From Adineta ricciae (Eukaryota > Rotifera > Eurotatoria > Adinetida > Adinetidae), in contig CAJNOJ010000252.1 in assembly GCA_905250025.1 (NCBI GenBank), positions 1 to 64,000 of the forward strand: a stretch of 64,000 nt of DNA. The letters run 5' to 3'. The notes below the pieces were generated by a model that did not search any database, was not told where the DNA came from, and saw nothing but the letters and a program-made list of their open reading frames with translations. The position numbers and the translations under genes were made by a program. Each line of letters begins with the position of its first letter. The stretch's first letter is position 1. Below are positions 1 to 64,000 of this stretch, in pieces.

Positions 1-2090
1 AGAAACCTAGTATAATTTTATACCAAAATGATCAGCTCAATGAGCTCTACAACCTCTGAAAGTTTCAGGTAATTCTGAGAGGGTCGACGTAAATGTGGTA
101 GGTTTCCCATGGATTTACTCAATCCTCACTACTATGACAAAAAATGCTAAAAATGACACTGTTTTGTGATGTAAGAATCCTTTATTAGATGAATATAAAG
201 CTTACAAAGTCGTGTTGCACTCTAGCTTAAGATCGTTTCTAACGTTGTCACTCAAAATTCATATTGTATGTGCAGAAATTAAGGATATTCAGGGAGCCAT
301 ACGTGCTTAAAAAGCTGGAAATTTTGTCGACAATATTTAGATGTTTTGACAATAGTCTTCATCAATTCTTCTTTTCATCTTACTCTCACCTTGACTATCT
401 TCACTATGTAGCGATTAATGTAATGTCCCCTGGAAGGGGCGGTCAGTCGTCAATGACAAATATAGTTTTGTGTGTTTCTGTAAGAATTAAAAGAATATAT
501 TTCTACCATGAATAAAGAATTCATGCAGCACAAATTCGAAGAAATAACATAGTGGATTGCATTGTGATGGCTATGTAATGGAAGAGAAGAAATCAAGAAT
601 GGGTAAGCATCGTCACTCACTGCACGTTCGCAGCTGCGCATTTCTGACAACGCATCCAAAGTGTTGTGTCCCAGTTATAAGTTATAATTAGGTCAAAATG
701 TACTCAACGATAAAAAGGACGCTTGTGAGATGCTATATTATAAACATATTTATTACAGTCTGATGATTATTTTCACATAGTATTATGGCAGCGCATTTAT
801 AATGTTACCAAAATTTTCCTTGTAAATCATTCAACGTCGGTCCAATTCACGCCCACACCCTCACCCACCCTCAATGACTTTCTCTTATCCGTTCTGCGAA
901 CTTTCTTCTTATGATTACCCATGTCCATTTAATAATGCTCTCTTCGATACCTATGGTTTAATAGTCCATGTCCATGAGATCATTGCTCTGTTAATCGTCT
1001 TCGTTTTCGGTACTTTCTGAGTGGTGCATTTGATATGGGAAAAAATATCCCGTGAGTTGCTTAATGAAGAAAATATCGAAGAATGACAATACAGCTATTA
1101 GTAGTCTCTTGTCTTTATACGCTATTTTATATCATATTGATGCTATCTAATCTATTTTACGCGTAGAGTATTGAGAGCGATAGGATGTATTTATTCCAAA
1201 ACTATGCAATTTATTTGAGTTATGCTCATGTTATTGTATATTCTTTTGTTTGTGTATCATATCACTATCAGAACTGAGAACTAAAATAATGAGAACGCTT
1301 GGTCTCCAACCGTATTTTCTCTGTTAAGTATAAGTTGATTCATATTATACTCCACATAAGTGTAAAATGTTGCTGTCATATTCTTACACAATATACATAA
1401 TCATTCGAGACAAACATCTATATCCTTCAAAAGTTAAATGCACATATTCATGCATCTGTAAAATAGTTACAAGCAACAAACTGAGTAAGCTTATATTTTT
1501 CGTTAGCGTCGTTGTACAGTATTGTACGATGTTCAAATTGAAAAGTAAAGATTGAAGCATAGGAACTATCTTTACCCAATTGAACACGATATGAAAATCT
1601 GATGGCTTTGTTACTGCTGTGTCTAATATTGTTTCGTCTTCACATAGACCAGCGCCGGCGAAACTGAAATGCATATGATTTTCGTCAATTTTTAACAATT
1701 TCCCTTGATTGATGAAACAATAACATTCGCTTGTATTGAAAGCGTCATCCAGAAGGTGTTTTTCAATCCAGTTTTATTTCGACAATATTTACAATCGAAA
1801 TGAGAAAAGAAAGTTTCGGGAATGAGACATATTAAAATCCAAATTGTTGTTGAAATGATTGTATTGATAGGCGAGTTTCGTCAAGATTGTGGAAAGTGAC
1901 AGTATTCGGCGCACCCTATTCTTCCGACGTCCCGGTAGAAAACGAACAAAAGTAAAGTAGTCTGTATTTATACTTGATTTCAAAGAAAGAAAAATAATCT
2001 TTTTAGTTATTTTGGTATTATTGAAAGGTTAAAAGCGCATTTCGTGTTTGTCCTGTGTGCTTTTAATAATAGCTTTATTTTATATACTCC
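1..2090. other. AT-rich region with one possible exon
   Basis: Mostly non-coding sequence with no long conserved reading frame on either strand. The one stretch that reads like coding sequence is on the minus strand at about 1576-1770. It is an open frame of about 65 codons with balanced composition, containing HFSFAGAGLCEDETILD, and it ends at a plausible splice donor (AATTGG followed by GTAAAG, exon end at 1576). I do not recognise the family. It could be an orphan exon of a gene running off the left edge or a fragment of a decayed gene. Confidence 0.3.
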
Positions 2091-2094
2091 AGAG

Positions 2095-3560
2095 TCATTG
2101 CTGATGAAAAAGTATTCTTGCAGTTTTCATGAAGCGAATAATTGAATAGATCAGTAAGAAGATCCACACACGCGGGTGTCGGATACCAGTAGATGCGTCA
2201 TTTCTGTCTGCTCTTGTAGCTAAAACAAGTATAGTCTTCTCAATACTATTGGTTAACAACCGTTGTTTTACATACTTGACGATGAACCTAAATTTGCGAT
2301 AGGTACGTTGAGCTTCCAACGGCAACAGTACCATGACCTTGATCCTAGCATCCATCTCATAATACGACTATTGAAAGAATCGGTAATGTAAATGTAACCA
2401 TTCGAATCTACAACAACTGATGCTGGATAACACAGTTGATTGTGGCCATTGCCACAGATATTCCACTAGTTGCACTTGGAAGCCATTTTTAAATGCGATG
2501 GTTTTGTGTATCAGCGATATACAATGTAGTAGAAGCACGTACATCAACAAATACTCCGTATGGATAGAGCAATTGACTTGCACCCAATCCATATAACCTC
2601 CACAAATATCACTACCCGTTATTGCAAAATCTCATCGTACAATGCGATGAGTGCCAATATCAGCTATCCAAATACTTGATGAACTGTACGATACAGATAC
2701 TGCATAAGGATAACTTAACTGATTTACGTTACTTCCAATTCCATACCCTCCGGCAATGACCGTTCCGTTAGCTGCATCAGGCGGCCATTTTGTGACACGA
2801 TTATTACCATGGTCAACTATATTAATAGTACCATTAAAAGCTATGCTGAACCAGAAAGAAAACGTTGCACACGGTAGTTATTCGAATCTAATATATATAT
2901 AGTGCCGTTTTTATCTATAGCAATATTCGAAGGTCGATTAAGATACAACGATGAGCTTCCGCCTCAACCTAAAGCAGAACCAGCAACGGTTGTTCCATTT
3001 AGCGACCAAGGAGCTATGGAGGAACTAATATTCGCCGGGACTGCTAAAATAAAATGAAGTATCAATAATGTCACGAGTTGTAATTTCCTTGTCCAAAAAT
3101 TCAAGTGCCTACCAGGTATTGCCATCGTGTCGTTGAAATATTAATTAGTGATGCTGTAAGAAAATAAATTCAACCGTAGTTTTCTTAAAAACATAAACCA
3201 TGCGGGTAGTAGAGTAGAATTGAGTGTCCTCGTGTCTAATACTACCGCAAATAACGATACTATTTATTGACGAAGCCCGTTTCATTATACGATGATTACC
3301 GGTGTCGGCAATCCAGATAGCTGATGTGATCGCATCTAAGAACATTCCTCCAGCCTAACTGAGCTGATTAACATCACTACCAACGCCGTTTCCCCCTGCG
3401 ACGATCGCACCAGCTGAAGCTCCTTGTGTCCATTTTGTAGCACGACTGTTTCCACCATCGAAGTATATAGATACTGTCATTGTTGTCTATTCTCATGCCA
3501 TTCACTGAGAAACAGACCATATGAAGCAACAACGAGTTATTGAACTGATCGACTGACGAA
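2095..3560 (-). pseudogene. Decayed NHL-repeat gene
   Basis: Several NHL beta-propeller blades can be read on the minus strand, but not in one frame. Recognisable pieces include IWIADTGNHRIMK (near 3300), TIYILDSNNYRVQRF (near 2900), VDHGNNRVTKWPPDAANGT (near 2800), SIWIADIGTHRIV (near 2670, followed by an in-frame stop) and IYITDSF (near 2370). The blade spacing with GG-rich linkers matches the intact NHL genes elsewhere in this window. In-frame stops and frame changes between blades argue for a pseudogene. A multi-exon gene could explain some frame changes but not the stops inside blades. Confidence 0.65.
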
Positions 3561-4347
3561 CTAGAACCCGATAACTGTTTTGGCGTTTCTTTGCCATGTT
3601 GCTGTTGGACAGAGCGCTAGGCTTCTACATTGTTCAACAAAAATTCTAAATTTTAAATAGTACACCTAATAATATAATTCTTGTTCGATGTGTTTAAGCT
3701 TACATAGTTGCGAAAGATATTAACGACCATAAATCTTTGAAACAAAACGTCGTCATTGTGAGACAATCTTGCAAAAATGACCTAAACATACAAACAGAAT
3801 TCTTGTTTTTTCAAATTTTTCAAAATGTCGTCTGTATACTTGCTGTTCAGATAACATTGTGTTTGAATTAGTTGATATACTATCAGCTTGGGCACGTGTC
3901 CTATTCGACGGAAGTATAGTTACTAATCGTACTTTTAAGAAAACCATCATGTTTCTCACAACAATCAGCAGCACGGTTTCGGAATTAATAATTCGCTCCG
4001 AATAAGAAAAAAAGGATGTTAGTAACAAGTCTCGATAAGAATTACTTCCTTCTTCATTTAGAAACTGATTAAAAATGTTATTCATGACAAAAGAAAGAAA
4101 AGACATCTAGTATTCTTATACGATGTAAATCATAGTATTTCTAAAAAACACGAAACTACAGTCATCACAGTTAGAGGAAAAAGCGAACTGTTATTGAGCT
4201 GATAGATACAGTTGATATTATATTTGCTGATAATTCTTCCGATAATACGACCATGAACTCTCTTCTATCTTCAAATCGATGCTTTTCACATCCCGTCAAC
4301 AGTTTCCCTCGATAAAACAAAACTTTTTCTACAGTATAAAAGCGTTT
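3561..4347. other. Spacer with an unassigned small ORF
   Basis: This stretch lies between the decayed NHL gene and a receptor. A 117-codon minus-strand frame at 3753-4106 begins with ATG, but shows no motif I know and only moderately coding-like composition. It could be an upstream exon of the decayed NHL gene, since it lies 5' of it on the same strand, or chance. Nothing else is visible. Confidence 0.2.
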
Positions 4348-5298
4348 TCATGTTCTTGCCGATGGCGCAACAGTTCGCTGTTGTTTTGGTTTCCAGAATA
4401 GTATCTTTGCTAACTTTGGCTTCAGCGGAGATAACGCAACCAGATTTGCGTATGGCATTACTATTGCTGGCATATGGGCAAATGCTCCGATATATACTGC
4501 AATAGTATAACTATCGAAGAGAAATGCGTCAAGCCATGATGTAACAGTGGCAATAACATAAGGAAGGCTGAAAGCGAGATAAATGATCGAAACTGAAGCT
4601 AATTGGATAATCATTTTTCTTTGTCGACGCCAATTTACTGCCTGTTGTAAACGACGTTTCTGCAGAATGACACGGATTATTAGAGTCCAACTAAATACAC
4701 CAATGAATAGAATTGGTAACGCGCAATTCATAAGTGACTCGAACCAACTGAACCATTGAGGAATCACGTAGCTATAACAAACGACACCACAAAAAAGCAA
4801 AAAACCATTATAAAAGCGTTGACATGGACATAGAACGATCAAGTAAAAATAAAGAATTGGTGCATAACTGGAAACGAACCCAAGTGGAATGTAATGAAAC
4901 AAAATACGTTGACGCGCTGTACGAAGAAAATTAGAATAAAATATCAGAATATGTCTTTCGATAGAGTTCCAGAACATGATATGAAGAGCTCCGTACCATA
5001 TTCCATAATCAACATAACCATGTAGAAAACAAAGTGAAACATTCAATGGATGTTGATGACCAACTCGGTAGAAGTTCAGCGTCATTGATAGATCAATCAT
5101 CATTTGAAGAAAATTGTAGATCAGGAGCAGAACTATAGAATGATTCTGCAGATTTTTCCACAAGAGTTTATCACGTAGAAGATGGTAGAACAAAAAGAGA
5201 TAACAAGGAATTGACAATAGTTGACCAGTTAATAAAATTGCAAATAGATCGTTTTTCCATTGCGAAGAAGAGATAGAATCATCCCCGAAATCATTCAT
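4348..5298 (-). CDS. Seven-helix receptor, rhodopsin-like, ERH type
   Basis: A single-exon frame of 316 residues from the ATG at 5298. An upstream in-frame ATG at 5415 would add 39 hydrophobic residues, and I prefer the inner start because the extracellular N-terminus then matches its relatives. Seven hydrophobic segments are evident. The end of TM3 carries SIERHILIFYSN, an ERH in place of the DRY motif, followed by the basic second loop. A basic stretch (NWRRQRKMIIQLA) leads into TM6. The ERH signature, the FHY-P motif before TM4 and the overall layout are shared with the receptors at 31533 and 39159, so they form one paralogous family. The plausible role is a plasma-membrane chemosensory or peptide receptor coupling to G proteins. 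The ligand is unknown and the family is strongly diverged from vertebrate receptors. Confidence 0.8.
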   Translation of the reverse strand: MNDFGDDSISSSQWKNDLFAILLTGQLLSIPCYLFLFYHLLRDKLLWKNLQNHSIVLLLIYNFLQMMIDLSMTLNFYRVGHQHPLNVSLCFLHGYVDYGIWYGALHIMFWNSIERHILIFYSNFLRTARQRILFHYIPLGFVSSYAPILYFYLIVLCPCQRFYNGFLLFCGVVCYSYVIPQWFSWFESLMNCALPILFIGVFSWTLIIRVILQKRRLQQAVNWRRQRKMIIQLASVSIIYLAFSLPYVIATVTSWLDAFLFDSYTIAVYIGAFAHMPAIVMPYANLVALSPLKPKLAKILFWKPKQQRTVAPSART

Positions 5299-7878
5299 TA
5301 TGAGATATGTGAACGCAGTCTTGATATCGTACTGGAACGTTTTGTAGAGAATAAAAATAATGTATCTTAAAAACACAGACAACCCATCACAAAAGAATGA
5401 AAATAACCTATGCATGATTCATAATTTATAGGCTAATGCAACCTTTGTTTCATAGAGACAGATACTCTAAAGTTCTACTGACATATTTCTTTCCATTGCG
5501 TAGTAAATTTGTCGCCCACAAGCAATTTGATTTACAAAGAAACATACCAGGATTAACTACGCCATTCGAAGAAAACAACATATTTGACGGCACGAACTAA
5601 ATCAGACTCTATGCATCTCAATCATATTTTCATCATAGTAACTTTTGATGAATTAGTTGGTCTTTTCTTTCTTGACACTTCCTCTTCCGACATGCATATG
5701 TTCTGCCTATTCCCATCGCACAGAGTGGCAATATCTACCAGAGATCGAACGGAATTCACAGCTGAGTATAGTTTGCCTTTCTTTAGTAGCAATGCATTTT
5801 GATAACGATAGTACTTCCACTGATCTTTACAGGTTGTTTGATTCTAGTGAGAACTTGTTGTATAGAAGCGCAAGAGAATGAAAATTGAGTGTGGCGGACA
5901 AATTCGCATAGCTTCGAAATAAAATGTGGAGAACAAGGGAAAGAGGAATATAATATCAATACATACAAAGTCGCTGATCACATGAATAGCTACGTTTACA
6001 CAAACAGATCTATAACAATAATATTATATTTAGTCTTCAATCTAGACTTTCCTTTTCATTTTTTATTGTTTTTGTTTTCGCAACTTGGAATTTATCATAT
6101 CCTAATGCATTGGTGGGGAGGTATATTACAGACATGTCTTCACAAGTACAACCAACTGATATTCGTAGTTAAATTTTATTTTTTGGTAATTGAAGAAATA
6201 GAGAAAATATTTGTTACACAGAATAACGCGCACACTTGTATGAACATCAGTCATATGACATAATAGGTCAATGCTTCATTTTTATTGTTAACAGTGGAAA
6301 ATGAATCGAAATGCAATTGAGAACGAAAGTTCTCAGTGAAGTATTACGAAACAACATCGTAATTATCGTGATATTCTCATCATTACTTTCATGTCGATCC
6401 TCTCCTTTATCGATGCACCCTCACTACATTGTGTCTTTATTGAGTAGTTCAGTACGTTCTTTTTCTTGATTCATAGACATCCATCTGCTTGTCCCTGACT
6501 AACCATTCTGTCGGGCCTGTCGGAGCACACGCTGTGAGTAAAATATTGTCAATTAATACTGTAATTAGCATTTTACTATCATTCCTGGAATGAATTGATC
6601 ATTCGATCTTATCTCTAATCGGTGACTTATTTCTATATTGGAGAAAATCAAATAGGAGATACTGTAGCAAAACACTGCAAGTTAACATTGTAATAATACT
6701 ATGTATACGTAGCATTTGACATGAACAGCGTACTGTGCTAGTAGTCGGTCAAATTGTGATGCTTTCCTCGCGATTCACAGCGTGGGAGGGGATGGAGTGA
6801 GCTCGCTTCTCCCATTTTTCCGGAATATCAGGGGAAATTTCATTACTATGCGGCTGCGAAATGTTTTCCTATTACGAAGTTTCTGAAAAGACAGGCACAA
6901 ATTGCGAAAATTGCTGAACAATATCTACTCAGAGGAAACCACAGGAACGCTCTGGCCAATGACAATGTACCTGATAGTGTGGCCAATATATCTAGTACGT
7001 ACTGCCTCGGAAATTGCTGCCAAGATATTCATGAGACATCAGAAATAAAAGCTTGCATAACTGCGCTTACACACAACGTGGCGTAAAGTTTACTTTTCCA
7101 CAGATAGGAACTGATAAAAGAAACATCGTGCATCACGTATACTCGTTCAAAAATTTCGTGATTTCTAGAAATATACTCTTATATAATAAAATCGTAATTA
7201 TACAATATCTAATAAGACAATTCGAATTCGAAAAAGTAACTGCTCAAATCTTAACAAGTAGATCGCTTTTGGTCTTTATAAATCTAACTAGATTTTGTCC
7301 ATGTTGAACATGATATGACATATACCGATGAAAAATTGTACTTCTGTTAATTTTTTTCATCAAACGATGTAAAAATGTAGTGTTTGCTTGTGCACGCGAG
7401 AACTGAAGGAAACATGTGACATTTGTTATAAATATTGCATGTTACCACCTTAATCCTCTTTGGATAAATTAAGGTTTTTAATTCGGATTGAACAATGGCT
7501 TATTGACTTTTCCCCATTTTGTTAGAAACTATTGTACTTTCTCTTTCTGTTAAAATGAATTATCACCAAAAGCAAAGAATATCTAATATTTTCTTTTTTT
7601 TTCAACTAAGTAATTTCAATGAGTGCCAGCAAAACGCGCAGTACAGAAGAAACCGGAAAGTGCTTCTTTCGATTTTTTTTGTTTGTCAAGATTTAGATCA
7701 TGGTGTGCGCTTTCGAGCGTAGGAAATGAGAAAAAAGCAGTCACCATAATTTCCAACTCAAACTTGCACTCACAAGTTTTTTGCTGCGTATGGATAGGAA
7801 ACGAAAGACTTTTTTTCTTTATTACATCATTTGTAGTGTCTGTTACAATAAAATCCAGTGTCGAGAAAACTGTACAAT
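5299..7878. other. Long AT-rich spacer with one possible exon
   Basis: About 2.5 kb with no gene I can name. On the plus strand at about 6772-7086 an open frame of roughly 100 codons follows a good acceptor (GATTCACAG). It contains FLKRQAQIAKIAEQYLLRG and a Cys-containing tail, and its composition looks coding. No downstream partner exon was found. Other frames (5584-5881, 5889-6263, 7053-7307, 7519-7892) are low-complexity or hydrophobic by chance and are not called. Confidence 0.25.
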
Positions 7879-10410
7879 CTATTTGTACGTGATCAGATAT
7901 TCTGCGAATGCTTGTGCATCATGGTAAGTGACAAAAATATGACTTCCATCAGTCGTTGTATCATAACCAGGTGGCGCAGTTATCATAGATGAATCACCTA
8001 CTATCGATAACCCGACAAGAACACGGGCTATAAACATACATTTCTCTCCATTCTCATTGGGGACAGCAAAACCATTGCTGTAAGACGCTTTTGACGAAAA
8101 GTAAACGCCTTTCCCATATACCAAACCTATTAATACGATTCATATGCAGATAACTGAAATACAGAAATCATCCTCACCATTCACACCACCGTAACTGCGG
8201 TTGAAACATTTGTTGATTATAGAGTCTGCTGCCGATTCAGGACATCCATGGTATAAACGCTGCTCTGTATCAGCCTTCAATCGTTTTCGAAACTCTTCTC
8301 TATGTATGATATACTGCTGGAACCAGTGCTCGTTCTGAATGCGCTCGATTTTGATTATTTTGTTGTAGTGTCCTTCCATTCCTTGGTCAAATGGAACTGC
8401 CACCGACTTGTATTCGTCTGTCGTAGAACATATTTGACAACGTTTCGTGCCTCCTTGGCTGGGTTCCCATGTTACTGGCAATAAACGATTGAGTGCTATC
8501 GACGACTCTAGAAAAAGACATTTACAGCGGTTGAAAGGCTTTTCCACGGCGTGAGGATGAGAGTGTCAAAACTATAGCGACGGCTGCTTGTGTTTCGATA
8601 ATGTCGTAGTTACCTTCATATGGTGTCAGAACTTCTCTGCAAAATGCGCCATAAGTTTCTATTTGTTCAGGTGAAATGACGAACTTTATCTGTAATTGTA
8701 CGTTTTGCGCGAGAAGTTGTTTTTTCGCCTCGCTTACCATGGTTCTAATAATAATTTTTGTTGAACTACTGTAAACGTCGCATCCAATAGCTGAAAACGC
8801 AATCGAAGTAAAATGATACTGAGCCACATATTTGACGACGTTTGAGATAATATCTATAATTGATTCTCGAAGCAGATGCTCGTTATTAACGCGGTTCCAG
8901 TTGAGAAAAAATATTCTTTTACATGGTAGTCGTCCTGATGGTGTTGAAATTATCAAGGATTTAACCTGGTTTTTAGATTGCATAAGGTAGTCTGTTTTAA
9001 CCTCATCACCAGCTGCTTGAATGACGGCTTTCGTTAAGATCGATGACGAAGCACTAACAGCTATGACATCCATCTTCCGAAAAACGACAATAATGAGCAA
9101 ATACTTTATCTCATGACACTTGTCTAATATCTTACCTTTTGTTGAGCGATCTCGCCGTTCTCGACTTCAATTGTTCCACTTCCAACTTTTGTTGACACGA
9201 TTTTTATTCTGGCATTCTTTATTACACCAATCTGCTTTTGTAACTCCTCGTATATATTCTCTTCAGTTGATTCGATAACAAAGAAGATGGCGATTGGATG
9301 TGTAGCTAGCTGGTGGCAAACTTCTGTCACGAAAATCTCAGCCATAAGAGCAGGCGAACAACCAAAACCGCCACAACCGATGGCTGGAAATGAAATGCTT
9401 TGATAACCCTCATTTACTGCTTCCGCGATTGTTTCAGAGAATAATTTTCGGATAGATCGTCGAAGTACAGTACTATTAGAGCCTGGCCGCCATTCTACAA
9501 AGTAGATCTTCTTGGATGCAAGTTGTCCGTCAGCAGCAACAGAAAGAACCGATTCGGCAGATGAGCTTTCCGATTCAGTTGTATATGAATCCCTCACTGA
9601 ATTCCCACCAGCTGCGAGAACACTTTCTAACATTCCACACGACAATGCGTTTACGACAATAACATCAGTCTGAAAATATCTCACAATATATTTATCTTCT
9701 CATTCGTTATTTTGTTCTTCTAACTTCAACATACCTTTTGTGTTATTAAGCTACCGACACAAACATTAATATATTTCACCACTATTTTATTGGTTGCTAA
9801 AGTCTATAATGAATATTGAAAACATTTCTATATTAGTTCCTTAAATGCTAGGATGCGGGTGTATATTGCTCTGTCTACTGTTAGCATGTACTACCTGACA
9901 GCATACAGCGGAAGTGTGAAGTGAAGCATCTTGTCTTGTATAACAGGCGCAACATTCGTCGCAAGTGATAATCATCAACGGGCATTTTTGATTGTGTTTA
10001 TCTGAATTCAACTTTAGCACCTTAGCCATACAAACCGAACATGTTATTAATTCATAGGCACAATTTTCTTCATGCTTGAGTAATTGATCATATTGAATGT
10101 ATCGAGCGCAACTACGACAACCGTATTGCTTATAACGACATGGAATCCTCAGCTGAGACAACTTTTCAGTGATTGTCTCCGGACAATTCTGCGCCACACA
10201 TGGCAAGGAAGTATTCCCGCACGGATCTTTCTGGGAAATTCTTGTTTGTAAACATTGATCACAAAATGATCTTTTACAATTACCACATCTCACAGGCTGC
10301 CATAGTATACCCTTACACACAGCACATATCAATTCTTCATCTTGAAGTGAATTACTCACACGGCTACTCGGAAGGTGAGCCTTCGAGCGTTTACTACCGC
10401 CGCCACCCAT
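7879..10410 (-). CDS. RING/TRAF zinc finger-macro-macro-PARP fusion protein
   Basis: Six exons can be joined in one frame to give 740 residues: 10410-9895, 9803-9735, 9669-9136, 9073-8548, 8507-8178, 8126-7879. Every junction is GT-AG with matching phase. Residues 2-6 (GGGGS) fit an N-myristoylation signal. Residues 27-70 are a cysteine-rich RING (CAVC..RCGNC..FCDQC) and about 70-172 are TRAF-type zinc fingers. Residues 173-373 and 374-548 are two macro domains; the first keeps a glycine-rich loop (FPAIGCGGFG), the second is more degenerate. About 549-740 is a PARP14-like catalytic domain with YHGCPESAADSI, VYGKGVYFSSKASYS and a C-terminal QAFAEYLITYK. The third triad position aligns to Ile in HIFVTY, predicting mono-ADP-ribosylation. 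It would act as an E3 ligase and ADP-ribosyltransferase, possibly membrane-tethered. The 40-bp intron after exon 4 is the least certain junction. Confidence 0.75.
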
Positions 10411-11656
10411 TGTGCAGTTTCTCGCAAATCCTTTTTCTTCTTATAATAAAGCAGCTCTACTCTATTCTTACCTTTTATTGTCATCGATAAAAGACATCGA
10501 ATCGTTTATGTCACATGTTACTTGAAATAGTATTACTGTTCGATACCGTAAAAAGCTAAAAGTGTGTATATTGACTTTATGTATCAACTTCGATAAGGAA
10601 AGATTTACTTAAGCTGACAGCATAATTTCACTTATGGATTTTGATCAATGCTTTTATCTGATACAAGTTATTATGCGCAATAAAAAGTTGGAAGAAAAGA
10701 AAAAGTCTTATGTGATATTCATTGTGTTCTTCCATTCGAAAATTTTCTTCGGTCGTTTATCGTGACGTATAGGGGTGGATGAATTATTTCTGAAAGTGGT
10801 CAGTTTCGACTTGAGTCAAATCGAATATTGCTATTCATTTCCTGATGTGTAATCTCTATGAATGATCTTTGGTATAATCTTCAAAGCAAATTGGATGTTT
10901 GAAGTATATTATCTTTATAACGACATTTTCTCACACTTCAATAGTCTTGATTATTTCCAGCAGTGAAGACGGATGGGATGGCTGATTTTATGCACAGAAA
11001 TTGCTCAATATTTTTCGCAATTAGCTGTCGTTTTCCAGAAGTCATGTCATATAGAAAAATGAAACGTGGAAATCGTCGTATATGAGCACTCAGATGATCT
11101 TCGGCCGACCTCACCACCAATTTTCTTCATTTCTTGAAACTCTGCAACCCTATTGGTCGCTTCCATCAATTGTCTGTAGCAGACGTAGGATTGATTTTTT
11201 TTCCGAAATAGAGTGGATGACGACTTTCCTCTGGATCCATAGAAGCATCATGGAAAGCAAAAAGTCAAACTCTCTTCTCCATGAATGTAGATATATGTTG
11301 TTTTTATGGAATTTCTCTCGAACTGATGTAACCGTTGGTAGATACAAGGGAGAATGCGTGTTTTTTTCCTCCATTTCCAGTCGCATTTCTCATTGCAGAA
11401 ATTATACAGATTCAACACTGTAACATATTTCTTCGCCTTCATTAGCTTGGCAATCTCATCTATTTTTATGCTTTTTGATTCTTTTCAATGCATATTAATC
11501 CGATAATGCATGCACTGTGTCGTAAGCTTTTAGATAATCATCCTTCGCTCAATAAAGATTTGTTCTTAAACTTTAGCTTTTATCGCATATTACAACAAAT
11601 GCGATCAACGGATCTTCTTCGTTCTCAGTTTTCACTGCTATAGAGGTGTAACTTTA
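10411..11656. other. Intergenic region, copy-specific indels
   Basis: This lies upstream of both the PARP fusion gene (minus) and a receptor (plus), so it should contain both promoters. The homologous stretch in A2 (21370-22427) lacks about 120 bp corresponding to 11041-11160 and about 110 bp near 11200-11310. The short open frames seen here (10938-11120, 11082-11442) are therefore not conserved and are not called as genes. Confidence 0.5.
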
Positions 11657-12565
11657 ATGATGTTTACTAACTCTTTGAATTCCGAAGTTTGGTATATTCC
11701 GACTGATATCTTAAGAATAACATGTGATTCAACTACAATTGGCATTTCATTTTGCCTGTTAATTATCATTGTAACTAACAAAGCATGTCGAACGGTACCC
11801 ATGATGTTAACTGCGAATACTTGCTTCACTGAATTTATCTGTGCGTGTGTCCTATTAAGTATGACAGTTTTCGTATTGCAAAATGACATCAAGCAAATTA
11901 TCTACGAAGATTCTCTTTGTCGCGTTCGTGGTTATTTATTAATAAGCATTACTGTTGCACAAAATTATTCTTATGTATTACAAGCAATTTATCGTTACGT
12001 TACAATTGTGCATCCAAGTCGTCTCTTTTGGCAATCATCTCGTTTCCAAACGTGTCTTATTTGCTTAGTATGGATTTTTTCTTTCACCATAATCCTACCT
12101 GTGCTATTAACTAATCAAATTGTATACAACTCTTCCAATCAGATATGTCATCCCCCATTGGGAAGATCGTTTGGTATTATTTATATAACAGTTATACTTT
12201 ATTTGATTCCGAATATATTTCTTAATATTGTTTATTCAAGATTAGTTCGATTTGTTCGCGAAATGAGCAAAAGAGTGACATCGACGAATGTCATAGCTCG
12301 TGCAGAACGGGATTTAAAAATGGTAAAAAGCATTATAACAATAACAACTATTCTTGGAATATTGGGCCTTCCGTTTGCTTTTCTCATCTTTTGGTCTCTT
12401 TTTACAACACCACCTCGCGACCATTTCCGTATTGCCTTTATCGGTGTTGATATGTCAACCACAGCTGTCATTATTGCAGTATGCAAAACGACACCCCCAA
12501 TTAAAACTGCTTTGTCAGAAAAACTAGCTGCGTTACAAACAATATTTACTACCGCAAACGCATAA
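11657..12565 (+). CDS. Seven-helix receptor, YRY type (A1 copy)
   Basis: A single exon of 302 residues starting at tandem ATGs. Seven hydrophobic segments are visible. A conserved Cys (residue 88) precedes TM3, and TM3 ends with IYRYVTIVHP (residues 111-120), a YRY variant of the rhodopsin-family DRY motif. The TM5-TM6 loop is basic (RAERDLKMVKS) and TM6 has a LGLPFAF bend. It is likely a chemosensory or peptide receptor in the plasma membrane, ligand unknown. The copy at 22428 differs at about 16 of 302 residues by eye, most of them conservative, so both copies look maintained. It converges with the receptor at 13232-14167. Confidence 0.8.
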   Translation: MMFTNSLNSEVWYIPTDILRITCDSTTIGISFCLLIIIVTNKACRTVPMMLTANTCFTEFICACVLLSMTVFVLQNDIKQIIYEDSLCRVRGYLLISITVAQNYSYVLQAIYRYVTIVHPSRLFWQSSRFQTCLICLVWIFSFTIILPVLLTNQIVYNSSNQICHPPLGRSFGIIYITVILYLIPNIFLNIVYSRLVRFVREMSKRVTSTNVIARAERDLKMVKSIITITTILGILGLPFAFLIFWSLFTTPPRDHFRIAFIGVDMSTTAVIIAVCKTTPPIKTALSEKLAALQTIFTTANA

Positions 12566-12639
12566 GAGTTTTTTGTATAAGTTAGAACCTCATATATATA
12601 AATTTATCCGTTAATGAAATGCACCACCATTCATCATTC

Positions 12640-12745
12640 ATCGATGTGAAGCTAGTACGAACAAACGATGTATTAGATAAAAACTTTTTTACTAAATATG
12701 TCCCCGTCCATTCGATGCAGTATTAAGTTCTGAGTCGAATGGTGT
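12640..12745 (+). repeat. Partial foldback-type repeat
   Basis: The sequence beginning GATGTGAAGCTAGTACGA and continuing through CCCCGTCCA and a CTGAGTCGAATGGTGTAG block matches one arm of the foldback element at 59033-59403, with small internal deletions. It is absent from the corresponding place in A2, where a different foldback element sits, so it is a copy-specific insertion or remnant. Confidence 0.6.
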
Positions 12746-13231
12746 AGTTTTCGGACATTATCGATCTGTATTTCATCATAACGTTCCGTGAGGTTGACAG
12801 ACAGCTCTGCCGCCTACAACACTAGGTCAATCCTAGAAACTGTTCGAATGATCCAAAACCGCAACTTAGAAGCTGACTTAGGTATTCACACATTCACAAT
12901 GAAAGTCAAACAATTTGCTCATCTTGTTTGTCTCTTCTATTTTCTTCTATATGAAGCCAGCTCAAGATCTTCATAGTCCATCGGGTACTAAACTTCCAGG
13001 ATCTATTTGTTGAAAAGCATTTTCCTACAGATCGTAGTCAATTTTTCTCGCAGGCAAATTCATATGAATTTTCTGTTTGTCTATCTTTCCTTCTCGATTT
13101 ACACATACGCACCAAGTGCAAAGACTTTATTTCGGACGAATAAATAAGACAACATTAACTCATTTTGTACAAGTGCACAATGTATGTCAGTCTATACACT
13201 GAATCATCTTCAGTTGCAACATGAAAAAGAT
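12746..13231. other. Spacer between convergent receptors (A1)
   Basis: No gene is seen. The sequence at about 12738-12790 matches part of an arm of the foldback element found in A2 at 23707-24190, in the opposite sense, so the two copies of the block carry different rearranged states of the same repeat. Confidence 0.4.
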
Positions 13232-14167
13232 CTATCTACATTGAATCATTTTCTTCAGTTCTGTCCGATAGATTTTTCCTGTAAAAACGTATAAGAAAAA
13301 TGAAATGAAAAACCCGCCTTGTTGCCAAACAACTGTTATACTTCGGATCGTTATATAATAAGGAGTACTCATTGACGGAATCAATGTGACTATAATATAA
13401 GTTATCGCAGATGGAGTAAAAAACAGGAGATACACGCCAACTTGTATAATCATCATTCGAGCTAATTGTCCTTCGGTACGACGATGAGAACTAGCTTGAA
13501 TTATCGGTGCTACACGGTGTTTCTGACTTCGAATATTATAAATTGTCCATACGCCAAATATGCTCAACATAATCGGTATCAGAATGTAATAAAGAATCAC
13601 TCGACTCATCAGATAAGCCGCCACCAATGTTGTTGAATACTGTAAACATCTTCGATTTCCAGGATCGCCAGAATCATAGTAATATATGATTAGAAAAGGA
13701 CACATATAGATGGTAGATATAATCCATACGATAAGAATAATTCTTCGCGCAACATACACTTGGCTCAAACGACGTAAACGAATAGATTCAGAACTGGAAA
13801 AGAATCGATCAATAGATGCACATACTAACATTAACCCGTACCATAACGGTGCTGTATAGATGAAAAACGGAATTACTCTGCACATAATCGGGCTGTCCTG
13901 AATAATGAACTGAAAACCATATTGAAGTATCAAATTAATAGGCGAAACCAACACGTATATTAAGATAGGTGGAATAGCAGCCATAAAATAATAAGCGCAT
14001 GCAGATGACCGAAGAACTCGTCGATAAAGTACATTAAAATTTAATATACTTGTCGTTACTATCAGTATTGCCGCGAAAGAAAAACTATAGACAAGGGGTT
14101 GCCGAGCTGCCTCAACGAGATTATATCCATAGGACGATGGTGGTGTTCTATTATTCATTGATGACAT
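13232..14167 (-). CDS. Seven-helix receptor, DRF type (A1 copy)
   Basis: A single exon of 311 residues from the ATG at 14167 (MSSMNNRTPP). The open frame extends to 14230, but that codon is TTG. An N-glycosylation site (NRT) lies in the short extracellular N-terminus. Seven hydrophobic segments follow. TM3 ends with ASIDRFFSSS, a DRF form of the DRY motif, followed by a basic loop (RLRRLSQVYVARR). A Cys after TM4 (NRRCLQY) could pair with the Cys before TM3. The third loop ends RRTEGQLARMMIIQ before TM6. This is a different subfamily from the ERH and YRY receptors here. It is intact in both copies, with only scattered substitutions. Confidence 0.8.
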   Translation of the reverse strand: MSSMNNRTPPSSYGYNLVEAARQPLVYSFSFAAILIVTTSILNFNVLYRRVLRSSACAYYFMAAIPPILIYVLVSPINLILQYGFQFIIQDSPIMCRVIPFFIYTAPLWYGLMLVCASIDRFFSSSESIRLRRLSQVYVARRIILIVWIISTIYMCPFLIIYYYDSGDPGNRRCLQYSTTLVAAYLMSRVILYYILIPIMLSIFGVWTIYNIRSQKHRVAPIIQASSHRRTEGQLARMMIIQVGVYLLFFTPSAITYIIVTLIPSMSTPYYITIRSITVVWQQGGFFISFFLYVFTGKIYRTELKKMIQCR

Positions 14168-15797
14168 TCGAATAGGAAAATGGATTAAAATTGTGATAGA
14201 TCTTCTATATGAATCAGTGAAATAACACAAAGATTCTCATGGGATATGAACTTTATTTCCATTAGCCATATCCTGAATAAATTAACATTTAATACAAAAG
14301 AATATTTCAAGCTGATGTTAAATTAATGACAGCGTTCAATAAAGATTATATGCGCATGTAAGTATTCCATTCTTAATAATGAGAACATAGAGAGAAAGAA
14401 GGTCAATTTCTGCGCTTTTTTCATACTAATATCACGAATGTCTACGCGACCTGACGAATTGTAGGGAATGAATGTTTATTCAACACTTTTCCCTTCGATA
14501 GAAAACGAGGATCTATATAAAAATCTTGTTCTAGTGTATGAAAAATGATCATACTATATGCGTTAGGGTATGACAAAATTCCGAAGTATAAACCGGTGAA
14601 AAAAAATCACCATTTCACAACGTTTGGTTTCGATTGCACAAATTTGCCAAATGATGGTACATGCAACGCTACGACCACTAGAATTAATTGGTTGTGTACA
14701 GTTTAAGGGTGATCGTCTCGATGTTCGGATCACAATACACAATGGAAGCCCTTCATTAGAAATGTTGCCATCTGACAAACGTGTTGTCCAACTATGGAAT
14801 GGTAATCGAGTTGTTGATATCAATTCATTCAACTTCTTTCGTAATAAGCTATTGAAAAATGCGTTCTATCAATTTTAAAGAGAATTTTCCAATTTCGATC
14901 TGTCAATTAGCATCGACTGACGGTCGGCTAAATCATGAACTTTTCATTCACATAGTTTATATATATTCAAGAAGGTAATTAGTAAAATAGTTATTCGTTT
15001 ACAGTGCACTTGTCTTAATTTGTACTTGAATGAATTCTTCGATATTTCTGATAAAATATTACTTTTACAAAAAGTATAGGAATTATTCGACAAATAATAG
15101 GAAAACCTTCGTACAAACCAATCAATATGATTATGCCTTCAATGGTATTATATTTATCAACGTATTTTGAAATCAAGGGGGGAAAGCGAGACTTCATACT
15201 TCAAATACTATCTGAAGTAGATGAAGTTTCGCTTTTTTTTCTCCTTGGATTTTCCACTACATGGTCAATCGCCTTCAACATTTCAACAATTTGGTTGTAC
15301 ATCTCCATTCTCATTAAGTATTTGCTACGTTTTTTCACATTGACTGATCGTACATATTCATCAACTCTTCTGCAAAATGCTTCTTCCACGATATGGAAAT
15401 AGATTTAAATGTTTTTATTTTCGTTCAGAGAGGTATTTAAACAGCCAGAACAAAGACTTGTTTACTTAAAAGTTAATCCTCCAGTTTAGTAATGCATTGG
15501 AGTTTCACTTCAAAACATTTTAATTCTTCCTAGTTCAAATCACAAAATTTTAATCTATCCTAGTTTTTATGAAAATTTTGAAACTTACCAGTTATCAGTT
15601 TTAAAGTCACCGAGTACAGATTCAAATTTGAATTATTCCTAGGTGAGATCGAAATTCTGATCTGTACTAGTTCGAGTTCAAACTGAACTGAATTTTGATG
15701 TGTACTACGGCGTATACATGTAAATTGGAAAATATAACACTATACTTTTATAATCATGAATAAAGTGAACACGACGAGATGAGAAGATTATTTGAGT
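14168..15797. other. Spacer with decayed ORF fragments and AT-rich repeats
   Basis: Three things are seen. (1) On the plus strand at about 14624-14878 a frame reads like protein (RPLELIGCVQFKGDRLDVRI and onward), but the A2 counterpart (about 26015-26257) has a stop and a 2-base indel, so it is probably a decayed gene. (2) On the minus strand at 15201-15389 a charged 62-residue frame (EEAFCRRVDEYVRSVNVKKR) is open here, but a stop interrupts it in A2. (3) At about 15460-15720 a degenerate repeat with recurring TCCTAGTTCAAAT and AAATTTTGATCTGTACTAG blocks is shared with A2 at 26860-27110. I assign no function. Confidence 0.35.
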
Positions 15798-17783
15798 CTA
15801 TCGAATTACAAAATTTTGTATTCGATTATTTCCACGGTCGATAACATAAAGTTCGCCATGATGATCAAAGACTAAATCATTTAAACCATCAAAGTGACGT
15901 GATGTGAATCCACGACCATGTCCACCAACAACAACAGCACCTCGTTGTTCTCCTTGAAGCCAACGCATCACTCGATTGTTGCTATCGTCTGCCACATACA
16001 ATGTACCATTAGTATCAACGAACAATCCATTGGGATTACAAAGTTGGTCAAAATCATCTCCGCAACCACCGTACCCAGCAATAATGATACCTTCTGTTGC
16101 ACCTTTATTCCACTTCGAAATACGATGATTAGCATTGTCTGCTACATATACATTATGTTGTTGATCGACAAAGATGAAAGAAGGAAAGCGGAGCTGATTA
16201 AGATTAGAGCCTTCTCCATGGCCACCAGCCACACTGGTTACAATAGTGCCTTTCATTTCATACCGTCTAACTTCATGTTTGTCGAGATCAATAATGTAAA
16301 GACCGCCATCGTTATCGATGGTCATATCCGCACATCCAATATTGTTAATGTAAATTGTTCCTTCTTTGGTGCCATTACGATGATACCATTGTATGACTCG
16401 TCGATTCTTAGAATCACAAATAATGAGACTATTCGTCACACTATCAATCACTACACTAGTTGGAGAATCGAATTGATCCAATTGTTTTCCTTTACCATTA
16501 CCGCCAGCCACCACTGTTCCATTCTCATCACCCAACTTCCATTGAACAATACGATGGTTTTTTTCGTCAGCAATAAACATAGTTCGATTCTCATCGATGA
16601 AAAGACCTCTAGGAGTATTGAGTTGATTGGTAGCAGTGCCTGATCCATGACCACCAGCAACAGTAATGCCTATCTCTAGAACAAGAATGTAATAATAACC
16701 GTTTAAATAATAAACAAAATCTCCGTTATACATGGTCCTATTATATTTTTACACTTTCTTTCTTTCTTCCTGTATAATCATCAAATGAATGATTGTAAGT
16801 GTTACATATAAGAGTTTTCCAACCTTTTTTCTCAGTTTTTTTCTCTCAAAAATTCGGTTTACTGTGAAGATCAGAATAAGGAAACTCGCACTATAGGTTT
16901 CTTAACAGTCCTATATAATAGTGTTATAATGATGATTTTTATCTTACTTAGATTATCTCGCAAATCTGACAATGTTTTGTTAAAATAATCAATTTTTTGC
17001 TGGTTTTTCGACTGAAGCGTATTTAAATCGTCGATTTTTTCTTCGTTCATAGTTTTTTCCTTGAGTATGTGCTGATATTTCATATTTAAGATGATAATCC
17101 ATACACAACAACCAATTAACAGTATTCCGAGAATAATCGATAAGAGAATAAAAACTAACGAACATTTTCGTGTCATTGATAATATTTTTAATGATTGATT
17201 TTGTTCCTTCAATTTACATGTTCTTTTTCGACCATCGTCAATAATATTCATTTCAATATTATTGTTTTCACAAATATTTTCTTGAGGCAAAGCTAAAACA
17301 TATTTTATAATCTATGAATAGAATCAAACAAATATGATTTACCAGTGTCTATAGAATATATGCCATCATTATCATCTACTAATTGTTCGATGACAGGTGG
17401 CATTATTATAGATAAACTTCGCATCGATTCATTTAATCCATTCGGTTGTAGTTCTTTCATATGTTCTAAATAAGATATTATACAATTAGTCCCATGTGAA
17501 AGTCTCTATTTGAAACAAAAGAACAGCTACCAGTTAGAAGTTTTACAGCATCATAACATTGAATCTCATAGAATGTTTTGATTAAAAACGTGAAATCATT
17601 GGAATTAATTTTATCTTGTTCGAAAAGAGATTGTATAATCGATAGAGTGCCATATAATGATAGATCATCTCCATATTTTTTTGGAACATCATTATATAAG
17701 AAAAAATGTAAACGGTGACGATCATCAACACTAAGGCGTTGTTCTACTTTTAAAATAACAGCGCGTAAATCATGATCATTCAT
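15798..17783 (-). CDS. DED-like domain-transmembrane-NHL propeller protein (A1 copy)
   Basis: Four exons join in frame to 532 residues: 17783-17531, 17465-17343, 17292-16948, 16675-15798, all phase 1 with GT-AG borders. Residues 1-84 resemble a death effector domain: helical, with LRAVILKVEQRL near the start and FYEIQCYDAVKLL at the position of the family's R-D-L-L motif. Residues 171-194 are one transmembrane helix (LVFILLSIILGILLIGCCVW). Residues 195-240 form a short coiled coil. Residues 243-532 are six NHL blades with repeated GGHGSG-type linkers and motifs such as LYVADDSNNRVMRW, enough for a six-bladed propeller. The helix with basic residues before it suggests a type II protein with the death-fold inside and the propeller outside. 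That would suit a receptor-like adaptor, but this is inference. The large third intron (272 bp) may hide a small exon. Confidence 0.7.
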
Positions 17784-18093
17784 TGGTTTTATTTCATTCT
17801 TTTTTCTTCAATGGAAGGAAATTTACTTTGCTCGGCAGCGTAATGCTAGATAGAAATGAATTGTAAATGGCGTAGAATAGATAAAGTAAAACATCTTCTT
17901 CTATGATGGCGGAGAAAGAAAGGTTATCAACGGAAGCAACAACATTAAAACGATGGGATGAGAAAAATGAAAGGGAAATAGAAACCAAATATAGTAAATA
18001 AAAGAAATACAAAAAGATTATTGTGGTGTTTATTGATGAGAGAGCAACGAGCAAGCAAAAGAGGAAGATAGAGAGAGAGAGAGAGATAGCCTC
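17784..18093. repeat. Spacer with GA microsatellite
   Basis: This is the 5' flank of the NHL gene. It ends in a short (GA)n run at about 18069-18085. No conserved frame is seen. The 5' promoter of the NHL gene should be here. Confidence 0.4.
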
Positions 18094-19065
18094 CTAAATC
18101 AAAACGGTCTCTTGTGTATATATACTATGTGAACGACTCAAGAATCTCAAGGCATATACAAATGACTCATGGCAGAATGCCATGATAACAATGTGCTGTA
18201 CTCGAGTTTCTTCTAATACATTCACCAAAGCTTGCACACTTTCTGTTGGAATCGCATTATTCTGCAGATTTAATTTGTTTAGTGTCTGAATCCTGTTCAC
18301 GCGTAGGTATGACTAAATAATTGAATCTCACCCTAATCTTCTCGCAAATCGTGTACTAAATTGACGGCACCTTGAGTCGTCACACGACTCCATCCGATAT
18401 CTACAATTCGACTATGTCGAAGATGAATTGTTTAAAGCGTTCATAAATAAAATCCTGTTGAATGCAATATGGTGGAAGTCTTAGAATTGCACTTTGTTAT
18501 GTTTCAATACTCGAGCACCCATTCGTCCGCCTCGGTTACTAATTCCACTGTTTGAAAGATTGACTTCAGTGATTCTCTTTACGAAAAAGCTCTGTTTACT
18601 GTATTATTGTAAAGAGCGTTTGTGATTAAACATAGCGATTGACAATCAATTCTTTGATTTTCAAGATTTCATGTAGTTTGTGTCTAAATGGAATAATTTC
18701 GATGTGTTTCAAACACACAGTTGATATTATTGTATCGTTTTGTAACAAGTTAATGAATTATTGTATTTGTAGATCGTCAATAGTATTTCTTTCGAAGCGC
18801 AAATCAATAAGTGTGTCCACGAGAGAATACTGCATGTAGTGCGCACCACACACATTGATGTGGTTATTTTAAAGATTGAATACGTGGTCCATATATACAG
18901 TGAATTGAATGAAAGCATATGCTGGTTAATAGAGAGATGATTTCTCAAGAAGAATATACTGCACGTCGGAAATAAAGATGAATCGATACCATTTAATCCA
19001 TTACTAGCGAAGATTACGTCGTTCTTTTGTAAAAATTTATAATAAAATTTCAATCCTGGATACAC
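18094..19065 (-). pseudogene. Decayed leucine-rich repeat gene
   Basis: Minus-strand LRR units of the ribonuclease-inhibitor/NLR type are visible in different frames: IQTLNKLNLQNNAIPTESVQ (18230-18300), a unit containing IVDIGWSRVTTQGAVNLVHD (18340-18420) and ITEVNLSNSGISNRGG (18530-18580). Stops and frame shifts separate them, and no start or coherent exon chain was found. The 18620-19065 part is weaker but has similar hydrophobic spacing. Related remnants lie at 32600 and 40220. Confidence 0.5.
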
Positions 19066-19156
19066 GAAAACAATTGTCTTCGATATTGAACGAGTGACAT
19101 GTCTAAACCGTATAAATTGCTCGCAATTTATTTTCTTCTATAATGTCATACAAAGA

Positions 19157-19206
19157 CATCTTAGTAACGAAATGTATAAAGTAATGCGTTTGCATTTTGA
19201 TGATCA
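19157..19206 (-). pseudogene. Short relic of the membrane-protein N-terminus
   Basis: About 45 bases resemble the coding start of the split membrane protein (compare 29481-29525). The minus strand reads LSDHQNANALLYTFR against PSDYQNANPLLYTFR, then hits a stop. It lies downstream of the C-terminal fragment on the same strand, so it looks like the start of a second, mostly lost tandem copy. Confidence 0.5.
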
Positions 19207-19572
19207 GATAGAATAGAATTTATACTCATCATGTGTGTGTGTGTGTTTTGAAACAAAATGAAATGATGTTATCTTATGAAGAGAAAAGAGATGTTTGAGA
19301 TCTTCATTGATCGATTTTTCAACATGAAAACAAGTTCTTTCTTTGTTTTGTCGAATGATAATAAACGCCGATACATTACATTTAATTTTCAAGGTTGTTA
19401 TAACGAGTCATGAACGACAAAAGTACTTAATTTATGATAGTTTATTAACCTTCTATTTCGGCTATAGGTAAAGAAAAAAAAATAGAAGACAATGAAGAAG
19501 TTTCATAAATTTCTTGTCCGCAGTGTGAATTTGTCCTACAAGAAGTCGAATTAATATATCTTGTTTTTCTAA
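19207..19572. other. Spacer with TG microsatellite
   Basis: Non-coding as far as I can see. It has a short (TG)n run at about 19231-19244 and a poly-A-rich stretch near 19473. Confidence 0.4.
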
Positions 19573-19884
19573 TTATAATGTAGCTAAGATAGTATGAAAG
19601 ATTTGTGATGCTTGTGTCAGTCGTGTAAAATATTTATCTGGATCTCTTGAATCTGCTTCTCGAGTAAGACAATTTAAAAAGTCGTCTCCATAATAAAAAT
19701 ATTGAGATAAATTAAATAAAATTGCCATTAAATAAGGAAATAACCGAAGACCAGCCTTAATAATCAATTGAGGTTTATAATGAAGTTTTTCAATCCATCG
19801 TCGAAACCAGTGTGGCTTTTCTGGCGGATTAGGAGATCTATTTTTCGTTGCAAATGTATAAAACTTTAATATACCAGTGAGAAT
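19573..19884 (-). CDS. Multi-pass membrane protein, C-terminal part
   Basis: An open minus-strand frame of 103 residues runs from the edge of the sequence at 19884 to a stop at 19573. It contains FRRWIEKLHYKPQL, a hydrophobic segment (FPYLMAILFNLSQYFYYGDD) and a polar tail (READSRDPDKYFTRLTQAS). Its first codons (ILTGILKF) overlap in frame with the last codons of the N-terminal fragment that starts after the N at 28832 (FLFT). It is therefore the missing C-terminus of that gene, separated from it by the 9-kb A2 block. I do not recognise the family. Confidence 0.65.
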   Translation of the reverse strand: MLTGILKFYTFATKNRSPNPPEKPHWFRRWIEKLHYKPQLIIKAGLRLFPYLMAILFNLSQYFYYGDDFLNCLTREADSRDPDKYFTRLTQASQIFHTILATL

Positions 19885-19885
19885 N
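19885..19885. other. Assembly gap (single N)
   Basis: A single N. On its left is the membrane-protein gene; on its right is sequence homologous to position 8928 inside the second macro domain of the PARP fusion gene. Both genes are cut at this base. Confidence 0.95.
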
Positions 19886-21369
19886 GTCGTCCTGATGGTG
19901 TTGAAATTATCAAGGATTTGGCCTGGTTTTTAGATTGCATAAGGTAGTCTGTTTTAACCTCATCACCAGCTGCCTGAATGATGGCTTTCGTTAAGATTGA
20001 TGACGAAGCACTAACAGTTATGACATCCATCTTCCGAAAAACGATAACAATGAGCAAATACTTTATCTCACGACACTTGTCTAATATCTTACCTTTTGTT
20101 GAGCGATCTCGCCATTCTCGACTTCAATCGTTCCGCTTCCAACTTCTGTTGACACGATTTTCATTCTGGCATTCTTTATTACACCAATCTGCGTTTGTAA
20201 CTCCTTGTATATATTCTCTTCAGTAGATTCGATAACAAAGAGGATGGAGATTGGATGTGCAGCTAGCTGGTGGCAAACTTCTGTCACGAAAATCTCAGCC
20301 ATCAAAGCAGGCGAACAACCAAAACCGCCACAACCGATGGCTGGAAATGAAATGCTTTGATATCCCTCATTTACTGCTTCCGTGATTGTTTCAGAAAATA
20401 ATTTTCGGATAGATCGTCGAAGTACAGTACTATTAGAGCCTGGCCGCCATTCTACAAAGTAGATCTTCTTGGATGCAAGTTGTCCGTCAGCAACAACAGA
20501 AAGAACCGATTCGGCAGATGAGCTTTCCGATTCAGTTGTATATGAATCCCTCACTGAATTCCCACCAGCTGCGAGAACACTTTCTAACATTCCACATGAC
20601 AATGCGTTTACGACAATAACATCAGTCTGAAAATATCTCACAATATATTTATCTTCTCATTCGTTATTTTGTTCTTCTAACTTCAACATACCTTTTGTGT
20701 TATTAAACTACCGACACAAACATTAATATATTTCACCACTATTTTATTGGTTGCTAAAGTCTATAATGAATATTGAAAACATTTCTATATTAGTTCCTTA
20801 AATGCTAGGATGCTGGTGTATATATTGCTCTGTCTACTGTTAACATGTACTACCTGACAGCATACAGCGGCAGTGTGAAGTGAAGCATCTTGTCTTGTAT
20901 AATAGGCACAACATTCGTCGCAAGTGATAATCGCCAACGGGCATTTTTGATTGTGTTCATCTGAATTCAACTTTAGCACCTTAGCCATACAAACGGAACA
21001 TGTTATTAATTCATAGGCACAATTTTCTTCATGCTTGAGTAATTGATCATATCGACTGTATCGAGCGCAACTAGGACAACCGTATTGCTTATAACGACAT
21101 GGAATCCTCAGCTGAGACAACTTTTCAGTGATTGTCTCCGGACAATTCTGCGCCACACATGGCAAGGAAGTATTTCCGCACGGTTCTTTCTTGGAAATTC
21201 TTGTTTGTAAACATTGATCACAAAATGATCTTTGACAATTACCACATCTCACAGGCTGCCATAGTATGCCCTTACACACAGCACATATCAATTCTTCATC
21301 TTGAAGTGAATGACTCACACGGCTACTCGGAAGGTGAGCCTTCGGACGTTTACTACCGCTGACACCCAT
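19886..21369 (-). pseudogene. RING/TRAF-macro-macro-PARP gene, truncated A2 copy
   Basis: The exons have the same lengths as in A1: 21369-20854 (516), 20760-20692 (69), 20626-20093 (534), and the start of the fourth at 20030, which is cut at the N after 48 codons. The N-terminus begins MGVSGSK, which still fits myristoylation. All RING cysteines and the first macro domain are intact, and all splice sites are conserved. The missing second macro and PARP regions are an effect of the gap, not of mutation, so the real gene is probably intact. Conservation of exon lengths and sites in this copy supports the single-gene model. Confidence 0.75.
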
Positions 21370-22427
21370 TGTGCAGCTTCTCGCAAATCCTTTTTCTTCT
21401 TATAATAAAGCAGCTTTACTCTATTCTTACCTTTTATTGTCATCGATAAAAGACATCGAATCGTTTATGTCATATGTTACTTGAAATGGTATTACTGTTC
21501 GATACCATAAAAAGCTAAAAGTGTGTATATTGACTTTATGTATCAACTTCGATAAGGAAAGATTTACTTAAGCTGACAGCATAATTTCGTGCGGAAGAAC
21601 ACGTGAATGAAGGTGTATGTAAGAAAGCTGATAGTTTTGATCAATGCTTTTATCTGATACAAGTTATTAGGCGCAATAAAAAGTTGGAAGAAAAGAAAAA
21701 CGCTTCTGTGATATTCATTGTGTTCTTCCATTCGAGAATTTTCTTCGGTCGTTTATCGTGACGTATAGGGGTGGATGAATTATTTCTGAAAGGGGACAGT
21801 TTCGACTTGAGTCAAATCGAATATTGCTATTCATTTTCTGATGTGTAATCTCTATGAATGATCTTTGGTATAATCTTCAAAGAAAATTGAATGTTTGGAG
21901 TATATTATCTTTATAGTGACATTTTCTCAAACTTCAATAGTCTTGATTATTTCCAGAAGTGAAGACGGGTGGGATGGCTGATTTTATTCACAGAAATTGC
22001 TCGATATTTTTCGCAATTAGCTATCGTTTTCCAGAATTCCATCAATTGTCTGTAGCAGACGTAGAATTGATTTTCTTATGAAATTTTTCTAGAATTGATG
22101 TAACCGTTGGTAGATACAAAAGAGAATGCGTGTTTTTTTCTCTATTTCCAGTCGCATTTCTCATTGCAGCAATGAGACAGATTCAACACTGTAACATATT
22201 TCTTCGCCTTCATTAGCTTGGCAATCTCATCTATTTTTATGCTTTCTGATTCTTTTCAACGCATATAAATCCGATAATGCATGCACTATGTCTGAAGTTT
22301 TTAGATAATCACACTTCGCTCAATAAAGATTTTTATAAAAACTTTGACTTTCATCGCATATCACAACAAATGCAATCAACGGATCTTCTTCGTTCTCAGT
22401 TTTTACTGATATAGAGGTGTTACTCTG
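21370..22427. other. Intergenic region (A2)
   Basis: This is the counterpart of 10411-11656, shorter because of the two deletions described there and with a small unique insertion near 21590-21635. It should contain divergent promoters for the PARP fusion gene and the receptor at 22428. No gene is seen. Confidence 0.4.
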
Positions 22428-23336
22428 ATGATCTTTACTAATTCTTCGAATTCCGAAGTTTGGTATATTCCGACTGATATCTTAAGAATAACATGTGATT
22501 CAACTACAATTGGCATTTCATTTTGTCTGTTAGTTGTCATTGTAACTAACAAAGCATGTCGAACGGTACCCATGATGTTAACTGCGAATACTTGCTTCAC
22601 TGAATTTATTTGTGCGTGTGTCTTATTAAGTATGACAGTTTTCGTATTACAAAATGACATCAAGCAAATTATCTACGAAGATTCTCTTTGTCGCGTTCGT
22701 GGTTATTTATTAATAAGCATTACTGTTGCACAAAATTATTCCTATGTATTACAAGCGATTTACCGCTACATTACAATTGTGCATCCAAGTCGTCTCTTTT
22801 GGCATTCATCTCGTTTCCAAACGTGTCTTATTTGCTTAGTATGGATTTTTTCTTTCACCATAATCCTACCTGTGCTCTTAACTAATCAAATTGTATACAA
22901 CCCGTTCAATCACATATGTCATCCACCATTGGGAAGATCTTTTGGTATTATTTATATAACAATCGTGCTTTATTTGATTCCAAATATATTTATTAATATT
23001 ATCTATTCACGTCTAGTTCGATTCGTTCGCGAAATAAGCAAAAGAGTGACATCGACGAATGTCATAGCTCGTGCAGAACGAGATTTAAAAATGGTAAAAA
23101 GCATTATAACAATAACAACTATTCTTGGAATATTGGGCCTTCCGTTTGCTTTTCTCATTTTTTGGTCTCTTTTTACAACACCACCTCGCGATCATTTCCG
23201 TATTGCCTTTATCGGTGTTGATATATCAACCACAGCTGTCATCATTGCAGTATTCAAAACGACACCTCCAATTAAAACTGCTTTGTCAGAAAAACTAGCT
23301 GCGTTACAAACAATATTTACTACCGCAAACGCATAA
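22428..23336 (+). CDS. Seven-helix receptor, YRY type (A2 copy)
   Basis: A 302-residue single exon, the counterpart of 11657-12565. It keeps the Cys before TM3, the YRY motif (IYRYITIVHP), the basic RAERDLKMVKS loop and the LGLPFAF bend. The roughly 16 substitutions relative to the A1 copy are mostly Ile/Val/Met exchanges within helices, with a small cluster (PFNH for SSNQ) in the second extracellular loop. It is likely functional. Confidence 0.8.
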   Translation: MIFTNSSNSEVWYIPTDILRITCDSTTIGISFCLLVVIVTNKACRTVPMMLTANTCFTEFICACVLLSMTVFVLQNDIKQIIYEDSLCRVRGYLLISITVAQNYSYVLQAIYRYITIVHPSRLFWHSSRFQTCLICLVWIFSFTIILPVLLTNQIVYNPFNHICHPPLGRSFGIIYITIVLYLIPNIFINIIYSRLVRFVREISKRVTSTNVIARAERDLKMVKSIITITTILGILGLPFAFLIFWSLFTTPPRDHFRIAFIGVDISTTAVIIAVFKTTPPIKTALSEKLAALQTIFTTANA

Positions 23337-24617
23337 GAGTTGTTTGTATAAATTGGAATCTTAAATATATAAATTTATCCGTTAATGAAATGCGCCATCA
23401 CTCCAACAACATGATAAAAAGATGTTAATATAGATTTTTCTTAAAACGATGAGTATAGTTTCCTAAGCCATTTGGTAAATATCTACACATATTTTAGCAC
23501 AAATATATGTATTTGTTAGAGACAAGCAATCTGTCGTAGGCGAGCGGAATCAATTCTCCCCAAATGTCCAAAGGAGCTCCCAAATGGAAAGGATTCTATA
23601 TGAGGTATGACTAGTGCTTAGTTTTTCTCTCTATCTCTAACTCTATTATGTAGTAGGAATATAATGTGAATTAATTAGCATCCTTGAATAACAAAACTTG
23701 AGAATTTTGCCATTCGGAAATATCTGGCCGTTAAGATGAAAAAAGAATTAGAAAAAGCCAGTTATTTTTCTATTGTGTATTGCTGAAGTAAAGCAGATTT
23801 AGCTCATCTGTCAACCTCATGGAGCGTTATGATGAAATACAGATCGATAATGTCCGAAAACTAATCTAAATGTCATAAATTTCACCATAAATACTCACAT
23901 ATCCAGTAGGATTCTAACATCATTTACGGCGCATCATAGTGTCTTTACGCGGACCCTCATAAAACATTCAAAATCGTGTGAAAAGTGAATTAATAGATAA
24001 GCATCTATAGTGAAATTTATGACATTTAGATCAGTTTTCGGACATTATCGAACTGTATATCACCACAACGCTCCATGAAGTAAATACATGAACTAAGTGC
24101 GCTTTACTTCGGCAATATACGCAGAATAGAAAAATAACTGGCTTTTTCTAATTTTTTTCATCCTTACGGCCGGATGCTGCCAAGTGGCAACATGTTGACA
24201 GACAGCTCTGCCGCGTACAACATTAGGTCAACCATAGAATTTAGAAGCTGACTTAGGTATTCACGCATTCACAATGAAAGTCAATCGATTTACTCATCTT
24301 CTTCTACATGAAGTTAGCTCAAGATCTTCATAGCCCATCGTGTACCAAACTTCCAGGATCTAATTATTGAAAAGCATTTTCCTACAAATCGTAGTCAATT
24401 GTTCTCGCATGCAAATTCGTATGAATTTTCTGTTTTTCTAGCTTTCTTTCTCGAATAACACATACAAAATTGACATTTTCATCTATCGTATACGCACCAA
24501 ATGCAAAGACTTTATTTTGGACGAATACATAAGACAACATTAACTCATTTTGTACAACAAATGCACAATGTATGTCAGTCTATACTGAACCATCTTCAGT
24601 TGCGACATGAAAAAGAT
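23337..24617. other. Spacer between convergent receptors (A2)
   Basis: Apart from the foldback element at 23707-24190 I see only AT-rich non-coding sequence. It is about 600 bp longer than in A1, mostly because of that element. Confidence 0.5.
23707..24190. mobile_element. Foldback (inverted-repeat) element, A2-specific
   Basis: Two inverted arms of about 185 bp (23707-23892 and 24003-24190) flank a roughly 110-bp centre. Outer ends begin with related TTGCCA(T/C)T(T/C)GG sequence and share GGCCGT(T/A)AGATG-like and AAAGCCAGTTATTTTTCTAT blocks. No coding capacity is seen. Block A1 has only a rearranged piece at this site, so the insertion is specific to one copy. It fits a MITE or foldback element mobilised by another transposase. 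No clear target duplication was found. Confidence 0.65.
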
Positions 24618-25553
24618 CTATTTACATTGAATCATTTTCTTCAGTTCTTTCCGATACATATTTCCTGTAAAAACATATAAGAAAAATGAAATGAAAAACC
24701 CGCCTTGTTGCCAAACAACTGTTATACTTCGAATCGTTATATAATAAGGAGTATTCATTGATGGAATCAATGTGACTATAATATAAGTTATCGCAGATGG
24801 AGTAAAAAACAGGAGATACACGCCGACTTGTATAATCATCATTCGAGCCAATTGTCCTTCAGTACGACGACGAGGACTAGCTTGAATTATCGGTGCTACA
24901 CGGTGTTTTTGACATCGAATATTATAAATTGTCCATGCGCCAAATATGCTCAACATAATCGGTATCAGAATATAATAAAGAATCACTCGACTCATCAGAT
25001 AAACCTCCACCAATATTGTCGAATACTGTAAACATCTTCGATTTCCAGCATTGCCAGAATCATAGTAATATATGATTAGAAAAGGACACATATAGACAGT
25101 AGATAAAATCCATACGATAAGAATAATTCTTCGTGCGACATACACTTGGCTCAAACGACGTAAACGAATAGATTCAGAACTGGAAAAGAATCGATCAATA
25201 GATGCACACACTAACATTAATCCGTACCATAACGGTGCTGTATAGATGAAAAACGGAATTACTCTGCACATAATCGGACTGTCCAGAATAATGAACTGAA
25301 AACCATATTGAAGTATCAAACTAATAGGCGAAACCAACACGTATATTAAGACAGGGGGAATAGCAGCCATAAAATAACAGGTGCATGCAGATGACCGAAG
25401 AACTCGCCGATAAAGTACATTAAAATTTAATATACTTGTCGTTACTATCAGTGTTGCTGCGATAGAAAAACTATAGACAAGGGGTTGTCGAGCTGCCTCA
25501 ACTAGATTATATCCATATGACGATGGTGGTGTTCTGTTATTCATTGATGACAT
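24618..25553 (-). CDS. Seven-helix receptor, DRF type (A2 copy)
   Basis: The counterpart of 13232-14167: 311 residues from the ATG at 25553, single exon. ASIDRFFSSS, the basic loop, NRRCLQY and RRTEGQLARMMIIQ are all kept. Differences are scattered single residues (for example NAGN for DPGN in the second extracellular loop and NMYRKEL for KIYRTEL at the C-terminus), so this copy also looks maintained. Confidence 0.8.
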   Translation of the reverse strand: MSSMNNRTPPSSYGYNLVEAARQPLVYSFSIAATLIVTTSILNFNVLYRRVLRSSACTCYFMAAIPPVLIYVLVSPISLILQYGFQFIILDSPIMCRVIPFFIYTAPLWYGLMLVCASIDRFFSSSESIRLRRLSQVYVARRIILIVWILSTVYMCPFLIIYYYDSGNAGNRRCLQYSTILVEVYLMSRVILYYILIPIMLSIFGAWTIYNIRCQKHRVAPIIQASPRRRTEGQLARMMIIQVGVYLLFFTPSAITYIIVTLIPSMNTPYYITIRSITVVWQQGGFFISFFLYVFTGNMYRKELKKMIQCK

Positions 25554-27191
25554 TCCAATATGAAAATGGATTAAAATTGTGATAGATCTTCTATACGAAT
25601 CAGTGAAATAGCACAAAGATTCTCATGAGATGTGAACTTTATTTCCATCAGACATATCCTAAGTGAATTAACAGTCAATAGAAAAGAATATTTTAGGCTG
25701 ATGTTAAATTAATGACAGCATTCAATAAAGATTATATGCGCATATGAATATTCCATTCTTAATAATGAGAACAGAGAGAGAAAGAAGGTCAATTTCCGCG
25801 CTTTTTTCATACTCATACCACGAATGTCTACGCGACCTAACGAGTTGTAGGGAAGGAACGTTTATTTAACACTTTTCCTTCGATAGAAAACGAGGATCTA
25901 TATAAAAATCTTGTTCTAGTGTATAAAAAATGATCATACTATATGCGTTAGGTATGACAAAATTCAGAAGTATAAACCGGTGAGAAATCACCATTTCACC
26001 ACTTTTGATTTCGATTGCACAAGCTTGCCAAATGATGGTACATGCAACGCTACGACCACTAGAATTAATTGGTTGTGCATAGTTTATTGGTGATCGCCTC
26101 GATGTTCGGATCAATACACAATGGAAGTCCTTCATTAAAAATGTTGCCATCTGACAAACGTGTTGTCCACTTATGGGACGGTAATAGAGTTGTAGATATC
26201 AATTCATTCAACTTCTTTCATAATAAGCTGTTGAAGAATGCGTTCTATCAATTTTAACGAGAATTTTCCAATTTCGATCTGTGAATTACCAACGACTGAC
26301 GGTCAGATAAAATCATGAGCTTTTATTCACAAAGTTTATATATTCAAGAAGGTAATTAATAACATAGTTATTCGTTTACAGCGCACTTGTCTTAATTTGT
26401 ACTTGAATGAATTCTTCGATATTTCTGATAAAATATAACTTTTACAGAAAATATAGGAATTATTCGACAAATAATAAGAAAAACCTTCGTGCAAACTAAT
26501 TAATACGACTATACCTTCAATGGTATTATATTTATCAACGTATTTTGAAATCAAGGGGAAAAGCGCGACTTCATACTTCAACTACTTCACTTTACTTCAA
26601 ATACTATCTAAAATAGATGAAGTCTCGCTTTTTCCCCCTTGGATTTTCCACTCCATGGTCAGTCGCCTTCAACATTTCAACAATTTGGTTATACATCTCC
26701 ATTCTCATTAAGTATTTGCCACGTTTTTTCACATTGACTTATTGTACATATTCATCAACTCTTCTGCAAAATGCTTCTTCCATGATATCGAAATAGATTT
26801 AAATGTTTTTTTTCCTCGTTCAAACAGGTATTTAAACAACTAGAACAAAGACTTGTTTACTTAAAAGTTAATACTCTAGTTTAGTAATGCATTGGAGTTT
26901 CATTTCAAAACATTTTAATTCCTCCTAGTTCAGATCAAAATTTTCATCTATCCTATAGTTTTTATTAAAATTTTGAAACCTACCAGTTCAGTTTCAAAGT
27001 CAACCGAGTACAGATTAAATTTGAATTATTCCTAGACGAGATCGAAATTCTAATCTGTTACTAGTTCGATTTAAAACTGAACTGGATTTTGATCTGTACT
27101 ACGACGTATACATGTATATTGGAAAATATAACACTATACTTTTACAAACATGAATAAAGTGAATACGACGAGATTAGAAGATTAATTGAGT
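25554..27191. other. Spacer (A2), counterpart of 14168-15797
   Basis: This contains the same decayed fragments as A1. The plus-strand frame near 26015-26257 has an in-frame stop (GCATAG) and a 2-base difference that shifts the frame. The minus-strand charged frame near 26640-26780 carries a stop. The degenerate AT-rich repeat lies at about 26860-27110. I call no functional gene. Confidence 0.35.
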
Positions 27192-28831
27192 CTATCGAAT
27201 TACAAAATTTTGTATTCGATCGTTTCCACGGTCGATAACATAAAGTTGGCCATGATGATCAAAGACTAAATCATTTAGACCATTAAACTGACGTGGTGTT
27301 GATCCAGGACCAAGTCCACCGACAACAACAGCACCTTCTTGTGCTCCTGGAAACCAACGCATCACTCGATGGTTGAGATCGTCCGCTACATACAATGTGC
27401 CATTAGTATCAACGAACAATCCATTGGGATTATAAAGTTGTTCTAAATCATTTCCGCGATCATAGTACCCAGCCACAATGATACCTTCTGTTGCATCTTT
27501 ATTCCACTTCAAAACACGATGATTACCATTGTCTGCTACATATACATTATGTTGTTGATCGACAAAAATGAAAGAAGGAAAGCGGAGCTGATTAAGACTA
27601 GAGCCTTCTCCATGGCCACCAGCCACACTAGTTACAATAGTACCTTTCATTTCATATCGTCTAACTTCATGTTTGTCGAGATCAATAATGTAAAGACCGC
27701 CATCATTATCGATGGTCATATCCGTACATCGAATATTGTCAATGTAAATTTTTCCTTGTTTGGTGTCATTACGATGATACCATTGTATGATTCGTCGATT
27801 CTTAGAATCGCAAATAATGAGACTATTCGTCACACTATCAATCACTACACTAGATGGAGAATCGAATTGATTCAATAGTTTTCCTTTACCATTACCGCCA
27901 GCCACCACTTTTCCATTCTCATCACCCAACTTCCATTGAACAATACGATGGTTGCTTTCGTCAGCTATAAACATAGTTCGATTCTCATCGATGAAAAGAC
28001 CTCTAGGAGCATTGAGTTGATTGGTAGCATTGCCTGATCCATGACCACCAGCAACAGTGATGCCTATCCCTAGAAAAAGAACGTAATAATAACAGTTTAA
28101 ATAATAATAAAAAATCTTCGTCATACATGGTCCTATTATATTCTTATACTTTCTTTCTTCCTGTATAATCATCAAATGAATGATTGTAAGTGTTATATAT
28201 AAGAGCTTTCCGACCTTTTTTCCTCAGTTCTTTTCTATCAAAAATCCGGTTTACTGTGAAGATCAGAATAAGGAAATTCGCACTATAGGTTCCTCAACTA
28301 CCCTACATAATAGTGTTATAATGATGACTTTTATCTTACGTAGATTATTTTGCAAATCTGTCAATGTTTTGTTAAGATAATCAATTTTTTGCTGGCTTTC
28401 CGACTGAAGTGTATTTAAATCGGCGATCATTTTTTCTTCGTTCATAGTTTTTTCCTTGAGTATATACCGATATTTCATGCTTAAGATGATAATCCATACA
28501 CAACAACCAATTAATAGTATTCCGAGAATAATCGATAAGAGAATAAAAGCTAACGAACATTTTCGTGTCATTGATAATATTTTTAATGATTGATTTTGTT
28601 CCTTCAATTTACATGTTCTTTTTCGACCATCATCAATAATATTCATTTCAATATTATTGTTTTCACAAATATTTTCTTGACGCAAAGCTAAAACTTATTT
28701 TATATTTTATAATCTATGAATAGAATCAAACAAATATGATTTACGGGTGTCTATAGAACATAAATCATCATCTATCAATTGTTCGATGACAGGTGGCATT
28801 ATTATAGATAAACTTCGCATCGATTCATTTA
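27192..28831 (-). CDS. DED-like-TM-NHL protein, truncated A2 copy
   Basis: Visible exons are part of exon 2 (28831-28745, cut at the N), exon 3 (28687-28340) and exon 4 (28069-27192), with the same phases and GT-AG borders as A1. Exon 3 is one codon longer (an extra Ala-Asp region before LNTLQ). The transmembrane helix (LAFILLSIILGILLIGCCVW) and six NHL blades are present without stops. The N-terminal death-effector-like exon is missing only because the sequence ends at the N. Confidence 0.7.
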
Positions 28832-28832
28832 N
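28832..28832. other. Assembly gap (single N)
   Basis: A single N separating the cut NHL gene (left) from the cut membrane-protein gene (right). Confidence 0.95.
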
Positions 28833-29541
28833 CAGTGAAAAGAAATGTAATTGCTGTACAAACAAAACTAATCCAAAAGATGGTTTTCGATAAAATTCTA
28901 TGCCATGACCTTTTTCTTTGCTGTGCAGCATGAATTGCTTGTTTATTACGAGCGTAGAAAAACAATTTCGTAAGAAATGTATGAGCTAAACTTGTAAATG
29001 GAGTGAATAAATAATTGTAAATTCGATAACCAAATATATTATAACAATGCCATGTGGTCGCAAATTCACCAGACATACAGTTTCCTTGAATAATACAAAA
29101 CCAAACTGTATGAGCGAATAATGGTATAGCCGAGAAAAGCAAATCATATAAATCAAATGTCATCAGTTTGGCTTTTTTGTTAACTTTAACTTTGAATTTA
29201 CTATCCGATGTATTAGATTTTGTAGTTAAAAGATTTTTAAATGGTAAAAGAATATAAAAGGAAATATCGTCAGGTTCTTCGTTTACGTATGGTTCTGGAT
29301 GAATTATTGGAGTAGGAGGTCTTGGCGGATTTGGTCTGATGTATTCAATTTCGACTAATTCACTTGGTAGTTGCCATGTGTCATAAACGGCTTTGTCCCA
29401 AAATCGTAATGTAAAATCAAAAACTAAGAACTGTGCGGCAATAACAAAAAACGGTTGAATTCCCGTGTTGTCATCACGAAATGTATAAAGTAATGGATTT
29501 GCATTTTGATAATCACTTGGAATTGAACTTGTTGTAGTCAT
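28833..29541 (-). CDS. Multi-pass membrane protein, N-terminal part (C1 copy)
   Basis: An open frame of 236 residues from the ATG at 29541 to the N. It begins MTTTSSIPSDYQNANPLLY and has a hydrophobic segment (FFVIAAQFLVFDF). A proline-rich stretch (RPNPPRPPTP) follows, then two or three more membrane segments (LLFSAIPLFAHTVWFCII; IFWISFVCTAITFLF). A basic loop (ARNKQAIHAAQQRKRSWHR) lies before the last one. The C-terminus is at 19573-19884, giving about 340 residues in total. The hydrophobic plan suggests four to six membrane passes. I do not recognise the family; it may be rotifer-restricted. Confidence 0.65.
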
Positions 29542-31532
29542 GATGATGAATGTCTTCTATCACATAAGTTACAATATTTATATAATAGAGGAAGTCAGGT
29601 CAATTATCACTGATAAAACTCTATAGATCGATATGTTATTGAAGATACGAGAAAGAAAAGATTGACAAGTGTGAATGTGTGGTCACGCTGATTGTATCAC
29701 GTTTGGTAGATCATTAAGATTCGTGTTTTTTTTCTCGTTCAATATATTAGTAACGTTCATGAAGACCAAAAAAAGGAAGTGGAGTAATTATTCTTTCTTT
29801 CGTACTATAAAGGAGTTACAATGAAGTCCTTAAAAAGCACCTGTTGTAGGTACACGGGTAGATTCTGCCATGCTTTTGTTAAAGTAACGAGTGAACACTT
29901 TATTTCTATCATAATCGATTCTTATGTGAAAGACATCAATTCCGAATGTATCTTTAACTAGCTAATTTGAAAACACGAGATTTGATTGTAATTAAAATTG
30001 TATGAAATATTTGTGATGTTTGTGCCAGTTGTGTATAAGAAGTGAATGTATACACCAGAAATCGGCAGGTCCGTCTGGCAAATTTTTCAGAATTTGATGA
30101 AGCTTTCACAGCTGACACAGTTCTCGTTCCTGATCATTTTCAGCAGAGACATGATTTTAAGCTGTGTTACGACCGACTGCTGTTCGTGAAATTGATCAGT
30201 AGCTACATGAATCTCATACAGCAGCGTCATGTAAGTCGATTCGGTATGGGATAGAGTTGTAATGCGGTGTCACTTTGGGGTAGAACAGAAAAAATAGTTT
30301 CTTTTACAATGCAGAAGAGTTTGCGTAAAGTTACAAATCTTGATTTTTCCAGGAAAACTTGAGCAAATACAAAAGTTTGTGTACTATGATAGATATTCTT
30401 GTCGTACAAATTGAAGTATAAGAAGAATTTAACTTCAATAGATTCTCCAGTTAATCTTTTAGAATAACATTCAATCTCTGGATCAGTTAAGTATTGAGAA
30501 CATGACTGACGCAAGTAACAATGAATATAAAGGCAAAAATCGAGAAAATCGTGAAGCAGATCCCAGTGGTAAACCCTTATTGTCTTACGTAAAATATAAC
30601 AGTCAACGTGAAGGCCAACGTGCACCAGTGCATCACATAGCACGTGGGAATGCTACTATGAGTATTGTTCTTCTTGTTACCGCGACATCATCATGATATT
30701 TCTTTGATTTATTCATTGAAAACAATTCGATACGTTGGACACAATGCTTCTACCAAATATATTTATTTATCTAATTTTCAAATCATCATCTATATTTACA
30801 ATTATATGAATATATAGCACGCGTAGAAAAACAAAAACCAAGTCTATGTAACCGTCGGTGTTGCACAGCATTTCGCTCACTGCACCTCCGTCACTATCTT
30901 TGGTACATCTCATTTTGTGGGATACATTGTAGAATGCAGATGCTGAGTAGAGCCAAATATATTATCAGCAACTAACTTTGCCACATATAGTCACTAGAAA
31001 GGCCTCCATGTCACGCAGAACATAGACCTAAACATGTAATGAATACTGATTATTTACTTTCTAATGCAAAAACTTTATCCCTTCGTAGTTTGATAAAAGA
31101 ATAAAGGCAGTAATCATATTACGTAGAACAAAACTAAATCACATGAAACGTTCCGGAATGTGTCTCCCTTTGCCAAGGAATTCTGTCTCGAACAGATTGC
31201 GTTAATTTCTAATGATTTTCATCTATCACAAGCATTACGCTTGTTTTTTTCTTCTATCTAATAAAACTAGATCTACTGAGTGCCTAAGAAATAAAAGAAC
31301 ATAGTCACAAGATTCACGTCGAGAAACCGTTTCAAGAACATAATTTTCTAAAAACAGCAGGTCTCTACGATTGAAAAGGCACGCACTTTATCAGTATTAA
31401 AATAGGTTTTTTCTATTTTTGTCTGTTGGGGGATGCAGCGTCGTAAAATACAAATCCTAATTTACTGATTACTCTCGTTATCATTTATGATAGTTGCATT
31501 TTGTCTTATGAACGGAAAGCAATAAATATACC
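29542..31532. other. Spacer with decayed gene fragments (C1)
   Basis: The 5' flank of the membrane gene is followed by a plus-strand frame at 30042-30254 reading FDEAFTADTVLVPDHFQQ. The C2 copy (37800-38020) keeps this frame through an 18-base insertion. It faintly recalls the N-terminus of AlkB-like 2OG-Fe(II) oxygenases seen in rotifers, but no catalytic part follows. A second plus-strand frame at 30502-30696 is shifted by one base in C2. The sequence between about 30800 and 31130 is replaced by unrelated sequence in C2. Probably remnants; function unassigned. Confidence 0.25.
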
Positions 31533-32522
31533 ATGTCAAATAATTCAACAGAATTGCCCGTACTAGGTGAAACTCAGTGGACGCGAAATATTAAATTCGG
31601 TATTTTCATCGCACTTGAACCACCTGCACTCATTTGCAACACCATTCTGGTTTATTATCTTATTTTTAATCGGACGCTGCGTTATACTCTTCATTATCAT
31701 GCTGTTTTGGCATTACTCATTGTCTGTCTATTAACAAATCTTATTGAAGTGCCACGTATTATACATTATTTACACATTGATATTGTTCTTCCACCAACAA
31801 ATATTAACTGTTTGATCTGGCAATTGGGCGATTACCTTCTTTTTGGTTCCTTAAATGTTTTCTTACTTTGGGCTTCGATTGAACGACATCTATTTATATT
31901 TCATAGCAATCTTTATACGACAGCTAAACGTCGTTTCTATTTTCATTACTTGCCATTAATATCAATTGCCGTTTACCTCATTCTATTCTATATAGGAGCT
32001 ATCTTTATTTACCCATGTGATACAAATTTTGACTTTACTCAACCTATTTGTGGTTATCCATGTTACACAGCTTCCCCAAATATTTCACTCTATGACTATT
32101 TCGCTCACAGCTGTGTTCCTCTCATTTTGGACATTTTATTGGATATTGGTCTCGTCATACGAGCGATGCGTCATAAACGAATAGTTGTGAACCAGCAACG
32201 GGAACAAGTCGTTCAATGGCGAAAATATCGTAAAATGATGTTTCAACTTCTACTGATTTCAAGTCTTTATTCAGTACTGCAAATTCCTTTTGTTGTGGTA
32301 CAACTTATACCTCTGTTTACTATTTTATCTCCACTGGGTGTTTATTTGCAGGCAGTTTACTTCTACTATTTCTTTTGGTTGCTCACACTTCTTTTGCCAT
32401 TTGTTTGCATTGGATGTTTACCAGAAGTGGTGAAAAAAGTTAAAGATTTATTCACGAGATGGACCAGACGAAACACAATGATCGTACCGATCATTACTAA
32501 TCGGTTGCAGAGTAGACAATAA
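31533..32522 (+). CDS. Seven-helix receptor, ERH type (C1 copy)
   Basis: A 329-residue single exon from the ATG in a CCATGTC context. The N-terminus has a glycosylation site (MSNNST). TM3 ends [13 protein letters not shown], the ERH variant of DRY, followed by [13 protein letters not shown] as in the receptor at 4348. Cys pairs in the extracellular loops (YPCDTNFDF and CGYPCYT) suggest a structured second loop. The third loop is basic ([24 protein letters not shown]). The tail is about 30 residues and basic. It is likely a plasma-membrane chemosensory receptor, ligand unknown. Its C2 counterpart is truncated by a frameshift. Confidence 0.8.
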
Positions 32523-32599
32523 CATACAATTCTTACAAATGTGATTATATATTTGAAGGATGGACGTAGGTACGATTTATGCTGTGGAAGACACCCTTA

Positions 32600-33170
32600 G
32601 ATCCAAGATAGTTTTGTAAAATACAGTGAAAACGAGCGTTACTCAAATTTTCTTCCAGACTTAAAAATTTGAGTGTCTAAACAATAATCAAATATCGTAA
32701 AATAAGTGACAAAATAAACGAAACTTACTCGATTTCGTCGTAGAGCTTTAGTTAGGCTTCGAGCACCTCTTACAGTAATTTCATTCCATCCAAAGTCAAG
32801 ATTTACTAACGTCTTACATTCGGAATGAAAAATATCAATTGTCATTTATATGTTTATTTTACCTTATTTCGTTCTAAAACTTTTATAAAACGCTTAGCAA
32901 CAATATCACTTATTCTATTGTGTTGAAGATTGATTGTCAGAAGTGTCTAGAAATTGAATACTAAATATTGATCGTATTTCATTCTTCACGATGCGTTATT
33001 CTGTAATAATATATAATCGATCATTCGTCCATGGCCCTTATCTTTAATCGTATTGTTCGACAAATCCAATGTGGTAACTATCTACATGATAGAAACAAGA
33101 GAAAACACGTATATTCCACGGAATAACCGTTTTGCTTACCGTATTGTTACATAATGGCTTTTGTTATAAT
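32600..33170 (-). pseudogene. LRR gene remnant (C1 copy)
   Basis: At least four minus-strand exon-like LRR pieces with splice-like borders are seen. In gene order they are VTTLDLSNNTIKDKGHGRMI (about 33000-33080), TLLTINLQHNRISDIVAKRF (about 32870-32950), CKTLVNLDFGWNEITVRGAR (about 32730-32820) and a terminal TLKFLSLEENLS exon (about 32540-32670). They fit the ribonuclease-inhibitor LRR consensus. The 5'-most piece (about 33140) has a stop, and no start exon was found, so I call it a remnant. A short functional gene is not excluded. Confidence 0.5.
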
Positions 33171-33468
33171 ACATGCAACTCGACTCGACTGTCTATTCAT
33201 TTATCTCGAAGATACCATATGGTTTGTGTCTGAACGAAAGCACAACAAACTCAGTCGTTTTTCCAAAAGATAATTGATACAACGTTTTACGAATAGAGAG
33301 TATGACGGATCGTGAGATCTGCTAGTCCCAAATCACCAAAATAAACACAGATTCGCACGGCGATTCGGCGACTAAACAGAATAAACAATACTAACGCGAC
33401 AAGTGTATGACTAATTTGCTTTCCTCTACTTCATACGCACTGTTGTCTTCAAAATAGAACGATCTTGA

Positions 33469-34058
33469 ATTGATGAAGCATCCGGTACTCAAGTTTATCA
33501 TCACTTCAAAGGAAATATTGATATAGGAAAACTGGAGAAAATATTTTTTGTCTTTTTGTTACTTTAACATGTAATTCTCCTATAAAACTTGAAGAATGTG
33601 TCTGCTCTTGCGAAGAAATATGGCATTCCTATACTGACTTAGCAACTATGAGCAGGAAAAAAGATGATATTGTGAACATCGATGACTTTATTGGTTTTAA
33701 AGAAGAAGTTATATTTAAGCATGTTTCTGTCTATAGTATTATGTTTGGAGGATTTATTACTAACGGAGGAATGACAGGGCATGATATGAATGCACTTTCA
33801 CAAGGCTTGGATGAAAACACGGAATTCAGTTATCTCAAGATTCGTATTAAGCAAATCGAGTACCTTGGAAAACGATTAACAAAGTTTGGAATTCCTGTTC
33901 AGATGCCTTATGGCTGCCATGCTATTTTTGTTGATGCAAGGAAGTGTCTACTAGATATTCGTAAAGAACAATATTCAGCTAACGCATTGGCTCTTCTGCG
34001 CCAAGTGGATGTCATGGATAGAAAACACTCAATTCAATGTGGTTTCACGATAACCTAG
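33469..34058 (+). pseudogene. tnaA-like: Tryptophanase (beta-eliminating lyase) pseudogene, C1 copy
   Basis: Tryptophanase splits tryptophan to indole, pyruvate and ammonia with pyridoxal phosphate. Family blocks appear in order but in more than one frame: DEASGTQVYHHFKGNIDIGK (33472 on), VTLTCNSP (33560), ALAKKYGIPILTD (33606), then an open frame of 136 residues from 33648. That frame has the cofactor-lysine region (TMSRKKDDIV), GGFITNGGMTGHDMNAL in place of the substrate-loop block, RIKQIEYLGKRLTKFGIP and GCHAIFVDARKCLLDI. Parts between DLA and TMSRKKD are deleted, and both the N-terminal third and the C-terminus are absent. The enzyme is mainly bacterial, so the likely origin is horizontal transfer followed by decay. 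Position next to an intron-containing rotifer gene makes contamination unlikely. Confidence 0.8.
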
Positions 34059-34299
34059 GAAGCCCCGCTCCCGCGCCATTTTACAATTGAACCAAAGCGC
34101 GTAGAATTGGAAGAGAAGACACACGAATGATACCAACAATACGCAACTATATTTTTTATACGAACTCGATTAAATAAGAGTCTTTATTTAATAATCGCAA
34201 TCATTTATTTATGAAATCTTTCCCTGTCTACCATTTGAGTTGTGATATATTTTTCAGTAAATTCATCATATATTGTACATATGTTTCACGTTGAATAAG

Positions 34300-35280
34300 C
34301 TACTGTCTTGGTTGTGCTCGAATCATTTCTTTTCCTGTTCTCTGATCAGTTTTAAGCACAAAACGTTGTTTTTCATTTGTTTCGACGCATTGACGTATGT
34401 CTTGAATCGTATACTTATTAGAGAATGTCGAATGCCTGAGTACATCCTCCACAAAGACATAACCATCATATTGATATTGTATACCTTCTTGTGTCACTGC
34501 ATGCCGTAGTAACCATGATAGAGCTTTTGACAGCTGAGTCAGTTTGAGACATTGTTTAAAGGATACATCTCTCTGTCTTTGTATACTTGCATGAAAATTA
34601 ACTGCTTGATTCTCTTGATTTACGTAGGGTTTCTGAACAATTCTTGCTGTCGTTTTACCTAGAACAAACGAAATTTGATAGATACGAGTATTGATGATTG
34701 TCTTCTTGCTCGATCAGTACAACTACGACGTGAAGCGATTACCGTCATTAGAATTATTCAGTGAGGATGTATCTGCAATGTGAATGTTGGTCACTAATGG
34801 TGTTGAATCGTACTGAATTGTTATATTTTGCGGTTTAATTAATTGTTCATTGAGTTCTGTAAGTTCATTTTGCCAACGACTTAAATCTGTTTCCATAATA
34901 TCATTTTCCTCTCGACACTCTCGAATTTGATTTGTCAACGTATTTAATTTTCCTTCTAATTGATGTGTATGACGTGAAGTATGCTCAAATAATATCTGTT
35001 TGAGTTCTTCAGCTGTTTTATGAATTTTATCGATGGAATCATTTTTCCATTGTTCGATTTCTTCGATCAGTGGATGTGTTTGTGGATCAGTCGCTTGTTC
35101 AGTGAGTGTTTGTCGAAAGAGATCTCTTTGAACTTCAATCTCATCTAAATGAATTGCTAATTGTTGACGATGATCACCCAAATGGTTATAACAGAAATCT
35201 TTCAAACAACCAGCACATTTCGATGTGGCCTTTTCTTTATTACAGGTGAAACAACGTATTCTACCGTTTGCCGCAGCCAT
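34300..35280 (-). CDS. B-box/coiled-coil protein fused to Tpt1/KptA N-lobe (C1 copy)
   Basis: Two exons, 35280-34743 and 34658-34300, join in phase 1 (GT-AG) to 298 residues. Residues 9-47 are a B-box-like zinc finger (CFTCNKEKATSKCAGCLKDF then CYNH..H). Residues 55-155 are a coiled coil as in TRIM proteins. Residues about 218-298 match the N-terminal lobe of RNA 2'-phosphotransferase: LSKALSWLLRHAV, DGYVFVEDVLRH, YTIQDIRQCVETNEKQRF and a final IRAQ. Tpt1/KptA removes splice-junction 2'-phosphate from RNA using NAD+. Two of the family's catalytic residues (R231-H232 and R278) are present. The ADP-ribose-binding C-lobe is absent because of a stop right after IRAQPRQ. Catalysis is therefore doubtful and an RNA- or NAD-sensing role is possible. 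Confidence 0.7.
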
Positions 35281-35694
35281 TTGCTTGATTGTTTCGTGTG
35301 TTGACAGGATGAGAAGAATCGGTGAAATACAACCATGTGACTAATTTTGATATAGATGTTTACCATGAAAAAGACCTTTTTATGGTAAAAACACATCTGT
35401 CTCCTCCGTCGTATTTAAGATGAAGTTGGCCAATGTTCAAAAATAGTTTCAGATGCAACTTTTGTGACAAAAACGTAATATTATTGTCGGTAATATCAAC
35501 AATAACAATGATGTGTGACATAATTATAGATGGCACTGGAGTTGAAAACATTTAATGGGAGTGTGGGGTGAAACTAACTTGCTTTTAATGCGAAAGTAAA
35601 GTGAAAAAGTGTTTATTCTATTCTACAGCTAGTTTTATCTTTCTTCATTTTCATCACAAATGACAACAAGAGATAGGTGTCACGCATCGTAGTT
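35281..35694. other. 5' flank of the B-box-Tpt1 gene
   Basis: Short minus-strand frames (35202-35396, 35360-35551) are conserved in C2 but have no recognisable domain and probably reflect the untranslated leader or promoter. No TATA element stands out. Confidence 0.3.
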
Positions 35695-35965
35695 CATTAC
35701 TTTTATTGGAACTGGTGACGTGTGGAGAAAAGCAGTTATTGGACAAGTTGATAGATAGCATACAGGTACACTTGTAGAAGGCTTAGATGTGGTAATTCGA
35801 GTTCATATCGATGGTTGGCGAGCTGTATATATAGAAGACGTCGAATGTCTAAAAGAGCTCCCTCCAAACGCTCTCTGCTTATCTGTCTCAGCAACATTGT
35901 TGGATTTTTATAGTCCAATTTAGGTCGCGAAAAAGCGTACCGAAGAAATCCTTCGATCACCACAC
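35695..35965 (+). pseudogene. Tudor-like domain remnant (C1 copy)
   Basis: The plus strand reads WRKAVIGQVD, a stop, then GTLVEGLDVVIRVHIDGWRA and VYIEDVECLKELPPNALCLS. This is the order expected of a Tudor domain (W-R-A, V-x-F-x-D-Y/W-G, L-P-P-x-A). An in-frame stop and later stops disable it. The C2 copy has different damage. Confidence 0.4.
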
Positions 35966-36268
35966 ATCTGATTAAAAAAAGACACAGCTGTCTGTTGTAC
36001 TTATTTCGAAACTTTGTTTATATAGTGAATGTCCTATCACTCACTGCCATTACTCCACTTTCTCTAAGGATATCGAATGAAATGTCTACACAATTATTAA
36101 CCTTTACATTCTATTCGCATCGAAACTGTGTACTGTCGTATACATGCGTCATGGAATGCATGCTACGGTCATATGCATCTTCTTTATGAATGCTATGTCG
36201 TTACATAACACTATGGACTTGCGAAGCACTAGATAGTGACACCGAAATTCGGCAGCAACCATCAAACA

Positions 36269-36368
36269 ATGTCTTCCACAGAAAGGTCAACGAAACGAGA
36301 AATCAGTGAAACATTTCGTGATCAGTCGTCATCAACGGCATCGAACGTACCATATAGTAGAAAATCAG
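36269..36368 (+). other. Possible first exon, Ser/Thr-rich
   Basis: An ATG opens MSSTERSTKREISETFRDQS and runs 100 bases to a good donor (AATCAG followed by GTAATG). In C2 the ATG is ACG and the sequence diverges just before the donor, where a retroelement begins. No second exon is available because the contig ends 220 bases later. Confidence 0.25.
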
Positions 36369-36369
36369 G

Positions 36370-36587
36370 TAATGATTGAAAATACCGAAAGAAATTATGT
36401 CGAAGAAGAATATATCGAAAACAATATGTTGAAAAATGAATAGCGAAGAGGTTAACGTCGAAAAATCGATGTCGGAGAATAAAAGATCGAATAACATACG
36501 TCGAAAAAAAACATCGATAGAAGAAGAAATCGAAATTAAAAATGTCGAAAGAATAGAAAATGATGGAGTTGATTGGAAAAATTAGAA
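36370..36587 (+). repeat. Degenerate 15-bp tandem repeat at contig end
   Basis: A loose 15-base period with core ATGTCGAARAANAAT recurs about a dozen times before the N. Units such as ATGTCGAAGAAGAAT, ACGTCGAAAAATCGA and AAATCGAAATTAAAA show the drift. It is absent from C2. Confidence 0.55.
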
Positions 36588-36588
36588 N
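36588..36588. other. Assembly gap (single N)
   Basis: A single N. The base after it is the same gene position as the base after the N at 28832 (both start CAGTGAAAAG). Confidence 0.95.
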
Positions 36589-37297
36589 CAGTGAAAAGAA
36601 ATGTAATTGCTGTACAAACAAAACTAATCCAAAAGATGGTTTTCGATAAAATTCTATGCCATGACCTTTTTCTTTGCTGTGCAGCATGAATTGCTTGTTT
36701 ATTACGAGCATAGAAAAACAATTTCGTAAGAAATGTATGAGCTAAACTTGTAAATGGACTGAATAAATAATTGTAAATTCGATAACCAAATATGTTATAA
36801 CAACGCCATGTGGTCGCAAATTCACCAGACATACAGTTTCCTTGAATAATACAAAACCAAACTGTATGAGCGAATAATGGTATAGCCGAGAAAAGCAAAT
36901 CATATAAGTCAAATGTCATTAGTTTGGCTTTTTTGCCAACTTTAACTTTGAATTTACTATCCGATGTATTAGATTTTGTAGTTAAAAGATTTTTAAATGG
37001 TAAAAGAATATAAAAGGAAATATCGTCAGATTCTTCGTTTACGTATGGTTCTGGATGAGTTATTGGAGTAGGAGGTCTAGGCGGATTTGGTCTGATGTAT
37101 TCAATTTCGACTAATTCACTTGGTAGTTGCCATGTGTCATAAACAGCTTTGTCCCAAAATCGTAATGAAAAATCAAAAACTAGGAACTGTGCGGCAATAA
37201 CAAAAAACGGTTGAATTCCCGTGTTGTCATCACGAAATGTATAAAGTAATGGATTTGCATTTTGATAATCACTTGGAATAGAACTTGTTGTAGTCAT
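36589..37297 (-). CDS. Multi-pass membrane protein, N-terminal part (C2 copy)
   Basis: The counterpart of 28833-29541, same length and same cut point. Only a few substitutions are seen (for example SLRF for TLRF, EESDD for EEPDD, TTWRCYN for TTWHCYN). No stops. The C-terminus is again missing at the N. Confidence 0.65.
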
Positions 37298-39158
37298 GAT
37301 GATGAATGTCTCCTATCAAATAAGAAACAGCATTTATATAATAGAGGAAACCAGGCCAATTATCACTGATAAAACTATATAGATCGATGTGTTATTGAAG
37401 ATACGAGAAAGAAAAGGTTGACAAGTGTGAATGTGTGGTCACGCTGATTGTATCACGTTTGGTAGATCATTAAGATTCGTGTTTTTTTTCTCGTTCAATA
37501 TATTAGTAACGTTCATGAACACAAAAAAAACGGAAGCGGAGTAATTATTCTTTCCTTCGTACTATCAAGGAGCTTCAATGAAGCCCTTAAAAAGTATCTG
37601 TTGTAGGTACACGGGCAGATCCTATCATGCTTTTGTAGAAGTAACGAGTGAACACTTTATTTCTATCATAATCGATCCTTATGTGAAAGACACCAATTTA
37701 GAATGTATCTTTGAGTTAATTTGAAAATGCGAGATTTGATTGTAGTTAAAATTGTATGAAATATTTGTGTCAGTTGTGTATAACAAGTAGATGTATACAC
37801 CAAAAATCAACAGGTCTGCCCGGCCAATTGTTCAGAATTTGATGAAGCTTTCACAGCTGACACAGTTCTCGTTCATGATCATTTTCAGCAGATACATGAT
37901 TTTTTAATCAAAAATGACTTTAAGCTGTGTTACAACCAGCTGCTGTTCGTGAAATTGATCAGTAGCTATGTGAATATCATACAGCAGCGTCATGTAAGTC
38001 CATTCGGTATTGGATAGAGTTTTAATGCGGTATCACTTTGAGGTAGAACAGGGAAAATAGTTTCTTTTACAATGCAGAAGAGTTTGCGTAAAGTTACAAA
38101 TCTTGATTTTTCCAGGAAAACTTGAGCGAATACAAAAATTTGTGTACTGTAACAGATATTCTTGTCGTACAAGATTGAAGTGTAAGAAGAATTTAACTTC
38201 AATAGATTCTCCAGTTCATCTTCTAGAACAACATTCAATCTTTGGACCAGTTAAGTATTGAGAACATGACTGATGCAAGTAACAATGAAATATAAAGGCA
38301 AAGATCGAGAAAATCGTGGAGCAGATCCCAGTGGTAAACTCTTATTGTCTTAACTTACGTAAAATATAACAGTCGACGTGAAGGCCAACGTGCATCAGTG
38401 CATCACATGGCACATGGGAATGCTACTATGAGTATTGTTCTTCTAGTTACCGCGACATCATCAAGATAGTTCTTTGATTTATTCATTGAAAATATTTCGA
38501 TACGCTGGACACAATGCTTCTACCGAATGTATTTATTTATATAACTTTCAAATTATCATCTATATTTACAATTAGCTGTCTATCTCACATGATGAAAAGA
38601 CATGTGAGAGGAGAGCGAGAATGAGAACTAAAGAGATTGCAATGAATAAAAAATTATTTACAAGACGTCTACTTTTAGTTTGATAAATTAATCGAAATTC
38701 TTCTTCTAAACGTTTAAACTATAGGTTAACATCTTAATGCTCTTTATCTATACCTAGCAAAAACTAAATCAGATGAAACGTTCTGGAATGTGTCTGCCTT
38801 TGCCAAGGAATTCTGTCTCGAACAGATTGCGTTGATTTCTAATGATTTTCATCTATCACAAGCATTATGCTTGTTTTTTCTATCTAATAAAACTAGATCT
38901 ACTGAGTGCCTGAGAAATAAAAGAACATAGGCACAAGATTCACGTCGAGAAACCGTTTCAAGAACATAATTTTCTAAAAACAGCAGGTCTCTACGATTGA
39001 AAAGGCACGCACTTTATCAGTATTAAAATAGGCTTTTTCTATTTTTGTCTATTGGGGGATGCAGCGTCGTAAAATACAAATCCTAATTTACTGCTTACTC
39101 TCGTTATCATTTATGATAGTTGCATTTTGTCTTGTGAACGGAAAGCAATACATATACC
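37298..39158. other. Spacer with decayed fragments (C2)
   Basis: The counterpart of 29542-31532. The possible oxygenase-like frame continues at about 37830-38020 with an 18-base in-frame insertion. The frame near 38267 is shifted by one base. About 38575-38760 is unrelated to C1 and contains a small hairpin (CTCACATG ... CATGTGAG). Confidence 0.3.
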
Positions 39159-40129
39159 ATGTCAAATAATTCAACAGAATTGCCCGTACTAGGTGAAACT
39201 CAGTGGACGCGAAATATTAAATTCGGTATTTTCATCGCACTTGAACCACCTGCACTCATTTGCAACACCATTCTGGTTTATTATCTTATGTTTGATCGGA
39301 CACTACGTTATACTCTTCATTATCATGCTATTTTGGCATTACTCATTGTTTGCCTATTAACAAATCTTATTGAAGTACCACGTATTATACATTATTTACA
39401 CATTGATATTGTTCTTCCCAAAAAAAATATTAACTGTTTGATCTGGCAATTGTGCGATTATCTTCTTTTTGGTTCCTTAAATGTTTTCTTACTTTGGGCG
39501 TCGATTGAACGACATCTACTCATATTTCATAGCAATCTTCATACGACAGCTAAACGTCGTTTCTATTTTCATTACTTGCCATTAATATCAGTCGCTGTTT
39601 ACCTCATTCTATTCTATATAGGAGCTATCTTTATTTACCCATGTGATACAAATTTTGACTTTACTCAACCTATTTGTGGTTATCCATGTTACACAGCTTC
39701 CGCAAACATTTCACTCTATGACTATTTTGCTCACAGTTGTGTTCCTCTCATCTTGGACATTTTATTTGATATTGGTCTCGTCATACGAGCGATGCGTCAT
39801 AAACGAATAGTTGTGAAACAGCAACGGGAACAAATCGTTCAATGGCGAAAATATCGTAAAATGATGTTTCAACTTCTACTGATTTCAACTCTTTATTCAG
39901 TACTGCAAATTCCTTTTGTTGTCGTACAACTTATACCTCTGTTTACTATTTTATCTCCACTGGGTGTTTATTTGCAGGCAGTTTACTTCTACTCTTTCTT
40001 TTGCCATTTGTTTGCATTGGATGCTTACCAGAAGTGGTGAAAAAAGTTAAAGATTTATTCACGAGATGCGCCAGACGAAAGTCAATGATTGTACCGATGA
40101 TTACTAATCGGTTGCAGAGTAAACAATAA
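39159..40129 (+). pseudogene. ERH receptor, frameshifted C2 copy
   Basis: Homologous to 31533-32522 through TM6. A 19-base deletion at about 39993 lies between short direct repeats (TTTCTTTTG ... CTTCTTTTG in C1). It shifts the frame, replaces TM7 and the tail, and ends the protein at 293 residues (stop 40038-40040). The original frame continues open to 40129, showing the loss is recent. Without TM7 the receptor should be non-functional. Confidence 0.8.
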
Positions 40130-40219
40130 CATATAATTCTTACAATGTGATTATATATTTGAAGGATGGACGTGGGTACGATTCATACTGTAGGAGACAT
40201 CCTTATATTCGAGATAGTT

Positions 40220-40790
40220 TTGTAAAATACGGTGAAAACGAGCGTCACTCAAATTTTCTTCCAGACTTAAAAATTTGAGTGTCTAAACAACAATTAAATA
40301 CCATAAAATAAGTGACAAAATAAACGAAACTTACTCGATTTCGTCGTAGAGCTTTAGCTAGACTTCGAGCACCTCTTACAGTAATTTCATTCCATCCAAA
40401 GTCAAGATTTACTAACGTCTTAGATTCGGGATGCGAAATATCAATTGTCATTTATATGTTTATTTTACCTTATTTCGTTCCAAAAACTTTTGGAAAACAC
40501 TTAGCAACAATATCACTTATTCTATTGTGTTAAAGATTAATTGTCAGAAGTGTCTAGAAATTGAATACTAAATATTGATCGTATTTAATTCTTCATCATG
40601 CGTTATTCTGTGATAATATATAATCGATCATTCGTCCACCCTTTTTATCTTTAATCGTATTGTTCGACAAATCCAATATGGTAACTATCCACATGATAGA
40701 AACAAGAGAAAACACGTATATTCCACGGAATAACCGTTTTGCTTACCGTATTGTTACATAATGGTTTTTGCTATAATACATGCAACTCGA
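40220..40790 (-). pseudogene. LRR gene remnant (C2 copy)
   Basis: The same exon-like LRR pieces as 32600-33170, including CKTLVNLDFGWNEITVRGAR-like sequence (SKTLVNLDFGWN here) and the INLQHNR unit, where TTGAAG has become TTAAAG. No start exon is seen. Confidence 0.5.
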
Positions 40791-41037
40791 CTTGACTGTC
40801 TATTCGTTTATCTCGAAGATACCATATATGGTTTGCGTCTGAACGAAAGCACAACAAACTCAGCTGTTTTTCCAAAAAATAATTGATACAACGTTTTACG
40901 AATAGAGAGTATGACGGATCGTGAGATCTGCTTGTTCCAAATCACCAAAATAAACAATACTAACGCGACAAGTGTATGACTAATTTTCTTTCCTCTACTT
41001 CATACGCACGGTTGTTTTCAAAATAGAACGATCTTGA

Positions 41038-41620
41038 ATTGATGAAACATCCGGTACTCAAGCTTATCATCACTTCAAAGGAAATATTGATATAGGAAAG
41101 CTGGAGAGAATATTTCTTGTCTTTTTGTTACTTTAAAATGTAATTCTCCTACAAAACCTGAAGAATGTGTCTGCTCTTGCGAAAAAGTATGGCATTCCTA
41201 TACTGACTTAGCAACTATGAGCAGGAAAAAAGATGATATTGCGAACATCGATGGTTTTAAAGAAGAGTTTATATTTAAGCATGTTTCTGTCTATAGTATT
41301 ATGTTTGGAGGATTTATTACTAACGAATGAATGACAGGGCATGATATGAATGCAGTTTCACAAGGCTTGGATGAAAAAACACAGCATTCAGTTATCTCAA
41401 GACTCGTATTAAGCAAATTCAGTATCTTGGAAAACGATTAACAGAGTTTGGAATTCCTGTTCAGATGGCTTATGGCAGCCATGCTATTTTTGTTGATGCA
41501 AGGAAGTGTCTACTAGATATTCGTAAAGAACAATATTCAGCTAACACATTGGCTCTTCTGCGCCAAGTGGATGTCATGGATAGAAAACACTCAATTCAAT
41601 GTGGTTTCACGATAACCTAG
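41038..41620 (+). pseudogene. tnaA-like: Tryptophanase pseudogene, C2 copy
   Basis: The counterpart of 33469-34058 with extra damage: a 9-base deletion after NID, an in-frame TGA at about 41327 (ITNE then stop), and an insertion in GAAAAAACACAGC that shifts the frame. Shared older lesions (the fused DLATMSRKKD junction and missing ends) show it was already broken before the two copies separated. Confidence 0.75.
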
Positions 41621-41861
41621 GAAGCCCCGCTCCCGCGTTGTTTTACAATTGAACCAAAGCGCATAGAATTGGAAGAGAAGACACACAAATGATACCAACA
41701 ATACGCAACCATATTTTTTATACGAACTCGACTAAATAGGAGTCTTTATTTAATAATCGCAATCATTTATTTATGAAATCTTTCCCTCTCTGCCATTTGA
41801 GTTGTAATATATTTTTCAGTAAATTCATCATATATTGTACATATGTTTCAGGTTGAATAAT

Positions 41862-42842
41862 CTACTGTCTTTGTTGTGCTCGAATCATTTCTTTTCCTGT
41901 TCTCTGATCAGTTTTAAGCACAAAACGTTGTTTTTCATTTGTTTCGACGCATTGACGGATGTCTTGAATCGTATACTTATTAGAGAATGTCGGATGCCTT
42001 AGTACATCTTCCACAAAGACATAACCATCATATTGATATTGTATACCTTCTTGTGTCACTGCATGCCGTAGTAACCATGATAAAGCTTTTGACAACTGCG
42101 TCAATTTGAGACATTGTTTAGCGGATACATCTCTCTGTCTTTGTATAGTTGCATGAAAATTAACTGCTTGATTCTCTTGATTTACGTAGGGTTTCTGAAC
42201 AATTCTTGCTGTCGTTTTACCTAGAACAAACGAAATTTGATAGATACGAGTATTGATGATTGTCTTCTTGCTCGATCAGTACGACTACGACGTGAAGCGA
42301 TTACCGTCATTAGAATGATTCAGTGAGGATGTATCTGCAATGTGAATGTTGGTCACTAATGGTGTTGAATCGTACTGAATTGTCATATTTTGCGGTTTAA
42401 TTAATTGTTCATTGAGTTCTGTAAGTTCATTTTGCCAACGACTTAAATCTGTTTCCATAATATCATTTTCCTCTCGACACTCTCGAATATGATTTGTCAA
42501 CGTATTTAATTTTCCTTCTAATTGATGTGTGTGACGCGAAGTATGCTCAAATAATATCTGTTTAAGTTCTTCAGCTGTTTTATGAATTTTATCGATTGAA
42601 TCATTTTTCCATTGTTCGATTTCTTTGACCAGTGGATGTGTTTGTGGATCAGTCGCTTGTTCAGTGAGTGTTTGTCGAAATAGATCTCTTTGAACTTCAA
42701 TCTCATCTAAATGAATTGCTAATTGTTGACGATGATCACCCAAATGGTTATAACAGAAATCTTTCAAACAACCAGCACATTTCGATGTGGCCTTTTCTTT
42801 ATTACAGGTGAAACAACGTATTCTACCGTTTGCCGCAGCCAT
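41862..42842 (-). CDS. B-box/coiled-coil-Tpt1 N-lobe protein (C2 copy)
   Basis: Exons 42842-42305 and 42220-41862, exactly co-linear with C1 (constant offset of 7562) and with identical splice sites and stop. It keeps the B-box, the coiled coil, LSKALSWLLRHAV and VETNEKQRF. Substitutions are few (VKEIE for IEEIE, HPTFS for HSTFS). The absence of indels across this gene, while flanks and neighbours are decayed, suggests it is under constraint in both copies. Confidence 0.7.
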
Positions 42843-43254
42843 TTGCTTGATTGTTTCGTGTGTTGACAGGATGAGAAGAATCGGTGAAATACAACCATGT
42901 GACTAATTTTGATATAGATGTTTACCATGAAAAAGACCTTTTTATGGTAAAAACACATCTGTCTCCTCCGCCGTATTTAAGATGAAGTTGGCCAATGATC
43001 AAAATTAGTTTCAGATGCAACTTTTCTGACAAAAAAGTAATATTATTGTCAGTAATATCAACAATAACAAAAATGTGTGGAATAATTATAGATGGCACTG
43101 GTGTTGAAAACATTTAATGAGAGTGTGAGGTGAAATTAACTTCGCTCCTCGTGCGAAAGTAAAGTGAAAAAGTGTTTATTCTATTCTACAGCTAGTTTTA
43201 TCTTTCTTAATTTTCATCGCAAATGGCAACAAGAGATAGGTATCACGCATCGTT

Positions 43255-43560
43255 GTTCATTACTTTTAATGGGACTGGTAGCGTGTGGAGAAAAGCAGTT
43301 ATTGAACAAGTTAATGGATAGCATACAGGCACACTTGTAGAGGACTTAGACTTGGCCCTTTGAGTTCATATCAGTGGTTGGCGAGCCGTATATATGGAAG
43401 ACGTCGAATGTCAAAACGAGCTTCCTCCAAAACTCTCTGCTTATCTGCGTCAGGAACATTGTTGGATTTCTATAGTCCAATTCAGGTCGCGAAAAAGCGT
43501 ACCGGAGAAATCCTTCGATCACCACACATCTGATTCAAAAAAGACTCAGCTGTCTGTCGT
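43255..43560 (+). pseudogene. Tudor-like domain remnant (C2 copy)
   Basis: Plus-strand WRKAVIEQVNG, stop, GTLVEDLDLAL, stop, VHISGWRAVYMEDVECQNEL. The same decayed Tudor-like domain as at 35695 with different later stops. The frame from 43394 (MEDVECQNELPPKL) stays open to 43753 by chance. Confidence 0.4.
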
Positions 43561-43930
43561 AATTATTTTGAAACTTTGTGTATATAGTGATTGTTGTATC
43601 ACTCACTGTGCCACTACTCCACTTTCTCTAAGTATATCGAATGAAATGTCTACACAATTATTAACCTTTACATTCTATTCGCATCGACACTGTGTACTGT
43701 TGTATACACGCGTCATGGAATGCATGCTACTATCATATGCATCTTCTTTATGAATGCTATGTCGTTACATAACACTACGGACTTGCGAAGCAATGGATAG
43801 TCGGGCCGAAATTCGGCAGCAACCATCAAACAACGTCTTCCACAGAAAGGTCAACGAGACAAGAAATCAGTGAAACATTTTGCGATCAGTCGTCATCAAC
43901 GGCATCGAACGTACTATATAGTAGAAAATC

Positions 43931-44974
43931 ACACACCCACACTCTAGTAAACAGAACTTTTACATGACCGCTTATCTGCTGATCGTTTCCTAGGCATGTT
44001 AGAGGAAATACTTCTATTTTAGTAGTATTTATGTGCTTACGATCACTCTCATGTATGTCATCATAGCATTCAATTACTTTCGAAGGTCTACATAGGGTGA
44101 TTGATGCTCTTGACAATAGACTACAGCGAAACTTATCTAATGTGGGTGGCAGTCGGACCGACCGAATATGTCGGCTATTGAAAAACTTTTCATTTTTCAC
44201 TTGAAATCTGTTTAGATCTGCTTTAATGTTTATGAAGACGTAATTATTAAATCGCTTTCTTTGTTGTCTCCCCAGGTCAACAAATCCGATGCCGGACCCA
44301 ATCGGATCCGAGACCGTCGGAATCCAATGCGATCTAGTTTGCTGTCGTGGTGTTTCACTAGATTGTTGGCGATCAATCTTGTCTACATTTCCATCTGTTT
44401 GGCCCGTATTTGCATTGAAATGGCGGACATCTTCTTGTAAACATTCTGCCATTTGAATAATTTTCTCTGTTGCTTCGAGATCTGGGTCTTCTTCTTTCAA
44501 AAGAGCTTGCCGAGTCTTTTGACGTCTTATCCCAATCACATACATGTCACGTAAAGCTCTGTCCTGTGGTTTCTTTGCTAATTTCGATGTTGTAAACCCA
44601 CAGTGTCGAACCTTTTCACGCAGTTCTGCCTTCCACTCTATGAACGATTGACCGGGCTTTTGAACACAAGAATAAAAGTCATAGGTCGATGTCATTATGT
44701 TTTTTCGAATGTCGTAATGAGAATCTAATACCTTGGTCAATGTTTCAAATGTGATGGTAGTATCGGTGAGAGCCGTTGGAGACATCAATGATTCCAACAA
44801 ATTGAATGTTGAATCGCCGATTGCCCACAAAAATAATGGTTTCTTGTCGCTGTCTTCCATTATTCGGTTTGCTTTGAAATAAAATCCGATGCGATTCCGA
44901 TATGATTGCCATGTCGTTGTACGTGGGTCAAAAGCATGTGATGCAGGTATAGAAGACACAATTGTTTCGGCCAT
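43931..44974 (-). CDS. gag: Gag-like protein of the LTR retroelement
   Basis: A frame from the ATG at 44974 (MAETIVSSIPASHAFDPRTT). The first about 170 residues fit retrotransposon gag (FDPRTTTWQSYRNRIGFYF, then FLWAIGDSTFNLLES, then QSFIEWKAELREKVRHC). The later part is basic and polar with no CCHC knuckle seen, though cysteines occur near the end. The last residues (DFLLYSTFDAVDDD) are read from host sequence past the junction. Gag would form the particle shell in the cytoplasm; without pol the element cannot move by itself. Confidence 0.6.
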
Positions 44975-45002
44975 TGGAAGAAAAAATCTCGCTCGTCGCC
45001 AA

Positions 45003-45178
45003 TGTAAGTAAGTTCTGAAATAGCTTTATTAGTGATAAGAAGAGAAGAACAGAGATGGAGTCAATACACACACCGCTTGGACACTTCGAGACTTTATATA
45101 TATATATATATACAAGTAACGCTCGTCTAGCAACTCGCTCAGCTCTTTCTCGTAGAAATCGTGCTTTCAGATATTACA
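45003..45178 (-). repeat. LTR of the truncated retroelement
   Basis: 176 bases with short inverted ends (TGTAA ... TTACA). It contains a TA run then AAAG near 45097-45113 that could act as a TATA box and AATAAA near 45025 as a poly-A signal, and it is followed directly by the primer-binding-like site. No second LTR was found in the window. Confidence 0.5.
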
Positions 45179-45516
45179 CTTTAAAGCTATTGTTGTGTAT
45201 ATTAATTTATTTTTAGTGTAGATTAGATATTTTCACAAAAGCAACAATAGATATTTATACCAAATGTTAAATAGAGCATTAAATATTGTGAAGAAATATC
45301 AATACAGTTGGGAAGATTATGGATGATTACATCAAAAAACGAAATTCAGAAAACACAAGAGGCAATATCTGATGCAATGAAAGAAAAGAGACAGTTACTA
45401 TAATAATTAAGATAAATATAAAGAAAGAGATAAAGAAATTAAACATGCATGAATAATTATTTTAAGGTAATTTCAAAGTATAATACGTTTTATATGCTTG
45501 CAATAACACTAGACTC
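45179..45516. other. AT-rich spacer
   Basis: No feature recognised. Very A-rich on the plus strand near 45350-45440. Confidence 0.3.
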
Positions 45517-45865
45517 GTTATCTGATAGATGGCCGCCAGTTCAAAACCCGTTTGCGAAAGGTAATTACTAATTATTCCATAAAGAGACATTGAACACAAT
45601 ATTTTATTCATCATACTTATACACTTGACTATACCCGGTATCATACAAGTTATAAATGTTTTTCTGAAAATCGGTATCCTTGGTTTGAGAAAAGTTTTTT
45701 GAATTCTCAAAAAAATAACATCAGATTCGAAGTCTCCGCATCGAAATACATCTGGAAATGTCTTTTCGGGAAAAAAAAATCGATTTTCAATGTTTTTTTT
45801 ACCCTGCGGACATACAAGCAAACAATTTATGTTTCTAAGACTCTTCTCTACGAGAAAGAGAATGT
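45517..45865 (+). repeat. Dispersed repeat, copy 1
   Basis: Begins GTTATCTGATAGATGGCCGC and ends near TACGAGAAAGAGAAT. It recurs at 53647-54455, where an extra roughly 440 bp sits in the middle. GTTCAAAACCC near the start resembles a tRNA B-box, so a tRNA-derived short element is possible, but I see no convincing A-box. The long minus-strand frame here (45462-45821) is a by-product. Confidence 0.6.
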
Positions 45866-46009
45866 GCTGAAATCAGTGAACTTCTTAAGCAACATAGAAA
45901 ATTCCTCAAACATGAAGAAATCACCTTGTTCTAGTTTAAATATTTAGAAAAATACAGATCGACTAATATCCTTTTATTGAGAATCCAAATATCACATCTG
46001 AAATACGTG

Positions 46010-46360
46010 CAATGTTTAAGACGCCGGACTTCGGCTACTCTCCACTGAACCGGAAAACATTGGATATAATCCGTATCCGGCACCTCGTAAAATACCAATA
46101 AATTAACCGACATGAATCGCCGAGGAAACGCCAGGATACGATCCGTACCCGGAAGGACGTAAATAAAACACGGAAACGCTATCGGGATCAGTCCGGGATA
46201 CTGCGACCGGATCCGCGTTTTGAATCCTGATTCAGTAATGCTTGGGAATTAGGTCGGAAACGGAGTCGGGATACGACTTCCGAGTCCTTCTTCAGGAATT
46301 CACGGGAACTTTAACGGATTCGGCCGGTTCCCGCCGTACAGCTTTGACCTGGGGTTTTAT
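46010..46360 (+). repeat. GC-rich CCGGA-rich repeat, copy 1
   Basis: A compositional island in AT-rich DNA with many CCGGAA, GGGATACG and CGGATTC-like words (CCGTATCCGGCA, CCGTACCCGGAAGG, GACCGGATCCG). It is related in style to the island at 52170-52470. No gene. It probably belongs to a non-autonomous element family. Confidence 0.45.
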
Positions 46361-46461
46361 TGAAAAATTTTTTAATGACAATATTTTCAGTTACTGTAGT
46401 AAAGTTATTTCGTTTGGGGCATTCGTTGTACTGGAGTAATTCAACTGTCAATAATAGGACA

Positions 46462-47409
46462 CTATTGGTGACACATAAGATAATTTAAGAATTTTTTAAT
46501 CAATTCTTTAAAATGTTTTCGAATTGATGAAGAAACTACTATATAGATGATGAAACTAAATGTATAACCAGCATAACCAAATATATTGATAATGGTAAGG
46601 CCAATATTTTCATATGCTAGATAAGAATCCGCTTTAGATTTTGATACAGTTAATAAAGTATAAATATTTTGACCAGTATATGCAATATTATCAATTAGAA
46701 AAAGTATATTTTGACCGATAACCATTTTTGTTAATTGTTGTTGAATTTGTGTTCGCATCTCTTGTCGATGAAGACTATTAATATTTGAATATGTTAATAT
46801 AGTAAAGATAATTGTAATAATGCCAGGAATAAAACCAAGTATAAATGGTAAAACAAAATATGCAACATAATTTTGATAAATCATATTACTAGAAAGTGAA
46901 CACGAAGTTATGTTAGTTAATGAAGAAATATTCAATTGATTATAAATAATTAATGGTGTACTATGTAAAATTGAAAACATAAGAGTAGACAAAATTACAT
47001 AATAAGCATTTTTAGGAGTTGAAAATTGACGAAAATAAATATTTTTCGAAGTTAATAAATATTGATCAATCATTGCCCAACTAGTACAAAAAAGAGAAAA
47101 AGTTGCTGATACATGTCCGAAGTATTGACGTAATTTACACCATGTCGATGATATTAATACTGGATCTAAATTAAAATTTGTTGGTAAAATGACACGAGAA
47201 AGAAACGAAGTATTCAATATAACTAAATTAGCAATTGATACTGCAATAAGATAAATTGATGACGCATTTTTTGTTAAACGTTTTGTTGAAAGAAAGATAA
47301 TAAAACATAAAATATTATTAATATTACCAAAAATATAAACGAATGTTCCAACATATATATTTATTTGTTTACTAATATAATTCAAATAATTGACAGCTGA
47401 AAAGGACAT
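46462..47409 (-). CDS. Seven-helix receptor, DQY type
   Basis: A single exon of 315 residues from the ATG at 47409 (MSFSAVNYLNYI). It has seven hydrophobic segments. TM1 ends with GNINNILCFIIFL, which keeps the GN of rhodopsin-like receptors. A Cys before TM3 (STWCKLRQYF) pairs with one in loop 2 (TSCSLSS). TM3 ends WAMIDQYLLTSKN, a DQY version of DRY. The third loop (HRQEMRTQIQQQLTKMVIGQ) leads to TM6. This is a fourth receptor subfamily in the window, closer to the peptide-receptor-like rotifer expansion than to the ERH group. Codon use is very A/T-rich. Confidence 0.8.
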   Translation of the reverse strand: MSFSAVNYLNYISKQINIYVGTFVYIFGNINNILCFIIFLSTKRLTKNASSIYLIAVSIANLVILNTSFLSRVILPTNFNLDPVLISSTWCKLRQYFGHVSATFSLFCTSWAMIDQYLLTSKNIYFRQFSTPKNAYYVILSTLMFSILHSTPLIIYNQLNISSLTNITSCSLSSNMIYQNYVAYFVLPFILGFIPGIITIIFTILTYSNINSLHRQEMRTQIQQQLTKMVIGQNILFLIDNIAYTGQNIYTLLTVSKSKADSYLAYENIGLTIINIFGYAGYTFSFIIYIVVSSSIRKHFKELIKKFLNYLMCHQ

Positions 47410-48504
47410 TTTTTTAATTTTGGGATGTCTAAAAAGTTTGTCTCTGCAGTAAAAATGAAAAGAAGTTAAATCTAACCTTTTTTCATATCATCAAAGGAAG
47501 AGTAATGCAATTTATAATTGGAAATTATGCTTTTATCATGTATGACGTACTTTTAGCGGCATCGTAAAAAGCTATTTAGATTGTAGATGACATTATAAAA
47601 CCCATCAAACCATTCTCTATTATATTTAATACGATGCGTTTATCACAGCGTATTATTATTATATGCGGAGACACTTGCTAGGGTAGGTTATCATTTGCCC
47701 TAAATCGCTGTCCCTACAAGTGTTCCTAAAATTTGTCCCTACGTAGGGACGTTTCATTAATTACGCCATTTCTGGTAACCAAATAGGGACCCTTATTTAG
47801 GGACCTCTCAATTTAGGGACTTTTTTCAGTGAAAATCTGATATACCGCTGTCGAATGTTTCAAACTTCATAGTATCACCTATACTTTTTGCTAGTAGTAA
47901 CACTAACTAAAAGTTTACTAAGTGACTACAGTGCACTATAATAATGTAACTGGTGACCAGAATCGATGTTGTAAGGGTGTTATAATGAGAGTGAAATGGT
48001 GTCGGATCTGGTGACCAGATCTATAAGGCTCTGTTACGAATGAAATTCACGTTGCTATATCATATCAATCGGCTCGATTAGAAGGATCGTAGAAATATCT
48101 CAATTGTAGCTTTTTGTCGCGCCCGGTGTCATTAATGTGCTTGAAACTTCTTTTGAAAGTGCGTCTGATACTTTCTGCTGAAGGGAAGTAGTACTGAACT
48201 GTGAATTGTAAGAAATGTAAAAACGTTTGTATGAAATTTGAAGTAAAATATCCGATGTATTTGAAAATTTGTCGTAATTTTTATTAACAAAGTTTTCTTT
48301 TTCAAATTTGTTTAGTATTATAATAATGACAACTGATCATGTCGTTACGAATGTGTAGCATAAACAGGAAACGAAAGTAATGGTAGAGAATAAAACAACA
48401 TTAGTGGTGGATAAGACCATTATTCATTTTGTATCACACAAACTATCACGAGTAGAATATAAAAAAGTGAAAGCAAAAAGAAGTTACAAGGTAGCGTGTG
48501 TCTT
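47410..48504. other. Spacer with GTCCCTA/TAGGGAC cluster
   Basis: At 47690-47830 the words GTCCCTA and TAGGGAC occur at least six times, including the 16-base perfect palindrome GTCCCTACGTAGGGAC near 47733. Two copies of a GGTGACC palindrome follow (47950, 48005). No coding sequence. It may be the end of a transposable element next to the MULE gene. Confidence 0.45.
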
Positions 48505-51500
48505 TTAGCGGTCAAATACAAAACATTTACAAAAATAAGAGTACAAAATATAACAAAAGTAGAGTAGAATATTGATGTTTCCTACGTCGTAACTCATATC
48601 ACACTTTTTTCCTACCCACTTTGATGATTCAAATAGTAATGCTTCTGAGGTGAGCGCTCCAGCTTTATAATTATCCCATAACGACTGTAATGACTCGTCA
48701 ATAAGGATTGTTTTCGGTGCACGTTTTCTTCGATGTACTGGCACATTGGAAGCTAGTTTCATAACCAACTGCTGAATAAGTAATTCTTCTTTTTCAAACC
48801 ATGTAATAAGGCGATACAGATGTGGATGAGCAACTAATTGAACCTTTATTTTATTGTTGTAACCTATAGTGGAGAAAAGATTACACATGAAACTGGTTAT
48901 AGAAAAATCGAGACATAGGATATTTTACAAATCTGGTGACCACATACGAATTTGAGATGTAATGCTGCTTCTATTGTTATCTAACTAATACACTTTCGAC
49001 TGGTACTTCTTGTTTCCAGCTTTGGCTATAACTACAATCTGGTGACCCCATTCTACTCATATAAATGTTCAAACTATTTCAATAGTCTTTTGATTAGTAA
49101 CTCCTTGAAAAAAGAAAGATTATCAGGCTGATCTGCGATGTACCTTCGAGTCCGTTGTTTGTCCTTACTGGTTGATCGAACACGCAGAATTTATATATCT
49201 TTGTTAACCAGTATGAGTCGTAATACTTTAAAAAATGACGTAGATTTTGATGAAGAGATACTGCACTCTTGGGAATATTCGTTAGTTGTGGTTTAATGAA
49301 ATCTCTGTACAGTGTTTTGATCTGATCACTTGGCACAAAAGCTAAAGCCATCATTTGTCCTAGCATCTGACGCGCTACTTCGACATCTTGATAAGCTTCT
49401 TGTAGACCTTTCAATTGAATATTGCGATAGATTGCTTGGTTGTAATGAAAAGTACAACCAAGCAAATGTGTATTGGGTACCTGAAAAAAAAATAGGCACT
49501 AAGTTAACGATTCAACATTCGATTTTAGAAATGTGGCCATCAGAATTGTACTAAACGGTTAAACTATCTATGTATTATTTTTATGCCATTACTTTCGACT
49601 CTGGATTTGGCTGACAAACCTTTTGGTAATCAGAAAAGTGATGCAAAAGGTCCACACATTTTACACTCATTGTAAAATAGGCTTTACAAAAGAATGTATA
49701 ATGCGGAAAAAGAAAAAAAGTTACCTGTTTCTTAATAGCTTTTGTCAAGGCAGGTTCAAAATCACTCATCCAATATGTTGGTTGAAAGTCTAGGTTTAAA
49801 TTTCTAATAGCTGTTTTCAATACTTTGATGATTAATTCATATGTTTCATAATTACGACGTTCACATAGACAGAAGCACAAGGGTACTGAAGAGAAAAGAA
49901 GAAATAAGGGAGATAAGTGAAAAATCTCTTTTACTGGTGACCAGTTTCTAATTTATGCTTACTAGGATGTTTTTCTTTGTATTCTCCCATTATTATATAG
50001 TTTTGATGAGTAATTTTGGGGGCACTTTCGAATGTACCATCACTGCTGATGCGCTTCGACGCCGACAGAATTTCCAGCTGTAAATCACTAGCATACATAA
50101 TAAGTCGTCCGACTTTGCACGGTGCGGGCGTGTATGGTGTCTGAACATTATTTGAGTCATATAATAAGAATCTCATCCCTTGGTCTGTAGTGGTAAATGC
50201 TGTATGTAAGACGAAATTAGGATCGGTTGGCGATTCTGGTAAATGCTCTTGGCGAATACGATATAACTGTGCTTCTAAATACATCAAGAAAAAAGTCGAT
50301 TTTGTAATCAGATGGACAAAAACTAAGATTTTTTTCAATCAAAATAAAATATCCTTTGTTTGTTTCTGTTGCTACATGCAATATGAACCTTCCTGGTCAC
50401 CAGATAAACAACTTGGCCGCACTGTACTGATTTTGAGTCTACCTACGTATGCCTACATTTGCATATTATCTTTTCTTGCCTTTCTCTACATTTTTATATA
50501 CTTAAACAAACACTTAGAACTAGTAGAATAGAAACCGAAGTTAATTCTATTCTCACCTTGCTACTATCAGCTTAATAATCTTGTATCCTTCTGTTGGACT
50601 ACCCATGACACATGTATCATGATAAAAAGAAGGTCTAAAAAAGATTATTTACTTACCCATATTATAGTATGTTGGTAAAACTGCTAACATTTCCGATGGA
50701 TATTTGCCCCTTTTCAGTTCATCTTCGTATATTGATCGTGGACTAGACAGTTCTTGTTTACAACGTTCTTTTATACGCTGCTTGAATTTTCGTATTTCAA
50801 TATTATTTGGTGCTGGTTCATGGATGTGTGTTCCCTGAATAGAATAGATTCGAAAGTAATTCTTTACAGTCGGATCTGAGGATCGAATAAGTATCGATGA
50901 ACAACGACGTTTGCGACGATTTTCACATTCCCACGTTGTAAAATTTTTTCCATAATTTTTCACGAAATAGGAATAACCAGCCATATTGAGCATGTGGCCA
51001 CCGGATGGTGTCTCACTGATAGTCATGTCATCCTCACACCGGTATTTCATTGATAACTCATCTGAATGTAAGATACGTCCGCCAACTCGGATACTATCAT
51101 CAAGTTGGTATTTTTTTGTTTGATCAACTAGTTCAACAGTTGGTCCTGTTATTGTCGAGCAGTAGTGAAAAACTGGAGACACTTTTGGATAAATTGATGG
51201 ATGCTGTTGAGTTTGTTGTGCCGGCGAAAGAAGAAGCGGTAGTGATGAATCAGAAGTAGAAGGCGAATGTTTTTGGAGTACAGGCGAGTAATTCTGGTCA
51301 CCGGACTGTCTTGGTGGCGGTGAAGTAGGTGGCGACCTTAAATATTGTTGTGGTATGTGTGAATAGTTCTGGTGACCGGATTGCTTTGATGGCGAAGTAA
51401 GTGAAGAATGAGGTTGTTGCTGCAGCGTGGATTGATATTTTTGGTGATCAGATTGTATTAATACAGATGAAGATGAGGATAATTTTGGGGTTCTGTTTCT

Positions 51501-52024
51501 GATGAAACCGTTGTTGGTTGAAGACCAGCCGTTGTTCATGATGACTGTATTTGTATAGTGGAACATTGGACATGTCGATCGTATGATAACTGTTGTGTAC
51601 TTGTTCGTAGTATCGATGCTGTATTTGTTGCATATGAAGGTAGCTGAATCTTATGACCAGTTTGGTCAAAACAAGATTGGTTAGTTGCTAAGTGATTTGT
51701 TTGCTGATGTGCTACAGTAGACGATGGCATTTGGAATGATGGTAATATGCATAAATTGTTCATCATTCTTAAAGAAGATATCAAAGTCCACTCCTCTTTT
51801 GATAATGTTTGTGAAGAAGACTGAGATGGACACGAATGATGATGCTGTTGCTGAGGCAATAATGGGCCATTACTTATCGATGAAGCATATAATGGTATCT
51901 CAAAGTTTGATGCTTGATTTTGGCGAATAGGATATGGATAATTTGATTGTATCGACGGTGATGTATGTGACTGTAGTGTAGGAATGGAGTCGGTACCCTG
52001 CATAATGTTACCGATATGATGCAT
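48505..52024 (-). CDS. MULE transposase with FLYWCH zinc finger
   Basis: The core exons join in frame: FLYWCH exon ending at 50657, then 50274-49963, 49885-49725, 49480-49144 and 48863 to about 48505. All borders are GT-AG with matching phases. The N-terminal part (from the ATG at 52024) is Gln/Ser/Pro-rich; its exon borders near 51550 are unresolved. The FLYWCH finger lies at about 50780-51080 (GGHMLNMAGYSYFVKNYG, then WECENRRKRRCSS, then H-H). The MULE domain shows SSDGTFESAPK and YWMSDFEPALTKAI as the first two acidic catalytic positions, LGCTFHYNQAIYRNIQLKGL, and RTNNGLEG before the last exon. It should act in the nucleus as a DDE transposase. I see no stop in these core exons, so it may be active or recently so. 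Confidence 0.75.
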
Positions 52025-52169
52025 TATAAAAAGAAATGATAATGAGTGTAATCTATAAAAAAAAAAGAAAAATGGCGATGTCGAGAGTGATGAGCAAAAT
52101 AGATTCATCACTATATCGACACTATTTCAATAAACATGCTTTAAAAAAACTGCATTGTTTATTCAACAC

Positions 52170-52470
52170 CCCAGGTCATTATGACACGGTCGGTTCCGGC
52201 CGGTTATGTTCGTTTTCCGACAATTTCCTTGCCGCCGGATTCCGGCCGGAGGTTTAAACGTAGGTTCCAGTCATTTCCTAACCGTTTCCTGCAAACTTCT
52301 AGCCGGAAATGGTCAGGAACTGATCGGATAGTTCCATCTCAATTCCGGCCGGAATCCGGCGGCAAGGAATCTGCCGGAACCTACTGGAATCGGCGAAAAC
52401 TGTGCCGGAATCGACAAAAGCTGTACCGGAACCGACCCAGATTTTAACGGATCCAGTCGTCGGAATTATC
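52170..52470. repeat. GC-rich CCGGA-rich element with perfect 26-bp inverted repeat
   Basis: Arms at 52225-52250 and 52344-52369 are exact reverse complements (core CCGCCGGATTCCGGCCGG). Flanking words such as GGTTCCGGCCGG and CCGGAACC extend the symmetry. The island is about 300 bp in AT-rich DNA. Likely a small non-autonomous element of the same style as 46010-46360. Confidence 0.6.
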
Positions 52471-52804
52471 GACCTGGGATACTCTACATATCCTAATTGC
52501 TTTGACTACATTCTATAAAACTCATCATCTGGTGACCAAAAAATTATTTATCATTACTATTGTAAACATAGTTGAGCTGTATGATACATTTTATTTTCAC
52601 ATAATGATATACCAAAAATAAGTCTACGACAAATGAGTACTTTGAATATGAGAATACACACAACACACATATAGGTTTAGTCAGAATACATGAAGAAAAA
52701 GAAAAACAAAAAGACTAAAAGCAATTCACCACTAAAATATTCTAACCTGTGTTTTTTTCAATTCTATTCATCAGTTTATCTTTTTCAAAAAGTTATATGT
52801 CTCA
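52471..52804. other. Spacer
   Basis: AT-rich. Holds the last GGTGACC site of the cluster (52526-52540) and nothing else I can identify. Confidence 0.3.
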
Positions 52805-53290
52805 ATTATCTTTTGAGATAGCGGTTTCTGATGATGAATGTGCTTTCTTTGGTATTTTACCTAACTTATCGGTTAATACTTTGTAATTTTCTGAAGCTCC
52901 TTTATCACTCTTTGTTTTTGCTTTCTTTGCTAAAAGAGCAGATGGTGCTGTATCTGGACACTCAGATAATGGTTGTTGAGATTTCTTTCTTTTTGTCTTC
53001 GACCGTAAAGCGTATGATCTTCGTTTAGAACTACGAGAAAAAAAGAAGAAAGCGAATTACTTTAATTACGAAAGAAAGTAAACTAACTTTTTTTATGTTT
53101 GAGCAGTGTCAGATTTTTCAACAGGAACACTTGTTTGTTTTGATGACATAGGTGCACTTTGTTGTACAGGTGATGACGTTGTTCTGGTGGCACTATCGCA
53201 TTCATTTGTGTGTTGAAATGGAATAGAATGTGAAAGATTAGCGGATGAAGCTTGATCATTTGAAGAAATTGATGAGAGTAGAGATGGCAG
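52805..53290 (-). other. Possible Ser/Thr- and Lys-rich exons
   Basis: Two minus-strand open stretches are separated by an intron-like gap. The upstream one (about 53290-53100) is Ser/Thr/Gln-rich (SSNDQASSANLSHSIPFQHT) and the downstream one (about 53030-52810, after the acceptor TTTCTCGTAG) is basic (RSKTKRKKSQQ, then LAKKAKTKSDKG) and ends with a stop. The junction does not join cleanly because the first frame meets a TAA before a donor. They lie 5' of the MULE gene on the same strand and could be an accessory gene of the element or a decayed host gene. Confidence 0.3.
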
Positions 53291-53474
53291 TGATTAGGAA
53301 TCGATGTAACATTATCAAATAACAGTTACAGCTTGTCTAATTTGTCTCTTGCTGATAAATTATAATGAAACAGTCTGTTGAATATTAAAAACAGAGTTTC
53401 AGAACTTGAAGGTCAACATAGTTCGCATTGATAACGTAAAACACATCCACATTTTGCGAATATGTCATGCCTTC

Positions 53475-53545
53475 TAAAGGTTCCTTACGGGTTCCTCATG
53501 GTTCTTCACGGCTCCTCATGGTTCCTAGGAACCATCAGGAACCGC
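53475..53545 (+). repeat. GGTTCCT short repeat with palindrome
   Basis: GGTTCCT-like words recur about every 10-15 bases (GGTTCCTTACGGGTTCCTCA and onward), ending in the palindrome GGTTCCTAGGAACC near 53520. Same word content as the CCGGAACC islands. Confidence 0.5.
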
Positions 53546-53646
53546 TTTTTCCCCCTTGAAAGCCCTAGTTCACACGCAATGTTATCGGTGAGAAGTACAG
53601 GCATGTTGGGTACGAAGGGTAAGAGATCGGGTAGAAGCTCGGTCTT

Positions 53647-54455
53647 GTTATCTGATAGATGGCCGCTAGTTCAAAACCCGTTTGCGAAAGGTAATTACTA
53701 ATTATTCCATAAAGAGACATTGAACACAATATTTTATTCATCATACTTATACACTTGACTATACCCGGTATCATACAAGTTATAAATGTTTTTCTGAAAA
53801 TCGGTATCCTTGGTTTGAGAAAAGTTTTTTGAATTCTCAAAAAAGTAACATCAGATTTGTCTTCGATCACAAAATCTCTTCGGTAACTTTTTATAAAAAA
53901 AATTGTTTTTTACAAAAAAGTCGCCCTTTGTATAAAAAAGCTAATCTATGTAAACATTTAAAAAAAATAGCGCCAGATTCGAGTTGATCGACCCAAAAAA
54001 CTCCTTAGCCAAATTTTATAAAAAAAGCTTTTTTTTGTAAAAGAATGGTATTTTGTCTCAAAAAAATTTCTGTAAAAAAGTCGTTCTTTGTCTCAAAAAA
54101 ATTTCTGTAAAAAAGTCGTTCTTTGTCTCAAAAAAATTTCTGTAAAAAAGTCGTTCTTTGTCTCAAAAAAATTTCTGTAAAAAAGTCGTTCTTTGTCTCA
54201 AAAAAATTTCTGTAAAAAAGTCGTTCTTTGTCTCAAAAAAATTTCTGTAAAAAAGTCGTTCTTTGTCTAAACAAATTTTTTTTATGAAAAATTTCAAAAA
54301 AATAACATCAGATTCGAAGTCTCCACATCGAAGTACATCTGGAGATGTCTTTCCGGAAAAATTGATTTTCAATGTTTTTTGACCCTGTGGACACACAAGC
54401 AAGCAAGCAAACAAACAATTCATGTTTCTAAGACTCTTCTCTACGAGAAAGAGAA
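53647..54455 (+). repeat. Dispersed repeat, copy 2, interrupted
   Basis: Outer parts (53647-53858 and about 54297-54455) match the element at 45517-45865. Between them lie about 440 bp of A-rich sequence including the 35-bp array. The interruption is bordered by a direct repeat of TAACATCAGATT (near 53848 and 54301), as expected for a target duplication or slippage. Confidence 0.6.
54057..54266 (+). repeat. 35-bp tandem array, six perfect units
   Basis: Six consecutive identical 35-base units. Each begins CTCAAAAAAATTTCTG and ends GTCGTTCTTTGT. Degenerate related units precede it at about 53880-54050. Identity among units implies recent expansion. Confidence 0.85.
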
Positions 54456-54491
54456 TATCATTAGTTTTTTTCAAGATCCCAAAAAAATCGT

Positions 54492-54538
54492 AGGGTGGGC
54501 TCAAACAATTGTAGGGCGGGCTGGCGTGAGCCCACCCT
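54492..54538. repeat. GC-rich hairpin
   Basis: Perfect 12-base arms (AGGGTGGGCTCA at 54492 and its complement at 54527) with a 23-base loop that repeats GTAGGGCGGGCTGG. The arms could form a stable stem. Isolated in AT-rich sequence; it could be a transposon end. Confidence 0.6.
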
Positions 54539-54972
54539 GGGCGCCGCCAATAGTCAGATACAAAGTCAAAACTACCTGATGATGAATGGAATAAGCCCCA
54601 TTCAAAACGCGTCGTAGACAGCTTGACTCACACCCTCAAGATGCTATTATGACTAGTTTTGCTTTATAACAGTGTATTTAGCTTAAATTTGATTATTTGA
54701 TATTATTTTGTCACCGAAATAATGCCTTTTAATCTTTTTTAAGTTTGAAACCATTTTAAAACGACTTAGACAGGTTCGAAATCGATCGTGGTAGTTATAT
54801 CTCACCACCATCAACCTTCTAAAGTGAAACAGCATAAAAAAGATGAGCTCAATACTTGTCCCACTTCAGACTCTTCGCAGTAATTTTTATTGACATCAGA
54901 AAAACAAATGTCTGTGCATTTACGAAAAAGCGACGATAGTCTTGTCGAATCAAATTCATACATTCGATTATT
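54539..54972. other. 3' flank of the GTPase gene
   Basis: AT-rich non-coding sequence downstream of the minus-strand GTPase. No other feature seen. Confidence 0.3.
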
Positions 54973-56859
54973 TTAGGTATTAGATAAAATTGCTACGGTC
55001 TCGTTATAATACTGTAGCATGTACGGATCATCACCCATATATTTGCTGATATCTTTAAATGAATTGAGTAGATCATGATTCTTTTCAAGAATATTATATT
55101 TTTTGTTGATTGAGCGCAACTCGGCAACCTGTTTTTGCAAGTGATCTAGCTGTGACCTTAATGAGCCTTTCAGCGACTCCTTCTCATCATGTAAGTACTG
55201 TGCTCTCCGCTTCAACGAACTCTCTTGTCGTTCGGCATATGTATGCTGTGCTCGGGCTTCATTATCCGGTAATGTAACTTGAATCTTAGTTTGTTGCTGT
55301 TGATACACGGGTGTACGTGAAGAACTTGAACGATTGTCTTCAGAATTACTAAAACCATAATGATTTCCAGATGATGGCGTTCTCGAGTGTGCATCGCCCC
55401 ATCTATTTTCATTCTTATTTCGAGTATCAACATAAGCATCATTAGATATTCTACCATCGTTTTGTGCGTAATATGAACCACCGGTGCCTCTTCGATGCTG
55501 CGGTATACTGCCTTTCGGTCCACAGTTTGATCCACGAAAGCCCATTTCTGTATGTGACTCATTCGCTCTCATTCCATGCTGTGATCCACCGATTTCCTCT
55601 GCAAGTTTTGATCTAACCAAGTCCTCTTCGTCTTGTAGTGCTCCGCTAGCTTTCTCCTGCTGTGATCCTTCGGCTTTTGGATGCTGATTTGTGGCTGGAG
55701 CAGTATATAGTGTTGTTTTATTATCACGACTTTCACCCACCACAGTTCCCATCCCAGGATCTGAACTCAGGCGAGTAGGTCTATTATTTGCAGTCTGAGG
55801 TCTTGGTCTATTTGACTGATGATCATGCGGATCGATTGTATACTGTCCATTGTAAAAATGCGTATGTGGTTGTTGATGTTGCGAATGTTTCGACGAAGAC
55901 GATCGGCCGACTGGATTCTCAACCCAACGAATAGCATGGATCTCATGTTGTTTTTCCCATTGCCTATTATTTTCCATCGTGTTTTGTGCACCTTCGATAC
56001 CAGCCTCAGCTAGTTTCTGTTGTTTATATTTTTCAAGCAATTCTATCATATTCGATATAGATTGCTGGATGCAATTTTCAATTAGTGCGATTTTAATCGC
56101 GCCGACTGAAAACGATTTTGTTGACACATCTTCAAACTCTTCGAGTTTATCCAATAATGATTCGATTGTTACTAAATTGTCTTCGAAATCTTGACGGAAG
56201 CGAGCAACTTTTTTCATTGGTTCTAGTTTTCGATCCCATCGAAATAAACTATTTTGTAAATGAAATGTTTTGCTCCCATTAACATTGAGATCGCGCTCGA
56301 GCACTGCTGGATCTAAATTGACACTTAATTGGTCACAATTCGTCAAGACAGCAACACAGTTATTCATCAAGTCGTTAGGCCATATTTGATGCAACATATG
56401 TAGAAAGTTCTTGAATGATAAACCAAGACGCGGAGAAGAACCATTGACGACCATAATTATTCCGTTTAGAAATGGTATTTTTTTCAGCTCCTTTTCAATC
56501 ATGTTTAAATTCTTCGTATCGATGTCATCACCATGTGTATCATTAAATCCTGGTGTATCGATTACTTCCAACAGCTTGTTAGGTCCTCGAAAAATCGTAT
56601 AAGTAGTACAGTATTGAGTTTGACTTTGCGTTTGGTCATTAATGTTAGATTCACTCATATTATTCGTGTACTTTTCATCAAGACAGTCCAGCCAGTTAGC
56701 ACATGGTATGACAGTTTTTATTTTCGAACGTGCAATGAAGACTTGATCTGCATTTGTTGTGCCGTTTAAATAGTTGAATAGAAAATTAATGAGCGACGAT
56801 TTACCAGCACCAGCATCACCCAGTACAATGAATCGCTTTATGGTCATCTTTGATGTCAT
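54973..56859 (-). CDS. AIG1/GIMAP-like GTPase with long disordered linker and coiled coil
   Basis: A single exon of 628 residues from the ATG at 56859. The P-loop is GDAGAGKSS (14-22). The G3 motif is DTPGFND (101-107). TNCD (173-176) stands where NKxD or TKxD is expected. This is the plan of AIG1-type septin-related GTPases. Residues about 300-540 are low-complexity (His/Gln/Asn/Ser-rich, e.g. KHSQHQQPHTHFYNGQ). Residues 540-600 form a coiled coil (ESLKGSLRSQLDHLQKQVAE). It would act in the cytosol, perhaps on membranes, in oligomer-forming GTP switching as GIMAPs do; that is inference from the family. It lies head to head with the related GTPase at 57330. Confidence 0.75.
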   Translation of the reverse strand: MTSKMTIKRFIVLGDAGAGKSSLINFLFNYLNGTTNADQVFIARSKIKTVIPCANWLDCLDEKYTNNMSESNINDQTQSQTQYCTTYTIFRGPNKLLEVIDTPGFNDTHGDDIDTKNLNMIEKELKKIPFLNGIIMVVNGSSPRLGLSFKNFLHMLHQIWPNDLMNNCVAVLTNCDQLSVNLDPAVLERDLNVNGSKTFHLQNSLFRWDRKLEPMKKVARFRQDFEDNLVTIESLLDKLEEFEDVSTKSFSVGAIKIALIENCIQQSISNMIELLEKYKQQKLAEAGIEGAQNTMENNRQWEKQHEIHAIRWVENPVGRSSSSKHSQHQQPHTHFYNGQYTIDPHDHQSNRPRPQTANNRPTRLSSDPGMGTVVGESRDNKTTLYTAPATNQHPKAEGSQQEKASGALQDEEDLVRSKLAEEIGGSQHGMRANESHTEMGFRGSNCGPKGSIPQHRRGTGGSYYAQNDGRISNDAYVDTRNKNENRWGDAHSRTPSSGNHYGFSNSEDNRSSSSRTPVYQQQQTKIQVTLPDNEARAQHTYAERQESSLKRRAQYLHDEKESLKGSLRSQLDHLQKQVAELRSINKKYNILEKNHDLLNSFKDISKYMGDDPYMLQYYNETVAILSNT

Positions 56860-57254
56860 TTACAATCTATTGTCGTCGTAGAACACTTGAAAAAATACAT
56901 TGTATTGGTATGATATAATCACAGCTTATATATGCGTGCTATGATATTAGTAAGCTATATTCTTTCGTTTTTTCTGTTCTTATCAAGCCTATTGCTTTTT
57001 GGAGAAATCTTTCTGTAGATTCCGTTATCTACTTGGTATATTCCAACATTCTTTGTTTCCGGTCGTAAAGTAGAAGATAAAGCGAAATAACAATAAAAAA
57101 AATCGGTTTTGCGTCACATACTACGTCTGGAAAGATAATAAAGTGAGATGTTTATTCCAATTTTCCCCGAAATAGTATATGTCAAGAGCTTGTAAAAGTA
57201 AAATAGTGACGTTATCAAAGTTGGTAAAAATTTGTTCCTCGTTTATCTTGAGTC
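56860..57254. promoter_or_regulatory. Shared upstream region of two divergent GTPase genes
   Basis: 395 bp between two divergently transcribed paralogous GTPases. It must hold both 5' ends and may be bidirectional. A TATATATGC-like stretch near 56928 lies about 70 bp upstream of the minus-strand ATG. No operator-like repeat was seen. Confidence 0.4.
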
Positions 57255-57329
57255 ATGAAAAGTGCATATATATCTGCCCGTGTTAGTTGCCTATGTTCAC
57301 CAGTAATCACTCGCTTCGGAAGAACAACT

Positions 57330-58889
57330 ATGTCCTCTTCTTATAGCTTCAGAACAACAGAAGTTACCATTGGTAAACGATCGGAACCAGATATTGTCAT
57401 TGCATTCATTGGTGAATCTGGTTCTGGCAAGTCTACCTGTATCAATTATTTTGCTAATTATTTTACTGGGTCATCATTCGATCGTCGAAATCACTATTCC
57501 GACATGAAAATTGTCATACCAAACCGTTTGTTTCCTAAACCGAATTTCACGGCTAATAGCGAACAACATACTGAACGTAATGTGCACGACAATACGATGA
57601 GCCAGACTCAAGAGTGCAGTGTGTACGATTTTCAATACAAAGGGCAATGCATCAGAGTTATTGATACGCCAGGATTCAATGATACCGATTCAACTAAAGA
57701 TGATAAAAATGTTCAAAAAATTTTAAGACAGATCGCTCAATTATCTTTTATCACTGCCATTATTATTACCATCAATGGTACGAATATTCGATTATCCACC
57801 TCAATCAAAGCAACTTTGAGCCAACTGCGAGGTTCATTGCCAGACAGTGTCTTTAATAATTTATTTTTCATATTCACAAACTGCACTGAAGAAACACGAA
57901 ACTTTGATGTTAGATTGCTAGTTGAATTTCATCCATCACCAGACCGACTATTCCACATGCAAAATTCGTTGTTCTCTATTAAAGATAAGTCCATTCTGGA
58001 AAATGACCGATTGGTAGGAAAAATGGAACAGACATGGGAAGATTCAGTGGAGACCATGGGTGAAATCATGGATAAAATACGAAGCACATCAGCTGCATCA
58101 GTGCAGGAGTTTGAAGAAATGCGCATTCAACGCGAACGACTCCTTGCACACAAAGAGAACTTAATTCTGAAACAGAAGTCACTGTTGGAGACTATGAAAC
58201 AACTGGACATCGAAAAATCTCGTTTGCAGAACGCTTCTAACGATCGAAAAGAAAACCAAAACTTTTCGGAAAAAAAGGTAATCAATGTTATCGAAATCGA
58301 GAAAAAAACATATTATAGTACGCTTTGCACACAACATGGTAAAGTACAAGTGTGCCATGAACGATGTGGTCTGACATACGAGCCAACATTGAACTTAGCT
58401 CATTTCGAAAAATGTGCTGCTGCAAATGGAAAAAACTGTCGACACTGTCGATGTGGGATGAATGAACATTTGCATTCGTTTGAGATTCCGGTTACAAAAC
58501 CAAAAACCATTAATGAAATCATCCAAAGTAAAAAGGCAGCGTTTGACAAAGCAAACAGAGATGTACGAGCTATCAACGATCACTTGATGCTGTTAGACTT
58601 TACTCGAGATGCGCTTCAAAATGAAGTCGATGCGATCAAACGAGACTTAGCAGCAACAATTCGTGAATTGAAACAGATATGTTCAAATTTCAATTTTCTT
58701 GAAGAAATGAAGGGTACGATAGACAAATTACGAAAGGAAGCAAAAGTGGCAACAGACATGCGTGCCAAAGACGAGTTTAACAACACAGCCGACGCGATCG
58801 AAAAGCTTTCAGCGGATTTCACAAGCAAACGTCATGTCGGAAACAAATATGCGTTTCAACACGATTCAGTTTTTTACAAAAATGCTTGA
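57330..58889 (+). CDS. AIG1/GIMAP-like GTPase with C-terminal zinc-binding region
   Basis: Single exon. The frame opens at an ATG at 57255, but the second ATG at 57330 (MSSSYSFRTTEV) gives 519 residues and is the likelier start. In numbering from 57255, the P-loop is GESGSGKST (53-61) and G3 is DTPGFND (137-143), with TNCTEE at the G4 position. An NTMSQTQE stretch before G3 parallels NDQTQSQTQ in the neighbouring gene. After a coiled coil (EEMRIQRERLLAHKENL) comes a Cys/His cluster (CTQHGKVQVCHERCGL, then HFEKC, then CRHCRCGMNEHLH) that probably binds zinc. A second coiled coil follows. A cytosolic GTP switch is likely. It pairs with the divergent gene at 54973 as an old tandem duplicate with different C-termini. 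Confidence 0.75.
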   Translation: MSSSYSFRTTEVTIGKRSEPDIVIAFIGESGSGKSTCINYFANYFTGSSFDRRNHYSDMKIVIPNRLFPKPNFTANSEQHTERNVHDNTMSQTQECSVYDFQYKGQCIRVIDTPGFNDTDSTKDDKNVQKILRQIAQLSFITAIIITINGTNIRLSTSIKATLSQLRGSLPDSVFNNLFFIFTNCTEETRNFDVRLLVEFHPSPDRLFHMQNSLFSIKDKSILENDRLVGKMEQTWEDSVETMGEIMDKIRSTSAASVQEFEEMRIQRERLLAHKENLILKQKSLLETMKQLDIEKSRLQNASNDRKENQNFSEKKVINVIEIEKKTYYSTLCTQHGKVQVCHERCGLTYEPTLNLAHFEKCAAANGKNCRHCRCGMNEHLHSFEIPVTKPKTINEIIQSKKAAFDKANRDVRAINDHLMLLDFTRDALQNEVDAIKRDLAATIRELKQICSNFNFLEEMKGTIDKLRKEAKVATDMRAKDEFNNTADAIEKLSADFTSKRHVGNKYAFQHDSVFYKNA

Positions 58890-59032
58890 AGAAATTCATT
58901 TTCTTAGATAGTTAACTTCTAATAAATGAATTTAATGACGTTTTCGTCGTCTTCTACAGAATATTCATCGTTCCCTTTTTTGTATCACCACTTAATGGAG
59001 TATTTTTCGCTATTGACTGGAATATTTACTTC

Positions 59033-59403
59033 ATCAGTGTGAAGCTAGCACGAACAAACGATGTGTTAGCTAAAAACGTTTTTCCTAAGCATGCCCCGTC
59101 CATGAAAACTACACCATTAGACTCAGAATTTAATTCTGCATCGAATGGCGCCACTTTTATTCACCGGACAAACTTTGGAAATTTTTCTATTTATATCTTT
59201 GTTCGTTTCCTTTATGTCTATTTATAATCCAGATATCATTTTTCCAAAGTTTCTCCGGTAAATAAAAGTATCACCATTCGATGCAGAATGAAATTCTGAG
59301 TCTGATGGCGTAGATTTCATGGACGGGACATGCTTAGTAAAAAAGTTTTTAGCTAACACATCGTTTGTTTGTGCTAACTCCTTCGTGCTAGCTTCACACT
59401 GAT
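59033..59403. mobile_element. Foldback (MITE-like) element
   Basis: Inverted arms 59033-59186 and 59238-59403 share ends ATCAGTGTGAAGCTAGCACGA and internal CAAACGATGTGTTAGCTAAA and AAACTTTGG blocks, around a 50-base centre. No coding capacity is seen. A related single arm is at 12640. No clear target duplication; the flanks are TTTACTTC and ATGAAAAA. Confidence 0.75.
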
Positions 59404-60369
59404 ATGAAAAATGTATTTTTAATTGAATTTCTATTATAATACGTAGCTCTCGATCAGGCACTGAACAATGGACCAAACCTGGCAGTGGCATTGCTTTATC
59501 CAGATTTTGTCGCAAAAATTAACTCGAACGGTAATTATGTATACATTAAATAAATCTAAGTAAACAATGTGCTAGCATTCTTTTATCGTGCACATTTCGT
59601 GTTTCGTTCGAAACGTACGTGTACACACCGTTTTATGCAAAATATTTCCTCTCACTAATCAACAACGTCAAAAAGACGAAGTATAATCTGCATCATTTCA
59701 TTCTTTACCATCAAGTCCTTCGCTATAAAGTACAATCTCATCCTTTTTCTGATTTTCTTTATGACAATCAACAAAGCATAGTGTAAGCATTGGAAAACTC
59801 TATTACGATAAACCGAGGAGAGGAATGTAGTTCTTTCGTGTAATCAACCAAAGGTTCGTTCACCGTCATCATGGAAAGAAGATAGCATCATGTTCGCTAA
59901 TCAGACAATAGTTGGTACTGATCCACGTGCTAGTTTTATCGCTATAAATGATATAGATTGTATCATGAGCATAAGCAACATCGTACTTATAAACATGATG
60001 CAACTACAGTGAAAGGACTGAGAAGACAGTTTTGCTCGAAGAAGCTACTTACACTCTTAAACTATATGATCTAAACCTCGTGTTGATTATGAGAAAAAAA
60101 GGAAGAGAAATCAACAGTTTCGCCAGCTTTTAAATGGTTCTTACAAAGATAACTCAAGTTATAATTTTAGATGGAAAGAAAAAGATGAACTTTCAACATG
60201 GTACGGCGCAGCTCAATACGGTAAAACGACACAAGGTAAGTATAAAACTCATTGATTAACGTAGACTGGGTAAACTCTTTTCATTATAAAGTCAATAAGA
60301 TTCAATTAGGAGAGTGTGGAATCGTTATTATATGAAGGTGAAGGATAAATATCGTAGAATTAAAATTAA
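59404..60369. other. Spacer
   Basis: A minus-strand stretch near 59415-59515 reads RQNLDKAMPLPGLVHCSVPD and could be an old exon, but nothing continues it. Otherwise AT-rich and non-coding. Confidence 0.3.
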
Positions 60370-61296
60370 TCAATACAGTTCGGTACTATTCCAAGCAATA
60401 GTACCATTATATCCACCAGTAACTAGTACTTTTCCATCGAGCAATGTAGATGCTGTATGTAGTTCTCGTGCAAAACTCATATTTCCTGTTTGCGTCCAAA
60501 CACCTGTCGATGGATCATACAGTTCAGCACTATTCAGATAACCACTACTGCCAAATCCACCAGTAACTAATACTTTTCCATCGAGCAATGTAGATGCTGC
60601 ATGTAGATCTCGTGCAAAGCTCATATTTCCTGTTTGTGTCCAGACACCTGTCGATGGATCATACAGTTCGGCACTATTCAGATAACCACTACTGCCAGCT
60701 CCACCAGTAACTAATACTTTTCCATTGAGCAATGTAGATGCTGTATGCACATCTCGTGCAACATTCATATTTCCTGTTTGTGTCCAGACACCTGTCGACG
60801 GATCATGCAGTTCGGCACTATTCAGATAACCACTACTGCCAAATCCACCAGTAACTAATACTTTTCCATCGAGCAATGTTGATGCTGCATGTAGATCTCG
60901 TGCAAAGCTCATATTTCCTGTTTGTGTCCAGACACCTGTCGATGGATCATACAGTTCAGCACTATTCAGATAACCACTACTGCCAGCTCCACCAGTAACT
61001 AATACTTTTCCATTGAGCAGTGTAGATGCTGTATGGCGGTATCGTGCAACATTCATATTTCCTGTTTGTGTCCAAACATCTGTCGATGGATCATACAGTT
61101 CGGCACTATTCAGATTACCACTACTGCCATATCCACCAGTAACTAATACTTTTCCATCGAGCAATGTAGATGCTGTATGACCATATCGTCCAACAATCAT
61201 AGATGCAGTCATTGACCATCCTAGTAGAAGAAATCGAATGAATAAAACTAAATGATCTTTCGTTAAGATCTCTGAAAACAAAGTTATCTTAATCAT
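60370..61296 (-). CDS. Kelch-repeat protein, signal-anchored
   Basis: A 308-residue frame with six kelch-type blades of 48 residues, each with the plan HTASTLLDGKVLVTGG ... NSAELYDPSTGVWTQTGNM. The N-terminus (HLVLFIRFLLLGWSM) is hydrophobic and could be a signal peptide or anchor; alternatively TTCTACTAG just before GATGGTCAATG is an acceptor and an upstream exon exists. Blades alternate in two types (NVAR with LLNG and GGAG; SFAR with LLDG and GGFG), so blades 2-3 and 4-5 are near-identical two-blade duplications. Six blades can close one beta-propeller, though the last ends early (NSTELY). Likely a secreted or surface binding protein; partner unknown. Confidence 0.75.
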   Translation of the reverse strand: MIKITLFSEILTKDHLVLFIRFLLLGWSMTASMIVGRYGHTASTLLDGKVLVTGGYGSSGNLNSAELYDPSTDVWTQTGNMNVARYRHTASTLLNGKVLVTGGAGSSGYLNSAELYDPSTGVWTQTGNMSFARDLHAASTLLDGKVLVTGGFGSSGYLNSAELHDPSTGVWTQTGNMNVARDVHTASTLLNGKVLVTGGAGSSGYLNSAELYDPSTGVWTQTGNMSFARDLHAASTLLDGKVLVTGGFGSSGYLNSAELYDPSTGVWTQTGNMSFARELHTASTLLDGKVLVTGGYNGTIAWNSTELY

Positions 61297-62229
61297 TTAC
61301 TCATCTTTCAAAAAAGCATATTTTGTCTAATTTTTCCACTCGAATCTACAGTTTTCAAATGTCCTGCATGAGTACAAGAATAGAAATTGAAGTTTTCTTT
61401 TGTCAATTACTGAGATGACGATTGAAAGAAAATGCCAATAAAAATTATACTGCATGAGATTTGTTTTTTTGACTAGCTTACACATAAATGGTTCAGGATG
61501 CGATTTAAGTGTTTTTAAAAAGAGTATCATTGGCTTTTCTTCATATCTCAAACTGCATAAACAACGAAATAATATCTCAGAAAACAAAATACTCTAAGTT
61601 TGAATCTAGTACACGCTTACTAAAAGCGTCTGACGAATATGTTTTTATTAGTAGTTGTTTCTTTGGAAGCATCTCGTGTCATTCCCTGTCAGCAATGGTT
61701 TTATTTCGAATTCCGAATGTGAAATATCTCTTCTACTACCGTATTACATTAATAAGAAAATGACTACTGATGAGAAACAGGGAAGGCTATGCTTCTTGTA
61801 AAACGAAGACGTGTCTAGGAAAGAGTTCTTATCGTATGACACTACTTGCGTGACTAGTGACAGCGCTTTAGTAGAGCTATTTTCGCAGTGAAACACTTTG
61901 GAGGAAAAGAATATTTACCAATAGGATTGCAAAAGCATCTCATGAGACAAAAGAAAAACAGCGTGCACGACATTCTATGCAGAAGAGTTTTTCATATACG
62001 AATTAATTCATAAGTTAGTATAAACTAACTTTAGTTTCCGGTCATAATAACTAATAAAGCAATAAAACTCGAACAGATTTCCCTAAGCTCAAGATGGTCG
62101 TCTAACGATATCCTCAAATGTGTGTTAAAAGTAGTATCCATGAACATAATTAGCGGACTAGCAATAGAATTCGAGGAGTAAAGTATACGTTGCTATGCGA
62201 AGGTGTTTAGGAAAAGTGAAAACCCTCTT
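61297..62229. other. Upstream region of the kelch gene
   Basis: No gene recognised. Minus-strand frame 61327-61587 is open but shows no domain; it could be a diverged upstream exon of the kelch gene. Confidence 0.25.
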
Positions 62230-62544
62230 ATCTCATTTCTCTCTCTCAAAGGTTTGACAACTCATCTTATATTTTTCTCACTGACAAAATCTTTTCATAG
62301 ATCGAACTATCGCATTAGCCAGTTCTTCGTGTGTCTCCCAGAGCAATAATGTGGAATTTNTAAAGAACAACTTGATGTTGGATTGGATGCAGAATGAGAT
62401 GCTGTCGACAGTGTAAATTCCACATTATTGCTCTGGGAGACACACGAAGAACTGGCTAATGCGATAGTTCGATCTATGAAAGGTTTTTGTCAGTGAGAAA
62501 AATATAAGATGAGTTGTCAAACCTTTGAGAGAGAGAAATGAGAT
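62230..62544. repeat. Near-perfect 130-bp inverted repeat around an N
   Basis: Arms at 62230-62359 and 62415-62544 are reverse complements with only a few mismatches. The single N (62360) falls exactly at the inner end of the left arm, followed by a 54-base loop. Could be a genuine hairpin element that broke the assembly, or an inverted duplicate of one contig end made during joining. Confidence 0.8.
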
Positions 62545-64000
62545 GATAAGAAAAAGGAATGCGACAGACGCCATGAATGAGATTATGAAGCAGACCAAGA
62601 ATAAAAGTTTATTGACAGAAATCGACGATTTTTTTATGAATGTGAAGAGAATAGAGTTGTTTTTCTTTTGAATGGCTTTTTATTCTAGAAGAAAAACAAA
62701 TCATCTGTGGAAGTGCGTTGTTTACTGTGCTGTTGCCATTTACCAATCTTAGTCAAAATCACACCATTTTAGACAAAGTCATGAATATGAGAACCAATAT
62801 TTTTCACAAAAGAAAAGACATTAAAATTCTTCTATAATAGTTTATTTTATCGTGACATATTCCTCAGATCATTATACAGTCCAATTTATGATATGAAAAA
62901 TAGTTTTTCATCTATAGTAAATTCTCCTTTTTTCAATTTCAACACCTGTGCAACTAGCTGCACTGAATTAAAGTCTGCCGATCGAAAGTCTACGAGTCTC
63001 GAAAACGGAATGATGTTGATCCATTGTTCTTGTGTGTGGACTGATCTCCTGATAAGATAACATGGACAAGTATGATGCTCTTATACCCTGATTTCCTCTG
63101 ATCATCGTCCATTTGCAACTCATGTTCGATATGCCGCACGAGTGTTTAGAAAGATTCGATCAGATGATTGATGAATTTTGTAGAGAGTGAGGGCGATAGA
63201 TTTGGTTATAAACATGATTGGAGCAATGAGACGCATTTGAATCCCGGCAAAGATGATATTTAACACAATGATAGCGAGATAGTCTCCGAATATGATATAA
63301 TCATAAGGTGCACGCAATGCAAAAATGCAGTGAAATTTATTTTTGTTTTTTCTTGCACATGGCTCGATAGAGCGTGAGCTCCTGATCACGATGAGCTACT
63401 TTTTATTCTATTTTGAAGCTGTTTTATAGTCAAAAATCGCAAAATCACTCAGAAACCTGAGTTTTCTCGAAAACCAGGTTTTTGAGGGTAACATGCAAAA
63501 ATCACGATGTTCCTCTTCTTGAAACTTTTTGAAAATTTTTTTCTAGATTCAGCATCAAAAACTGATCCTAGAAAACGTCTGAAATTGGTATTAACCCAAA
63601 ACTTTTTATAATAGTGGTATTTCTCATAGCTTCCACTACAGTACTAATAGGTGGATCTTGTAAACCTATCTAGTTTTTGCAGAGAGGTGGAGGGGGGCCA
63701 ATTTTTTCAAAATTGTAATCCTCATACCATCCTCCAAAAGACTACGCATCGGTTTTGATTTGATCTTTTTTGTTTGTGGAGAAAAGCTCACTTTAACTGG
63801 TGGTATAGGAAATCGGTTTTCTAAAGTTTGCTCGTTGTATCTTAGACATTATGTGAGAAGATTTTAAACATAAATTTAGATGTTTTAAAAATTTTATTTC
63901 AAGTATTAATAGAAACACATAGAGTACAAATAGAAAAAAAACTGTTAGTCATCGTTTATAATATCGTTTGATATTCGTCGATGTGATTGAACAGATGCAC
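62545..64000. other. AT-rich terminal region
   Basis: No supported gene. A minus-strand frame at 63120-63389 has hydrophobic character (YDYIIFGDYLAIIVLNIIFA) but no family match or conserved start. The last kilobase has homopolymer runs and simple sequence. Confidence 0.25.

Follow-up and report, generated by a model that had tools for sequence, protein, structure and literature searches.

The interferon-linked crosstalk between ADP-ribosylation and ubiquitylation in vertebrates involves PARP14, PARP9 and DTX3L, which in the account of Kar et al. are separate but linked proteins, with PARP14 consisting of RRM/KH repeats, three macrodomains and a WWE domain that precede the catalytic domain (Kar et al., 2026, PMC13224862). 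A broader survey describes clade 3 PARPs as heterogeneous and the duplication of PARP14-like genes as frequent, and mentions in its section 12 clade 3 PARPs of Dictyostelium that carry a U-box at their N-terminus (Perina et al., 2014, PMC4245714). For macrodomain proteins of Dictyostelium, the legend to Figure 1 of another study includes both the U-box and PARP in its list of domains and names pARTg (PMC5087659). Taken together, these two sources suggest that the U-box PARP is probably pARTg, which would carry a macrodomain as well.

We have compared these systems with a gene of the bdelloid rotifer Adineta ricciae that is contained in a stretch of 64,000 nucleotides (contig CAJNOJ010000252.1, positions 1 to 64,000), referred to as the window. 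As judged from the DNA, the gene is real in the outline given by a preliminary description and is predicted to combine, in one frame, a RING, TRAF-type zinc fingers, two macrodomains and a PARP14-like catalytic domain.

Gene structure and second allele

The gene extends on the minus strand from position 10410 to 7879 and is divided into six exons, which join into a single open frame and are separated by introns of 91, 65, 62, 106 and 51 bases, all with GT-AG borders. Their phases (0, 0, 0, 1 and 1) are compatible, as had been proposed, and the spliced frame encodes 718 residues rather than the 740 initially claimed. Exon 1 (9895..10410, 516 nt, 172 residues) begins with an MGxxxSK N-terminus and contains the RING and three TRAF-type zinc fingers. 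It is followed by intron 1 (9804..9894, phase 0), which holds stops in the frame of exon 2, and by exon 2 (9735..9803, 69 nt, 23 residues), which encodes the β1-strand of macrodomain 1 (KIVVKYINVCVGSLITQK) and includes an AATAAA from position 9791. The body of macrodomain 1 resides on exon 3 (9136..9669, 534 nt, 178 residues), at whose end the apparent β1-strand of macrodomain 2 is located, and macrodomain 2 continues on exon 4 (8614..9073, 460 nt). The catalytic domain is distributed between exon 5 (8178..8507, 330 nt), which contributes its first part including the triad residue H613, and exon 6 (7879..8126, 248 nt), which carries the remainder with the triad residues Y645 and I700 and the stop codon. 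Another AATAAA (7818..7823, minus strand) is found 55 bases past the stop codon at an offset that is identical in the other allele.

A Pfam search of the spliced protein recovered PARP (4.5e-21), Macro (1.1e-11), zf-C3HC4_2 (8.4e-4), Sina_ZnF (8.1e-4) and zf-TRAF (0.044), and the domains exceed chance expectation. Of the proposed composition, the PARP and macro assignments were thus borne out by this search, whereas the RING, the Sina zinc finger and the TRAF-type finger scored below the curated cut-offs of Pfam. Deltex C-terminal, WWE, RRM, KH and MATH domains were not detected by Pfam at E≤0.1, a threshold at which weak KH domains could escape. The best relative of known structure is the catalytic domain of PARP14 (1.5e-24), followed by those of PARP15 (2.8e-21) and PARP10 (3.9e-21), and further solved relatives include the catalytic domain of PARP12, the macrodomains of PARP9 and PARP14 and, for the RING part, LNX and TRAF6. 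In a genome-wide Pfam search for Macro, this gene was represented by its second macrodomain only (6.9e-4), and exon 1 was not listed in the equivalent searches for RING, Sina and zf-TRAF, in one of which 150 of 410 candidates were scored; judged by profile, the protein is therefore divergent.

A second copy of the gene is located elsewhere in the window on the same strand. It comprises exon 1 (20854..21369, 92% protein identity), exon 2 (20692..20760), exon 3 (20093..20626) and the first 145 bases of exon 4 (19886..20030), where it is broken off by an assembly N at 19885. The remainder is found on contig C490 (L056, 1-870), which begins inside macrodomain 2, leaving 178 bases of exon 4 uncovered, and which, over the 6 kb of C490 that were compared, runs colinear with window positions 8750 to 3193 and shares 79-95% identity with them. 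Since the first piece starts at the N and the second continues colinearly, the two look like one broken allele, and both are most likely parts of a single other allele that was split by an assembly join; a very close duplicate would be the less likely interpretation. A tandem duplication with a truncated copy was considered and rejected for the same two features of the assembly. In this probable allele, all ten splice borders are the same, in line with the conservation of exon borders that had been claimed, and introns 1 and 4 contain 2-base indels.

Among the differences between the alleles in the compared codons, 25 are synonymous and 41 nonsynonymous (dN/dS 0.49), with an excess of synonymous changes relative to neutrality for the whole gene (P=0.0055) and for the macro and PARP parts alone (P=0.0024). 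In exon 1, 15 nonsynonymous and 5 synonymous differences are no better than neutral (P=0.47), and purifying selection on the RING part is thus not seen in this comparison. None of the 14 residue changes in exon 1 affects a zinc ligand, although with a probability by chance of 0.177 this is not significant. Together with an apparently degenerate loop in macrodomain 2, the missing signal of selection in exon 1 would suit a decaying pseudogene that is open only because its alleles are young. We regard this as very improbable in view of the macro-PARP synonymous excess, the intact catalytic triad and the fact that the compared exon stretches of either allele contain neither stops nor indels.

Several other features of the window were recorded. 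It contains two long direct repeats (8929-17435 and 19886-28831; 28833-36367 and 36589-43931) composed of pieces that are 90-95% identical. Single Ns at positions 19885, 28832 and 36588 mark the ends of the repeats, which are probably allelic pieces that were laid side by side by scaffolding and not true tandem duplications. Two divergently oriented GTPase-like genes (54976-56859, minus strand, and 57252-58886, plus strand) match MMR_HSR1, with AIG1 below the cut-off, and a frame with Kelch repeats in Pfam (60373-61296, minus strand) is built from 144-base units that are 81-91% alike, which suggests a fairly recent duplication of units. Long open frames resembling 7TM receptors by eye are located at 11570-12562 and 31512-32519 on the plus strand and at 4351-5418, 13235-14236 and 46465-47487 on the minus strand, the first of which matches Pfam 7tm_1, while no Pfam match was obtained for the frame at 4351-5418. 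Scans of the window with Rfam and for tRNAs yielded no matches.

The macro-PARP core and its N-terminal slot

Both macro parts of the protein score above the 22-bit cut-off of PF01661 (26.2 and 26.5 bits), and each is interrupted by a phase 0 intron at the equivalent position just before a (T/M)DVI motif, as previously noted. The internal duplication that had been deduced from this correspondence is an old one. In all ten relatives with two macrodomains, macrodomain 1 of the window gene matches best with macrodomain 1 and macrodomain 2 with macrodomain 2, for which reason a recent event within the gene was rejected. By eye, macrodomain 1 contains a phosphate-loop-like sequence in exon 3 (SISFPAIGCGGFGC), and the loop of macrodomain 2 in exon 4 is degenerate (SIAFSAIGCDVYSSS).

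In the catalytic domain, residues H613, Y645 and I700 form an H-Y-I triad and thereby fit the pattern H-Y followed by I, L or another residue other than Glu, which we take to be characteristic of mono-ADP-ribosyltransferases. The His and Tyr are found in all 20 aligned loci, among them L056, the other allele of this gene, and the distant PARPs L057 and L058, whereas the third position is Ile in 14 and Met in 6. With a C-terminal PARP domain nearest to PARP14, PARP15 and PARP10, a preceding macrodomain and this triad, the protein has the features of the clade 3 PARP14-like group. It is not a strict orthologue of PARP14, since it contains two macro stretches and none of the RRM, KH and WWE domains at the Pfam threshold used.

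Pfam searches of the 130 Mb genome, which were carried out exon by exon and provide lower bounds, returned 125 matches to PARP and 40 to Macro. We have analysed 20 loci with PARP matches and their flanks, of which 17 (L039-L055) contain macro, PARP and upstream sequence, the others being the allele L056 and the two distant PARPs. A genome search with the whole protein gave PARP-core matches on twelve further contigs (C298, C479, C170, C340, C200, C364, C16, C633, C28, C60, C64 and C58) and at two more places on C105, all of which lie outside the comparison of upstream sequences. The 17 loci consist of six pairs that are 88-97% alike and five singles and thus represent at least 11 genes besides that of the window, with five of the six close pairs being located 5-44 kb apart on the same contig. 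A second macrodomain was found in 10 of the 17. In their second macro and PARP parts, these loci are 42-54% identical to the window gene, and a rough FastTree phylogeny of the same region places the window gene and L056 inside the family, adjoining a clade of L039, L040, L043, L044 and L047-L052 (support 0.79).

The N-terminal parts of these genes differ. A tblastn search with exon 1 against the 20 PARP loci returned nothing at E≤0.01, and a RING-like cysteine pattern was not found in frames of at least 45 residues within 2.6 kb upstream of the 17 loci. Among ten upstream frames analysed by Pfam, ankyrin repeats were identified in L039 and, together with a sub-threshold WWE domain, in L047, PDZ domains in L044 and L055 and a fibronectin III domain in L046, while five frames (three in L045 and one each in L053 and L051) showed no domain. 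Since no RING was found upstream in the 11 other macro-PARP genes that were compared, we consider the window gene as one member of a family with an exchangeable N-terminus, and, as read from the genome sequence, the PARP14-like family comprises at least 12 genes whose N-terminal part varies. In L044 and L046, the N-terminal module (PDZ and fibronectin III, respectively) and the β1-strand of the macrodomain share one open frame, illustrating that the window gene is not the only member in which the core is fused to a module of this slot, and an equivalent connection is presumed for the ankyrin genes and L055. Four recognised N-terminal modules (RING-TRAF, ankyrin, PDZ and fibronectin III) would thus be combined with a single macro-PARP core, which suggests that bdelloids have diversified a PARP14-like enzyme by changing the part that aims it.

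The RING-zinc-finger exon and its junction

The preliminary description had recognised RING/TRAF zinc fingers. Both elements are supported for exon 1, and the assignment can be refined to a RING of the TRAF6 type that is accompanied by no Deltex C-terminal domain in Pfam. The RING contains eight cysteines (C29, C32, C42, C45, C50, C53, C64 and C76) and is followed by three CCHC fingers (C91-C98-H113-C117, C124-C127-H139-C143 and C150-C153-H165-C170), the last ligand being located two residues before the end of the exon. These 20 Cys/His positions, which can be read as zinc ligands, are invariant in four aligned sequences, namely the two alleles and two stand-alone relatives (L069 on C36 and L070 on C265) that can be aligned with almost the entire exon 1 at 34-35% identity. 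A profile built from the four sequences matches the RING and zinc fingers of TRAF6 with an E-value of 7.6e-13 over profile positions 27-165, thus covering both elements together. The RING lacks the histidine that we take to be usual in such domains and an obvious version of what we assume to be the arginine linchpin, and an AlphaFold2 model of exon 1 based on two sequences has a mean pLDDT of 34.5 and thus does not confirm the fold.

The frame of L069 continues intronless into a tail that is coiled-coil-like by eye and then stops, its likeness to exon 1 ending at the last zinc ligand. L070 (C265:128450-130450) contains one in-frame stop in its RING region, which could reflect a small intron, an error or a pseudogene. 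In neither relative was an MG start found. A search of the genome with the whole protein, in which 62 of 145 candidates were scored, gave no macro or PARP match on contigs C36 and C265 and revealed no further match to the RING part at E≤0.001, and a match on C470 that begins at residue 137 is probably an extension from macrodomain 1. Ten RING-TRAF genes taken as examples are 22-27% identical to exon 1, and among the viral contigs scanned with this exon, six stretches fit the pattern and none is a relative.

The fusion could be real and its RING part nevertheless serve as a targeting or oligomerising module without ligase activity, in which case the protein would be a localised mono-ADP-ribosyltransferase. 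This would agree with the binding modules that occupy the slot in other family members, with the apparently neutral evolution of exon 1 between alleles and with the weak Pfam score of an eight-cysteine RING variant, but it accounts less well for the fact that neither the other allele nor the two relatives of 34% identity have lost any of the eight RING cysteines or the twelve putative finger ligands, and for a TRAF6 match that extends jointly over RING and fingers. We consider this alternative possible but rather unlikely.

The connection between exon 1 and the core relies on exon 2, the bridging exon of 69 bases that had been predicted and is present. It encodes TLATNKIVVKYINVCVGSLITQK, supplying the first strand of macrodomain 1, and contains no in-frame Met, with an in-frame stop located directly upstream. 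The first Met in exons 2 and 3 is at residue 36 and thus beyond the β1-strand. Since no start codon would preserve this strand, a further exon must precede the macro part, and exon 1 is located 91 bases away. Among 80 GT/AG pairs in the stretch checked, seven would keep the frame open from exon 1 into exon 2, and the exact junction therefore rests on its match to the consensus (CAG|GTAGTA) and its conservation between alleles. In all 17 macro-PARP relatives, an acceptor AG is found at the same place before the body of macrodomain 1 (in L047 three bases earlier), a correspondence that, at the level of sequence, is beyond chance. A pattern search located a β1-like stretch just 5' of macrodomain 1, followed by a phase 0 GT, in nine of these relatives (L043-L046, L048-L051 and L055, the match in L051 being shifted by two residues towards the C-terminus), whereas the other eight gave no match to the pattern upstream of macrodomain 1. 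The join of exon 1 to exon 2 is thus supported, not proven, and we expect that the two would be spliced together in vivo.

The AATAAA at 9791 within exon 2 counts against the fusion, as it might mark the end of an mRNA that encodes the RING part only. The locus would in this case consist of two genes, a RING-TRAF gene that terminates at the stop near 9841 or after the AATAAA, and a macro-PARP gene that either receives its 5' end by trans-splicing or begins elsewhere. Such a division would also be compatible with a RING frame that stays open for 17 codons beyond the donor and with the presence of repeats resembling a spliced leader in the genome. However, a leader placed on exon 2 would provide no in-frame Met before residue 36, leaving the macro part without a start codon that retains its β1-strand. 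Moreover, the read-through tails differ between the alleles in frame and length (open frames of 199 and 204 residues, with an indel between them), and by eye they do not resemble the tail of the stand-alone relatives. We consider two separate genes to be improbable.

The repeats consist of 41 copies of TGCTTATTACAACTTACCAAGAG, which deviates by one base from what we take to be the 23-base spliced-leader exon of bdelloids, all copies carrying a T in place of the first G. In a search for the presumed leader with up to two mismatches, these 41 were among 44 matches, while its exact sequence was not found in the genome and reversed-pattern controls gave no copies. They are located on C6, C8, C43, C77, C79, C99 and other contigs, often as inverted pairs about 150 bases apart, and support the bdelloid origin of the DNA. 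A trans-spliced exon of 23 nucleotides common to two bdelloid species has been described (PMC1925144).

Proposed activity and relation to known systems

Our preferred explanation, in which we place reasonable though limited confidence, is that a bdelloid PARP14-like gene acquired, in its exchangeable N-terminal slot, a TRAF6-type RING together with three zinc fingers, resulting in one protein of 718 residues that would work as follows. The catalytic domain would most likely transfer single ADP-ribose units. Macrodomain 1, with its apparently retained phosphate loop, would most likely bind ADP-ribosylated targets, and macrodomain 2 would probably be structural. The RING-zinc-finger part would most likely recruit an E2 enzyme and ubiquitylate either targets marked or read by the very same polypeptide or the protein itself; alternatively, a TRAF6-type RING might control the turnover of its own protein. 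Ubiquitin-ligase activity is the least secure step of this proposal, with its presence and absence being about equally probable, and the coupling of ADP-ribosylation to ubiquitylation is similarly conditional. The N-termini of the two alleles (MGGGGSKR and MGVSGSKR) would be candidate N-myristoylation signals if the motif rule that we assume for MGxxxSK applies, and if this end is myristoylated the protein would act at a membrane.

In a more far-reaching and tentative version, which we consider less likely to hold than not by a wide measure, one polypeptide would ADP-ribosylate and ubiquitylate the same target, perhaps generating, at membranes and in cis, a hybrid mark of ADP-ribose and ubiquitin, and the core would be re-aimed by swaps of its N-terminus. 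It is within this version that the suggested antiviral or stress role would belong, perhaps as part of a modular repertoire for defence and stress. If true, the natural single-chain arrangement would offer a compact system for asking whether two marks are placed in succession on one target.

Compared to its sister macro-PARP genes (L039-L055), the window gene shares the acceptor and the His and Tyr of the triad but differs in its N-terminal part, the RING pattern not having been found in the others. The stand-alone genes L069 and L070 have the invariant zinc ligands in common with exon 1, whereas their frames run past the position where the exon ends. As in TRAF6 (PDB 5vo0), the RING is followed by CCHC zinc fingers, thus reproducing the first features of a TRAF protein, but the coiled coil, for which there is no room, and the C-terminal MATH (TRAF-C) domain, for which Pfam gave no match, are not found, and an extra cysteine replaces the RING histidine.

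With vertebrate PARP14 and PARP9, as described in the source cited above, the protein shares a PARP14-type catalytic domain behind its macrodomains and a link to a RING E3. In vertebrates this partner, DTX3L, is separate and of the Deltex type, whereas the rotifer RING is of the TRAF6 type and part of the same chain, where its N-terminal location and the absence of a Deltex C-terminal match in Pfam distinguish it from Deltex E3 ligases.

The closest parallel in architecture is provided by the clade 3 PARPs of Dictyostelium, which, to the extent described in the cited section, similarly unite a ubiquitin-ligase-type fold and a PARP catalytic domain on a single chain, and this kind of protein thus already exists. 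The literature searched contained no report of a combination of macrodomain, RING and PARP in oyster; the protein described here may already be included in predicted proteomes of bdelloids. The amoebozoan protein carries a U-box, whereas in the rotifer gene its place is taken by a zinc-binding RING of the TRAF6 type and zinc fingers, and the two fusions are likely of independent origin. As far as our literature searches reach, the zinc-binding TRAF6-type version of this arrangement would be new in an animal.
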